Shown here in pieces: positions 1-40,971 of a stretch of 40,971 nt of DNA. The notes below the pieces were generated by a model, which saw nothing but the letters and a program-made list of their open reading frames with translations, did no database searches and had not been told where the DNA came from. The position numbers were made by a program, and so were the translations under genes. Origin of the DNA: a virus; IMG/VR virus record IMGVR_UViG_3300020455_000639, positions 1-40,971 of that record. One strand, written 5' to 3'. Numbering within the stretch: position 1 is the stretch's first letter; each line of letters starts with the position of its first letter.

Positions 1-54
1 AGTTGTTCTCTCATGTGTAGCATACCCATTCCGTTTCATTATTATATAATTGAT

Positions 55-83
55 ATTATATATTAAAAAAGGGAGGGTGTAAA
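55..83 (-). promoter_or_regulatory. sigma70-type promoter overlapping a terminator
   Basis: On the minus strand a TTTACA box (78-83) is followed after exactly 17 bases by a perfect TATAAT box (55-60). This is a good match to a host-type sigma70 promoter and would fire leftward out of the window. The -35 box lies in the loop of the terminator at 66-96. The gene it serves starts at or beyond the left edge. The geometry is seen directly; promoter activity is inferred. Confidence 0.55.
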
Positions 84-96
84 CCCCTCCCTTTTC
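66..96 (-). terminator. intrinsic terminator after the gene at 126-290
   Basis: Bases 67-77 (AAAAGGGAGGG) pair perfectly with 85-95 around a 7-base loop. Read on the minus strand, the hairpin is followed by a run of T. It lies 30 bases beyond the stop of the small gene at 126-290. The T/A-rich flanks on both sides could let it work in both directions. Confidence 0.8.
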
Positions 97-125
97 AATA
101 TTCTTTTTTTAGATTGTTGGACGTG

Positions 126-290
126 CTAGAGATGCGTCTCTAGACAGATCCGCTTGCATACGCTTTCATTGTCATCACACTCGACTAGGCACTGAAAATA
201 ATCGTTTATCGCATCGTTGGTTTCTTCTTGTACTTCTGGATGGATGTTATCCCAACCTGCTAATTGATTATAGGAAATTAGATTGTGCAT
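126..290 (-). CDS. small hypothetical phage protein (54 aa)
   Basis: This 54-residue acidic protein begins MHNLISYNQLAGW and carries four cysteines in its C-terminal half (CLVEC, CKRIC). I chose the ATG at 290 because a GAGG Shine-Dalgarno sits six bases upstream. An in-frame ATG at 302 would remove that spacing. The gene follows a TATAAATA late promoter (374-381) and a nine-codon reading frame, and is followed by a strong terminator. I do not recognise a domain. The paired cysteines could bind a metal or form a disulfide, but that is only inference. Confidence 0.6.
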   Translation of the reverse strand: MHNLISYNQLAGWDNIHPEVQEETNDAINDYFQCLVECDDNESVCKRICLETHL

Positions 291-320
291 TGATGACCTC
301 ATGTTAAGTGTTTACTTTTT

Positions 321-350
321 TTACAATAATATAGTGGGGTTTTGAAGCAT
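321..350 (-). CDS. nine-codon leader or micro-ORF
   Basis: A minus-strand ATG (348-350) reads MLQNPTILL and stops at 321-323. It has a strong GGGAG ribosome site seven bases upstream, better than the one for the downstream gene at 126-290. It sits in the leader between a late promoter and that gene. It could be a translated leader that tunes expression of the downstream gene, or a chance frame in a leader; its length alone proves nothing. Confidence 0.25.
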   Translation of the reverse strand: MLQNPTILL

Positions 351-373
351 TGTGTTCTCCCGTTCTACAATTT

Positions 374-381
374 TATTTATA
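374..381 (-). promoter_or_regulatory. T4-type late promoter TATAAATA
   Basis: A perfect T4 late-promoter octamer (TATAAATA on the minus strand) lies about 85 bases upstream of the gene at 126-290 and just upstream of the nine-codon frame at 321-350. In T4 such boxes are read by the phage late sigma factor gp55 with the sliding clamp. Confidence 0.65.
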
Positions 382-493
382 CAAAATGTGTTTGAATTTC
401 AAGATATTTTAACAAATATTTATGCCTATTAAAAAAACTTATAGGTCGAAAAATACCTGCGATAATTTTTCCGACTTTTATGGAAATGAAAAG

Positions 494-519
494 CAAAAAA
501 GGTGGGGACACCCCACCTT
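494..519 (-). terminator. intrinsic terminator after the DUF4278-like gene
   Basis: AAGGTGGGG (499-507) pairs perfectly with CCCCACCTT (511-519) around a three-base loop. On the minus strand this is followed by six T. It lies 27 bases after the stop of the gene at 546-668 and ends that transcription unit. Confidence 0.85.
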
Positions 520-545
520 ATGCGTATGCGTATGCAAGTGTTCGC

Positions 546-668
546 TTAAGCAGAAGCAAGTTCTTTGTTGAACTTAACACCACGGTAAGTCATCTCTGAC
601 TTAGACTGTACTGTTTGCTTGCGATCATTGGTGTCATACTTAACACCACGGTATGTGACTTGTGCCAT
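546..668 (-). CDS. DUF4278-like small protein (40 aa)
   Basis: This 40-residue protein has two copies of the YRGVK(Y/F) motif: VTYRGVKYD near residue 4 and MTYRGVKFN near residue 26. The motif matches DUF4278, a short domain of unknown function common in marine cyanobacteria and their phages. I start it at the ATG at 668, which has AGGAG eight bases upstream. A longer frame continues to 737 but runs through the end of the next gene. It is the last gene before the terminator at 494-519. Function unknown. Confidence 0.7.
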   Translation of the reverse strand: MAQVTYRGVKYDTNDRKQTVQSKSEMTYRGVKFNKELASA

Positions 669-700
669 TGGGTTTACTCCTAAAGTAGTTGGGGTTTTTA

Positions 701-730
701 ATTCCGTTCCTTTAGTCGGCTTTTGCGTCC
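701..730. repeat. direct repeat, copy 1 of 2
   Basis: This 30-base segment begins ATTCCGTTCC and ends TTGCGTCC, with AGTCGGCTT between. It recurs with small shifts at 887-916. It covers the last codons and stop of the gene at 712-876. Together the two copies bracket that gene. Confidence 0.55.
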
Positions 731-876
731 CACTCACAATGAGGTGTCTCTTCTATCACGACGCTGATCATTTCAGCTCGTGTCTGTTCCTCAATCTTAA
801 ACTCATTCATCTTATCTAAAAGAATCTGAGCGTCGATGCAAGAAAAAGTAGTTGCGATAACTGCTAGATGAAACAT
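712..876 (-). CDS. small hypothetical phage protein (54 aa)
   Basis: The 54-residue protein begins MFHLAVIATTFSCIDAQ and ends HCEWDAKAD. The first 15 residues are hydrophobic and could be a short membrane or signal-like segment; the rest is acidic and helical-looking. No strong Shine-Dalgarno precedes the ATG. The bases directly before it (CGTTCATCC) are the same as those before the next gene upstream, at 905-1108. The gene is flanked by the 30-base direct repeats at 701-730 and 887-916. No domain recognised. Confidence 0.6.
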   Translation of the reverse strand: MFHLAVIATTFSCIDAQILLDKMNEFKIEEQTRAEMISVVIEETPHCEWDAKAD

Positions 877-886
877 GGGATGAACG

Positions 887-916
887 ATTCCGTTCCGAGT
901 CGGCTTACTTGCGTCC
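887..916. repeat. direct repeat, copy 2 of 2
   Basis: Second copy of the repeat at 701-730. It has the same first ten bases (ATTCCGTTCC), the same central AGTCGGCTT and the same end TTGCGTCC, at the same total length of 30 bases. It spans the last codons of the gene at 905-1108 and the leader of the gene at 712-876. Confidence 0.55.
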
Positions 917-1108
917 TAAGATAAAAGCATCACATCTACCTTCGACTTTTGTACGGAGGTAATCTATTAGGTACTCGTGAGCATCAGAGTTAAGATTCTC
1001 ATCGCTGAGTATCTCTATTCTGTTGCGGTTCCATTCTGAACATGACATTTCCCAGTGGGAAGCGTTGTGATCAGCAAGGAGAGATGCTAATAGTGCGACT
1101 TCTATCAT
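905..1108 (-). CDS. small hypothetical phage protein (67 aa)
   Basis: The 67-residue protein starts MIEVALLASLLADHNASHW and ends AFILGRK. The N-terminus is hydrophobic, and WEMSCSEWNRNRIE follows. Its ATG is preceded by CGTTCATCC, the same leader as the gene at 712-876, and its 3' end lies in the direct repeat shared with that gene. A CATAAATA late-type box lies 37 bases upstream. No known domain was recognised. Confidence 0.6.
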   Translation of the reverse strand: MIEVALLASLLADHNASHWEMSCSEWNRNRIEILSDENLNSDAHEYLIDYLRTKVEGRCDAFILGRK

Positions 1109-1144
1109 TGGATGAACGATGTGTTAATAGTAACACATTTCAAC

Positions 1145-1152
1145 TATTTATG
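1145..1152 (-). promoter_or_regulatory. late-type promoter CATAAATA
   Basis: A minus-strand CATAAATA (one base from T4 TATAAATA) lies 37 bases upstream of the gene at 905-1108. It would drive the group of small genes down to the terminator at 494-519. Confidence 0.45.
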
Positions 1153-1180
1153 CAAGTAGTTTTGTATAACGTGATACGGT

Positions 1181-1363
1181 TTACACATCTATCTCAATTT
1201 CATCTACACATAGCAGTGACACAACAAGTTGTTTAGCAACTTTATTTGATTCAATCAATTTATTCATCCAAATTCTTTCTTGTAGTGTAACTGGTACACC
1301 ATCTGTGGTTCTAATCCGACAGCATATGTCGGTAAGTTCTAGCCTGGATCTCTCGCTTAACAT
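1181..1363 (-). CDS. small hypothetical phage protein (60 aa)
   Basis: The 60-residue protein starts MLSERSRLELTDICCRI and contains VTLQERIWMNKLIE. It looks helical and amphipathic and carries a vicinal Cys pair. I start it at the ATG at 1363, which overlaps the stop of the gene at 1357-1497 (ATGTTAA), suggesting translational coupling. A TTG start at 1375 is possible but less likely. No function can be given. Confidence 0.65.
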   Translation of the reverse strand: MLSERSRLELTDICCRIRTTDGVPVTLQERIWMNKLIESNKVAKQLVVSLLCVDEIEIDV

Positions 1364-1497
1364 GTTGGATTGCAAGGTGGTTCGTCTTCTTCTGGCATAT
1401 CGTATGGTCCGTTCATCTTTTTGTTATACTCTCTCTCATCAAGAACCTCATTAATGAGATCCTTCAGTTGAATTTTAAGTTGTGTGTCAATCTTCAT
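1357..1497 (-). CDS. small hypothetical phage protein (46 aa)
   Basis: The 46-residue protein begins MKIDTQLKIQLKDLINEVLDE. It has a charged helical N-terminal half and a Pro/Glu-rich tail ending CNPTC. It overlaps the gene at 1487-1690 by 11 bases and the next gene at 1181-1363 by 7 bases, as expected inside one operon. No domain recognised. Its place in an unbroken chain of overlapping genes is the main evidence that it is real. Confidence 0.6.
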   Translation of the reverse strand: MKIDTQLKIQLKDLINEVLDEREYNKKMNGPYDMPEEDEPPCNPTC

Positions 1498-1690
1498 CTA
1501 GATCGCCACCATATTCTTCTAAGAGTTTACTAACTTTATCCTCTGTACCTTCCATAAGTTTTACCTCATAGAGAGTAGACTTCATATACTTTTTAATCTT
1601 TTTGTAATCCTTTAGAAGTTTTTGAACTTCATCGTCGTTGATTACCACTGTAGCTTTACTTGGTCCGCTACCACCAAATCCTTCTGCCAT
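1487..1690 (-). CDS. hypothetical phage protein (67 aa)
   Basis: The 67-residue protein begins MAEGFGGSGPSKATVVINDD, continues with a Lys-rich predicted helix (LLKDYKKIKKYMKS) and ends in an acidic tail. Its ATG overlaps the stop of the upstream gene by one base (TAATG), a coupling junction. Family not recognised. The small size and the place between other small phage genes suggest an accessory role rather than a virion core protein. Confidence 0.65.
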   Translation of the reverse strand: MAEGFGGSGPSKATVVINDDEVQKLLKDYKKIKKYMKSTLYEVKLMEGTEDKVSKLLEEYGGDLDED

Positions 1691-1965
1691 TAGTCTTTTC
1701 TCTTTCTCTTAGGTTTTTTTGGTTCTTGTCCAGCAGGATACCATGTCTTTGGATTTGCTATACCACCTGCTTGTTTAAAAGTCACGAAGTCTTTCTTATA
1801 TTTGTCATAGTAATGATCAAATAAATCCACTTCTTTATTTGCTATTGCAAGATCATGTACTTCTTTACCCTCAAGTTTATATGTTATAACATATGCAGTG
1901 TAAGGTAACTTCTTATCATCTGCTGCAGTTAGAGGACAATTTTCATGTAACAACGTAATGCTCAT
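1690..1965 (-). CDS. hypothetical phage protein (91 aa)
   Basis: The 91-residue protein starts MSITLLHENCPLTAADDKKL and ends in a very basic tail (KKPKRKRKD). The middle looks like a small alpha/beta domain (YTAYVITYKLEGKEVHDLAI). I start it at 1965, where ATGA overlaps the stop of the upstream gene. A longer start at 1980 would lie deeper inside that gene. The basic tail could bind nucleic acid, which is inference. No named domain recognised. Confidence 0.65.
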   Translation of the reverse strand: MSITLLHENCPLTAADDKKLPYTAYVITYKLEGKEVHDLAIANKEVDLFDHYYDKYKKDFVTFKQAGGIANPKTWYPAGQEPKKPKRKRKD

Positions 1966-2531
1966 GAACGACCACCCCATGTAATATCTGGATAAGCAGT
2001 CTGTATAATACTTAAGGTGAGTTTATATCTCTTCTGAAGTTGATGATCCTTAACTAATACCATGATCTCTGCTTCTTTAGGGTGAAGACCCTCAAGCATC
2101 TGAATAAACATTGTCTCTCTACGAAGACCTGACAGACCTGGATTACCACCCTGCAAATAATTGTAGAAGTTTTGGTATTCTTTACGAATTGATGTATGTT
2201 TATTTCTTACTGCTTCATCAGGCATATAATCAGAGTTTGCTGCCTTGTTCATTGATGAAGATAAAGTATCATCAAATGGTGTCTGCTCATCTGGTTGAGA
2301 ATAAGGAACTTCTCCCTCAGGGAGTACAGACTTACACGTATCATCAAAATTCCAGATAAGAATAGTGACTAACGGATCGCATCGGTACTTCTTAAGAACC
2401 TCTGCTTTTAAAGTAGTACTCCTTTGTTTAGATGCCAAATCCAAAATCTCATGCATGAATGGATTTGGTTGCAACTCAGGAAGATCATCAATAGTTTTAG
2501 TCTTCTTCGTCGTTGTCTTCTGTGGTGTCAT
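1962..2531 (-). CDS. DUF6433-like phage protein (189 aa)
   Basis: The protein has an N-terminal Thr/Lys-rich stretch, then MHEILDLASKQRSTTLKAEV near residue 26, a central LPEGEVPY motif, RRETMFIQMLEGLHPKEAEI near residue 137 and a C-terminal YPDITWG. From memory, this order fits the phage family DUF6433 of T4-like viruses, whose function is unknown. An ATG at 2456 in front of the core domain is an alternative start. The gene overlaps the upstream membrane protein by 35 bases and the downstream gene by 4. Confidence 0.65.
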   Translation of the reverse strand: MTPQKTTTKKTKTIDDLPELQPNPFMHEILDLASKQRSTTLKAEVLKKYRCDPLVTILIWNFDDTCKSVLPEGEVPYSQPDEQTPFDDTLSSSMNKAANSDYMPDEAVRNKHTSIRKEYQNFYNYLQGGNPGLSGLRRETMFIQMLEGLHPKEAEIMVLVKDHQLQKRYKLTLSIIQTAYPDITWGGRS

Positions 2532-2730
2532 AATTTTCAAATCGAACTGCTACAATTTCATCAGGAACCAAATTACCATTCTCATCTAACATCTCAGGGT
2601 GAGTCCACATATACTGAGGGGTGCTTTCATAAGAATGTTGCCTTGCCATCCATCCTATCATACCTCCTACCAAGAGTGCAAGTAAGGACACTGTTGTTGT
2701 CAGCGTCAAGGTTACTATGGTCATTTCCAT
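2497..2730 (-). CDS. small single-pass membrane protein (77 aa)
   Basis: The protein begins MEMTIVTLTLTTTVSLLALL and has one hydrophobic span (about residues 4-27, ending GGMIGWMA). A polar, strongly acidic tail (TTEDNDEED) follows. The start at 2730 has GGAG seven bases upstream; the longer frame to 2826 is not supported by a ribosome site. It likely sits in the inner membrane with one face exposed. Function unknown. Confidence 0.65.
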   Translation of the reverse strand: MEMTIVTLTLTTTVSLLALLVGGMIGWMARQHSYESTPQYMWTHPEMLDENGNLVPDEIVAVRFENYDTTEDNDEED

Positions 2731-2746
2731 TTGCTTACTCCGAGAA

Positions 2747-2971
2747 TTACTTTGTTTTTTTGATGTCAATACTGAACTCAAATTGCAAACGTATCTCTCG
2801 TTTAAATAGAGAGACAACTTTGCCAAACATTATTTGAAATGTTTTAGGTTTACGTTGATTCCCCCTCCTGTTACGATGACGTAACATTAACTCAAATCCC
2901 TTGTTAATCTCAATGGATTCGCTCTTAGTTTTATTTAGAGACTTTTCTTCTCCATCTTGCTCTTCTGTCAT
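2747..2971 (-). CDS. hypothetical basic phage protein (74 aa)
   Basis: The 74-residue protein starts with an acidic stretch (MTEEQDGEEKSLNKTKS), then becomes strongly basic (LRHRNRRGNQRKPKT) and ends FSIDIKKTK. Its ATG overlaps the stop of the carbamoyltransferase at 2968-4482 by four bases (ATGA), so the two are probably translated together. No domain recognised; the Arg/Lys cluster may bind nucleic acid. Confidence 0.6.
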   Translation of the reverse strand: MTEEQDGEEKSLNKTKSESIEINKGFELMLRHRNRRGNQRKPKTFQIMFGKVVSLFKREIRLQFEFSIDIKKTK

Positions 2972-4482
2972 AGTAGTTGTTTAGTCTCGTAGAACCAAAG
3001 ATAATCTAATTCAGAGCCACAGAGAGTAATGATAGCTTGTTGAGGTGTTTCAACCAATGGTTCACCAGCAAGATTAAAACTTGTATTAAGTAATATGCCG
3101 TGACCACTTAGTCGTTTAAATTCTAGCAAGAGATCATAAAGATGTCCAGTGCTTACTGTCTGTACTCTACATGTTTTATCAACATGTGTTACTCCAGGAA
3201 TTAGATCTGTCTTAACTGGGAAGCACACTGTCATGTATGGATTAGGTATAACATCATCAAAATATAGATGAGCATCCTCTTCTAATACTATGGCAGCGAA
3301 TGGTCTATACCATTCTCTCTTCTTAATTCTATTTACAATGTCTCTAGCATAAGGATTAAGAGCATTGAATAAGATAGATCTATTACCTAGAGCACGTTGT
3401 CCTGACTCTGCCTGACCATTAAAGACTGCTACTGACCTATTCATATACAATAAACGAGCAATGTCCTTTGCCTCAGCATATTCTCCATCAATTAGATCAG
3501 TCTTATGACTAATACCATGATGTGCTGTAGTAGTTATAGGTTTAACAGTCATATCTTGAGTGAGTTTTCTGTAAGCATACATGGCAGCACCTATAGAGTT
3601 ACCACCATCATCACATAAAGGTTCAAAGTAAAACTCAATTTCTGGGAATCTCTTTATGAGTTGGTAGTTAGTAAGAATGTTCATTGCATACCCACCACTA
3701 AGACAAACCTTCTTTACACCATGTTGTTTAACATACTTATCAACTAAGGCACATACCTTCTCTTGACAGTGCCATTGCACCTCACAACAATAGTCTGCAA
3801 ACTTTTGATAGTTATCTTTAGTAATATCAATATGATATCTATCTCTCCCACCCATCATAACGTCTTTAAAGTCTGGACACTCTTGAAAATAATTATTGAC
3901 ACGATCAAGTGTGAATTTAATCTCAAAAATTCTATTGCCATACGATGATAATCCCATTGCTTTACCACAGTCATCAATCGTCTGACCAATTGCTAACGCA
4001 GCAGTGTTATAAAGATTCCCAATGTTAGGATCATGTATAACATTATCACTAGTCCAATTGTTTTTATACACTGGAGTAAACTTACATGGATAACTTGCAA
4101 AGTAAATACTCTCACCCTCATACTCATCATCACCAACCACTCCACCACAAGCATCAATTACTACAACCAATGCTTTATCAAACCCACTGTTATAAAAAGC
4201 AAGTGAAGCATGATGTAAATGGTGTACAGATTCTTTTGTCTCTATAAACTTAACTCTCGGATTGACCTTACGTATTAACTCTCTCTTCTCATCCTCATCA
4301 TAGTTAGTACTGAGAATAATATAATCTGGATCAGATTCTAATATCATCTGATAGATATGTTCTATCCCACTATCATGTTTCTTCCTACTATATCTCTCCT
4401 CTCTAAAATAATTTTTGACAACACCATCCTCTAGCACCACAGCGGATGCTTCATGACCAGAGAATAACGCTACTACTTTCAT
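2968..4482 (-). CDS. carbamoyltransferase, NodU/CmcH/TobZ family (504 aa)
   Basis: This family moves a carbamoyl group from carbamoyl phosphate via carbamoyl-adenylate to a hydroxyl on a sugar or natural product. The Kae1-like N-domain shows the metal-binding HHxxHA motif (H88, H91) and a VVVIDACGG strand, then LSGGYAMN. The C-terminal YrdC-like domain carries AESGQRALGNRSIL and WYRPFAA, where the usual Pro of GPRALGNRSIL is Gln. At 504 aa it is shorter than typical (about 550-600) but has both domains. It is divergent from the bilin reductase and coupled to the small gene at 2747-2971. It is separate from the main cluster; the acceptor is unknown. Confidence 0.85.
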   Translation of the reverse strand: MKVVALFSGHEASAVVLEDGVVKNYFREERYSRKKHDSGIEHIYQMILESDPDYIILSTNYDEDEKRELIRKVNPRVKFIETKESVHHLHHASLAFYNSGFDKALVVVIDACGGVVGDDEYEGESIYFASYPCKFTPVYKNNWTSDNVIHDPNIGNLYNTAALAIGQTIDDCGKAMGLSSYGNRIFEIKFTLDRVNNYFQECPDFKDVMMGGRDRYHIDITKDNYQKFADYCCEVQWHCQEKVCALVDKYVKQHGVKKVCLSGGYAMNILTNYQLIKRFPEIEFYFEPLCDDGGNSIGAAMYAYRKLTQDMTVKPITTTAHHGISHKTDLIDGEYAEAKDIARLLYMNRSVAVFNGQAESGQRALGNRSILFNALNPYARDIVNRIKKREWYRPFAAIVLEEDAHLYFDDVIPNPYMTVCFPVKTDLIPGVTHVDKTCRVQTVSTGHLYDLLLEFKRLSGHGILLNTSFNLAGEPLVETPQQAIITLCGSELDYLWFYETKQLL

Positions 4483-4520
4483 GCTAAATATGTTATACTT
4501 GATTTAAATTAGAACTTGTA

Positions 4521-5198
4521 ATGAGTGTAAAAGATACTTTATTTAAATGTCTACAGTTTGGTACGTTCCAATACGGAGACTATAATCTTACTGAATTACC
4601 TCTACCAGAATGGTTAGAAGCAGAGGTAGGTAGTGAAGGAACTAGTATTAAATCTTATGTATGGAAGAGTGGTTGGTTAAGAAGAATAAGACTATGCGAA
4701 CTAAACTTAAAAGATAAGTTCGTTGCAGAATCATTAGTCATCTATCCAGATTGGACACTGATAAACCCCGTCTTTGGAACAGAGTTTGTAAATGCTGGTG
4801 GCAGAAGATTCTTTGGCACTATAGACTTCCATCCTCTACAGAATGATTACGTATATAATGACCAGTATATCAACAAACACCTAGGAGATCAACCCAATAG
4901 GTCTAAAAACACATCTAATATCTACGATCTTAATAAATTCTTTTCTAAAAAACTTTGGGTTAAATCTGATAAAACAAACTTCTATGAAGAATACTTAAAG
5001 GATTTAGAATTATACCTTAAAAGATACCTAAAAATGATGGCAAAACCTAGACGTGAGAACGCTAGAGAATTACAGGGTCAGTACGACAAGCATCTAGCAG
5101 GTACAGATCCTGCTTTAGGTATTTTAAAAAGTTATTACGACAAGGAATTCGCAGAGAAATATATTCACGAATTCCTCTTTGATCTTGCTAAGAAATAA
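4521..5198 (+). CDS. ferredoxin-dependent bilin reductase, PebA/PebS-like (225 aa)
   Basis: HY2/FDBR-family enzymes reduce biliverdin or dihydrobiliverdin with ferredoxin to make phycobilin pigments, and several subtypes are known from cyanophages. The protein aligns by eye along the FDBR fold: a tryptophan strand (SYVWKSGWLRR), FGTEFVNAGGRRFFGTIDFH, FFSKKLWV, then TDPALG and IHEFLFDL at the end. The C-terminal catalytic Asp (D206 in phage PebS) is D196 here. The central catalytic Asp (D105 in PebS) appears to be Glu88, in FGTEF. The spacing best resembles PebA, but PebS, PcyA or PcyX cannot be excluded. It is one of only two plus-strand genes. No heme oxygenase is visible in the window. Confidence 0.8.
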   Translation: MSVKDTLFKCLQFGTFQYGDYNLTELPLPEWLEAEVGSEGTSIKSYVWKSGWLRRIRLCELNLKDKFVAESLVIYPDWTLINPVFGTEFVNAGGRRFFGTIDFHPLQNDYVYNDQYINKHLGDQPNRSKNTSNIYDLNKFFSKKLWVKSDKTNFYEEYLKDLELYLKRYLKMMAKPRRENARELQGQYDKHLAGTDPALGILKSYYDKEFAEKYIHEFLFDLAKK

Positions 5199-5433
5199 TA
5201 CTATTTTCTTTTAAATATCTTGCAGTATCTCTACACCCACCAAGTTTCTCACCGTTTAATACTACTTGAGGGAAGGTAGATCCTTCCCCAAACTCCTGAT
5301 AGAATGCTTTACTGTCGAAGTGTTGATCCAATTTATAAGTAACGTAACTTAAGTTAGACAGTTTTAATACCTGTTCTATCTTGTCACAATATGGACATCC
5401 TTCTTTAGAATAGACAGCAAAATTCTTGGACAT
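5188..5433 (-). CDS. glutaredoxin (81 aa)
   Basis: A small dithiol glutaredoxin with the active site C13-P-Y-C16, the cis-proline loop TFPQV (P55) and the glutathione-site GGCRDT. These proteins reduce disulfides with glutathione; phage versions commonly feed ribonucleotide reductase. Full length for the family. Its end overlaps the convergent bilin reductase by 11 bases. A TCTAAATA box within a hairpin lies about 20 bases upstream of the ATG. Confidence 0.92.
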   Translation of the reverse strand: MSKNFAVYSKEGCPYCDKIEQVLKLSNLSYVTYKLDQHFDSKAFYQEFGEGSTFPQVVLNGEKLGGCRDTARYLKENSIIS

Positions 5434-5439
5434 ATCTAC

Positions 5440-5472
5440 GGTATAAAAATGTATTTAGAAATACAGTATACC
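5440..5472 (-). promoter_or_regulatory. palindrome with late-type promoter between fibre gene and glutaredoxin
   Basis: GGTATA (5440-5445) pairs with TATACC (5467-5472), and inside it TGTATTT (5450-5456) pairs with AAATACA (5459-5465). On the minus strand the inner hairpin is followed by ATTTTTAT, so it could terminate the gene at 5473-7392. The hairpin also contains TCTAAATA, a late-type box for the glutaredoxin gene. Confidence 0.45.
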
Positions 5473-7392
5473 TTAGATGTTAGTAACTAGCCAACCATTA
5501 GTGTCATCCCAAAACAATAGTTCAAAAGCAGCACCTTCAGTATTAACTGTCATGTCTGCAGCATCACCCATAATTGGTTTACCATTCCTAGCAATAGTTA
5601 ATGCAGCAGCATCAAAGTTCCTTCTGTAATCCATAATCTTAACCCTATCCCCTTGTACTGGAGCCGCAGGTAAAGTAAGAGTGAATGTACCACCACTATC
5701 AGTATCACACATTGCTGTTGTCCATGATGCAATAGTAGTATTAGAACTTATTACTTGATAGTTAGTATCAGGACCCCAAATAGGTACGTTCCTATTCAGA
5801 GACTTGTGACGGAATACTAATTCATCAATGGTTGAATCATATGATAATTGAGATAAAGTTGTTGTACCAATCCCTACCTCACCTTTAATTATTAGGTCTC
5901 CATCAGCAGCAAGGTCACCGTATGCCATGACTGCTGTGTTAGCAGCACCAATGATTGCTTGAGTTGTAGTAGCAGCAAAACCAACACCGATAGTTGCGAT
6001 ACCAGTAGTACCATTACTTAAATCAATCTGATTACCTCTAAGTGTATCAGCATAGTATACATACCTCCACTTCTTAGAATCTTGACCTAAGTCAAAGGAG
6101 TTAGCAACACCTGGAGTAATGTTTGAGTTAACGTTGGCATCAAGAACAACTGCGTTCTCTGTACCAACACCAGTGTTTACAGTACCACCTTGGAAGGTTA
6201 CAGTACCAGCAAAGGTAGATACACCAATAGTTTGTACGTTACCACCTATGTGGATGTCATCTGTGACGGTTACCTTGGATAGTTGTGTGTCACCTATAAC
6301 ATTAAGTGCTTTATCTCCTGGATCAGTAATACCAATACCAAGACCTTCTTTAACGTAAGCATTACATGCTGAGACTGTAGATCCAATACCTACGGAACCA
6401 AAGAAGTGTGTATACTCTACAAACTTACCTGTAAGAACAAAGTTAACAGGACCATAACTTCTTTCAAGTCCTTGAGTCAGTGAACTCTGGAATTTATGAC
6501 CAGTGACATTAGACTGAGGTGCTCCTGCTCCAACTCCATTAACTTGTAAAACTTGAACCGCAAAAGAATCTGTATGAATATCCTGAATCTTTAACCACTT
6601 ACCACTGATAGGATCAGATGGTCTAGGATATGAGTGATCACTTAAGTAATCATCTTGAGCACATCTAAACGTTATTGCTCCATCTTTAAATCTAACATGA
6701 TCTTTTGCAGTGAAACCATGTTGAGCAATAGTAACAGTCATGATACCTACAACAGGATCATAGATTGCGTTACTAATAGTATGTGGTGTTATATTAACAT
6801 CAGCATTAGACCTAACATACATTAAGTCATTAGGTTTACCTGTAATATCACTACGAACATGAGTGTTCTTCCTCATGACTTCATAGTTATACTCAAGATA
6901 ATCAGTAGAAGTAGTACCAAGACCAACCCTTACCTTTGAATCATAGGTTGCTTTGTTACATACAAATAGATTACCTTTAAAGTTTTTACCTGCAGGGAAT
7001 GTATGCAGAAGATCACTCATATTAGGATCGCTTGAGTAACCTTGTGCTATGATTCCTGCTTCTTGTTTGTCGGGACTTGACTCTCCAACAAAAGTAAATG
7101 CTGATTGAGTATCAGTAGAACGAACTATTACACTTTGTCCGTTGGCAATAGATACCATTTCTGATTCAAAATATTCCCCTGATGGTATCTCTTCTTCAAA
7201 AACAACATATCCATTCGTATTAAAAACATCTAATCCACCAGTAGAGAGTCCAACTCTCACTCGTATACTAGCAGAAGTTTGATTGGTACAAGAGACTCTA
7301 CCCTCTACCAAGTCACCTGCGGGAGCGGTATATAATAGTTGATTTTTCTTCGCCAAAGTTGGCCTTACATTTGCTAATGATCCAAAAGACAT
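5473..7392 (-). CDS. fibre-like virion structural protein (639 aa)
   Basis: The N-terminal ~200 residues are beta-rich. A module near residues 205-320 (HSYPRPSDPISGKWLK) recurs in the 1385-aa protein at 23554-27711 as HAYPRSTDPINDKWLG. A stretch of fibre-type short repeats (VIGDTQLSKVTVTDDIHIGG, VSTFAGTVTFQGG) follows. The last ~85 residues (TFTLTLPAAPVQGD, NGKPIMGDAADM) are shared with 23554-27711 and, more distantly, 28087-28542. It is probably a tail-fibre or baseplate-attached protein, lying apart from the main structural block next to metabolic genes. A CATAAATA late promoter precedes it. Confidence 0.75.
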   Translation of the reverse strand: MSFGSLANVRPTLAKKNQLLYTAPAGDLVEGRVSCTNQTSASIRVRVGLSTGGLDVFNTNGYVVFEEEIPSGEYFESEMVSIANGQSVIVRSTDTQSAFTFVGESSPDKQEAGIIAQGYSSDPNMSDLLHTFPAGKNFKGNLFVCNKATYDSKVRVGLGTTSTDYLEYNYEVMRKNTHVRSDITGKPNDLMYVRSNADVNITPHTISNAIYDPVVGIMTVTIAQHGFTAKDHVRFKDGAITFRCAQDDYLSDHSYPRPSDPISGKWLKIQDIHTDSFAVQVLQVNGVGAGAPQSNVTGHKFQSSLTQGLERSYGPVNFVLTGKFVEYTHFFGSVGIGSTVSACNAYVKEGLGIGITDPGDKALNVIGDTQLSKVTVTDDIHIGGNVQTIGVSTFAGTVTFQGGTVNTGVGTENAVVLDANVNSNITPGVANSFDLGQDSKKWRYVYYADTLRGNQIDLSNGTTGIATIGVGFAATTTQAIIGAANTAVMAYGDLAADGDLIIKGEVGIGTTTLSQLSYDSTIDELVFRHKSLNRNVPIWGPDTNYQVISSNTTIASWTTAMCDTDSGGTFTLTLPAAPVQGDRVKIMDYRRNFDAAALTIARNGKPIMGDAADMTVNTEGAAFELLFWDDTNGWLVTNI

Positions 7393-7426
7393 TGGCTATA
7401 TCCTATCGTATAATTTGCAGTAAAAC

Positions 7427-7434
7427 TATTTATG
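7427..7434 (-). promoter_or_regulatory. late-type promoter CATAAATA
   Basis: Minus-strand CATAAATA 35 bases upstream of the structural gene at 5473-7392, in the 81-base divergent gap with the epimerase gene. A late promoter fits a virion protein. Confidence 0.5.
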
Positions 7435-7455
7435 TGTTAGAATATTGGCAAAATG

Positions 7456-7463
7456 CCTAAATA
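7456..7463 (+). promoter_or_regulatory. possible late-type box CCTAAATA
   Basis: Plus-strand CCTAAATA ends 10 bases before the epimerase ATG at 7474. A similar GCTAAATA (4483-4490) precedes the other plus-strand gene. This one is very close to the ATG, so the transcript would be almost leaderless; treat as tentative. Confidence 0.25.
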
Positions 7464-7473
7464 GAATTTAAAA

Positions 7474-8280
7474 ATGATTATTGTTACTGGGACTCAAGGA
7501 TTCATTGGTAGGCACTTCCTTAATACATTAAGGGATAAGGGTGAAGATGTTATAGAGATTGATCAGCAAGGAGCATGGTATTTTAAAAGTAACTTTAATA
7601 AATGGGAAGAGGTAGACTTAATCATACATCAAGGAGCAATAACAGATACAACATGCACCATACTTAAAGCACTACAGGCTTGGAACGTAGACTATAGTAT
7701 ATGGTTATGTAAAAAAGCAATAGAACATCAGATCCCCATCCTGTATGCCTCATCAGCATCTGTCTATGGCAAGACATCTGACATGATCAATCCACTAAAC
7801 TACTATGCCTTATCTAAAGTCACTATAGACTATTGGATTCAAGATCATATAGATGAGTTTAAATTAATACAGGTGTTCAGATACTATAATGTATATGGAA
7901 CTGGTGAAGACCATAAAGGAGATCAAGCAAGTCCAGTAACTAAATTTGCAAAACAAATAAAAGAGACTGGTAAACTAAAACTCTTTGAAGGTTCTGATAA
8001 ATTCCTAAGAGACTTTGTATGTGTAGATGATGTAGTAAATCTTGTTCTTGAGAATGATAAAGAAGAATCTGGATTCTATGATCTAGGTACAAGTAACCCA
8101 GTAAGTTTTGCACAAGTTGCCCAATGGGTAGTTGATAAGTATGGTGGAGAGATAGAAGAGGTTCCATTCCCTGACCATTTAAAAAGAAAGTATCAAGAAT
8201 ATACCTGTGCTAAAAAAGAATGGGGTGATTATAAATTTAAAACTATCCCTGAATATCTTGAGGGATTACCTGCAAGTTAA
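7474..8280 (+). CDS. hldD: HldD-like ADP-heptose 6-epimerase / SDR sugar-nucleotide epimerase (268 aa)
   Basis: An extended short-chain dehydrogenase. It has the N-terminal NAD(P) motif TGTQGFIG, an HQGAITDTT segment, the SASVYG strand and the catalytic Y111-x3-K115. The mid-protein signature YYNVYGTGEDHKGDQASPV and LFEGSDKFLRDFV closely resembles HldD, which converts ADP-D-glycero-D-manno-heptose to the L-glycero form. At 268 aa it is shorter than bacterial HldD (about 310). A kinase and an adenylyltransferase of the same pathway lie at 11200-12355. It converges on and overlaps the oxygenase at 8243-8812 by 38 bases. The substrate is inferred. Confidence 0.8.
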   Translation: MIIVTGTQGFIGRHFLNTLRDKGEDVIEIDQQGAWYFKSNFNKWEEVDLIIHQGAITDTTCTILKALQAWNVDYSIWLCKKAIEHQIPILYASSASVYGKTSDMINPLNYYALSKVTIDYWIQDHIDEFKLIQVFRYYNVYGTGEDHKGDQASPVTKFAKQIKETGKLKLFEGSDKFLRDFVCVDDVVNLVLENDKEESGFYDLGTSNPVSFAQVAQWVVDKYGGEIEEVPFPDHLKRKYQEYTCAKKEWGDYKFKTIPEYLEGLPAS

Positions 8281-8812
8281 AACTTAAAGTCCGTCTCTCT
8301 GAGTCGGACTTTGTTTTGTTAACCCAATGCAACAATGAGTTAGGGAACATAAATGTTTTGCCTACCTCTTGCTCTGGTCTATGATGTTCATTGTTCCAAA
8401 TGAAATCTAAACTATGAAGATCATACCAATCAGAATCATCGGGTAACATTAGTATAGTTATCCCTGAGACATTACCTTTGTGATCATGTGGTGGAGTAAA
8501 GTCTCCTTTAAAATATCTATTAGCCCATACGTCAACATATAATTCACTAAAACTTGCAGGTTCATACTGCACATTAGCACTGTTTATATTCCAACTCTTT
8601 AAGTACTCAGGTATAACCTCTCCAATAAATGAGGTGAACCCTGAATCATTAACCTGCTCCTCAGTAAAATATACAATCTCAAAATCTCTATCTAATAAGT
8701 TTGGAAGATCCTGTTGACTTGTACTATCTACAATAGAATTTAATTCTTTTAATACCTTATCTGGACAAGCACATTCAAGTATAGATGGACCAAATGGATT
8801 AGTTAAATTCAT
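8243..8812 (-). CDS. 2OG-Fe(II) oxygenase-like protein, TIGR02466-like (189 aa)
   Basis: This double-stranded beta-helix protein resembles the TIGR02466 / 2OG-FeII_Oxy_5 group. Candidate metal ligands are in PPHDHKG (H109, H111) with a distal histidine H162 in LLHWVN. The 2-oxoglutarate-binding Arg would be in ERRTLSFN (R173 or R174). Such enzymes hydroxylate or otherwise oxidise an unactivated carbon, often on a carrier-bound or sugar substrate. It is the last gene of the minus-strand cluster and overlaps the upstream oxygenase by four bases. Its 3' end overlaps the epimerase and also encodes a hairpin (8286-8320). Confidence 0.7.
   Translation of the reverse strand: MNLTNPFGPSILECACPDKVLKELNSIVDSTSQQDLPNLLDRDFEIVYFTEEQVNDSGFTSFIGEVIPEYLKSWNINSANVQYEPASFSELYVDVWANRYFKGDFTPPHDHKGNVSGITILMLPDDSDWYDLHSLDFIWNNEHHRPEQEVGKTFMFPNSLLHWVNKTKSDSERRTLSFNLQVIPQDIQG
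8286..8320 (+). terminator. terminator for the epimerase, inside the convergent gene
   Basis: AAAGTCCG (8286-8293) pairs perfectly with CGGACTTT (8305-8312) around an 11-base loop, followed by GTTTTGTT. It starts five bases after the epimerase stop. The same bases encode part of the C-terminus of the oxygenase at 8243-8812, including its ERR motif. Confidence 0.7.
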
Positions 8813-9417
8813 GTGCCAAGATTTAAAAATGATGTAATGATATACTTATCCTCTGATAAAGGAACTGTACCTTCATGTCTAAAGAGATAGTTGCATGGGA
8901 AGATTACTAACTTACCTGCCTCTGGTTTAACTTTAACTTTATAATCCATGAAGTCAGTCTCACCACCCTCATCTACCGTATTTAAATAAAGAATGATACC
9001 AAAGGTTCTAATTACATTTGGACCTGCGGATTGATCTACATGCTCTAAAAACTTTCCTTGACCTTTATAATATATCCTAACAGAATAATCACTAAAAGAC
9101 ATTGGTTGTCCTTGTGGTGTAGGAAGTGTCTCTGAATATTGATGCCACCCATCAGTCATAACATCTGTCATGAAGTCTGATATAGGATCATCAGGACTTG
9201 GATATGCTTGTATAGTATTCTTCCTATCTAAATTTGTATGAAGACTTCCATCAGTAACTGAATCCTCACCACCATATACCTGTCCCTGTTGATGTAGGTC
9301 TTCATTATTCCAAAACCATTCTATACAACTAGCACATTGAGATGTACTTATTGCTTTTGGTTTTGTCCATATTAAATCTTTAAATGTAAGATGATCGGCA
9401 ACTATTTTAGTCATCAA
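8809..9417 (-). CDS. prolyl-4-hydroxylase-type 2OG-Fe(II) oxygenase (202 aa)
   Basis: A full-length oxygenase with the classical facial triad. H126-V-D128 is followed by IILYLNTVDEGGETDF, then the distal histidine H181 in LFRHEG and the 2-oxoglutarate-binding Lys (K191) in DKYIITSFL. This matches the prolyl 4-hydroxylase alpha-subunit-like fold. The substrate may be a protein, a peptide or a cluster product. The gene overlaps both neighbours by four bases (ATGA), a sign of coupling with the sugar cupin upstream and the other oxygenase downstream. Confidence 0.85.
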   Translation of the reverse strand: MMTKIVADHLTFKDLIWTKPKAISTSQCASCIEWFWNNEDLHQQGQVYGGEDSVTDGSLHTNLDRKNTIQAYPSPDDPISDFMTDVMTDGWHQYSETLPTPQGQPMSFSDYSVRIYYKGQGKFLEHVDQSAGPNVIRTFGIILYLNTVDEGGETDFMDYKVKVKPEAGKLVIFPCNYLFRHEGTVPLSEDKYIITSFLNLGT

Positions 9418-9770
9418 TCACCTTTAAAAATTCTGTGTGAATCCTCATCAAAATGTTGAGTAGAAAATTCAAACAACTCAGAGGTTTCTAAAGCATACAT
9501 TTGATGTCTCATCTTCCTTGGGACATGGAACTTATCTCCTGGTTCAAGTATCCTAGTATATGATTGATTTAAATCGTCAGTCTGACCATAAAATAAATGT
9601 ATTCTACCTGACTGAAGATAGAAGGTCTCATCTTTTAATAGATGATAATGCCATGAACATCTCTTACCCTTATTAAAGAATAAGATCTTACCACAATACT
9701 CTGGACAATTTACAATCCATTTCTCATTACCCCATCCCTTTTCAACGTATTTAATTTTTGAAAAAGGCAT
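9414..9770 (-). CDS. sugar-type cupin, mannose-6-phosphate isomerase-like (118 aa)
   Basis: A single-domain cupin. W13-G-N-E16 near the start, the metal site H41-Y-H43 with E48, and R88-H89-Q90 form the usual cupin ligand set. The sequence resembles cupins of sugar-phosphate isomerase/epimerase type in surface-polysaccharide clusters. It probably acts on a sugar phosphate or nucleotide sugar, but the reaction cannot be read from sequence. It overlaps the upstream HAD phosphatase by 20 bases. Confidence 0.8.
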   Translation of the reverse strand: MPFSKIKYVEKGWGNEKWIVNCPEYCGKILFFNKGKRCSWHYHLLKDETFYLQSGRIHLFYGQTDDLNQSYTRILEPGDKFHVPRKMRHQMYALETSELFEFSTQHFDEDSHRIFKGD

Positions 9771-10101
9771 GGTCGTTGACTCCTTTGTCGTCTATAAAGT
9801 GATCTGCATGTGGTTTACCCATGATTAACTCATGGTATTTACAACCCCACATTTTTAATTGTGCTTGAGTTAGTGGTTGTAATAACTCTTCCGCAACTCT
9901 CGCTGCTTCTACATGAGGTTTAGTTTTATTCCTACCCATTGCACGAGCAGTCATGTATATAATATAGTGTCCTTCATCATATAGTTTGTTCACTGCCTCT
10001 ATCCTATCCTTCTTAGGAGTAGCACCTTCATACTGGCATGTCCCACACCCCTCACCAGTTGTACAGATAGTACCATCAATATCAAAACAATATCGTGCCA
10101 T
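9751..10101 (-). CDS. HAD-family phosphatase of capsule/LPS type (116 aa)
   Basis: A small HAD phosphatase without an obvious cap domain. Motif I is D7-I-D9-G-T, motif II is the Thr in YMTARAMGR (T51), motif III is the Lys in MGKP (K96) and motif IV is D104-D105 in FIDDKG. The sequence resembles BcbF-like phosphatases found in capsule and LPS clusters. In the heptose pathway a HAD enzyme (GmhB) removes the C7 phosphate after the kinase step. This protein is smaller than GmhB (about 190 aa) but could fill that role; this is inference from context. A Cys-rich loop (GEGCGTCQYEG) is unusual. Confidence 0.8.
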   Translation of the reverse strand: MARYCFDIDGTICTTGEGCGTCQYEGATPKKDRIEAVNKLYDEGHYIIYMTARAMGRNKTKPHVEAARVAEELLQPLTQAQLKMWGCKYHELIMGKPHADHFIDDKGVNDHAFFKN

Positions 10102-10102
10102 G

Positions 10103-11203
10103 TTATTTTTTACCTAGGTATAGTGTCTTCAATGGATGTCTGGTTGTGGACATAGTTGCATGATAATAATCAATCTTTGCAAGTCCAATAGATATTCCAG
10201 CATCAGTGGATATAGGTTCAACATATAGTTTAACACCTTCTGGAAGATGTTTCAAGTACTCATAGTTTGCTACACAATTCAAAGCACACCCACCAGTTAA
10301 TACTAAATTCTTCTCACCTGTAACATCTAATGTCTTTAGTATTAAAGCAGTCATATAAGTTTCAAAATCTTTTTGTACTCTGTACGCAAGATTAGCAAAC
10401 TTTTGTTTTATATCCTTACTATCTATATCAATAAACTCATCTGTGTCGTTCGGGTATTTCACATAATTATAGGGTATAAAATTTATACCAAACCTACTAC
10501 GATAAAATAATTCTGTAACAAGAGTACCATCATCATGAAGAAAAGATTTTATGTTAGGATCTTCCTTACCATATGAAGACAGACCCATTAATTTACCAGA
10601 ACCAAAGTCTCCAAACCCAAAGTAATTAGATAGTGATTGATATACCATACCAATACCAAAACACAATGGTATCTTATCTGCTTCAAGAAATATTGGAGTA
10701 AAATTAGTAGATTGTCTTTTAAATATAGTTGGATAAGAACAGTTGTAAATACTCTCTACTTCTTGTACATCATCCCTATCTTCAAGAGGATTACCCATAC
10801 CATCTACAACAAGTACACCAGCTCTTTGGAATCCTGAATTATAAAAACCACATGCAGCATGATAAACATGATGTTGAGCATAAGATTCATAATGTACCAA
10901 TTGTTTATGAATTTTTGATGCTCCAATACTACTAGTATATTTTTTAGATACTTGCATACTAAAAGTTTCTGCATCCATTGTGAACTTCGGTTTATTATGA
11001 GGTTCAAATAAACCTGCTATCTGTACCTTATTATCTACACTAGTGATATCCATATTAAATAGAGCTAAAGATGGATAACTATCATGTTTCACTCTACTAA
11101 ATCTCTCCTCTTCAGCGAACCAATCAATCTCACCATTGGTTATCTGACATACAGAAGAGTCATGTGTTAAATTAACACCTAAATGAGGTTTACTTTTTTT
11201 CAT
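10103..11203 (-). CDS. carbamoyltransferase lacking the C-terminal domain (366 aa)
   Basis: The protein contains the complete Kae1-like N-domain of the NodU/TobZ family: LGVNLTHDSS at the start, HHxxHA with H112 and H115, VVDGMGN (D134), MGLSSYG, and TGGCALNCVANYEY near residue 310. It ends at YLGKK, exactly where the full-length paralogue at 15894-17732 passes into its linker (YYGPEY near residue 393). The YrdC-like C-domain with GPRALGNRSIL is absent and no remnant is visible, because the HAD gene starts one base later. It may work with another subunit, have changed function or be inactive. It overlaps the kinase gene by four bases. Confidence 0.82.
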   Translation of the reverse strand: MKKSKPHLGVNLTHDSSVCQITNGEIDWFAEEERFSRVKHDSYPSLALFNMDITSVDNKVQIAGLFEPHNKPKFTMDAETFSMQVSKKYTSSIGASKIHKQLVHYESYAQHHVYHAACGFYNSGFQRAGVLVVDGMGNPLEDRDDVQEVESIYNCSYPTIFKRQSTNFTPIFLEADKIPLCFGIGMVYQSLSNYFGFGDFGSGKLMGLSSYGKEDPNIKSFLHDDGTLVTELFYRSRFGINFIPYNYVKYPNDTDEFIDIDSKDIKQKFANLAYRVQKDFETYMTALILKTLDVTGEKNLVLTGGCALNCVANYEYLKHLPEGVKLYVEPISTDAGISIGLAKIDYYHATMSTTRHPLKTLYLGKK

Positions 11204-11967
11204 AATGAATTAATATCATTAGGTGTTAATGTATAACATCCATAGTTCTGCACTGCAATAGCAGATGCTTTGTTAGCAATTTTAATTGATGCCTCCATGT
11301 CATGTTCTTTTAAAAACTCAGCACATAATGCTGCAAGGAATGTATCACCAGCACCTACCACATCAAATACATTTACATTCTCACTAGGATATAACTCATC
11401 CATATACCATGCACCCTGACCTCCAGCAGTTGTAATTAAATTCTGCTTCGCAGGGTGTACTCTTAAAGTAGATGCTTCTCTCTGATTTATTTTAAAGATA
11501 ACATTCTGTGCTGAGAATAATTCCTTCTTCTTAGTATCAATAAAGACTGGACCTGTAAAATTCTGACAAAAGGTTATGAGATCTTCTATCTTAACAAACC
11601 CTTTATCATAATCAGATATAACTATGGCATCAAACTGTGATGTTAAGAATGCCATCTTAACTTCAGCAGGTTTTATTGGATCAACCTGATCATCATAATC
11701 AACCCTAACCAACTGTTGCTTACTAGCAATGTCAACTATTCTTTTCTTCTTTATTAATTTTCTATTAGTAATATGAGTTACATGAACTCCAAATGCTTGT
11801 AGATTCCTCTTAACATTCTCAGACATACCAAGAGCAGTAAGAGTCTCTTCATGTTTTACAACAGGAACTGGTGCTTCTGGACTTATTCTATCTACACTAC
11901 CAAAGATATAACTATCTTCACATGTCTCGCCTATCAATAATACTTTGTACTGTTTTTGTTGTTGCAT
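11200..11967 (-). CDS. heptose-7-phosphate kinase, HldE N-domain-like PfkB kinase (255 aa)
   Basis: A ribokinase/PfkB-family sugar kinase. RISPEAPVPVV near residue 27 is typical of the HldE kinase domain, and DVVGAGDTF near residue 202 holds the catalytic Asp (D208). HldE phosphorylates heptose 7-phosphate to the 1,7-bisphosphate. The usual GGAANV substrate/nucleotide motif is replaced by ALGMSENV (about 45-52), and the protein is shorter than the ~315-residue HldE domain. I start it at the ATG at 11967; the 11985 start would be TTG. It overlaps the adenylyltransferase gene by 50 bases. Confidence 0.8.
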   Translation of the reverse strand: MQQQKQYKVLLIGETCEDSYIFGSVDRISPEAPVPVVKHEETLTALGMSENVKRNLQAFGVHVTHITNRKLIKKKRIVDIASKQQLVRVDYDDQVDPIKPAEVKMAFLTSQFDAIVISDYDKGFVKIEDLITFCQNFTGPVFIDTKKKELFSAQNVIFKINQREASTLRVHPAKQNLITTAGGQGAWYMDELYPSENVNVFDVVGAGDTFLAALCAEFLKEHDMEASIKIANKASAIAVQNYGCYTLTPNDINSL

Positions 11968-12355
11968 AATCACCAACCCTATCAAAAAATACTAACTTAG
12001 CAGCAGACATAGATCCTATCACAGTCTTATTCTTCCAATCAGATCCAACAACCATAACATGAGGTTTTATAAACTCAACCATTGCTGCTAACTGTGAATC
12101 ATTATCAAAGACTGCAACTCTATGCACTGACTTTAAATTTTCAAGAAAGAATTTCCTATCTTCCATATTATATATGGGTCTAGAATCACCTTTCATCTCA
12201 GCAACCCTTCGGTCACTATCAATACCAACATATACTCTGTCACCTAATGACTTAGCATAGTTAAGTAGTTCCAGATGCCCACGATGAAGTAAGTCAAATG
12301 TTCCGTTGACAAATACTTTAGTAGATGGATGATAAAATTGTCTACCAATGCTCAT
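11918..12355 (-). CDS. heptose-1-phosphate adenylyltransferase-like (145 aa)
   Basis: A cytidylyltransferase-like protein with N17-G-T-F20 and the H24-R-G-H27 nucleotide-binding motif, then DRKFFLENLKSV and VVGSDWKNK. The C-terminal DYATTKTVQSI takes the place of ISSTTEK-type motifs. It matches the C-terminal domain of HldE (RfaE2), which joins AMP to heptose 1-phosphate. Here it is a separate gene upstream of the kinase, the opposite order to the bacterial fusion. With the epimerase at 7474 and the HAD protein it completes most of an ADP-heptose route. Confidence 0.82.
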   Translation of the reverse strand: MSIGRQFYHPSTKVFVNGTFDLLHRGHLELLNYAKSLGDRVYVGIDSDRRVAEMKGDSRPIYNMEDRKFFLENLKSVHRVAVFDNDSQLAAMVEFIKPHVMVVGSDWKNKTVIGSMSAAKLVFFDRVGDYATTKTVQSIIDRRDM

Positions 12356-12978
12356 GAGTATACATTCAAGGTGTCTTGTTGTGATAACATAAAACTAAAG
12401 ATCCATAAGACACGATGCTTATCACCAATGATTTCATCTACCCCATGCTCTGCTTGAGATACAATATACATTAGTAGATCAGTCTCTTCAGTCTCCCAAG
12501 GTTCACCATCAATATATGTAACACCACCAGAGTCTGGTTTCTGTGTTATAAAATTACAATGAACTGTATTGGTTCCTTCAAACCAAGGTGGATCTGTGTG
12601 AGGATGTATGGTTCCTCCTTTAAAACTTATCTCTGTAATTATACCATCTTTTCCTACAGGAGAACACCCAAAGTCTTTGAACCCAAATGTATTTACAAGA
12701 CGATTCTGTATATCATAACAAAGTTTTGGATACTCAAAATCAGGAGATGATGATACTACACATCTAGCATGATCCATATTGGTAGGATCAATAAGAGGAT
12801 TCTGATAATTAACTAGTGGGTTAGCAAACCTAGTAGTTAATTTTGTATCTTTAAGACCCTTAGAATCCATCCTAGGGTCCATAAACCAGTCTTTATGATA
12901 ATTACTCTCAGTCCACTGAGTTAATTCTTTTGCTTCCTCTGGTGTAAGGAAGTCTTTATATGCTCTTACTTTATCCAT
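12352..12978 (-). CDS. 2OG-Fe(II) oxygenase (208 aa)
   Basis: Carries the facial triad H127-T-D129 in HPHTDPPW and a distal histidine H178 in QAEHGVD. R189 in KHRVLWIFSF is the likely 2-oxoglutarate anchor. The beta strands between (VHCNFITQKPDSGGVTYIDG) are as expected for a double-stranded beta-helix. It is only weakly similar to the two oxygenases at 8243-9417. It overlaps the upstream halogenase by eight bases and the adenylyltransferase by four. The substrate is unknown; the position between the halogenases and the sugar genes suggests tailoring of the same product. Confidence 0.78.
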   Translation of the reverse strand: MDKVRAYKDFLTPEEAKELTQWTESNYHKDWFMDPRMDSKGLKDTKLTTRFANPLVNYQNPLIDPTNMDHARCVVSSSPDFEYPKLCYDIQNRLVNTFGFKDFGCSPVGKDGIITEISFKGGTIHPHTDPPWFEGTNTVHCNFITQKPDSGGVTYIDGEPWETEETDLLMYIVSQAEHGVDEIIGDKHRVLWIFSFMLSQQDTLNVYS

Positions 12979-14479
12979 TGTAAGGTATATTCAGACTCTC
13001 ACCTTTATGTATTTTAATAAGACACTGATCTATAAACTGAGCATGAAGAATAGATTTAACATGCTTCTCTTGTTCATTACAAAAAAAGTCTCTAACTAAT
13101 ACATCAGCATCAAAAGGTGGAACTTTTTTATTTTGTTTAGGTTCAATCTCATCCTTATTTAACATCTGACATAAGAACATAGACCAGTTATCTCCAGCAA
13201 ACATATAGTTTCCATTTGATGGAAGTCTAACTGGATTATTTAATACCTCATTCTCATAATACAATAATTTCTCACTTGGTTTATAGGTATCCTGAACATA
13301 CTTCCAGAACTTACCAGTCTTCCTTTTATTATATGCATAATGCATGTTAACAAAATCAATACAACTTTCATAGAATGAAGTCATTTGATGATTATATCCT
13401 TTTACTATTAAATCATCATAAAAACTACCACGACATGCCTCTACAAATTCCATTGCACCAGAAGATATTAATGCAATACCAGTGCTCTCTATAGGTTCAA
13501 TAAATCCAGCAGACAATCCAATAGTTACAACATTATCAACCCAAAAATTCTTATGATAATATGGAGTCCAATCTAATACTCTTAACTCATCTGGAGTTAC
13601 TCTACCATCCCAATACTTAGAGAAGGATTGCTTTACATCATCAACATCACTAACAGATTTATTAAAAACTAATCCAGATCCTATTCTTTCTTGAGTTGGT
13701 GTCTTCCATATCCAACCATCTTCTACAGCAGCACATGTTGTATATGGATTCTGTTCTATTGCTTTATTTCTGTAGTCAAAACGACCAGCGACTGCTGTAT
13801 CACAAAACAATCTACCTGTACAATCTACACTGTCAGGTTCAGGTGCTATCAATCTCTTAAATCCAGTACAATCAATGAATATATCTGATTGTATCTCCTC
13901 ACCAGTATCTATAGTAATATGATTAAGACCACCACGTTCATTCCTATCAACAGATATTACTTCATGTTCAACTAATTGTATTTTTCCTAAAAGTTTTCCT
14001 CTGACCCAACGAACTAACTTACCACAGTCAATATGATATGCATAAGTTCCTATGTTCTCTGGGTCAACTTTATTCTCTGTGACACCAGGATGATATAAAG
14101 CACAAGCATGAGTAAAATAATCATACTCCTTGAACATAGTCCATAGAGATAACAAATCAGTATCCAGGTTATTAAACATTGGAAACGCAAAAGGATGCCA
14201 TAAATTAACACCTTCTTGTTGCCAATCCTTAAATAAGATTCCACATTTAAATGTAGCATCTATCTCAGGTATCCACTCTTCAGGTTTAAACCCACAGTCA
14301 TACATGAACTGTTTAAAATTTAAGATAGTTGCTTCACCTACTCCAATAGGATCAGAAACTTTTTTATCTACTAACAATATCTCAGTTTGAGAAGGCATCT
14401 TCTCAACCAAATAAGCAGCGGTCAACCATCCAGCAGTACCACCACCAACAATAACAACTCTATTAACAGGTTTAATCAT
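12971..14479 (-). CDS. tryptophan-halogenase-type flavoenzyme 1 (502 aa)
   Basis: A full-length FAD-dependent halogenase of the Trp_halogenase family. It has GGGTAGW (residues 12-18) for FAD, the catalytic lysine K78 in ATFKCGILF (K79 in PrnA), and E331-S332 in GFIEPIESTG (E346-S347 in PrnA). The family motif WxWxIP is present as W256-I-W258-K-T-P261, with Thr for Ile. Such enzymes make HOCl from FADH2, O2 and chloride and chlorinate an aromatic ring. No flavin reductase is encoded nearby, so a host reductase would be needed. It overlaps its paralogue at 14476 by four bases. Confidence 0.9.
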   Translation of the reverse strand: MIKPVNRVVIVGGGTAGWLTAAYLVEKMPSQTEILLVDKKVSDPIGVGEATILNFKQFMYDCGFKPEEWIPEIDATFKCGILFKDWQQEGVNLWHPFAFPMFNNLDTDLLSLWTMFKEYDYFTHACALYHPGVTENKVDPENIGTYAYHIDCGKLVRWVRGKLLGKIQLVEHEVISVDRNERGGLNHITIDTGEEIQSDIFIDCTGFKRLIAPEPDSVDCTGRLFCDTAVAGRFDYRNKAIEQNPYTTCAAVEDGWIWKTPTQERIGSGLVFNKSVSDVDDVKQSFSKYWDGRVTPDELRVLDWTPYYHKNFWVDNVVTIGLSAGFIEPIESTGIALISSGAMEFVEACRGSFYDDLIVKGYNHQMTSFYESCIDFVNMHYAYNKRKTGKFWKYVQDTYKPSEKLLYYENEVLNNPVRLPSNGNYMFAGDNWSMFLCQMLNKDEIEPKQNKKVPPFDADVLVRDFFCNEQEKHVKSILHAQFIDQCLIKIHKGESLNIPYNG

Positions 14480-15894
14480 AATGCCACCATCTTGTTGTAT
14501 TTTAACACAAAATCTTTATGAAGTATATAATCACCAGACACACTAAAGAAAGAAGTCGGTGGTAAAGAAGATTCTTTATTACAAATATTATCAGGTATCA
14601 TTTGACATAAAAATAAACTCCAACTCTCTCCTGTGAATATATCTATATCATCACAACCACAGGGTAATTCATATGGATTATTAGATGATTCATACTCAAA
14701 GAATTCTAATGCTTTTGTCTTAGTATAAACCTTCTGAACATACTCCCAGAATTTACCAGTCTTCCGTTTGTTATATGCATAATGCATGTTAACAAAGTCA
14801 ACACACTGCTCAAAATATCCTTGCATCTTCAAGTTATATCTCCATACATTAAGATCATCATATCTATTACCAGCAATCGAATGTGCTAATGAAGTAAGAC
14901 CAGAAGTTATTAAAGCAATGCCACTACTCTCTAAAGGTTCTATAAATCCAGCAGACAATCCAATACACACTACATTATCATGCCAAAAAGTCTTACGATA
15001 ATGTGGTGTCCAATCAAGAACCTTTAAGTCATCTACTCTTCCTTCCCAATAATTATTAAAGTATTCCTTCGCTTCCTCAGTATCAGTTACTGATCTATTA
15101 TATACTAACCCAGTTCCTAATCTAGATTGAGTTGGTATCTTCCATATCCATCCATGATCTACAGCATGACACTCAGTATATGGTTGCATCTCAGAATCAG
15201 GATCAATATAATTAACATGACCTGCAATTGCTGAATCACAAAACAATCTATCCCCACAATATATACCCTCATATTTTAAACCAAGAAGTCTTTTAAACCC
15301 TGTACAATCAATAAACAAATCAGACTCAATCTCCTCACCAGATTCTAATTTGATAGAAGATATACCTCCACGTTCATTCCTATTAACATCTATAACTCCC
15401 TGCGGAACAAAAGTAATCTCATTTAATATCTTAGACTTAATAAATTTAACTAACTTATCACAATCAATATGATATGCAAATGATCCAATAGCACTTTGAC
15501 TAATTTTATTCTCAGTAACAGCAGGATCATAAAAAGCACAAGCATGCTTGTGGAAATCAAATTCTTTATAGTTTGTCCATAGGTTTAACTCGTCAGGTAA
15601 ATGACCAAAAGGATGCCATAGATTCTTACCCTCCTGCTGCCAATCTTTAAATAAGATTCCAGTTTTAAAGGTAGCATCTATAGCAGTAAACCACTGTTCA
15701 ACAGAGAATCCACAATCATACATGAACTGTTTAAAACTGATGATAGTTGCTTCACCCACACTAACAGTCTCAGATACTGTCTTATCAACAACAATAATCT
15801 CACACTGTTTTCTCTTTCTCTTTAAAAGATATGCAGCACTAAGCCAACCAGCAGTACCACCACCAACTATAACTATCCTATTAACAGGACGCAT
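14476..15894 (-). CDS. tryptophan-halogenase-type flavoenzyme 2 (472 aa)
   Basis: A paralogue of the neighbouring halogenase. It carries GGGTAGWLSAAYL (residues 11-23), the catalytic K77 in ATFKTGILF, a perfect family motif W249-I-W251-K-I-P254, and E322-S323 in GFIEPLESSG. The two proteins share long identical stretches (NMHYAYNKRKTGKFW), so they arose by duplication. It is 30 residues shorter, mainly in the C-terminal part and a loop near residue 100, which may change the substrate pocket. Translation is coupled to the carbamoyltransferase upstream by a TAATG junction. Confidence 0.9.
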   Translation of the reverse strand: MRPVNRIVIVGGGTAGWLSAAYLLKRKRKQCEIIVVDKTVSETVSVGEATIISFKQFMYDCGFSVEQWFTAIDATFKTGILFKDWQQEGKNLWHPFGHLPDELNLWTNYKEFDFHKHACAFYDPAVTENKISQSAIGSFAYHIDCDKLVKFIKSKILNEITFVPQGVIDVNRNERGGISSIKLESGEEIESDLFIDCTGFKRLLGLKYEGIYCGDRLFCDSAIAGHVNYIDPDSEMQPYTECHAVDHGWIWKIPTQSRLGTGLVYNRSVTDTEEAKEYFNNYWEGRVDDLKVLDWTPHYRKTFWHDNVVCIGLSAGFIEPLESSGIALITSGLTSLAHSIAGNRYDDLNVWRYNLKMQGYFEQCVDFVNMHYAYNKRKTGKFWEYVQKVYTKTKALEFFEYESSNNPYELPCGCDDIDIFTGESWSLFLCQMIPDNICNKESSLPPTSFFSVSGDYILHKDFVLKYNKMVAL

Positions 15895-17732
15895 TAGATT
15901 TTTTTAATTTCAGTTTGATCTTCTTGTTCGTTCTCTACATGAATTAGAATAGAATATTCAGGAAGATATAAGTACTCAATATCACTATTAGCAAGAGTCC
16001 GTAACGCATCATCGAGTGTTTCAACCAGAGGTTCTCCACCCAAATTAAAGGAAGTATTAAAGATGATAGGGCAACCAGTCTGTTCAAAGAATTCCTTGAT
16101 GAGTTTGTAGTAGTTCTCATTCTGTTCTTCTGTTACTGTTTGTATTCTACATGTGCCATCAACATGAATGATAGAAGGAATTTTTTCTTCAATACCTTCT
16201 TGACAGTTAACAGCATACATCATGAACGGAGTCTCATCCATACCACGAAGATCAAACCACTCATGTACATGTTCTTTTAAAATAGAACCTGCAAATGGTC
16301 TGAAGTATTCTCTATGCTTAACAGCATTAACATGATCTTTTCCATTTGGATCACGAGGATCATATAGAATAGAACGATTACCAAGTGCTCTTGGACCTGC
16401 TTCCGATCTACCTTGGAACAGTGCAACAATATTTTTATTAGTAATTAATTCAACAACATCTTTATCGGTTGCATTATTAACTATTGAAGTTGCATTATAC
16501 TTCTCAGCAATCTTACTAATTGTATGTTCATCGTACATATATTCAGGTCCATAGTAAAGGTCATTAATTTTGTTATGTATTCTAGTATCATTAGTAATTC
16601 TATGATACGCTAGATAAGCAGCACCAACAGCAGTACCAGCATCATTACTTACAGGTTCAACAAAGACATTGATATCCTCATCTTTTAATTGATCAAGATA
16701 CCAATAGTTTGCAACACAATTTAATCCATACCCACCAGATAATACTACATTATTATTACCACTCATAGCAACTGCTTTACGAATCAAATCAAGAACCATC
16801 TGTTGGGACTCAGTTTGAATAGCGTATGCCATATCTCTACGATTTTCTAGTAGAGTTAATTGTTCATGCTCAACATTTGATGGAGTTTTAAGTACTTCAT
16901 ATCTACCTTCATTAACTACAGCACCATTAGGATACGTAGGAACGATTACATTACGATCAGCAGTAATCCATTCTCCACCAGAACCATCAGTATAAATCTT
17001 TGGAATTAATTTGTTTGGTTTTCCATATGGGAATAGTCCCATAGTTTTACCTGCTTCAATAGGAGGCCATCCACAGTACTGTGTGACTGCTTCATATGCT
17101 TTAACTATACCAGCACTCTCATCTAAAATAAACTCATGGGTTCCCTCTTCAAATTCATCTTCAGACTTACTATCCATCTCAGGAATCAAAGCGGAACCCC
17201 ATGGTCCTCTACCTCCTTGATGTTTATAAATTGTTTGAATATCCGCTGGATACTCACAAGTAAATAATGATTCCAACTCAAATGTCATCTCAGTATCATT
17301 ACCAATATTCAAAGGAATAAAAGTACCAGCACCATCTACTACAACTGCTACTGCTGATTCAAATCCAGAACGATAGAATGCACATGCAGCATGAAGTTTA
17401 TGATGTGTCCTACTTAAATCAATAACCTGTGGATGTTGATGGGGATCTACTTTCTGATCAATTAATCCCAACTTCCTAGCAAGTCCAGTATAGATATCCT
17501 CACCAGAAAAATCTACTGTCCCTGCCTGTGATAATGATTGTGTATGTGCTATTACAAGATAATCAATCTTGTCAGTATAATCTAGGATCTTAACCATAGA
17601 AGCATAAGGTCCACCATCATACTTATTTCTAGACAATCTCTCTTCTTCTAAAGAAAATACAAGTTCACCATCTTTTAATAGGCAAACACCAGAGTTATGA
17701 CCTCTAGCAATTGCTGCAATCCATTGTGTCAT
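15894..17732 (-). CDS. carbamoyltransferase, full length, NodU/TobZ family (612 aa)
   Basis: The most canonical of the three carbamoyltransferases. IARGHNSGVCLL starts the Kae1-like domain. HHxxHA (H111, H114), VVDGAG (D133), MGLFPYG near residue 231 and LSGGYGLNCVANY near 331 follow. The YrdC-like C-domain carries GRSEAGPRALGNRSIL (441-456) and YFRPFAGSIL, which bind the carbamoyl-adenylate. Length is normal for the family. It probably carbamoylates a hydroxyl on the product of the neighbouring halogenases or on the sugar. It is one base from the glycosyltransferase upstream and overlaps halogenase 2 by one base. Confidence 0.93.
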   Translation of the reverse strand: MTQWIAAIARGHNSGVCLLKDGELVFSLEEERLSRNKYDGGPYASMVKILDYTDKIDYLVIAHTQSLSQAGTVDFSGEDIYTGLARKLGLIDQKVDPHQHPQVIDLSRTHHKLHAACAFYRSGFESAVAVVVDGAGTFIPLNIGNDTEMTFELESLFTCEYPADIQTIYKHQGGRGPWGSALIPEMDSKSEDEFEEGTHEFILDESAGIVKAYEAVTQYCGWPPIEAGKTMGLFPYGKPNKLIPKIYTDGSGGEWITADRNVIVPTYPNGAVVNEGRYEVLKTPSNVEHEQLTLLENRRDMAYAIQTESQQMVLDLIRKAVAMSGNNNVVLSGGYGLNCVANYWYLDQLKDEDINVFVEPVSNDAGTAVGAAYLAYHRITNDTRIHNKINDLYYGPEYMYDEHTISKIAEKYNATSIVNNATDKDVVELITNKNIVALFQGRSEAGPRALGNRSILYDPRDPNGKDHVNAVKHREYFRPFAGSILKEHVHEWFDLRGMDETPFMMYAVNCQEGIEEKIPSIIHVDGTCRIQTVTEEQNENYYKLIKEFFEQTGCPIIFNTSFNLGGEPLVETLDDALRTLANSDIEYLYLPEYSILIHVENEQEDQTEIKKI

Positions 17733-17733
17733 A

Positions 17734-18861
17734 TCACTTAAGTTTTTGTAGAATGTTTTTTACATCTGGATTTGATGTCTCAATTTGACCAAAACCCTTA
17801 GTCTTAGAAGCATCAAACTTTATCTTAGGTTTATTACTTTGAGGTAATGATTGTTGTTGTGGTTTATCACAACAAGCATTAGCATCATCTTTGTTTTTTA
17901 TTTGGAAGTTACCAGTATACGCTGCTGGTTTACCCATTCTCTTCTTAACAGAATCAATAACTGCCTTCTTATGTGCCTCAGTCATTTCCATACACTCATC
18001 ATTAGCACGATCTACTACCTCATCAATACAAACTCTAATTGGTGAATAAAGTCTTCCATTATCCTTACCAACATCAACAATATCCATGTTCTTATTGTCA
18101 GGATAAGAGATGTTAACTGGGAATGTAGATCCACAAACCATAGTAGTGGTTGTATCTAATGCCATAGCAATGTGCTGACCCATACTATCACAACCTAAAA
18201 AATGATCTGCAGCATGTATGATACCTGCCCATAATCTCATGTCTTGTATTTCTGGACGAGCAACCATATGCTTCTGCTCATCCTTCTCTAGTGGGAAGTG
18301 AATCTCACTCATTATAATAACAGCATAATCTTTCTTGAGTTTATTAATAATCTCAACAACATTATTAAGACCAAAACTTCTAGAAGTAGCGTCAACAATA
18401 AAGTCCTGCCCTATAGTCTCAACTGACCTACCAAAAGGTTGAACAACTAATAGTTTATCCTTACCAGTTCCTGCTTTAACTTCTTCTACCGCAGTAAATC
18501 CAGCACAGATCTCATTCTTAGTTAAAACAATCTGTGGGATAGGTAGTTCTCTTGGTTCATCTAACTCATTAATAATAATATCAAATGCCTGTGCTAGACT
18601 TGCCTTCTGATTAAAATAATGCCACTCTCTATATGGTTCTGGAGTCACCAGATCCATGTGTATTAATTTCTCTTGGAATATATTCTTGTGCCAATTATCA
18701 TATGCCTTTGAATATAATGTAGGATGACCTTTAAGGAAGTCAGTTCCACCTTCACACATAATAACAAAGTCGTCGTGAGTTTCTGCGTATTTTTCAAGCG
18801 CAGGTATGGAGCAAATTATACGACCCGCTCCACCATTAAGAAAGAATGCTTTAGATCTCAT
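17734..18861 (-). CDS. GT9/heptosyltransferase-like glycosyltransferase (375 aa)
   Basis: A GT-B-type protein. The first domain has LNGGAGRIICSIPALEKY (residues 9-26), like the N-terminal glycine motif of ADP-heptose LPS heptosyltransferases. The second has HAADHFLGCDSMGQHIAMAL (216-235), with DSMGQH where GT9 enzymes have D(S/T)GPxH. GT9 enzymes transfer L-glycero-D-manno-heptose from ADP, which fits the kinase, adenylyltransferase and epimerase nearby. A Lys/Gln-rich C-terminal tail of about 80 residues, including an ACCDKPQQQ stretch, is not part of the usual fold. A TCTAAATA box lies 20 bases upstream. Confidence 0.72.
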   Translation of the reverse strand: MRSKAFFLNGGAGRIICSIPALEKYAETHDDFVIMCEGGTDFLKGHPTLYSKAYDNWHKNIFQEKLIHMDLVTPEPYREWHYFNQKASLAQAFDIIINELDEPRELPIPQIVLTKNEICAGFTAVEEVKAGTGKDKLLVVQPFGRSVETIGQDFIVDATSRSFGLNNVVEIINKLKKDYAVIIMSEIHFPLEKDEQKHMVARPEIQDMRLWAGIIHAADHFLGCDSMGQHIAMALDTTTTMVCGSTFPVNISYPDNKNMDIVDVGKDNGRLYSPIRVCIDEVVDRANDECMEMTEAHKKAVIDSVKKRMGKPAAYTGNFQIKNKDDANACCDKPQQQSLPQSNKPKIKFDASKTKGFGQIETSNPDVKNILQKLK

Positions 18862-18880
18862 AGTAATAACATCAACAACT

Positions 18881-18888
18881 TATTTAGA
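18881..18888 (-). promoter_or_regulatory. late-type promoter TCTAAATA within the cluster
   Basis: Minus-strand TCTAAATA, two bases from T4 TATAAATA, in the 31-base gap before the glycosyltransferase gene. This gap is one of the few breaks in the otherwise overlapping cluster and could start a second transcript. Confidence 0.35.
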
Positions 18889-18892
18889 CTGT

Positions 18893-19651
18893 TTAAAAGA
18901 ACATGATCTGGGTTAACCGATCATAATTATGATACAATTCAGGTTCTAATATTGCACCATGAACTTGGTTTGCATCATAAACCATACATCTATTATAGCG
19001 TATAGGTACGATTGCTTGCAACTTTGGATGGTTTATTGAACCATCAGAATTGGGTGGGACAACACTATAAAGTCCTGTACCTGGAATTTTTTCCTCACCA
19101 TACTCTTCTGGCGTATTTAGATAGACTAAAGAAGCCCATTTATTATACATTCCATCTATATGACATACAGTATACCAAGGTCTCTGTGATCTGACAACCT
19201 CCTCATGATTTGTCACGTTAACAACAAACCTCATATTAGACCACTTATCATAATGATGTTCCTTATCAAATCTTATATGCCATGCTTCACTATTACATAT
19301 CTGTTCAAAGACAGGAGACATCTTATCTTCCATCTCCTTCATAGTCTCTTCTGTTTCATCCCAAACTCTTCTACCTATTGCACCTGCCATCCTTGCATCA
19401 TCAGGTCTAAGACCATGTTTGTCAGTCCACACATTAGTCTTATCTCTCTTACTTTCATCCTTAAATTCTTTTAATTGACTACGAGTATACTCTCTTAACT
19501 CATCTGGATTCCTATAAAAATCATCAATAATAAAATATGTTTTCTCAACTTTATCTAAGTTAAAATCTACCTTACCATCACTAACAGAATGCCATGTGAT
19601 ATCTGTTGTAGTCTTTACTTGTACTTTAAGATCAGGATTAATTTCAAACAT
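18893..19651 (-). CDS. DUF6445-like 2OG-Fe(II)-type oxygenase (252 aa)
   Basis: The protein has candidate ligands H164-I-D166 in VCHIDGMYNKWASLVYLN, a distal H231 in ANQVHGAI and R245 in YDRLTQIMFF. Together these form the oxygenase triad plus co-substrate Arg. The layout, with GTGLY near residue 191, recalls DUF6445, a family often found beside tryptophan halogenases in bacteria. I start it at the ATG at 19651, which overlaps the upstream stop (TAATG). Its role is probably a partner or tailoring enzyme for the halogenated product; the reaction is unknown. Confidence 0.72.
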   Translation of the reverse strand: MFEINPDLKVQVKTTTDITWHSVSDGKVDFNLDKVEKTYFIIDDFYRNPDELREYTRSQLKEFKDESKRDKTNVWTDKHGLRPDDARMAGAIGRRVWDETEETMKEMEDKMSPVFEQICNSEAWHIRFDKEHHYDKWSNMRFVVNVTNHEEVVRSQRPWYTVCHIDGMYNKWASLVYLNTPEEYGEEKIPGTGLYSVVPPNSDGSINHPKLQAIVPIRYNRCMVYDANQVHGAILEPELYHNYDRLTQIMFF

Positions 19652-20190
19652 TATAATAAAGGAATACAACCATAATTTTCTGTAATATAATAATCCAACT
19701 CTTGATAATTATAATCTGTCATCACATCAAATCCTATAGTAATTCTTTTACCTTTATACTCTCTTAAATTTTTTACTCTGTGACTATGATAACCTGGTCC
19801 AAAGTATATATTACCAACTTGATTATCAATTGTCCACTTCTCAAATTCTGTTTCAGTATCCTGAGGTTCTATAGCAATGTAACCATGATAAGCAGAGTCA
19901 TGATTGTGCCACTGCAATACACCATCCCAATCTTGATAGTTCAACCATGACTGTATCCACAATCTCTCATCAGGTAACTGACTTCTAATAAGACCTCTTA
20001 AAGTCTCAAAGATTTTATACATGTGTATAGACGGAGAAGACACCCCAAAGATATTATACTTTGTGTAACCAAACGTGCTATCTGACACGCCTAGTTCCCG
20101 TATAATATCATGGGATGTCTTTAGTTCTTTTATGATCTCCTGTTGATGTTCTTTTATGTATTCAAAATTGTATAATATGTAATCAGACAT
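19651..20190 (-). CDS. 2OG-Fe(II) oxygenase-superfamily protein (179 aa)
   Basis: The protein shows W94-H95-N-H97-D98, then strand HGYIAIEPQD, then GPGYHSHRV (H135 or H137) and KRITIGFDV (R149). This is the order of metal ligands and co-substrate Arg in phage and cyanobacterial 2OG-type oxygenases. The proximal motif is H-x-H-D rather than a plain H-x-D, so the exact ligands are uncertain. I start it at the ATG at 20190; the upstream GTG at 20199 is an alternative. It is the first gene of the minus-strand metabolic cluster and lies just downstream of an extended -10 promoter. Confidence 0.68.
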   Translation of the reverse strand: MSDYILYNFEYIKEHQQEIIKELKTSHDIIRELGVSDSTFGYTKYNIFGVSSPSIHMYKIFETLRGLIRSQLPDERLWIQSWLNYQDWDGVLQWHNHDSAYHGYIAIEPQDTETEFEKWTIDNQVGNIYFGPGYHSHRVKNLREYKGKRITIGFDVMTDYNYQELDYYITENYGCIPLL

Positions 20191-20212
20191 CAGTCTCACA
20201 CAGTTACATTAT

Positions 20213-20221
20213 ATTATAGCA
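20213..20221 (-). promoter_or_regulatory. extended -10 promoter at the head of the metabolic cluster
   Basis: Minus-strand TGC followed by a perfect TATAAT (20213-20218) forms an extended -10 element 22 bases before the ATG of the first cluster gene. No good -35 box is seen, as is common for extended -10 promoters. This points to host-type sigma70 transcription of the cluster rather than late transcription. Confidence 0.45.
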
Positions 20222-20224
20222 TAC

Positions 20225-20941
20225 TTATTCAATAGCAGCAGTTGCTCTCTTAGTAGAGTTAGCAGGTTGTGTTGGGAACATGTATGCAGCAACGTTTGCA
20301 TCAACTGCGCTTAGTGCAGTTGGCATGTCTCTTAGTGCCTGACGATAAGCTTTATACTCATCTACCATAGAAGTAGGTAAGTCAGAAGCCATTTGTCCAT
20401 CAGTACCTTCTAGTTTTGAGTCACGTTGGTCTCTGAGAACAGCCCATGTAAGAGTAACATCATCACCATGAATAGATTCGTTAACGCCTATCTCACGGAT
20501 CTCCATGTTGCCTGTGCTAACGTTCTTAGTAACACCATACTTGTCATAAACATCTTCTGGTTTAGGTGATCCATCACTGAGTGTCCATCTCATTAACTGA
20601 TCGTATCCAGAAATGTTAGGTGAACTAGGATGAGCTGATGGTGGATCAGAGTACTCTTCTTGCTTACTATCGTCAACTGGTGCTCTTAACTGACAGATCA
20701 ATGGATCTGTAGCGCAGTCAATTTCTTTCCACTCTGTAACGTCTGCTGGTTGTGGACGACCATCTGCGATATCTTCCGCAGTCAAAGGTCCATACTTTTC
20801 TTTTCCGTCTGCACCTAACTGTAACCAAATCTTGTCTGGTCCATGATAGGTAAATTTTCTTGTCTTCCCCTCGGAATAGGAGTGATCTACTTGATAGTTA
20901 TTAGGTATCGGCAGATCGAATTCGACTGATACTTGTGCCAT
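20225..20941 (-). CDS. tail-fibre-assembly-like / virion protein (238 aa)
   Basis: The C-terminal part has VDEYKAYRQALRDMPTALSA followed by YMFPTQP. This resembles the end of phage tail-fibre assembly proteins (a W/YKxYRQALRD...P...P pattern). The N-terminal domain begins SVEFDLPIPNNYQVDHSYSE and is beta-rich and acidic. A perfect TATAAATA late promoter stands 41 bases upstream. It lies downstream of three Cys-rich putative adhesins, so it may chaperone or attach them; this is inference. Confidence 0.6.
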   Translation of the reverse strand: MAQVSVEFDLPIPNNYQVDHSYSEGKTRKFTYHGPDKIWLQLGADGKEKYGPLTAEDIADGRPQPADVTEWKEIDCATDPLICQLRAPVDDSKQEEYSDPPSAHPSSPNISGYDQLMRWTLSDGSPKPEDVYDKYGVTKNVSTGNMEIREIGVNESIHGDDVTLTWAVLRDQRDSKLEGTDGQMASDLPTSMVDEYKAYRQALRDMPTALSAVDANVAAYMFPTQPANSTKRATAAIE

Positions 20942-20981
20942 AATTGTGTCTCTGGTTGATAGAGAATTAATCCTTCGGTAT

Positions 20982-20989
20982 TATTTATA
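20982..20989 (-). promoter_or_regulatory. T4-type late promoter TATAAATA
   Basis: A perfect TATAAATA on the minus strand, 41 bases before the ATG of the structural gene at 20225-20941 and just after a terminator for the gene upstream. Confidence 0.7.
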
Positions 20990-21001
20990 ATTTTTTTCAT
21001 T

Positions 21002-21030
21002 AAAAAAGGTGCGTTCTACCGCACCCCTTT
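21002..21030 (-). terminator. intrinsic terminator after the Cys-rich gene triplet
   Basis: GGTGCG (21008-21013) pairs with CGCACC (21020-21025) around a six-base loop, with six T following on the minus strand. It lies 21 bases after the stop of the last Cys-rich gene. Confidence 0.75.
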
Positions 21031-21050
21031 AATTATTTTAAAAATTCTTT

Positions 21051-21842
21051 TTAAAGGTAACTAACTTTAACTAGTCCTGGACCTCCAGTTGATCCTCTAC
21101 CACAGCAACCACTACCACCACAATACGTAGTCATAGCACCCTGTCCACCGTGACCATAAGGTGATGTCCAGCAACCACATCTCATCCAACACTCATGTAT
21201 GTTTTGGTTTATTGAAGTACCAATAAATGGTGCTGACGTTGGTGAAGCACCAAAACACTGACAATGGCAATGAGTCATGTGTATAAAGAATGCTCCTCTA
21301 TGGTTACCCATCGTGAAGTCTGATCCATGAGCAGTAGGACTTACACAACATCTACCCCAAGTAGAGTGACATGCTTCGTTCCAACTACCATTAGCACAAC
21401 CTCCAGTACCACCCAAGGCACAGAAGTTACTTAAGTTATATCCATTCGCATAGGAAGCACAACCGTGACAACCATCACAACTATTTTGTTCACATGGATA
21501 TGTACCAGCAGCACAAATAGTATATTGACAACCAGGAGCAGTTTGAATCATCTTAGATGCATAATACCCACCTTGAGCACCTGCATAGTGTTGACATCTA
21601 CCAGTACTACACATCCCGTGTCCATTACCACCAGCACCCCACATCTCGAAGAATACTCTTCTTACGCCCGTTGGGACTGTCCAAAGACAACAGCATCCAG
21701 TAGAACACCTGTTAGGTGAACCCCAGTAATACCTTACGTTCCAAGTATCAAACACACCAGAAGCAACAGCAGCCTGTGGGACTGAACCGTCAACTAACTG
21801 AGTAGCACCGTCAACTTTTTTATAGCTTGCGTATGAGGCCAT
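21051..21842 (-). CDS. Cys-rich, Gly-rich putative fibre adhesin 1 (263 aa)
   Basis: One of three tandem paralogues. It has about 26 cysteines (10%) and many glycines. The N-terminus ASYASYKKVDG is shared with the other two. GCCCLWTVPTGV, the glycine stretch GAGGNGHG, CDGCHGCASY, CWMRCGCW and YCGGSGCCGRG follow. The Gly-rich core resembles glycine-rich domains of phage tail-fibre tips. The cysteines may form disulfides once the virion is outside the cell or bind metal; this is inference. Closest to paralogue 3, with which it shares exact DNA blocks of 29 and 32 bases. A GATAAATA late-type box precedes it, and a terminator follows. Confidence 0.7.
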   Translation of the reverse strand: MASYASYKKVDGATQLVDGSVPQAAVASGVFDTWNVRYYWGSPNRCSTGCCCLWTVPTGVRRVFFEMWGAGGNGHGMCSTGRCQHYAGAQGGYYASKMIQTAPGCQYTICAAGTYPCEQNSCDGCHGCASYANGYNLSNFCALGGTGGCANGSWNEACHSTWGRCCVSPTAHGSDFTMGNHRGAFFIHMTHCHCQCFGASPTSAPFIGTSINQNIHECWMRCGCWTSPYGHGGQGAMTTYCGGSGCCGRGSTGGPGLVKVSYL

Positions 21843-21864
21843 GTTTAAAAACTTCCTGTAACTT

Positions 21865-21872
21865 TATTTATC
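21865..21872 (-). promoter_or_regulatory. late-type promoter GATAAATA
   Basis: Minus-strand GATAAATA 23 bases before the ATG of the Cys-rich gene at 21051-21842. It overlaps the stop codon of the Cys-rich gene at 21871-22671. Confidence 0.45.
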
Positions 21873-22671
21873 AATAATAAGTAATTCTGACCAGACCTGG
21901 TCCTCCAAATCCTCCAGTACCACAGCAGCTACTACCACCACAGTATGAACTCATTGCAGATTGACCACCGTTACCGTATGGTACAGTCCAGCAACCACAT
22001 CTCATCCAACAATAGTTGATTGACATCTGAACCTCAGTTCCAATCAATGGAGCAGAAGTTGCTCTTGTCTGTTGGTGAATACAATGGCAATGACCATGAG
22101 CGAACCACCACTGACCAGCACCAAAAGCACCAGAGTGAGAACCCCATCCCATTTCTCCACCGTTTGCTCCTGCTTGTAAACAGCAGTCCCAGTAAGACTG
22201 ACAAGAAGTTGACCAACTTGTGTTAGCGTATGCTTCATAACCACCAATGGCACAGAAGTTAGATAGGTTAGTTCCATTTACATAGGAAGCACAACCTCTA
22301 CATCCATCACATTCACGACGACAACAAAGACCATTACCTGCTGCACAAACTGTATATGTGGAACCAGGAGTTACAGTAATAGTTTGGTTATTATAATATC
22401 CACCACCTGCACCTTTATAATGGTGACATCTACTTGTAGAGCATGCACCAGCACCTGATCCACCTGATCCCCAGATTTCCCACTGTACTTTAGTTACACC
22501 AGCAGGGATTGTCCAAAGACAACAGCAACCATTTGAACATGAGTTAGGACTACCAAAGACCCACTTAACACCAAAAGTTTTTCTTGCAGTTGGATCAAAC
22601 TTAGTTGAATCTAACGATGCAGCTTGAAGAGATGAACCATCTACTTTTTTATAACTTGAATAATTTGCCAT
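21871..22671 (-). CDS. Cys-rich, Gly-rich putative fibre adhesin 2 (266 aa)
   Basis: The middle paralogue, with about 24 cysteines. It shares the N-terminal SYKKVDGSS, GCCCLWTIPAGV, ECDGCRGCASY, NFCAIGG, CWMRCGCWTVPYG and YCGGSSCCGTG blocks. It differs in loops: NGLCCRREC replaces YPC(E/Q)xxxC, and the segment near residues 140-200 is largely rewritten (WSTSCQSYWDCC, GHCHCIHQQ). It is the most divergent of the three. The pattern of fixed cysteines and variable loops suggests one fold with different binding faces. An AAGGA ribosome site lies about 15 bases upstream, inside a short gap to paralogue 3. Confidence 0.7.
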   Translation of the reverse strand: MANYSSYKKVDGSSLQAASLDSTKFDPTARKTFGVKWVFGSPNSCSNGCCCLWTIPAGVTKVQWEIWGSGGSGAGACSTSRCHHYKGAGGGYYNNQTITVTPGSTYTVCAAGNGLCCRRECDGCRGCASYVNGTNLSNFCAIGGYEAYANTSWSTSCQSYWDCCLQAGANGGEMGWGSHSGAFGAGQWWFAHGHCHCIHQQTRATSAPLIGTEVQMSINYCWMRCGCWTVPYGNGGQSAMSSYCGGSSCCGTGGFGGPGLVRITYY

Positions 22672-22688
22672 TTTTTTATGTAAGTCCT

Positions 22689-23483
22689 TTAGAAGAAAGT
22701 AATCTTAACAACACCAGAACCACCAGTGGTTCCTCTTCCGCAACAGTTACTACCGCAATATGTAGTCATACCACCCTGTCCACCTGATCCATAAGGTACG
22801 TTATGGCAACCACAACGCATCCAACACTCAGTTAGTTCGTTAGTAACAAAGTTACCACCCGTTAAGAATGGAGCACCTGAGGAACATTCTGTATGACGAT
22901 AACAGTGACAGTTGAATGAACCAGAGAATCCACCTTCATGTGTACCCATTGAGAATTCACCACCCCAATGACTACCGTTAGGAGATGTACAACATCTACC
23001 CCATTCAGAGAAGCACATGGTATTCCAACTACCGTTGGCACAACCTCCTTTACCACCTAAAGCACAGAAGTTACTTAAGTTATAACCATTAACATATGTA
23101 CTACAACCATGACAACCATAACATTCAACTGACTGACAAGGATAAACTCCTGCAGCACAGACAGTGTATTGACAACCAGCTACAGTACTAATAGTTTTAG
23201 TATTGTAGTAACCACCTTGAGCACCTGCATAGTGTTGACATCTGTTGTTAACACATAAACCGTGTCCGTTACCTCCAGCACCCCATAACTCAAATGTAAC
23301 TCTTGTTACACCCGTTGGGACTGTCCAAAGACAACAGCAACCTGGAGTTTCTGAACCCAAGCAACCACGAATCCATTTTACATCATAGTTTTTAAAGGCA
23401 GTTGACTCTAACTTAGCATCAGTGACGCTTTCGTTAGTGAGACTTGCTCCAGATATTTTTTTATAACTTGAATAGGTTGCCAT
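22689..23483 (-). CDS. Cys-rich, Gly-rich putative fibre adhesin 3 (264 aa)
   Basis: First gene of the triplet, with about 26 cysteines. It has SYKKISG at the N-terminus, GCCCLWTVPTGV, WGAGGNGHGLC, ECYGCHGCSTY, NFCALGGKGGC, CWMRCGC and NCCGRGTTGGSG. Residues 50-150 are nearly the same as in paralogue 1, while the part near residues 180-215 (FNCHCYRHTEC) is different. A perfect TATAAATA lies 22 bases upstream and a terminator-like hairpin behind it, so the triplet forms its own late transcription unit. Confidence 0.7.
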   Translation of the reverse strand: MATYSSYKKISGASLTNESVTDAKLESTAFKNYDVKWIRGCLGSETPGCCCLWTVPTGVTRVTFELWGAGGNGHGLCVNNRCQHYAGAQGGYYNTKTISTVAGCQYTVCAAGVYPCQSVECYGCHGCSTYVNGYNLSNFCALGGKGGCANGSWNTMCFSEWGRCCTSPNGSHWGGEFSMGTHEGGFSGSFNCHCYRHTECSSGAPFLTGGNFVTNELTECWMRCGCHNVPYGSGGQGGMTTYCGSNCCGRGTTGGSGVVKITFF

Positions 23484-23504
23484 TTGTTAAACCAAGTATG
23501 TATG

Positions 23505-23512
23505 TATTTATA
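23505..23512 (-). promoter_or_regulatory. T4-type late promoter TATAAATA
   Basis: A perfect minus-strand TATAAATA 22 bases upstream of the first Cys-rich gene and immediately after a strong hairpin. Confidence 0.7.
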
Positions 23513-23541
23513 AAACAGTGGGGGATTCCAATGAATCCCCC
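23510..23541 (-). terminator. hairpin terminator after the 1385-aa fibre gene
   Basis: GGGGGATTC (23520-23528) pairs perfectly with GAATCCCCC (23533-23541) around CAAT. On the minus strand it is followed by ACTGTTTTAT, a weak T-run. It lies 12 bases after the stop of the gene at 23554-27711. Confidence 0.65.
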
Positions 23542-23553
23542 TGATGTAGGTTA

Positions 23554-26500
23554 TTAGACTGTGAATAGTCTCCAACCTGAGGAGTTATCGTAGAAGATTA
23601 AATCAAACGCAGCACCTTCAGTGGATACGGTCATGTCTGCAGCATCACCCATGATTGGTTTACCACCACGAGCAATTGTCAAGTTGTTAGAATCAAATGT
23701 GTTAGCAACATCAAAGAATCGGATTATGTCACCTTTAGCTGGAGATCCAGGTAGGGTAACTGTAAATCCACCACCAGTTGTGTTACACCAGCATGTCTGG
23801 AATGAACCAGCACTGTATGTAGTAGTTACATCAACGTTCTGAAGACCACCTAGTGGAACCCAAACAGAACCGTTATAAGACTCGAATGCACCAAGTGATG
23901 TGTTAAATCTTAGACCACCAAGAATTGGAACTGCTGGACGCTGACCTGTAGTACCCTTAGGAGGAACCATCTGATCAGTACCCATGTTTCCACGAGTTAT
24001 GTAACCAACAACTGCGAATTCAGTTGGAGTTGCATTGTTGGAGTTACCACTCATAGTCTCATCAGATGAGAACTCGGAGATCGCTTCACCAATTTGTCCA
24101 CCCAATGAACCCAGTCTTAGTTCTGTCAAACCAGATAGGTTGAATGCGGAAGCATCCAATGTTGCAGCACCAGTCAACTGGTTAACTGCGAACAAGTCAC
24201 CAACTCGGAAGTTACCACCTTGGTCAGTAGATACGTAGAATACCTTACCTGGTCCGTAGGTGCTAGTCTCATTACCCTGAACGACGTTTGCTTCGTTCAC
24301 ATCTGGGTAATTAGTTTCAACCTTGTTACCAACACCAACTGATAAGAAGTCGTGTCCAGTTAGACGTGCGTTAGAGAACTTACTTCTAAACTCTAGGAAT
24401 GAACCACCATGACTTAGAAGGTTACCTTCTGTACCAATACCTGATAGACGTGTATCACTTGTAGCAACACCTTTCTCAGGAGAAATTGTAATTGTTAAAC
24501 GACCTGTATATGTAACCGCACCAGCGTTAATAGATCCACGAGGTTGTGTATAGTTCGTTTGGAATCCAGTTACAGCGTTAACAATGTAGTACCTTGGAGA
24601 ATTATCAATAAAGTCAGAACCAATACCAGCAGCAGTAGTTGTAAATCCAACTGCGTCACCAACTAGTGGTAATGCTGAGTTGTCTGCTAGGTCAAGTTCC
24701 ATAATAACGCCCTTCTGACCAGTAACTGATCCAGCAACGTTCTGAACTTGAAGAGCACCAGTTGTACCAGCACCAAGGAATGTAATTTGCTCACCCTTAA
24801 CGAATGTTGTAGTACCAATACCAGTACCACCACCACCGATTGAAGGATCACCATAGCCAGGATAGTACTTGAAGTAAACCCTATCTGCAGCAGTCTGGTC
24901 ATTAATAAATGTAGCATAAGCACCAGATGTTTCACCAATCATGGTGTTACCAATAGCAACTGTTCCAGTAATAGATCCAGTTGTCATATCTAATCTGCCA
25001 CCAAATAGTCTCGCAGATCTTGGAGTCTCAGAAGTGTTAAATCCAGAAGAGATAACAGCATAGTCACCGTAAGAGTTGTTACCACCAACGGCACGGATTC
25101 TTGATCCACCACCTGAATAGTAACCCCACTTAGCATAGTATGTGAAGGAGGACACAATCTCAGCACCAGCACCCTTGTCTAGAACAAATCCAGCACCGTC
25201 ACTTAGTACGTTAGTGAATGCGTCAAACACCATCGTTCTGAATCCAGTGGCGTGAACACCACCGTCAATTAGAACACCAACACCAGCACCCTCACCAGTA
25301 ATTCTTGCGTCACCACCAGTTGGAGGTTCACCGAATGCTGTACAGTCCTTAACATAAGGAGACTTGTTTAGAATAGGTGATACAGGGTTGAATGCGAAGT
25401 AAGCACCACAAGCAGTAGAACCAACACCAGTTCTTACACTAGAGTATTCTAACTGAGTAGGATTATCAGCATCATATTGGAATCCAACCATTCCTTTGAA
25501 GTTTAGACCCTGAATAGTTGTAGAGTCAGATAGTTGGAATAAAGTATTACGGTTGTTATCTGTTACACCGTCACCAGACAAACCAGAAGCAGGTCTGATC
25601 ATTGAAGATCTTAGAGTAGATCCAACAACTGAGGTGAATGGAGGAACAACGATAGGAGTCTGCTCAACGAATTCAGAAGCAGATAACCTAACAACAGCAG
25701 GTGATAAGTTAATAACTTGACCTTCTGAATCATAAGAGTGAGTAATTGTTGATGTACCAACGTTTACTGTGAAGGTGTTGTTATCAACCACTTGGTTGAT
25801 GTTAAAGTAAGATCCAAGAACTGTATCTGGGAAGTAAGCAGTTGTAAGTCCAACGAATACTGTACCACCAGAGACATAAACGTGCTGGAATGTAGATACA
25901 CCAACGTTGAATGAGAATGACTGAGGAGTAATAACTGTTCCTACAACAAAATTATTACCATTTGGTCTTGTACCGTCAGGATAAATGTCAGTTGTGAATC
26001 CAGCATAACCTGGGCAAGTTAGTTTTAAGTTATCTAATCTAACTGTATCACCAGCAGTGATACCTGTCATCGCTGCACCAACGGTAACAGTACCGATACC
26101 AGAACCACCATCATATTGGAAGGCGTTTACACCGTAAGTTCTACCACCTGAGTAACAATTAAACTTAACTCTGTTAAGACGAATTGTAACGTTAGGATAA
26201 AGAATACCGTGTGAAGGTGCTGTAACTGTTGATAAACCAGTTAGGTTATCGTATACAAAATTTGTAACATTGGTAATAGCACTCGCATTTTCACATGCAT
26301 ACTTCAGAGTTCTGAAGGATACATCTGGAGAACCACCATTGTAAGTATCAGATCCTTTCTCAGGGTCAACATAGTAGATACGAGTTGAGTTACCACTAGT
26401 CTGCCATGCAGGAATACCTAGTGTACTGATACCTAATACTTGTCCTGTTTGACCTGCTCCTAATCTCACTGGAGAGGTATTGTCTCTGATTAAAACGTCA

Positions 26501-27711
26501 CCTGGTTGTGTTAGAACAGCATTTGAATCTCCTAGAGATAACGCAGACCAGAATGCAGCGTCAGTTCCTGGAACTATTCCTGTCCATGCAGTTGAACCAA
26601 TACCCACATAGGAAGATGAGGAGTATTCAACAACATCATTAGCATAATATTCTCTTGATGGTACATAAGAACCATCATATCTTAAACCTTGGTTAAAGAG
26701 TATCCATGCTGTAGCAGCAATACCAACTGTAGTTGAACCAATACCAGTAGTTAAACCTTTAGTTGGGTGGACGTTAACAGAAGATGTAGCATTATGACGA
26801 TAAACATTACCACCAGTCTGTGCTAATTCACCTCTATAATATGTTCTACCATCTTCATAAGTTGAAAGACCAACAGCATCAATACCTTCGGATAGGAAGT
26901 TCCATTCAACATCTAATTCTGTTGGAGGTATTACACCTTGAGTTGAAGTTGTAATAGCAACGTAAGAGTTACCTGCATATGCTACAACATCACCTACCTC
27001 ATAGATGATACCTGCTTTCCAAGTACCTTCACCGTTGAATCCAGATACATATCTCTCAACGTTGAATGTAGCTTGTTGTCTAGTAATAGCACCACTTAAG
27101 GCTGATTTAAATAAGTGTTGCGTTACGTTAGTAGATGGTGCAGTATCTAAGACCTGAACATCAAAAGTATTGGAAGTTACGTTTGTAATTCCTAACCATT
27201 TATCATTGATGGGGTCAGTACTTCTTGGATAAGCATGATCACTTCCGTGACTATCTTCATTACAAGTAAATGTAATTGAATTTTCAGCAATCTTAATCTT
27301 GTCACCAGCGGTCAAACCATGACCGTTAACAACAAGTGTCATCACACCAGTTACTGGATTATAAGATGCTTCGGTTGGAGTGTACTGACTAGCAGCAAAC
27401 TCTAAAGATTCTGTAGTACCAATTCCAGCAGTAACTCTATATTGAGTATTACCATACTTCAATACATCATTAACTTTATAGAATGTACCTTGGTCGTAGG
27501 TTCCAACGTTTCTTATACCTTCCACATGGAGTGACCAGTTCGACGCATCGGTAGAATACCAAGTCGTTTCGGTAGCAGTGGAGGTATGATTGGAAGTACA
27601 GACGTAGGTGTTCGCACCGAACTTTACAATGTCATCTATGACATAAGCTGTGCTAGTCGCCCAGTCGCCTCTCCAATTGAATTTTAGTCTTCCTAATCTA
27701 AAATCAGCCAT
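23554..27711 (-). CDS. large modular fibre/tail protein with beta-helix region (1385 aa)
   Basis: It begins with chitin-binding-like (CBM5/12) modules: WATSTAYVIDDIVKFGANTY at 15-34, YEVGDVVAYAGNSYVAI near 235, and YYANDVVEYSSSSYVGIG near 350. The HAYPRSTDPINDKWLG module shared with 5473-7392 lies near residues 160-175. From about 440 a pectate-lyase-like parallel beta-helix region starts (DPEKGSDTYNGGSPD, TLKYACENAS). The last ~85 residues (GFTVTLPGSPAKGD, GGKPIMGDAADM) are a module shared with two other structural proteins. It is probably a long fibre or tail appendage that binds host surface glycan. Confidence 0.75.
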   Translation of the reverse strand: MADFRLGRLKFNWRGDWATSTAYVIDDIVKFGANTYVCTSNHTSTATETTWYSTDASNWSLHVEGIRNVGTYDQGTFYKVNDVLKYGNTQYRVTAGIGTTESLEFAASQYTPTEASYNPVTGVMTLVVNGHGLTAGDKIKIAENSITFTCNEDSHGSDHAYPRSTDPINDKWLGITNVTSNTFDVQVLDTAPSTNVTQHLFKSALSGAITRQQATFNVERYVSGFNGEGTWKAGIIYEVGDVVAYAGNSYVAITTSTQGVIPPTELDVEWNFLSEGIDAVGLSTYEDGRTYYRGELAQTGGNVYRHNATSSVNVHPTKGLTTGIGSTTVGIAATAWILFNQGLRYDGSYVPSREYYANDVVEYSSSSYVGIGSTAWTGIVPGTDAAFWSALSLGDSNAVLTQPGDVLIRDNTSPVRLGAGQTGQVLGISTLGIPAWQTSGNSTRIYYVDPEKGSDTYNGGSPDVSFRTLKYACENASAITNVTNFVYDNLTGLSTVTAPSHGILYPNVTIRLNRVKFNCYSGGRTYGVNAFQYDGGSGIGTVTVGAAMTGITAGDTVRLDNLKLTCPGYAGFTTDIYPDGTRPNGNNFVVGTVITPQSFSFNVGVSTFQHVYVSGGTVFVGLTTAYFPDTVLGSYFNINQVVDNNTFTVNVGTSTITHSYDSEGQVINLSPAVVRLSASEFVEQTPIVVPPFTSVVGSTLRSSMIRPASGLSGDGVTDNNRNTLFQLSDSTTIQGLNFKGMVGFQYDADNPTQLEYSSVRTGVGSTACGAYFAFNPVSPILNKSPYVKDCTAFGEPPTGGDARITGEGAGVGVLIDGGVHATGFRTMVFDAFTNVLSDGAGFVLDKGAGAEIVSSFTYYAKWGYYSGGGSRIRAVGGNNSYGDYAVISSGFNTSETPRSARLFGGRLDMTTGSITGTVAIGNTMIGETSGAYATFINDQTAADRVYFKYYPGYGDPSIGGGGTGIGTTTFVKGEQITFLGAGTTGALQVQNVAGSVTGQKGVIMELDLADNSALPLVGDAVGFTTTAAGIGSDFIDNSPRYYIVNAVTGFQTNYTQPRGSINAGAVTYTGRLTITISPEKGVATSDTRLSGIGTEGNLLSHGGSFLEFRSKFSNARLTGHDFLSVGVGNKVETNYPDVNEANVVQGNETSTYGPGKVFYVSTDQGGNFRVGDLFAVNQLTGAATLDASAFNLSGLTELRLGSLGGQIGEAISEFSSDETMSGNSNNATPTEFAVVGYITRGNMGTDQMVPPKGTTGQRPAVPILGGLRFNTSLGAFESYNGSVWVPLGGLQNVDVTTTYSAGSFQTCWCNTTGGGFTVTLPGSPAKGDIIRFFDVANTFDSNNLTIARGGKPIMGDAADMTVSTEGAAFDLIFYDNSSGWRLFTV

Positions 27712-27730
27712 TTTGTGTTAATTCCTGTCG

Positions 27731-28087
27731 TTATTGAGGTCCTGTAGTTTCATAATCATAAGAGCCATTTACTCTGGCTACTAGATATCCATCAGAGTCG
27801 ATGAGATAGTGTAAGTTTCTGAAGTCAAACCTATACTGTTGGTATTTATCATTTACATCATTCTTATATGCTTTGTCTTCAGTTGTCTCATCAACATAGT
27901 CTTCACCGTCAAGGAACCCTGGATATTGAGTCCCGTCTAGTCTATGGAAATCAGCAACATCTGTACTTCCAGAACTAACTTTTGTATACTGCAACATGCC
28001 ATCCGCATCCCTGCGAAGAGCGTGAACGACAAAATCGTTTGATTGTGTAACTGACTTTGCGCCAGCTTCCATTCTAGATAAATTCAT
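27731..28087 (-). CDS. small virion structural protein (118 aa)
   Basis: The protein starts MNLSRMEAGAKSVTQSNDFV, with VHALRRDADGMLQYTKV following. A Tyr/Asp-rich C-terminal half (YQQYRFDFRNLHYLIDSDGY) follows. I start it at the ATG at 28087, which overlaps the upstream stop by one base and has GGAG eight bases before it. A TTG at 28117 is a weaker alternative. It lies between two fibre genes and is coupled to the Mtd-N-like gene. No enzyme motif seen; a structural or connector role is inferred from context. Confidence 0.6.
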   Translation of the reverse strand: MNLSRMEAGAKSVTQSNDFVVHALRRDADGMLQYTKVSSGSTDVADFHRLDGTQYPGFLDGEDYVDETTEDKAYKNDVNDKYQQYRFDFRNLHYLIDSDGYLVARVNGSYDYETTGPQ

Positions 28088-28542
28088 TAGAACATTCTCC
28101 AGTACGTTCCTTCCCAAACCATCTCGACATATGCACCAGCAACGTCACATATTAAGAATGTGTCGATGAATCCAGTACTGTCTTTAATTTGATCCGAACC
28201 TGCTGCATTTACTGTAAGATTATTTATATCCCAAGTATATTTAGAATCGGCTAGGTGAATTGTATCCCCATAGTAATGGAGTGATGGTAAACTAACTGTA
28301 AAAGGTCCGCTTGAAGTGTCTACAAAGTACTTCATGTTGGTCATAAGAACATTTCCGTTGTGGGAATTGTTCAAATCTTCTAGTCTAGATTTTTGAATTT
28401 CTACACCAGATAAGGTTAGACCGTCATGTACTCTTAAGAGTCCTTTTGTTGTATCAAAAGTAACTTCTGCTTGAGCACCAGTGAATGTAGAATGTTCTAC
28501 CTCTGAACCTTTACGCAGTTGTACCCGTTTGGTATTTGCCAT
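28087..28542 (-). CDS. Mtd-N-like fibre protein with shared C-terminal module (151 aa)
   Basis: The N-terminal ~45 residues (RVQLRKGSEVEHSTFTGAQA, EVTFDTTKGLLRVHDG) match the short beta-domain at the start of the Bordetella phage major tropism determinant and many phage fibres (Mtd_N). The rest (PFTVSLPSLHYYGDTIHLAD through YVEMVWEGTYWRMF) has the same strand order as the C-terminal module of 5473-7392 and 23554-27711. It looks like a minimal fibre made of an attachment domain and a tip domain. An ACTAAATA late-type box lies upstream. Confidence 0.65.
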   Translation of the reverse strand: MANTKRVQLRKGSEVEHSTFTGAQAEVTFDTTKGLLRVHDGLTLSGVEIQKSRLEDLNNSHNGNVLMTNMKYFVDTSSGPFTVSLPSLHYYGDTIHLADSKYTWDINNLTVNAAGSDQIKDSTGFIDTFLICDVAGAYVEMVWEGTYWRMF

Positions 28543-28571
28543 TTAGGGATCTTGAAAATGCGCTTAATAGT

Positions 28572-28579
28572 TATTTAGT
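28572..28579 (-). promoter_or_regulatory. possible late-type promoter ACTAAATA
   Basis: Minus-strand ACTAAATA 29 bases before the ATG of the Mtd-N-like gene, in the 40-base gap after the 1354-aa gene. Two mismatches to TATAAATA; tentative. Confidence 0.3.
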
Positions 28580-28582
28580 GTA

Positions 28583-31500
28583 TTAGATAACTACGATTCT
28601 CGTTGGTTGACCACGCTTAAATTCAATATATTCTGATTCATCTCCACCAGAATCGGCAGGTGTATTAACATTAAGTTCACCTTCAACAACATGAGGTGCA
28701 GGTGTGAAGGATTCTTGAAGTGCTCCTGTAAATCCGTAAGTTGCACCGTTAAGTCCACGTCCAGGAAGAACTCTAAGTTTGAATACGGTAATACCTCTAG
28801 ATCCATCGCCAGGTATTCCGTCGTTACTAAGTCCAACTCTGACTTCACCAACACCATCCCATGCAGGAGCAAGACTAATCTTACCAGCACCACCAATATC
28901 AAAGAGAACGAATGATACTTCGACATTCGATACGCTTTCTGCTGCACCGCCAGGAGCAGGTATAGATCCAGAACCAACAAAAGATTTGGTTCTCGAAAGA
29001 TCCGAAGTGCCGTCGATATTGAACAGTCCGTTTGCTGCTCCAACAAATGCTGCAACTTCTGCAGATCCACCAGTCGCAGGTAGAGATCCAGATCCAACAA
29101 AATCTCTTGTAACTTTCTGTGTAGCATCCCCAACTGGATTCCTGACGAATGATGTAGATCCAGATCCTTTGAATGCGTTTGTTTCTCTCTCTCCAGCATT
29201 GCCCTCGAAGGAGAATAAAGTTCCCTCTGTAAGAGCATTGATGAATATAGATTCTGCAGAACCACCTGCGGATGGTAATCTTCCAAATCCAACAACAGGT
29301 CTTTCTGTAGCCTCTGAACCAGAACCAAGAATTCTGAACAGTGCTGTATCGAATATAGATGCAGTATAAGATTCTGCTGCACCAATGATACTGTGTAGAT
29401 GACCACTACCAATATTGTTAGCGACCTTACTATCTTGAGAAGCACCCTCGAAGCTGAATAGAGTCTTACCTCCTGCCTCAACCTTAGTAGATTCAGCACC
29501 ATTAGCGAATCCAAATATACTACCTGAACCTGGTGGTATGAATGGACTCCATGCTTCGTCGCCAGTTCCACGTTGTAAGTAAGCAACACCAGAACCAGAA
29601 GCACGTAGTTTGAATATTGTAGTTGCTTCGTCTGGAGTAAACCTTGCAGATACAAATCTCTGTTCTGAGAATGTAAGTAGAGGTGTTGGGATTGCACCTT
29701 TGAAGGAGAATAATGTGCGACCTTCTGCTTCGACTGAAGTACACTCTGCAGCATCTCCAAATCCAAAGAGTCTTCCTTGAGCAATGTATGGAGATCTGGC
29801 ATATGCTTCTCTAGTATCACTAAAGATATTGAATGTACCAGCACCAATGTGCTTAGGTAGAACGAATAGACCTGCGTTACCTCTAAGAATAAGATTTGGA
29901 GATTCAGGTGAAGTCTCCCAACCATATCCAATCTTAAGATCAGTAAATCCACCAGAGTAACTGAATAGAGTTCCACCAACCTCAACCTGAACAGTAGCAA
30001 CTGTAGTTCCAACATATTTGAATAGAACACCAGAACCAATGTGTGCGGTAGGTGCAATTGCTTCTCCACCTGTACCTTGAATTCTAAAGATTCCTTTAGA
30101 TGATGTCTGAGCAGAGTATGCGTTAGCAGAACCAGTGTATCCAAATAGTCTACCTGTAGTCTCCTGTGCGTAAGCAACAGTTTGTGGGAATGCAGTACCA
30201 CTAACATCAAATAGACCTCTACCTTCGTTGAGAACAACGTATGCTTCTGCTCCACCAACGACACTGTAAAGAGAACCAGAACCAATATGTGGTGCAGGTG
30301 TAGTTGATTCTCTAAGATCACTTTCAAATTTGAATAGACCGTCACCAGATATAAGATTGGTTCTTGCCTCACCAGAACCAACGAAGCTGTATAGAGAACC
30401 TTCACCTATGATTGCAGGAGATTGAGCATCAGTAGTGCCACTTGTAAACTCAAACTTACCGAATGGTAATACAGGAACATCTGGGAATAGAGTTCCACGA
30501 TCATGTGTTCTTATATCATTCTCACTATCTACATGTAGATCACCATAATCCTCAGTAAGAGGTGTGGTTCCGAAGGTAGATGCAATACTATTTGCATAAG
30601 TGCTAATTGGAACATTAGCATACTGATTAATAGTTGCAGGAGCACTAACACTATATGGAGGCTCAGAAATTAATCCCCAATCCTCAGACCAGCGAACTCC
30701 TGTTGTGAAGGAAGACTCATTGTATGCAGCAGTAGTTCTCTCTGCAGCACCACCAACAGAAGGTAAGTATCCAGAACCATTGTGTGCAAAGGCAGCAACA
30801 GCATTTGCTGTACCTGATGTTCTGAATAATGGATCGGGTGTCTCCTCAGTAGCAGAGTATGCATTAGTTGTGCTGCTGAATCCGAAGAGAGTACCAACTC
30901 CTTCGTGCTCCCAACCAGCTGCCTCAGTAGTATTACTCTCAAAGGTGAATAGATTATCTTTCTTAGCAGGTACGAATGCAACTGCCTCTGCTGTATCGGA
31001 GAAGGAGAATGCAGAACCAGTACCTTCATTAGCAGGAGATTGTCTATATGGAGATGCACCCTTAACATTAAATTCACCTTGACCAATATGAATTGGTAGA
31101 ACAAAGATCTTAGCAGTACCAATGATCCTATCAATATGACCTGCTGATCCTGGTGCTTCACTAGTGTATGCTCTAACTCTTGGAGTAGAAGATGCAACAT
31201 CAGACTTAACTCTGAAGAGACCCATTGGGGTCTTAACATCTTTTGGATCTAACGTACCATAAGTCTCGATCTCCCATGCATATTCAGTTCCACCATGAAT
31301 ATGTCCACGATCATCAAGACCAACAGGTGTCTCATCAATGAATCCAAAGTCAATACCAACAACATTGAGTATGGAATCAATACTGTAATGCCATGCCCTT
31401 GCAAGTTCAACAGTAGAGATAACCTTGAACATTCTCTGTTCAGGATTAAACTTAACAAGGTAATCTGCTCCACCTTGAACAAGAATATCTTGCTTACTTT

Positions 31501-32647
31501 CACCAACAACAAATCCTGTACGTGCATATGGAGATGCACCACCAAATTTGGAGAATCCACCACCCTCATTGAGTACTAGGGTAGAATCTGCACCATCACC
31601 AAATCCAAATAGTTTACCACCACGTAATCTTGTTGGGTATTCATCAGCTCCACCATCGGCGAAGTAATGCATCCTAATTTGGACACGAGGATTACCCATT
31701 GCACGGACGAATCCGTAACCATAATGGGTTGGTATCTGATAATCCTTACCTGTACCAAGTAGTCTTGGGAACTTGGGAGGACTAGCATTGAATCCTTCAA
31801 GTTGATTATGAACGTGAGGTGCAGGACTGAATGAATCCTCACAACTACCTTTAATAAATCCTTGACCGTATGCCTTAACAGTCTCGTCTTCAGTAATGAC
31901 ACCGTAATTATCAATGGCAGGATGCCATGCTGGAATGTCATTAAGATCTGTAATATCTCCAAAGTCTTCTGTTCTGAGTACGGGTTCTGTTAGTGCTCCG
32001 TAATCATCACTTCTAAATCCATCTGCTATGTCTGAGTCAGCAGCTTGCGTCCAACTAAAGGATGCGGTCTCTTCTGCTTCTCCAACAAAATCAAATACTC
32101 TTGGAACCTGATTGAATATAACTTCTGCTTCTGCTTTGCCTGAAAATGACAAATGGAGGGTGGAGCAAGGTGGTATAACCTCCCTTGCTTCTTGTCCCTC
32201 CGATTCGACTGCAGGAAGAACACCTTGCCCAGTCATAGGCAAAGTGATCCTCTGAATTGCTAGACCTTGGAAGTCTAGGAACTTGTTCATCTCGGCAAAT
32301 ATTACCGAGGTCTCCGCTCTACCAAATAGAGCAAAGTTGATTCCACCAACAGCAATAACTTCTGTACGTATGACAGCAGCACCAACAGGTTTAAATCCAC
32401 CCATTGGAATAACAGCAGTGTCAAACGTTACTGTACCAAAGTCTTCCTTCTGATATGGTTGTTCAATATAAGCAGTTATCTCTCCGTAATCTTCAAACCC
32501 GTCATGACTATTTGTAATACTTCCGTAATCTAACTCATCATAAGTATTGATAGATCCAAATTGGCTATACGAGTACACCGCTCTCTGAACAGAATCAATC
32601 CTGCCCAAAGAGAACAAGCTACCTGTGCCCTCATATTGGAATAACAT
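28583..32647 (-). CDS. giant repeat-built virion structural protein (1354 aa)
   Basis: The protein is built of many degenerate repeats of about 20 residues, usually paired. One type reads (I)GSGSLFSxxGxAEA (for example HIGSGSLYSVVGGAEAY near 770), the other xxGGKTLFSFEGAS. Early copies contain DYGxIT motifs (FEDYGEITAYIE). The pattern of G-(S/T)-G then (L/I)-(F/Y)-(S/D)-(F/V) fits a beta-solenoid shaft. The end (ITVFKLRVLPGRGLNGATYG) is not repetitive. It is likely a long fibre shaft or baseplate spike. A second open frame of 604 codons inside it, on the same strand, is a by-product of the repeats. Confidence 0.75.
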   Translation of the reverse strand: MLFQYEGTGSLFSLGRIDSVQRAVYSYSQFGSINTYDELDYGSITNSHDGFEDYGEITAYIEQPYQKEDFGTVTFDTAVIPMGGFKPVGAAVIRTEVIAVGGINFALFGRAETSVIFAEMNKFLDFQGLAIQRITLPMTGQGVLPAVESEGQEAREVIPPCSTLHLSFSGKAEAEVIFNQVPRVFDFVGEAEETASFSWTQAADSDIADGFRSDDYGALTEPVLRTEDFGDITDLNDIPAWHPAIDNYGVITEDETVKAYGQGFIKGSCEDSFSPAPHVHNQLEGFNASPPKFPRLLGTGKDYQIPTHYGYGFVRAMGNPRVQIRMHYFADGGADEYPTRLRGGKLFGFGDGADSTLVLNEGGGFSKFGGASPYARTGFVVGESKQDILVQGGADYLVKFNPEQRMFKVISTVELARAWHYSIDSILNVVGIDFGFIDETPVGLDDRGHIHGGTEYAWEIETYGTLDPKDVKTPMGLFRVKSDVASSTPRVRAYTSEAPGSAGHIDRIIGTAKIFVLPIHIGQGEFNVKGASPYRQSPANEGTGSAFSFSDTAEAVAFVPAKKDNLFTFESNTTEAAGWEHEGVGTLFGFSSTTNAYSATEETPDPLFRTSGTANAVAAFAHNGSGYLPSVGGAAERTTAAYNESSFTTGVRWSEDWGLISEPPYSVSAPATINQYANVPISTYANSIASTFGTTPLTEDYGDLHVDSENDIRTHDRGTLFPDVPVLPFGKFEFTSGTTDAQSPAIIGEGSLYSFVGSGEARTNLISGDGLFKFESDLRESTTPAPHIGSGSLYSVVGGAEAYVVLNEGRGLFDVSGTAFPQTVAYAQETTGRLFGYTGSANAYSAQTSSKGIFRIQGTGGEAIAPTAHIGSGVLFKYVGTTVATVQVEVGGTLFSYSGGFTDLKIGYGWETSPESPNLILRGNAGLFVLPKHIGAGTFNIFSDTREAYARSPYIAQGRLFGFGDAAECTSVEAEGRTLFSFKGAIPTPLLTFSEQRFVSARFTPDEATTIFKLRASGSGVAYLQRGTGDEAWSPFIPPGSGSIFGFANGAESTKVEAGGKTLFSFEGASQDSKVANNIGSGHLHSIIGAAESYTASIFDTALFRILGSGSEATERPVVGFGRLPSAGGSAESIFINALTEGTLFSFEGNAGERETNAFKGSGSTSFVRNPVGDATQKVTRDFVGSGSLPATGGSAEVAAFVGAANGLFNIDGTSDLSRTKSFVGSGSIPAPGGAAESVSNVEVSFVLFDIGGAGKISLAPAWDGVGEVRVGLSNDGIPGDGSRGITVFKLRVLPGRGLNGATYGFTGALQESFTPAPHVVEGELNVNTPADSGGDESEYIEFKRGQPTRIVVI

Positions 32648-32670
32648 TTAAGTTAGAATACTCCCAAGTA

Positions 32671-32678
32671 TATTTATT
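32671..32678 (-). promoter_or_regulatory. late-type promoter AATAAATA
   Basis: Minus-strand AATAAATA, 24 bases before the start of the 1354-aa structural gene and overlapping the stop of the Hc1-like gene. Confidence 0.4.
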
Positions 32679-32853
32679 ATAAACTGTTCTTCTTGTCCTG
32701 TATCTCTGCTCGTCTTGACTTAGCAAGTTTACCTATGTCAGTAAGTGCCTTACGTGCTCTTGCTGCTGATGCCTTGACTCCTTTTGTTTCAAAGTTCTCA
32801 GACTCTGCCACATAAGTTTCAAACGCATCTGCGATCTCTTGATGAATACTCAT
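32677..32853 (-). CDS. Hc1/histone-H1-like basic protein (58 aa)
   Basis: The 58-residue protein starts MSIHQEIADAFETYVAESEN, with KASAARARKALTDIGKLAKS and RRAEIQDKK following. The pattern GxKAxAxRARKALxxIxKLAxxxRxEIQ is that of the Hc1 (histone H1-like) family, known from Chlamydia and some phages and viruses. These are DNA-binding or DNA-compacting proteins, usually two helices. Here it sits among virion genes, overlapping the upstream small structural gene by four bases (ATGA). It may be packaged with DNA or be a small structural helix bundle. Confidence 0.65.
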   Translation of the reverse strand: MSIHQEIADAFETYVAESENFETKGVKASAARARKALTDIGKLAKSRRAEIQDKKNSL

Positions 32854-33065
32854 TTGTTATAGACTCCTCGTGGGAATAGCTGTCCAGTAGCAGGTCGCTT
32901 ACCTGCATCTGATGATCTTATTATATAGTTATTATTTGGAAGATCTCCAACAGAAACTGTTCCGTCAGTAACATTAGTAGTAAATGCTTCTAAGGTTGCA
33001 ATGTTATTGGTTAGACCTATACCTGCCTGTGCTGTAGTAAGGTATGTTAAAAAATAATTTGCCAC
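32850..33065 (-). CDS. small virion structural protein (71 aa)
   Basis: The protein reads MANYFLTYLTTAQAGIGLTN, then IATLEAFTTNVTDGTVSVGD, then PRGVYNK. It is polar and beta-leaning with a hydrophobic start but no clear membrane span. It overlaps both neighbours (one base upstream, four bases downstream), so it is co-translated with the 639-aa structural protein. No domain recognised; a small virion or assembly protein is the likely role. Confidence 0.6.
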   Translation of the reverse strand: MANYFLTYLTTAQAGIGLTNNIATLEAFTTNVTDGTVSVGDLPNNNYIIRSSDAGKRPATGQLFPRGVYNK

Positions 33066-34984
33066 TAAGTAGTCCTCGCACAGAATAATATTCCACGAGT
33101 TCTAGATGTTTGATTATAAGAACCTGTAATAACTGTGTAAATCTCACCACCACTAACTGTAATGGTATCTCCCTGCTGAATATTTGCTGAAGGAGTTCCA
33201 TAGTTAAAATCAATGAATACAAAATCATCAGGTACAAAGTAAGGCATTGGTAACCATTTTGATTGGATAGGAATACCTTTTATCACAGCATTAAAGTCTG
33301 TAGATGCTGGCATAAGTTCACCAGTAGTTCCAGAAGATAGGTTATTACTTCTTAAAGGAGCATCAGTTCTATTCCTATAATATATTCCAACGTTGTCAGT
33401 ATTGGTTTGTTCTGGGTAAGTATTTGATTCATACTCAGTAGTCTTATACTTAGATCCATAACCACTATCATCAAGTGGCATATATCCAAACTCAGCAGCT
33501 CTCTTTGTTGGAGATCTTCCAGTACTAGTAGACCACTCATGAATCATTCCATGAGCATAAGTTCTAAACATTATCTTAGGTATAGTAGTATTACCTGTGC
33601 TAGTAATATCAACCTCTGTATAACCACCTAGGAATTGCTCATCCAAATCCCATAATGATGTAGTGTAATTATGGAAGAACCAACATCCAAATGTATTATT
33701 AGTTAAATGGGTACTTGATAAAGTAGGTGCTTTATAACAATAGACTACAAATTTAGGATCTAATGTTGATCTGTATACATTTAAATCTAATTGATATCCA
33801 GTATTACCACCTGTATGTGGTCTATAATAATCATTCTGACAATAGTCATCAGCAGTAGTAGATGTAGGCAGACGTAAAATAGAATCGTCATGATCTACAT
33901 TATATGGTAGATCTAAATTTCTCTGTCCACGATAATTTTGTCCATAACCATGCCCACCATTCTTATGATATTGTGGATATTGATGTTTTTGATAAACATG
34001 TGGGAAGTATCTTGGACCTGCCCACATGTATAGATCAGTAACTCCAGTATCACCAGAAGCACTCCTTGGTGATATTGCTCTAAAAGTAGTACCATATTTT
34101 TTAGTACCATCAATCACATGCTTCATCACACCATACGGATATGTTGCAGTGGTTCCTAGTCCAACTATACTACTATCATAGAATGTAGTACTAGATCCAA
34201 CAGATATAATATTAACATCTGAATATGTACATGGTTGTACTACAATCTTTGGAGCATAAGTATATGAAGTACCATCATCTCTAACATAATATTCACCAGC
34301 TTGACCTGGTAGAGGAGTCCATGAACATCTCTGGTTACTAGCACCACCGACGCTATATGAATATTCACCATTAAATACCCTATTAAACTCGTTTGCACTA
34401 GTATTAGATGATATTCCTGGTCCACAGATATTAAAATATAAACTATAAGAACTTGTATTATGTGTAAATTCTATAGTATCTCCTTCTTTAATTGTAATTA
34501 TTGACTGAGTTCCACCAGATGTTGTAACTTCACCATTCCTATCTTCACCTGCACACTCATAATTATTTGTTAAAGTACATGCATAAGATACCGCACCTGT
34601 TACTGTTGCTGCAATAGCAACGGTTACATCAAGATCACCCGAACCATTAAATTCTGCTGCGGGTATAGTTACAACTTCTCCTCCAGTATATCCTGTTCCA
34701 CAACTATTAACTTGCATGTATACAATATTACCACCAGTCTTGTAGATATAAAATGACGCATTAGTTCCTACACCTGAAGAACCAGATGGTTGAGCATCAT
34801 AAAAGACTTCATCACCACTTCCATTAGCTACAAGACCAGAAGTGAATGTACTTAAACCAACAACATGTCCACTATCCCCATTACCATGTTGTCCTGCCCA
34901 ACTAAAAGCATCCTGCAGTTGTGGTATGAGATCAGCATTAGTCCAACTTGGACTGATACTAAATGTATTCTTTGTTATTGCCAT
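33065..34984 (-). CDS. virion structural protein with possible cupredoxin-like module (639 aa)
   Basis: The N-terminus MAITKNTFSISPSWTNADLI is followed by a Gly/Ser-rich region, then ITIKEGDTIEFTHNTSSYSL through APKIVVQP (about 160-255). That segment has the strand pattern of a cupredoxin or Ig-like domain but lacks a clear copper-ligand set. The middle is rich in His/Tyr and Gly (YQKHQYPQYHKNGGHGYG near 310). The C-terminal part repeats short Tyr/Asn motifs. I see no enzyme motif. Position between other fibre genes supports a tail or fibre role. Confidence 0.6.
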   Translation of the reverse strand: MAITKNTFSISPSWTNADLIPQLQDAFSWAGQHGNGDSGHVVGLSTFTSGLVANGSGDEVFYDAQPSGSSGVGTNASFYIYKTGGNIVYMQVNSCGTGYTGGEVVTIPAAEFNGSGDLDVTVAIAATVTGAVSYACTLTNNYECAGEDRNGEVTTSGGTQSIITIKEGDTIEFTHNTSSYSLYFNICGPGISSNTSANEFNRVFNGEYSYSVGGASNQRCSWTPLPGQAGEYYVRDDGTSYTYAPKIVVQPCTYSDVNIISVGSSTTFYDSSIVGLGTTATYPYGVMKHVIDGTKKYGTTFRAISPRSASGDTGVTDLYMWAGPRYFPHVYQKHQYPQYHKNGGHGYGQNYRGQRNLDLPYNVDHDDSILRLPTSTTADDYCQNDYYRPHTGGNTGYQLDLNVYRSTLDPKFVVYCYKAPTLSSTHLTNNTFGCWFFHNYTTSLWDLDEQFLGGYTEVDITSTGNTTIPKIMFRTYAHGMIHEWSTSTGRSPTKRAAEFGYMPLDDSGYGSKYKTTEYESNTYPEQTNTDNVGIYYRNRTDAPLRSNNLSSGTTGELMPASTDFNAVIKGIPIQSKWLPMPYFVPDDFVFIDFNYGTPSANIQQGDTITVSGGEIYTVITGSYNQTSRTRGILFCARTT

Positions 34985-34990
34985 TTAAAT

Positions 34991-37549
34991 TTAAACCTCC
35001 AACTGGAGTATGGTTAAGTTTGCAGAAATAGATTGAGTAGAATCAGATAGATTCTTAATGGAAGCATAGATCTTAGTTGTCACTGGGTCATCCATATTAC
35101 CACCAATAGTAAATGGTGAGATCAATTGCTGCGTTGAGATACCTGTAGTAACTACTTCAGCAAGAACACCACTACCAACTTCAGGGTCTTCACCAACACT
35201 CCTACCAGAATCATTTATTCTGGAAGTACTATCAGTATATAGTCTGATCCACCCTGCTGTAGACAGTCCAACCTTCATTAATCCATATGCTTTAAACCCT
35301 ATAATATCAGTGTGACCTATACCCATAGAAGGTATAGAAGTAGTAACACCACTAACAACTGTTCTTGCTTGTAATGAACCACCAGATGATGTAACTGTTG
35401 CAACGCCCGCACTGAATGCAACATCAAGTCCTGTACCAAAGTCAACTGTTACAGCAGATCCAACATTAACTTCATCATCTTCTATAACAATACCAGTACC
35501 AGATGCTGTAACGTTTAATAGATTTGATCCATCAATAGCGGGCAAAGTACCAGTTAAGTTCCCAGCTGGTAATGATGTAAGATTTGTACCACCACCTACA
35601 AATTGTGTTGCAGTTATAACACCAGTAGCATGAATACCATAGTCAGCAATGGTAACTGCTGATCCAACAGATGCACCAGTTGCACTAAGAATACCTATAA
35701 CATTAGCACCAAGCTGGGAGGTTTCAAGTCTAGGACCTGCACTAACACCACCATAAGATATGGTAGATACACCAGCAACATCAAAGGTTGCAATATCAAA
35801 TGCAGCATTAACATTACCTAACTTGATATCGTTAAATGCTCTGATCCTTAGATCACCTGTACCTATCTCATCAATATAAAAATCATTTGCTGCTGTGTAA
35901 ATCTTACCTTTAGGTCCGAAGAATATATTCTTCTCATTAGCAATAGTTACATTGTCACTGAAGCTGGATACACCAGCACGAATCTCAACAGCATCTATCT
36001 CATTGAATCCAGATGCAGATGCAGTATCAATACCAGCAATCGTTGCTGTGATAGTAGCAATACCTGCTCCTAATGCAACACTAGTACCAGATGAGAAGTC
36101 AAGAGTAGATGCAGCACCAACTGCTGTTCCTGCTCTATTAATTTGAACACCAGAACCAACAGCAGTTACACCCGTTAATCCTGTTCCATCACCAGAGAAT
36201 GCTCCTTTAAATGTAGTAGCAGTTAATATACCACTAAGAACACCACCCGTATTTACTGTCTCAAATTTCAGGTTGTCATTATAATATAACTTGACACCTT
36301 GTTGATGTGTGATAGTAATACCATCATGATCTGTAGATGGTTTAAGATATATCTCACCACCATTAGGTGCAAGTTGTGAGTTCTCAATAGTAATATCACC
36401 GCCAGGATAATTTGATTTAAAGTAAGCACCACCTGGTCCTGTATGATATAGTTCTAAGTCTTCATCATTACCAAAATATAATCTCTTATCATCAAGGAAC
36501 GATGCTGTATTAGCAAAAGCAACTCTTCCATTCAGTGCGGATAATCCTGAGACTGCAATATCATTTGTGCTTATACTACTTGTTCCAACACCTACACCAC
36601 CAGAAGTTGCAACAGTTACAATTCCACTACTAGAATCTGTAACAACTGTTATGTTTGATCCAGCAGAGATAAGTGTTGCTATTCCTGTTAGTCCTGCACC
36701 ATCTCCAATATACTTTGCAGCAGTTACATTACCACCAACGGTTATACTTGTACCACTAAATCCTATAATGTTTGTACCAGATTGATTATTAATACCAGGT
36801 ACGTCAATATTATTCCTAAAACTTACTATTCCACTACCACTATAAATTCTTAAAGAATCAATATTATCTGGAGATAGATAAACTCCACTACCAGACTTAA
36901 GTTTATCACCAGTTATAATTCCTACACAATTTACTTCCTGATAAGTAGCACCGACAGTTACACCTAAAGCAACAGTAGATACACCAGCAACATCAGTATA
37001 TGTTACAGCAGCAGCAACTACATTCTGTAATTCTGATCCATCACCAACAAATAAAGTACCAGTTATAACACCAACCTGAACATTAGGTGTTCCAGTTAAA
37101 CCTTGAGCAGCAGTTGATAACCCTGCACCATCAGCATAAGAAGATATTCCAGCATTGAATGCATACGTTGCAGTATTAGCAGACGTTGCATTATCAGCAA
37201 GGGTTGCTATACCAGCGACCTGTGCATAGGTTGAAGCAGCAGATACAATAGAATAATAAGCAGGAGCAGATAGTCCCGTTGACATTCCAGCAACAGCAGC
37301 ATAGTTTGCATACCCTGCTGTCGTTGCAGTTGTAGCAGTAGTTGCAGTTAAAGCAGTGGTTGCTGTAGTTGCTGTGGTTGCAGTCTGTGCAAGCGTAGCA
37401 ACACCAGCAGTGTTAGCATAATCTACAGAGAGATCTGATCCCAACCCAACAAAACGGGAGGAGAGATCAAAAATATCTTCAGCAATTACATTAACAACCT
37501 GTCGTTGTTGCTCGAAGGTTGAATTAACTCCTACATTTTGTGCTGGCAT
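34991..37549 (-). CDS. long fibre-like structural protein with Ala/Thr repeats (852 aa)
   Basis: After MPAQNVGVNSTFEQQRQVVN comes an Ala/Thr repeat region (about residues 45-85, TATTATTALTATTATTA) and further TAGVAT/YAAVAG-type short repeats that recur to about residue 190. The rest has fibre-stalk repeats with GVS, GDGTGLTGVTA and SGIVTVAT. FFGPKGKIYTAANDFYIDEI and LRIRAF-type strands follow near 580. The C-terminus (TSIPSMGIGHTDIIGFKAYG) looks like a capping domain. This is typical of T4-like cyanophage fibre proteins. Confidence 0.72.
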   Translation of the reverse strand: MPAQNVGVNSTFEQQRQVVNVIAEDIFDLSSRFVGLGSDLSVDYANTAGVATLAQTATTATTATTALTATTATTATTAGYANYAAVAGMSTGLSAPAYYSIVSAASTYAQVAGIATLADNATSANTATYAFNAGISSYADGAGLSTAAQGLTGTPNVQVGVITGTLFVGDGSELQNVVAAAVTYTDVAGVSTVALGVTVGATYQEVNCVGIITGDKLKSGSGVYLSPDNIDSLRIYSGSGIVSFRNNIDVPGINNQSGTNIIGFSGTSITVGGNVTAAKYIGDGAGLTGIATLISAGSNITVVTDSSSGIVTVATSGGVGVGTSSISTNDIAVSGLSALNGRVAFANTASFLDDKRLYFGNDEDLELYHTGPGGAYFKSNYPGGDITIENSQLAPNGGEIYLKPSTDHDGITITHQQGVKLYYNDNLKFETVNTGGVLSGILTATTFKGAFSGDGTGLTGVTAVGSGVQINRAGTAVGAASTLDFSSGTSVALGAGIATITATIAGIDTASASGFNEIDAVEIRAGVSSFSDNVTIANEKNIFFGPKGKIYTAANDFYIDEIGTGDLRIRAFNDIKLGNVNAAFDIATFDVAGVSTISYGGVSAGPRLETSQLGANVIGILSATGASVGSAVTIADYGIHATGVITATQFVGGGTNLTSLPAGNLTGTLPAIDGSNLLNVTASGTGIVIEDDEVNVGSAVTVDFGTGLDVAFSAGVATVTSSGGSLQARTVVSGVTTSIPSMGIGHTDIIGFKAYGLMKVGLSTAGWIRLYTDSTSRINDSGRSVGEDPEVGSGVLAEVVTTGISTQQLISPFTIGGNMDDPVTTKIYASIKNLSDSTQSISANLTILQLEV
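37320..37390. repeat. short tandem repeat in the fibre gene
   Basis: About eight imperfect 9-base units of the type GTTGCWGTD (plus strand) run in tandem and encode the Ala-Thr-Thr stretch near residues 55-75 of the 852-aa protein. Repeat number could vary between strains through slippage. Confidence 0.6.
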
Positions 37550-37566
37550 ATTCTATAAGTCCTCTT

Positions 37567-37602
37567 AAAAAAATAGGAGGGATCACCAAAGGCAACCCCT
37601 CC
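37567..37602 (-). terminator. intrinsic terminator after the 461-aa structural gene
   Basis: GGAGGG (37576-37581) pairs with CCCTCC (37597-37602), with GGTGA/TTGCC-type pairing inside. On the minus strand it is followed by seven T. It lies 27 bases after the stop of the gene at 37629-39014. Confidence 0.8.
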
Positions 37603-37628
37603 ATAACGAGTATAAAGATTATCAAATA

Positions 37629-39014
37629 TCAGTCGAGGCTGACGTTCAATGTAACTTTAATTTGGTCTCCATTGTTCTGGATGTTGTAAGGACCATTTGT
37701 GAACCTTTCAGCGAAGAATATGCTACTGTAAAGTGAAGCACTTCCGATTCCACTTAGAGCAGGAGTTGTAGTAAATGTACTCTCGTCCTCAGTGGTGTGA
37801 ATTGTATATGTTCCAGAAGTTGTGGTTGTGTTAGCAGCACCAGCAGCAACGTAAATGATATCTCCAACTACTAAACCGTGGTTGGTTGAACCAACACTAA
37901 CTTCAGCAAAGTTAAAGTAAACTACGTTACCAGTAGCGTTCTGGATGTTATTTTCTAGTTCACTACTTAGATGAACTCTTCCGAGCTTCTCATCTATACC
38001 AATAATTGTTGTTCCAGTAGCAATACCTGTGTTCTCTCCAGCAAGGTTACCGTGAGTAACACCCATACCTACACAAATGTCTTCGGTAATTTCTTTAAAG
38101 AAGGTTGTTACACCAGATACTGTTCCGCTATTCTTCTTGTCAAGAACAACAGTTGTAGTATTCATTATACCAACAACCCTTGCTCCAGCAGCAATACCAG
38201 CACCTTCGACTCTTTGGTTAGTTGTGATACCAGCGTTACTTGATACTACAATGCTAAACTCAGATCCAATACCTGTAGAAGTAGGTTCTGATTTGAATCC
38301 AAATAGATCAACATACTTCTTACCAACCGTACCTGTGGACTGTGCCTTAGATATAGTAGTAGCAGTACCAACTGTAACAGCATGCTCAACACCATTCAAG
38401 GAGATTGGCATGTTGTTTGACCTTACTAGGTAATAACCATAGATGTTATTAGCAGCAGAGGTGAATGTAAATTCTTGTTCTGGATAGGAAGCAGTAGTTG
38501 TACCAACACCAAATTGTAGTGCTTGGTTACTGAATGTAGCAGCGTTCTTAACTGTAAGAACGATTGTGTTACCGTCGATAGCAGCAACAACTGCGTTTGT
38601 TCCGACGTTACCACCAGTTACATAGTGACCAACAGCGATGTTTGATACTGAGGAAACAGTGATGGTATACTCGTTTACGTTACCACTACCTGTTGGTGTA
38701 GCGATAGCACTTTGTATTGTCCGTACATTCCACTCGCTTCCATTGAGTAGAATTCCATATTGCCTTGAATAATCTTCGTCATTTCTACACACATTAACCG
38801 CAGGGTAACCTGTTGAAGGTGCGGTTCCATATCCTACCAATCCTGTCTCATCGTATGGCTCGTAATATTTTGCCTGACTTGGGACATCTGTCTCCGCAGG
38901 GACTGTATTAGAGGTATACAACTTGAGGATCAAGTTTCTTGGAATATTTCGATCTGAGTTTACAAGATATCTTAGAGATTGTAATTCACCTTGATCTGAT
39001 ACTAATAAAGCCAT
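37629..39014 (-). CDS. virion structural protein (461 aa)
   Basis: The protein begins MALLVSDQGELQSLRYLVNS, with LILKLYTSNTVPAETD following. The middle has repeated beta units of the form VSNIAVGHYVTGGNV and AGIAAGARVVGI with NTTTVVL, like small repeated fibre domains. The C-terminus (SSIFFAERFTNGPYNIQNNG) resembles the end of other cyanophage virion proteins. A putative AATAAATA late box precedes it and a terminator follows, so it can be its own unit. Exact virion location unknown. Confidence 0.65.
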   Translation of the reverse strand: MALLVSDQGELQSLRYLVNSDRNIPRNLILKLYTSNTVPAETDVPSQAKYYEPYDETGLVGYGTAPSTGYPAVNVCRNDEDYSRQYGILLNGSEWNVRTIQSAIATPTGSGNVNEYTITVSSVSNIAVGHYVTGGNVGTNAVVAAIDGNTIVLTVKNAATFSNQALQFGVGTTTASYPEQEFTFTSAANNIYGYYLVRSNNMPISLNGVEHAVTVGTATTISKAQSTGTVGKKYVDLFGFKSEPTSTGIGSEFSIVVSSNAGITTNQRVEGAGIAAGARVVGIMNTTTVVLDKKNSGTVSGVTTFFKEITEDICVGMGVTHGNLAGENTGIATGTTIIGIDEKLGRVHLSSELENNIQNATGNVVYFNFAEVSVGSTNHGLVVGDIIYVAAGAANTTTTSGTYTIHTTEDESTFTTTPALSGIGSASLYSSIFFAERFTNGPYNIQNNGDQIKVTLNVSLD

Positions 39015-39053
39015 CTGCTGAGCTCTCCAGTTTGAACATTGTTTCCTATGATT

Positions 39054-39061
39054 TATTTATT
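39054..39061 (-). promoter_or_regulatory. late-type promoter AATAAATA
   Basis: Minus-strand AATAAATA 40 bases before the ATG of the structural gene at 37629-39014. Confidence 0.4.
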
Positions 39062-39080
39062 ATATTGAGAGATTCAAGAT

Positions 39081-39791
39081 TTATATGATTAAACGTAAGA
39101 ATAAAGAACACTTCTTAATGCCACTGCAAGATACCACATCAAAGTCTAAAATATCACCTGCAGTCAATTGAGTTGACCAAGTGGATAATGATTCATCTCT
39201 TGCCTTCTTCTCACCAGATAACCTAGGGTATTCACTTCCAACTATAGATGTGAGACTATCTGGATAAGTAACATACGTATCCTTCTTAACATCTATAACG
39301 ATTGAACCTACTGTATCTGCAACCAACATCCATGATTCTATTCTACCAGTAACATCAAGGTTTAGTTGTCCCTTTGAACCAGTAGTAATATCAAATGAAC
39401 CATTATCTAAAACAAAATTAATTGTTCTAGTTAAATCTGCATTAGCAGTTAGAGCGGTAGACCAAAAATCATATCCTGCTGTAGGTGCAGGTGTAAATGT
39501 AATTTGACTACCTGCTATCTGATAATCAACTCCAGGTTGAAGAATAACATCATTAAGAGATACTATTAACTGTTGTGGATCTTTAGGAACATAGGGAACC
39601 CCACCCACAGTAATATCAAATGTAGTTTTTGTACCATCAAATTGACCCTTAATATCATCAACTAATACATTAGTATATTGTGTTGACTTTGAGGGTATCT
39701 CATAGTTAACACCTAAATTATAACTTGGAGTTGACGTATCAACATTAACGTTATAACTACCAGCATCAAAGGTTACTTCATAATCTGCCAT
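39081..39791 (-). CDS. virion structural protein (236 aa)
   Basis: The protein starts MADYEVTFDAGSYNVNVDTS. A central module (FDITVGGVPYVPKDPQQLIV, SLNDVILQPGVDYQIAGSQI) looks like a short beta domain found in phage fibre and baseplate proteins. A C-terminal segment with DVVSCSGIKKCSLFLRLII follows. It overlaps the upstream gene at 39791 by one base. No enzymatic motif. A role in fibre or baseplate structure is inferred from sequence style and neighbours. Confidence 0.6.
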   Translation of the reverse strand: MADYEVTFDAGSYNVNVDTSTPSYNLGVNYEIPSKSTQYTNVLVDDIKGQFDGTKTTFDITVGGVPYVPKDPQQLIVSLNDVILQPGVDYQIAGSQITFTPAPTAGYDFWSTALTANADLTRTINFVLDNGSFDITTGSKGQLNLDVTGRIESWMLVADTVGSIVIDVKKDTYVTYPDSLTSIVGSEYPRLSGEKKARDESLSTWSTQLTAGDILDFDVVSCSGIKKCSLFLRLII

Positions 39792-40126
39792 TAGAAACTA
39801 ACTCCAGGTGATACGAACAACATACCAGCAATCACTCTACTCTTACTACCGTTTGAGGAAGTAATGTAAACATCATATACATATCTACCTTCAGAGATAG
39901 TTGCTGTGGTAGCATCTGACATTGTTAATGAGATTTTACCAAGTGATCTATCTGCAAAAGTAACATCAAAAGGATACTTCGTAGTAGCAGTATAATGCTT
40001 TCTAATTTCACTAGAAGCAGTGTACCCTAAGAGATTTAATGGAGTACCATCAGAATTTCTTACAGTTAAATTAACACTAAAGTCTGTTCCTTGCTCTAAA
40101 GTAAGGTTCAATGGTATAGCAGCCAT
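39791..40126 (-). CDS. virion protein with BppU-N-like beta domain (111 aa)
   Basis: The single domain begins IPLNLTLEQGTDFSVNLTVR, continues NLLGYTASSEIRKHY and YVYDVYITSSNGSKSR, and ends VIAGMLFVSPGVSF. This strand order is typical of the short N-terminal beta-sandwich of phage baseplate upper proteins (BppU_N-like). A CATAAATA late box lies 23 bases upstream. The downstream gene is coupled by a one-base overlap. Confidence 0.62.
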   Translation of the reverse strand: MAAIPLNLTLEQGTDFSVNLTVRNSDGTPLNLLGYTASSEIRKHYTATTKYPFDVTFADRSLGKISLTMSDATTATISEGRYVYDVYITSSNGSKSRVIAGMLFVSPGVSF

Positions 40127-40148
40127 CTACTTCATACACTATTTTTAG

Positions 40149-40156
40149 TATTTATG
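40149..40156 (-). promoter_or_regulatory. late-type promoter CATAAATA
   Basis: Minus-strand CATAAATA overlapping the stop of the 39-aa gene, 23 bases before the ATG at 40126. It would begin the structural run to the left. Confidence 0.5.
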
Positions 40157-40271
40157 ATTCATCTTTACGCCAAAAATCTTGCCACTCTTTTTCTGACTTT
40201 GCATCAGTCACAGTGGACTTAGTAGAAATATATGAAGTTGTTATACCAACTTGATCTTCTGGTTCTATCAT
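40152..40271 (-). CDS. small acidic hypothetical protein (39 aa)
   Basis: The 39-residue protein reads MIEPEDQVGITTSYISTKST and ends WQDFWRKDES. Its ATG overlaps the stop of the membrane protein gene at 40268 by four bases (ATGA), and its stop codon lies in the late promoter of the next gene. The coupling junction is the main reason to accept so short a gene. No domain recognised. Confidence 0.55.
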   Translation of the reverse strand: MIEPEDQVGITTSYISTKSTVTDAKSEKEWQDFWRKDES

Positions 40272-40555
40272 ATGCCATTCCAAAATGTATCTGTAGGTGT
40301 TGCCATGCTTCTTGAGATGAAATATAAACCTACATTACAAGCAAACCAGTTGATGTTTACAACCCATGCTTGTCTCCAACAGTATCTTCTGTTGGTCTCT
40401 ACAATATAATTGTTTCTGTCATTCACTGTTTTATCAACAGTTAAAGGTCTTGCCTTAAGAATCTGCTCCAGTATGAATGAAATAACAAAACCAATTGCAA
40501 AAACATAAAACAACAGATTCAGTAAACCTGCCATTGAAAATAAAAATGAGATCAT
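40268..40555 (-). CDS. small membrane protein (95 aa)
   Basis: The N-terminal ~32 residues (MISFLFSMAGLLNLLFYVFA, IGFVISFILEQI) form a strong membrane span. A second moderately hydrophobic stretch lies near residues 64-81 (WVVNINWFACNVGLYFISR). The loop between is basic. AGAGGGAG lies upstream of the ATG. No domain recognised; it could be an inner-membrane protein acting late in infection. Confidence 0.62.
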   Translation of the reverse strand: MISFLFSMAGLLNLLFYVFAIGFVISFILEQILKARPLTVDKTVNDRNNYIVETNRRYCWRQAWVVNINWFACNVGLYFISRSMATPTDTFWNGI

Positions 40556-40589
40556 TGTCTAGTTTCTCCCTCTGCTAATTTAATAGTAT

Positions 40590-40760
40590 TTAACGCCCTT
40601 CTCGTGAGCGATTCCTAATTGTTATATGAGTTCCTTCTATTGCAAACTCTAGGTAATCTGTATGATCCCAATCAAGTTCTTCATATAAACCATTAAGTTT
40701 ATCCATGTCATCCCATAGATCAGTAGGAGTTGGTTCACCCCAGAACGGATTTTCTTCCAT
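40590..40760 (-). CDS. small acidic hypothetical protein (56 aa)
   Basis: The 56-residue protein starts MEENPFWGEPTPTDLWDDMD and ends THITIRNRSREGR. The N-terminal two-thirds is very acidic and Trp-rich, and the C-terminus is basic. It lies between the psbD terminator and the membrane protein gene. AAATACACTATAATATTTG upstream on the minus strand contains a TATAAT-like box. No domain recognised. Confidence 0.55.
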   Translation of the reverse strand: MEENPFWGEPTPTDLWDDMDKLNGLYEELDWDHTDYLEFAIEGTHITIRNRSREGR

Positions 40761-40797
40761 GTTTAAACAAATATTATAGTGTATTTAGAGGATGCCA

Positions 40798-40826
40798 TAA
40801 AAAAATAGGAGGTTTTACCCTCCTAT
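40798..40826 (-). terminator. intrinsic terminator of psbD
   Basis: ATAGGAGG (40805-40812) pairs perfectly with CCTCCTAT (40819-40826) around a six-base loop. On the minus strand it is followed by seven T. It lies about 50 bases after the psbD stop. Confidence 0.85.
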
Positions 40827-40875
40827 CTTAACAGAATGTTCTGTTTTTATCAAAGATTGATTTGCATCTTCTGAC

Positions 40876-40971
40876 TTAGAGTGCATTACCACGAGGTAAT
40901 ACTTCCTCTGGGAACACGAAGTTCTCATGAGGTTGGTCAACAGATGACATCCATGCTCTCATACCTTCATT
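40876..40971 (-). CDS. psbD: photosystem II D2 protein PsbD, C-terminal end (partial)
   Basis: Only the last 31 codons and the stop are in the window. They read [19 protein letters not shown] and end [10 protein letters not shown], the diagnostic C-terminus of the photosystem II D2 reaction-centre protein (D1 ends differently). Cyanophages carry psbD, often beside psbA, to keep photosystem II working during infection. The rest lies beyond the right edge. A terminator follows it, so it ends its own transcription unit. Confidence 0.95.

What the first reader, a model, noticed from the sequence alone, without database searches (positions are those of the whole stretch)
7474..20190. Phage-borne biosynthetic cluster: halogenases, carbamoyltransferases, oxygenases and heptose genes
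Fourteen minus-strand genes (8243-20190) are packed with 1-50 base overlaps and only one gap of about 30 bases. A plus-strand epimerase adjoins them. The set is two Trp-halogenase-type enzymes, two carbamoyltransferases, a GT9-like glycosyltransferase, heptose kinase and adenylyltransferase, HAD phosphatase, sugar cupin and five 2OG-Fe(II)-type proteins. The families are known singly, and polysaccharide gene clusters are known in cyanophages. A cluster that could build, halogenate, oxidise and carbamoylate a glycosylated product looks like a secondary-metabolite pathway inside a lytic phage. The product and its role (surface change, toxin, anti-competitor, virion decoration) are inference.
Basis: partly seen in the sequence, partly recalled or inferred. 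Interest (0 to 1): 0.88.

Follow-up and report, generated by a model that had tools for sequence, protein, structure and literature searches.

The report
Cyanophage tail-linked heptose and halogenase operon
A marine cyanobacterial virus carries, in what looks like one late operon behind its tail-adhesin genes, a sugar pathway plus halogenating, hydroxylating and carbamoylating enzymes, more likely used to decorate its own tail proteins than to make a free secondary metabolite.

Summary
In detail: 14 tightly packed minus-strand genes (8243-20199) and a convergent epimerase (7474-8280), with two intact-looking flavin halogenases, one full and one half carbamoyltransferase, ADP-heptose-type kinase, adenylyltransferase and epimerase, a GT9-fold protein and five 2OG-type proteins. 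The secondary-metabolite reading is not supported, and it is not new: Viruses 2021, 13:63 proposed it for the homologous cluster of phage S-SSM6a. In 98 related loci the core order GT9-like / carbamoyltransferase / adenylyltransferase / kinase / HAD / cupin / epimerase is conserved (46 of 48 complete) and follows Gly-rich tail-adhesin genes (91 of 92). Halogenases are optional (32 of 60) and sit in one slot. The T4-type late-promoter motif precedes the adjoining tail-chaperone gene in 74 of 91 loci but no carbamoyltransferase, halogenase or heptose gene. The GT9-like protein folds like heptosyltransferases, with the adhesin heptosyltransferase TibC as top match; the Gly-rich protein folds like a cyanophage fibre. 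Best reading: a late tail operon that makes ADP-heptose and decorates tail adhesins with carbamoylated heptose and optional halogen and hydroxyl groups. Substrate and product are inferred, not shown. If right, native substrates of tail-linked cyanophage halogenases, including VirX1, become testable by virion mass spectrometry.

The parts
20982..20988 (-). ATAAATA (in TATAAATA) late-promoter core, 41 bases upstream of the tail-chaperone gene; probable start of the operon, just downstream of a terminator-like hairpin (21008-21025)
   Evidence: motif upstream of the homologous gene in 74 of 91 relatives; motif identity from PMC2984593
20225..20941 (-). tail assembly chaperone-like protein (TAPC), first gene of the presumed transcription unit
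   Evidence: Pfam PF16778 E 1e-8, PHROG tail fibre assembly
19651..20199 (-). 2OG-Fe(II)-type oxygenase (OG_D)
   Evidence: PF13759 E 0.001, below cut-off; phrog_2696, phrog_81
18893..19669 (-). DUF6445 protein with a 2OG-oxygenase-like HxD...H...R pattern (by eye)
   Evidence: PF20043 E 1e-6; sequence
17734..18861 (-). GT9L: heptosyltransferase-fold (GT9/TibC-like) protein, phrog_8954
   Evidence: AF2 pLDDT 85.5; Foldseek TibC 4rap E 1e-9, 3tov, WaaF, WaaC; conserved in 98 loci
15894..17732 (-). full-length O-carbamoyltransferase (both domains)
   Evidence: PF02543+PF16861; PDB relatives 7xb6, GdmN, NovN, TobZ; next gene after GT9L in 92 of 92 loci
14476..15894 (-). flavin-dependent halogenase, tandem copy absent from close relative L019
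   Evidence: PF04820 E 2e-92; PrnA 2e-60, VirX1 1e-48; motifs GGGTAG, FK (K79 site), WIWKIP, EPLESS
12971..14479 (-). flavin-dependent halogenase, orthologue of L019 (89% identical)
   Evidence: PF04820 E 7e-88; motifs GGGTAG, FK, WIWKTP, EPIEST; dN/dS 0.21
12352..12978 (-). 2OG-Fe(II)-type protein by motif only (HTD...EHG...R)
   Evidence: no Pfam, PHROG or NCBIfam hit; motif by eye
11918..12355 (-). heptose-1-phosphate adenylyltransferase-like (HldE domain II)
   Evidence: TIGR02199 E 3e-31, below cut-off
11200..11985 (-). heptose-7-phosphate kinase-like (HldE domain I, short; start probably at the internal ATG near 11967)
   Evidence: TIGR02198 E 6e-45, below cut-off; RISPEAPVPV and GAGD motifs
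10103..11203 (-). half carbamoyltransferase: Kae1-like N-terminal domain only
   Evidence: PF02543 only; same half form in S-SSM7, Sf-FS3 and others
9751..10101 (-). small HAD phosphatase (EcbF/BcbF-like; named 'phosphoheptose isomerase' in phage records)
   Evidence: TIGR01689 E 2e-5; phrog_1238
9414..9770 (-). cupin
   Evidence: PF07883 E 1e-6
8809..9417 (-). 2OG-Fe(II) oxygenase (OG_B)
   Evidence: PF13640 E 2e-11
8243..8812 (-). 2OG-Fe(II) oxygenase (OG_A)
   Evidence: PF13759 E 6e-10
7474..8280 (+). HldD-like ADP-heptose 6-epimerase, convergent, overlaps OG_A by 38 bases
   Evidence: TIGR02197 E 2e-59, below cut-off; PDB 1eq2 HldD 2e-39
21051..23483 (-). three Gly/Cys-rich tail adhesin-like paralogues (21051-21842, 21871-22671, 22689-23483); proposed targets
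   Evidence: PF21722; AF2 model best match cyanophage Pam3 fibre 7ypx E 1e-7
23554..27711 (-). tail fibre protein
   Evidence: phrog_9851 E 7e-254
5473..7392 (-). tail fibre-like protein on the far side of the cassette, with its own ATAAATA at 7427-7433
   Evidence: phrog_11338

Best explanation
A virion-decoration operon. Late in infection the phage transcribes, from a T4-type late promoter ahead of a tail-fibre chaperone gene, a run of enzymes that (i) turn a host heptose-7-phosphate into ADP-L-glycero-D-manno-heptose (kinase, HAD phosphatase, adenylyltransferase, HldD-like epimerase), (ii) attach heptose to the neighbouring Gly/Cys-rich tail adhesins through a GT9/TibC-fold transferase, probably on residues prepared by 2OG hydroxylases, (iii) carbamoylate the sugar (full plus half carbamoyltransferase), and (iv) in some lineages, this one included, halogenate aromatic groups of the same target with flavin halogenases. 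Shown: gene content and families, conserved order and tail linkage, late-promoter placement, predicted folds, purifying selection. Inferred: that the tail protein is the acceptor, the order of steps, the halogenation target, and the benefit (receptor binding, virion stability or escape from competitors).
For: Gene order conserved in cultured phages S-SSM7, Sf-FS3, P-SSM2, S-CAM1 and S-CAM3 and in metagenomic contigs: next gene is a carbamoyltransferase in 92/92, tail genes immediately upstream in 91/92, core order 46/48. Late-promoter motif upstream of TAPC in 74/91 and of GT9L in 25/97; 0 of 93 full CT, 52 HAL, 60 NT, 57 KIN, 46 HAD, 44 cupin. In the window all 12 motifs are on the coding strand, 8 of 12 lie 10-60 bases before genes (p 8e-9), and none lies between 7434 and 20981. 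GT9L fold: TibC, which heptosylates the adhesins TibA/AIDA-I, then other heptosyltransferases. Gly-rich protein fold: Pam3 fibre. Best matches of three sugar enzymes are the ADP-heptose ones. Marine Synechococcus LPS has no heptose (PMC4515613), against a simple host-LPS role. dN/dS 0.06-0.33 for cluster and flanking genes against L019/L015. VirX1's locus in Syn10 has the same layout: tail fibre, tail-fibre assembly x2, two halogenases, oxygenase array, with a late motif ahead.
Against: No modified virion protein is shown. GT9L lacks recognisable GT9 sequence outside the donor motif and has an invariant Arg where WaaC/F/U keep GD (by eye), so it may not use the usual base. TibC-specific parts are missing. 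TM-scores of about 0.5 cannot separate protein from LPS heptosyltransferases. No GmhA in nine records. L017 has GT9L and CT but no adenylyltransferase anywhere in 185 kb. HAL/NT/KIN are 89-94% identical between L039 and L041 while their adhesins are 43% identical, so accessory enzymes are not tuned to one adhesin sequence. Some cyanophage halogenases (P-SSM2, Syn1, S-PM2) are not in tail operons. Tail adjacency may partly be inherited position in a hypervariable host-recognition region (PMC7029224).
Confidence: 0.55

Rival explanations
1. Host-surface modification: the enzymes add a carbamoylated, halogenated heptose-containing group to host LPS or capsule to block competing phages or grazers.
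For: ADP-heptose is classically an LPS precursor; other cyanophages carry glycosyltransferase-rich LPS-type clusters away from tail genes (S-SM2, S-T4); PMC7029224 and PMC7824862 propose surface change for such genes.
Against: Marine Synechococcus LPS lacks heptose; only one transferase-like gene and no ligase, flippase or polymerase in the cluster; likely late expression with tail genes is too late to exclude superinfection.
Confidence: 0.17
2. Secondary metabolite: a diffusible halogenated, carbamoylated amino-sugar compound (toxin, antibiotic or signal), as the first reader and Viruses 2021 13:63 suggest.
For: Halogenases, carbamoyltransferases and oxygenases recur in antibiotic clusters; published prediction for S-SSM6a.
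Against: No assembly line, ligase or exporter; minimal clusters (P-SSM2, S-CAM1, S-CAM3) have no halogenase; constant tail-gene linkage and late promoter unexplained.
Confidence: 0.13
3. Phage DNA modification: the carbamoyltransferases, 2OG oxygenases and glycosyltransferase hypermodify bases.
For: A viral carbamoyltransferase converts 5hmC to 5-carbamoyloxymethylcytosine (PMC8670742); 2OG enzymes and glycosyltransferases hypermodify DNA in other phages (general knowledge).
Against: No dCMP hydroxymethylase/thymidylate-synthase gene seen in the cluster; expected late timing is after replication; heptose and halogenase genes do not fit.
Confidence: 0.05
4. No single function: a hypervariable island of separately useful or genome-filling genes ('stuffer DNA', raised for cyanophage LPS genes in PMC3037559).
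For: Accessory genes come and go; apparently broken halogenase copies exist elsewhere in S-SSM7 and G002; PMC3037559.
Against: Core order conserved in 46/48; dN/dS 0.06-0.33; intact halogenase motifs.
Confidence: 0.1

Closest known systems
S-SSM6a/S-SSM7 'second gene cluster' of jumbo cyanophages (Viruses 2021, 13:63, PMC7824862)
   Same: Homologous locus: GT9L, full and half carbamoyltransferase, halogenase, adenylyltransferase, kinase, HAD, cupin, 2OG, convergent epimerase, in nearly the same order beside the same Gly-rich tail genes
   Different: Window has a tandem halogenase pair, more 2OG proteins and no methylase, and ends at a tail-fibre/glutaredoxin flank as in P-SSM2 instead of neck gp13; the published reading (capsule decoration or secondary metabolite) differs from mine
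P-SSM2 / S-CAM1 / S-CAM3 minimal cassette (T4-GC 302-308)
   Same: Same seven-gene core and flanks
   Different: No halogenase, half carbamoyltransferase or inserted 2OG genes inside the cassette
VirX1, flavin halogenase of cyanophage Syn10 (PDB 6qgm)
   Same: Same halogenase superfamily (E 1e-48), tandem copies, tail-fibre-linked, followed by oxygenases, late motif upstream
   Different: Different halogenase clade and no heptose cassette: no adenylyltransferase in Syn10
TibC / AAH bacterial autotransporter heptosyltransferases
   Same: Predicted fold of GT9L; adhesin gene next door; heptose donor pathway
   Different: No N-terminal beta-barrel, no CxxC pair for an iron finger, about 13% identity; donor likely the L,D form because an epimerase is present

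Membership tests
ADP-heptose biosynthesis | HldE domain I kinase, domain II adenylyltransferase and HldD epimerase as best-matching families | tested here: met
   TIGR02198, TIGR02199 and TIGR02197 are the best NCBIfam hits, all below the equivalog cut-offs; PDB 1eq2 HldD
ADP-heptose biosynthesis | GmhA sedoheptulose-7-phosphate isomerase encoded | tested here: not met
   PF13580 0 of 9 related phage records, 5 of them complete cultured genomes; the host would have to supply this step
Flavin-dependent tryptophan-type halogenase | GxGxxG, catalytic Lys (K79 of PrnA), WxWxIP, Glu (E346 of PrnA) | tested here: met
   alignment to PrnA; both window copies (WIWKTP in one)
Flavin-dependent tryptophan-type halogenase | Halogenating activity and identity of substrate | not testable with these tools
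   needs enzyme assay
O-carbamoyltransferase (TobZ/GdmN type) | Kae1-like N-domain plus YrdC-like C-domain | tested here: met
   15894-17732 has PF02543 and PF16861
O-carbamoyltransferase (TobZ/GdmN type), second copy | C-terminal domain present | tested here: not met
   10103-11203 matches PF02543 only
Glycosyltransferase family 9 | GT-B fold and C-terminal donor motif (G-x-D-S...H) | tested here: met
   AF2/Foldseek; motif aligned to WaaF and WaaC at weak scores
Glycosyltransferase family 9 | Catalytic Asp in N-terminal GxGD loop | tested here: inconclusive
   GT9L has invariant GGAGR; WaaC/F/U invariant GD; position matched by eye only
TibC/BAHT autotransporter heptosyltransferase | N-terminal beta-barrel and four-Cys iron finger (PMC4358343) | tested here: not met
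   Model starts directly with a strand-helix pair of the catalytic fold; no CxxC
Secondary-metabolite gene cluster | Scaffold-forming enzyme (NRPS, PKS, terpene or peptide synthase) or transporter | tested here: not met
   None among the annotated genes of the cassette
T4-type late transcription unit | NATAAATA upstream of the first gene, none inside | tested here: met
   motif from PMC2984593; transcription itself not tested
DNA 5hmC carbamoyltransferase system | Co-occurrence with thymidylate synthase/dCMP hydroxymethylase | tested here: inconclusive
   No such gene among the annotated genes of the cassette, but the window is only a fragment of the genome and I did not search for one elsewhere

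The most novel reading that the evidence does not exclude
A phage post-translationally builds 'chemically armoured' receptor-binding tail proteins: hydroxylated, heptosylated, carbamoylated and halogenated, with interchangeable accessory enzymes letting lineages vary tail chemistry without changing tail sequence. This would be the native role of VirX1-type viral halogenases.
Probability: 0.3. Interest if true: 0.88.

Novelty: new member of a known kind. Interest (0 to 1): 0.62.

Why it matters
The role of cyanophage halogenases has been speculative (PMC2984593 cites host antibiotic protection), the review PMC8407142 lists no natural product for VirX1, and the LPS-type genes in T4-like cyanophages were left as 'functional or stuffer DNA' (PMC3037559). 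Placing both in a probable late tail operon gives one cheap decisive test: mass spectrometry of virions from already cultured phages that differ in halogenase content. If positive, it would add enzymatic halogenation to the chemistry of virus particles and give tail-sequence-independent variation in host recognition.

Tried and rejected
Single-protein scan with GT9L found only 5 loci, so an alignment was used. A link between halogenase presence and three rather than one Gly-rich gene looked strong by counts but rests on only 5 changes on the tree and cannot be tested. Composition of Gly-rich proteins (Trp 3.0% without, 3.4-3.7% with halogenase) is too confounded to use. GT9L homologues in bacterial genomes: only 8 hits, all in marine MAG contigs, which I take as misbinned phage contigs (not verified). 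'Phosphoheptose isomerase' annotation of the HAD gene rejected: its hits are HAD phosphatases and no SIS domain is found. Sigma-70 promoter scan gave no signal above shuffles (83 against 81). One paper search was rejected for a sign in the term.
Full report
WHAT IS THERE. The window is a 40,971-base IMG/VR virus fragment. Its last 96 bases match psbD of Prochlorococcus phages and its structural genes resemble Kyanoviridae such as S-SSM7, so it is a T4-like cyanophage. The 14 minus-strand genes 8243-20199 and the epimerase 7474-8280 are real ORFs packed as described. The cassette is A+T-richer (G+C 0.34-0.36) than the adjoining tail genes (0.39-0.42).

ENZYMES. Halogenases: both score as Trp_halogenase with E below 1e-87; PrnA is the nearest solved relative of the 14476-15894 copy (2e-60) and viral VirX1 matches at 1e-48. 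The catalytic Lys, WxWxIP-like motif and Glu are present in both copies. Carbamoyltransferases: 15894-17732 has both domains; 10103-11203 has only the N-terminal Kae1-like domain, a half form that recurs in S-SSM7, Sf-FS3 and many contigs. In TobZ the missing domain makes carbamoyl-adenylate (my knowledge), so the half enzyme may borrow it from the full one (inference). Sugar genes: best NCBIfam matches are heptose-7-P kinase, heptose-1-P adenylyltransferase and ADP-heptose 6-epimerase, all under the curated cut-offs; the nearest solved epimerase is E. coli HldD. The small HAD is nearest EcbF/BcbF. No GmhA isomerase is found in nine related records, five of them complete phages, so the first step would have to come from the host. 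Five proteins carry 2OG-oxygenase-like motifs, two of them with Pfam support above cut-off.

COMPARATIVE ANATOMY. The same locus occurs in cultured S-SSM7, Sf-FS3, P-SSM2, S-CAM1 and S-CAM3. I fetched metagenomic relatives by GT9L and by halogenase, built profiles for each gene and annotated every locus. Of 98 distinct loci with GT9L, the next gene is a carbamoyltransferase in 92 of 92, and a tail gene (Gly-rich protein or tail chaperone) lies within five genes upstream in 91 of 92 with enough sequence. In 48 loci complete from GT9L to HAD, 46 keep the order GT9L-CT-NT-KIN-(CT)-HAD-CUP-EPI as far as they run; two have cupin and HAD inverted. Halogenases of complete cassettes occur in the CT-NT slot: none in 28 loci, one in 20, two in 12; never between KIN and HAD (0 of 48). 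So the core is an ADP-heptose/transferase/carbamoyl cassette, and halogenases, 2OG proteins and the half carbamoyltransferase are accessories. The loci were found through GT9L, so they are relatives by construction; the informative part is which neighbours stay and which vary.

TRANSCRIPTION. T4-like cyanophages use the late promoter NATAAATA (PMC2984593). In the window the motif is not enriched overall (12 against 16 expected by shuffling), but all 12 copies are on the coding strand and 8 of 12 lie 10-60 bases before a gene (4.6% of positions, p 8e-9). One lies 41 bases before the tail chaperone (20982), right after a terminator-like hairpin; the next lies at 7427, before the tail-fibre gene beyond the cassette. 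None lies inside the cassette. Across relatives it precedes the chaperone gene in 74 of 91 and GT9L in 25 of 97, but 0 of 93 full carbamoyltransferases, 0 of 52 halogenases, 0 of 60 adenylyltransferases, 0 of 57 kinases, 0 of 46 HAD and 0 of 44 cupins. Stray internal copies exist (0.06 per kb against 0.45 per kb in tail genes). The simplest reading is one late operon led by a tail gene. RNA evidence was not available to me.

STRUCTURE. GT9L (AF2, pLDDT 85.5) matches heptosyltransferases: TibC (E 1e-9), Veillonella GT9 3tov, WaaF, WaaC. TibC heptosylates adhesins (PMC4358343). TM-scores near 0.5 do not discriminate protein from LPS transferases, and TibC's beta-barrel and iron finger are absent, so GT9L is 'like', not 'a', TibC. 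Its glycine loop ends in an invariant Arg where WaaC/F/U have Asp (by eye), which may mean altered catalysis. The Gly/Cys-rich neighbour (pLDDT 77.6) best matches the cyanophage Pam3 fibre (E 1e-7) and then Bxb1 tail-tip chains.

EVOLUTION. dN/dS against L019 and L015 is 0.06-0.33 for cassette and flanking genes, so these genes are under constraint; the 14476-15894 halogenase copy has no close enough orthologue to test. The two window halogenases are sisters; L019 has only one, so this is a tandem duplication in this lineage or a loss in L019. Slot halogenases as a whole fall into several clades needing at least 8 changes on supported branches, some of which may be contig-end artefacts; halogenase presence changes about 5 times on the GT9L tree. 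L039 and L041 share 89-94% identical HAL/NT/KIN but only 43% identical adhesins, so the enzyme half recombines apart from the adhesin half.

WIDER PATTERN. Syn10, source of VirX1, has tail fibre, two tail-fibre-assembly proteins, two halogenases and an array of 2OG/JmjC genes, with a late motif just ahead and none inside the halogenase pair. P-RSM6 and S-WAM1 are alike. But halogenases of P-SSM2, Syn1 and S-PM2 lie near nucleotide-metabolism, talC or hli genes, so tail linkage is common, not universal.

INTERPRETATION. The anatomy fits virion decoration better than a free metabolite: one transferase-fold gene, an activated-sugar pathway, carbamoylation, optional aromatic chemistry, and permanent coupling to adhesin genes with apparent late expression. 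Host LPS is a weaker target because marine Synechococcus LPS has no heptose (PMC4515613). DNA modification is possible for carbamoyltransferases in general (PMC8670742) but does not fit the heptose and halogenase genes or the timing.

PRIOR ART. [quoted passage not shown] cyanophage LPS genes were discussed in 2010 (PMC3037559); the region is known as a host-recognition cluster (PMC7029224). What I did not find described in the papers I could search is the late-operon evidence, the conserved halogenase slot, the heptosyltransferase fold of GT9L and the shared tail context of VirX1.

Noticed in passing
window 2968-4482 and 4521-5198: A third, full-length Nol-like carbamoyltransferase next to a bilin reductase (best NCBIfam hit dihydrobiliverdin:ferredoxin oxidoreductase); the pair is conserved together in several relatives (L036, L100, L101, L105, L106, L114, L163).
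   Followed up: partly
L039 and L041: Halogenase, adenylyltransferase and kinase 89-94% identical while the adjoining adhesin, chaperone and DUF6445 are 37-43% identical: recombination between adhesin half and enzyme half.
   Followed up: partly
S-SSM7 record 168252-169244; G002 record 21419-22453: Second halogenase copies that match only as separate fragments, apparently decayed.
   Followed up: no
L017 (185 kb contig): GT9L and carbamoyltransferase present beside tail genes but no heptose adenylyltransferase anywhere in the record.
   Followed up: partly
L027-L030, L061-L070: Metagenomic viral contigs with up to five halogenases interleaved with 2OG oxygenases, without the heptose cassette.
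   Followed up: no
window 10103-11203 and relatives: Recurrent stand-alone Kae1-like half carbamoyltransferase (315-387 aa) paired with a full one in the same operon; mechanism unknown.
   Followed up: no

Follow-up and report, generated by a model that had tools for sequence, protein, structure and literature searches.

Overlapping genes for two PrnA-type halogenases in a tail-fibre-flanked island of a virus related to marine cyanophages

The viral DNA analysed here (40,971 bases; hereinafter the window) encodes two adjacent proteins that, judging from their sequences and predicted structures, are PrnA-type ('variant A') flavin-dependent halogenases, denoted A (the downstream copy) and B (the upstream copy). 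We consider it moderately probable that the two belong to a tailoring island flanked by tail-fibre genes, that the second copy originated by duplication within this phage lineage and that B has since diverged. The source is a bacterial virus related to marine cyanobacterial viruses, a relative of the T4-like cyanophages; because the record is far shorter than the 177-233 kb genomes of related phages, it is most likely a genome fragment.

Two predicted halogenases with conserved catalytic residues

The adjacent paralogues at positions 12971-15894 described in the original prediction were recovered at these coordinates as two intact open reading frames on the minus strand, which are probably translationally coupled (Table 1). 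The proteins are 57% identical across 456 residues and, as had been noted, differ in a loop and at the end of the chain; alignment places the length differences in a six-residue loop following the HPF motif and at the C-terminus. Each protein retains the GGGTAG FAD motif (at position 12 in A and 11 in B), the catalytic lysine (78 and 77) and the Glu-Ser pair (331-332 and 322-323), and matches the PF04820 profile with 296 (A) and 311 (B) bits against a cut-off of 21. Both tryptophans and the proline of the WxWxIP motif are present in the two copies; B has the isoleucine (WIWKIP from 249) and A a threonine (WIWKTP from 256). This substitution, already pointed out in the original prediction, is genuine and not peculiar to A: among 213 viral or phage halogenase rows, a count that takes in near-copies and fragments, the position is occupied by Ile in 153, Thr in 37 and another residue in 19, with a gap in 4, so the isoleucine is not invariant among phage members.

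For the model of A as well as that of B, the best 48 matches listed in the structure search are all PrnA-type halogenases (Z 37.1-40.9 and 37.8-42.4, respectively), and the solved PrnA-type structures align to the models over 446-484 residues; the next entry is CndH, with Z 26-27 for both models. A structure search among viral models added little. In a tree of 59 chosen halogenase rows, A and B fall in a 48-row viral group (branch support 99). Motifs, profile and fold support the expectation that both proteins look like active flavin-dependent halogenases.

Enzymes of this family convert FADH2, O2 and halide into hypohalous acid, which the lysine delivers to an aromatic C-H near the Glu-Ser pair. 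By analogy, A and B would each bind FADH2 and, with O2 and halide, generate hypohalous acid that the conserved lysine would pass to an aromatic C-H bond close to that pair. In line with the reported lack of a flavin reductase nearby, three reductase families (PF01613, PF00175 and PF03358) had no match in the 41-kb record or in five phage records (0/6 for each), so FADH2 would be supplied by the host.

The PrnA and RebH tryptophan 7-halogenases share the fold and the catalytic residues with A and B, with 21-28% identity over the fold. The Trp4 substrate motif (EFRNFW- or YHG-type) marks free-tryptophan halogenases (groups A/B) in PMC8269204. Neither pattern matching nor alignment found this motif in A or B, which makes free tryptophan an unlikely substrate; it occurs in 3 of the 400 halogenase ORFs scanned, including the PrnA-like control L149. 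Scattered YY and NGNY strings in A, reminiscent of Trp4, were discarded, being neither aligned with the motif nor common to all orthologues.

Genomic context of the pair

The pair is embedded in an operon-like island of carbamoyltransferases, heptose-type sugar genes and 2OG oxygenases, with tail-fibre genes on both flanks (Table 1). The small protein that overlaps A had no match in Pfam, PHROG or NCBIfam, and is kept next to the halogenase in L003, L226-L229 and L305. A scan for late-promoter-like sequences revealed no excess (CTATAAATA, 0 found against 0.97 expected; TATAAATA, 4 against 4.43).

Table 1. Features of the window in and around the halogenase island
Feature	Coordinates	Strand	Evidence
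Third carbamoyltransferase	2968..4482	-	PF16861 4.9e-49
Tail fibre downstream of island	5473..7392	-	phrog_11338 tail fiber protein 8.8e-30
Sugar-nucleotide epimerase, ADP-heptose-6-epimerase-like	7474..8280	+	PF01370; TIGR02197 201 bits, below 274.6 cut-off
Two 2OG-Fe(II) oxygenases	within 8243..9417	-	PF13759 (8243-8812), PF13640 (8809-9417)
Cupin	9414..9770	-	PF07883 1.2e-06
HAD-type phosphatase-like	9751..10101	-	TIGR01689 24.6 bits, below 162 cut-off
Second carbamoyltransferase (N-terminal domain)	10103..11203	-	PF02543 5.7e-22
PfkB kinase, heptose-7-phosphate-kinase-like	11200..11985	-	PF00294; TIGR02198 154 bits, below 345 cut-off
Nucleotidyltransferase, heptose-1-phosphate adenylyltransferase-like	11918..12355	-	PF01467; TIGR02199 108 bits, below 181.5 cut-off
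Small protein, 8-nt overlap with A	12352..12978	-	resembles 2OG oxygenases on visual inspection only (HTD)
Halogenase A, downstream copy, 502 aa	12971..14479	-	PF04820 6.7e-88; AlphaFold pLDDT 93.9
ATGA overlap, 4 nt (A start and B stop)	14476..14479	-	ORF coordinates
Halogenase B, upstream copy, 472 aa	14476..15894	-	PF04820 1.5e-92; AlphaFold pLDDT 93.2
Carbamoyltransferase (NodU-like), immediately upstream of B, 1-nt overlap	15894..17732	-	PF16861 1e-61, PF02543 9.1e-26
Conserved island protein phrog_8954	17734..18861	-	3.2e-143; sub-threshold heptosyltransferase-like match, E 0.09
Tail fibre upstream of island	23554..27711	-	phrog_9851 tail fiber protein 7e-254

The gene order around the halogenase slot is that of an S-SSM7-type tail-fibre island, and synteny extends to viral contigs. 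S-SSM7 (GU071098) shares the general order of tail fibre, carbamoyltransferase, halogenase, nucleotidyltransferase, kinase and opposite-strand epimerase, but has a single halogenase in the slot (SSSM7_125, 40% identical to A), three extra genes between carbamoyltransferase and halogenase, and gp13 instead of a tail fibre following the island; its genome contains, at another location, a further halogenase-like frame that is short (367 aa). Across 26 syntenic contigs, the slot is empty of halogenases in 14, holds one in 11 and two in 1 (the raw tally over 28 loci, 15, 12 and 1, includes two second loci of contigs already counted).

Rarity of the arrangement was considered and rejected: viruses and bacteria repeatedly carry two or three halogenase genes on the same strand, with pairs in P-TIM40, P-RSM6 and S-RIM44 and triples in some viral contigs. 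One such pair includes VirX1 of cyanophage Syn10, the halogenase characterised as iodinating. Syn10 CPUG_00131, which matches PDB 6qgm (VirX1) over its full length, is the downstream member of a PF04820 pair (CPUG_00131/00132). Like those of A and B, the two genes overlap and come after tail-fibre genes, in the genome of a T4-like cyanophage. The members of the Syn10 pair are 39% identical to each other and belong to a different clade, A and B lying outside the VirX1 subclade; unlike in the A/B island, the Syn10 neighbours are mostly annotated as hypothetical, and none as a carbamoyltransferase or heptose gene. The P-RSM6 pair (CPXG_00184/00183) resembles A and B in consisting of tandem, overlapping genes, the products of which are sisters with 54% identity, but groups with VirX1. 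Other phage halogenases are located elsewhere, in terminase, recombination, hli/tRNA and psbA neighbourhoods. Adjacency to tail-fibre genes may merely mark a variable region.

Two prnA copies in one genome are already on record. PMC3037559 tabulates two copies per genome with lengths of 1593|1524 and 1104|1488, which fit a Syn10-type pair and S-SSM7, respectively, and PMC2984593 lists prnA as 'x2' in one column. In the portions of the open-licence literature covered, we found no discussion of overlapping halogenase pairs in phages.

Origin and divergence of the two copies

A and B, together with the halogenase of L003 and the single-copy island orthologues L226-L229, comprise a seven-row clade with full support (100/100). 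L003, the closest informative relative, has one halogenase in the slot, 89% identical to A, with an A-like body and a B-like start, so B appears dispensable. In a first FastTree, A and B were simple sisters (support 100), a topology that was lost after the addition of L226-L229; in the best tree, A and L003 join L228/L229 (83/85). Strict sisterhood of A and B is not rejected (p-AU 0.353), and the grouping of B with L226/L227, named after a tree had been seen, is marginally rejected (p-AU 0.0455). The synonymous codon mismatch between A and B is 0.69 of saturation (CI 0.58-0.80), compared to 0.79-0.98 for either copy against L226-L229, and in 17 comparisons only the orthologues A and L003 show a lower value (0.31). 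This dating is soft given that the A-B interval overlaps that of A-L229 (0.69-0.91) and that same-genome paralogues elsewhere show values of 0.71-0.94. The fully supported clade and the A-B codons, closer to each other than either is to L226-L229, nevertheless favour a lineage-specific duplication followed by divergence; the original proposal to this effect is partly supported, strict A+B sisterhood being unproven.

A appears to be the more conservative copy: at 270 sites fixed in L226-L229, it differs at 39, of which 31 are common to L003, and B at 69 (59 without gaps). The changes in B, unlike those in A, concentrate at A98-150 and A401-502, regions that were picked after the data had been seen and that probably face the substrate. 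A faster protein rate of B is apparent with L228 and L229 as outgroups (p 1e-5 and 7e-5) and not with L226, L227 or L235 (p 0.26-0.38); given this dependence and the similar codon patterns in other same-genome paralogues, we dropped a strong claim of acceleration. The dN/dS ratio for B and L226 is about 0.16 (CI 0.03-0.24), with synonymous sites near saturation. Among the 45 other proteins in the alignment, L226 is the closest to B (61%), and B orthologues may exist in metagenome contigs outside that alignment.

Alternative explanations

Instead of being duplicated in place, B (or A) could have been imported into the slot by recombination from a related phage, a possible but less probable history. 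The slot content is plainly exchangeable, A and B are not sisters in the best careful tree, and over A151-300 the similarity to L226 is higher for B (0.66) than for A (0.51); the low A-B codon mismatch and the AU tests, which marginally reject the post hoc grouping of B with L226/L227 and leave A+B intact, argue against it. Duplication in this lineage remains our preferred origin of the second copy, with L003 having apparently lost it again through recombination near the gene starts.

As for function, we regard it as rather unlikely that A and B act successively on one acceptor in a dihalogenation. KtzQ and KtzR, which reportedly act in tandem on tryptophan, are a precedent, and the gene overlap suggests co-expression, but in the slot L003 and 11 of the 26 syntenic contigs carry one copy, and 14 carry none. 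Redundancy of B, through gene dosage or drift, with no new role, is improbable: B is missing in L003, but in the window it is intact with its catalytic residues kept, its dN/dS against L226 is about 0.16, and its 57% identity to A is low for a dosage copy. Most implausible is that the pair are non-halogenating flavin monooxygenases; the NCBIfam matches to other flavin enzymes are weak and all below cut-offs, whereas both proteins keep the halogenase residues, halogenases lead all other solved structures in similarity to them by over 10 Z units, and the phage relative VirX1 halogenates according to PMC8407142. Under the favoured reading of two diverged halogenases, the retained catalytic residues and the altered, probably substrate-facing regions make it likely that the position or acceptor modified by B differs from that of A.

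Implications

The open-licence literature, in the parts covered, names no natural substrate for phage halogenases, VirX1 included. Instead of free tryptophan, the acceptor may be a large aromatic group built or decorated by the island, on a virion fibre or a surface glycoconjugate. In a broader scenario, which we put forward as a long shot, marine phages would combine arrays of one to three halogenases with 2OG oxygenases, carbamoyltransferases and heptose-type genes so as to place halogens on aromatics, either of their own tail fibres or of the host surface. A and B would then act at different sites, tuning adsorption or blocking superinfection; halogenated virions would, to our knowledge, be a first. 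Relatives with zero, one or two halogenases in one slot beside tail-fibre genes would allow direct comparison of virion or host-surface chemistry, and the L003 gene together with A and B makes up a small natural series in which to look for changes that alter the acceptor.

Tandem halogenases in an island flanked by tail fibre genes

In the virus record (40,971 bases), an ATGA is common to the stop of halogenase gene B and the start of halogenase gene A (Table), and the two proteins are 57% identical across 456 residues. The catalytic residues that led to the original prediction that both enzymes look active are found in both. In structure comparisons of the AlphaFold models (pLDDT 93.9 for A and 93.2 for B), the best 48 of the 50 entries listed are PrnA-type halogenases (Z 37-42), with CndH as the next entry (Z 26-27).

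A and B are part of a series of genes that overlap or abut. In order, these encode a carbamoyltransferase, B and A, then a small 2OG-like protein that matches no family, followed by heptose-1-phosphate adenylyltransferase-like and heptose-kinase-like proteins (heptose-type names reflect NCBIfam matches below the curated cut-offs). Next come another carbamoyltransferase, a phosphatase-like protein, a cupin and a pair of 2OG oxygenases, and after these an epimerase on the opposite strand and a tail fibre. The upstream side of the island carries tail-fibre and tail-fibre-assembly genes. Gene order in cyanophage S-SSM7 is similar, but with one halogenase and some additional genes. A bilin reductase gene, whose product is closest in sequence among solved structures to dihydrobiliverdin:ferredoxin oxidoreductase (2x9o), further points to a cyanophage-like virus. 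The tail fibres at the opposite island ends have a C-terminal segment, phrog_31104, in common, and one of them adjoins three tandem phrog_4205 proteins.

Table. Features of the virus record
Feature	Position	Strand	Remarks
Halogenase B, upstream copy, 472 aa	14476-15894	-	PF04820, complete gene
Halogenase A, downstream copy, 502 aa	12971-14479	-	PF04820, complete gene
Ferredoxin-dependent bilin reductase	4521-5198	+	PF05996 1.3e-30
Tail fibre	5473-7392	-	
DUF6445 protein	18893-19669	-	island, upstream of carbamoyltransferase; also matches PHROG named minor coat protein
Three tandem phrog_4205 proteins	21051-23483	-	52-60% identical
Tail fibre	23554-27711	-	

Copy number and origin of the pair

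Among 160 loci fetched via the neighbouring carbamoyltransferase and nucleotidyltransferase, 28 contain both flanks, with no halogenase between them in 15, one in 12 and two in 1. L309 and L355 come from contigs that each contribute another locus; without them, 26 contigs remain (14, 11 and 1, respectively), some of which are close kin and hence not independent. These counts are without the window and its closest informative relative, L003, whose only halogenase has 89% identity to A (90.8% at the DNA level). The L003 DNA tracks the carbamoyltransferase-B junction of the window and the opening bases of the halogenase gene, after which it tracks A, so B looks dispensable; the L003 state resembles the product of recombination between gene starts. 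Two other relatives are uninformative on copy number because L004 (halogenase 91% identical to A) starts within A and L225 (99% identical to the window carbamoyltransferase) stops short of the halogenase position.

In a tree with the single-copy orthologues L226-L229, A with L003, B, L228 with L229, and L226 with L227 form one fully supported clade. Within it, a single clade of A and B (with L003) is not rejected (p-AU 0.353), and grouping of B with L226/L227 is marginally rejected (p-AU 0.0455). Codon mismatch at shared-amino-acid sites is 0.69 of the saturation expectation between A and B (CI 0.58-0.80) versus 0.79-0.98 between either copy and L226-L229, although the CI of the lowest of these, A-L229 (0.69-0.91), overlaps that of A-B, and some neighbour genes compared with L226-L229 and some same-genome paralogues come near, at 0.71-0.78. 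Thus, the duplication envisaged in the original prediction is favoured as an event within this lineage, short of proof.

The dN/dS values (A-L003, 0.21; A-B, 0.38; L228-L229, 0.09; L226-L227, 0.14) indicate purifying selection that is looser between A and B. Protein rate tests of A versus B vary in outcome with the outgroup. Of the 270 positions at which L226-L229 all agree, A differs at 39, with 31 of these changes also present in L003, and B differs at 69 (59 without gaps). The B changes are enriched in A98-150 and A401-502, regions picked after the data were seen (37 of 70 sites versus 32 of 200 elsewhere; without gaps, 27/60 versus 32/200, p 1e-5); the A changes show no enrichment there (12/70 versus 27/200, p 0.44). 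Judging by the motif table for tryptophan halogenases (PMC8269204, section 8), these regions would take in the loop that follows Trp2 and the C-terminal portion that, in tryptophan halogenases, carries the tryptophan-binding Trp4 motif.

Halogenase arrays in other phages

Halogenase pairs are common. VirX1, the characterised iodinating halogenase (PDB 6qgm), is Syn10 CPUG_00131, which overlaps a second halogenase gene, and overlapping pairs are also present in P-TIM40, P-RSM6 and S-RIM44; in all four phages, genes shortly before the pair match tail-fibre or tail-fibre-assembly families, as do those preceding the lone halogenase in each of S-SZBM1 and S-CREM1. Across all loci fetched, the viral and phage loci fall into 27 distinct groups with same-strand arrays (gap <=60 nt), the window among them, and 109 groups without; bacterial loci yield 30 arrays among 80. 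These counts are not prevalence, since the samples are similarity-ranked, cut contigs are scored as lacking an array and some overlaps are inflated by ORF extension. Triples are found in L012/L013, L104 and L015, where the contig ends within the third gene; in the viral contigs L013 (4502-8936) and L104 (3060-7587), the three genes are overlapping or adjacent.

A tree built from 59 chosen rows groups the Syn10, S-RIM44 and P-TIM40 upstream copies in one clade (support 97) and the downstream copies of these phages with the P-RSM6 genes in another (support 97); the P-RSM6 copies are sisters (support 100), and A and B lie in a far clade. By this tree, halogenase pairs appear to have at least three origins. 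L013 has a highly divergent third copy, with a branch of 2.2.

Substrate, cofactor and implications

Both by pattern and by alignment, Trp4 is absent from A and B and is present in the PrnA-like control L149; in the PMC8269204 table, the group C halogenases VirX1, BrvH and MibH also lack it. Profile searches for the flavin-reductase families PF01613, PF00175 and PF03358 matched 0 of 6 records each, so FADH2 would be host-supplied. Gene context suggests that the acceptor may be a fibre- or surface-linked aromatic; several phage halogenases occur in other gene contexts. The halogenase of Synechococcus phage S-SRM01 (L139, 4001-5458) has a tail protein on one side and, on the other, a gene annotated as gp37-gp38 adhesin tip.

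Tryptophan-halogenase-like genes of phages, including two copies per genome, are already published (PMC3037559, PMC2984593), and PMC10452541 reports such genes in 20 of 153 cyanophages. The present analysis adds halogenase copy-number variation at a single island position, the recurrence of overlapping halogenase arrays and the placement of VirX1 in an overlapping halogenase pair.
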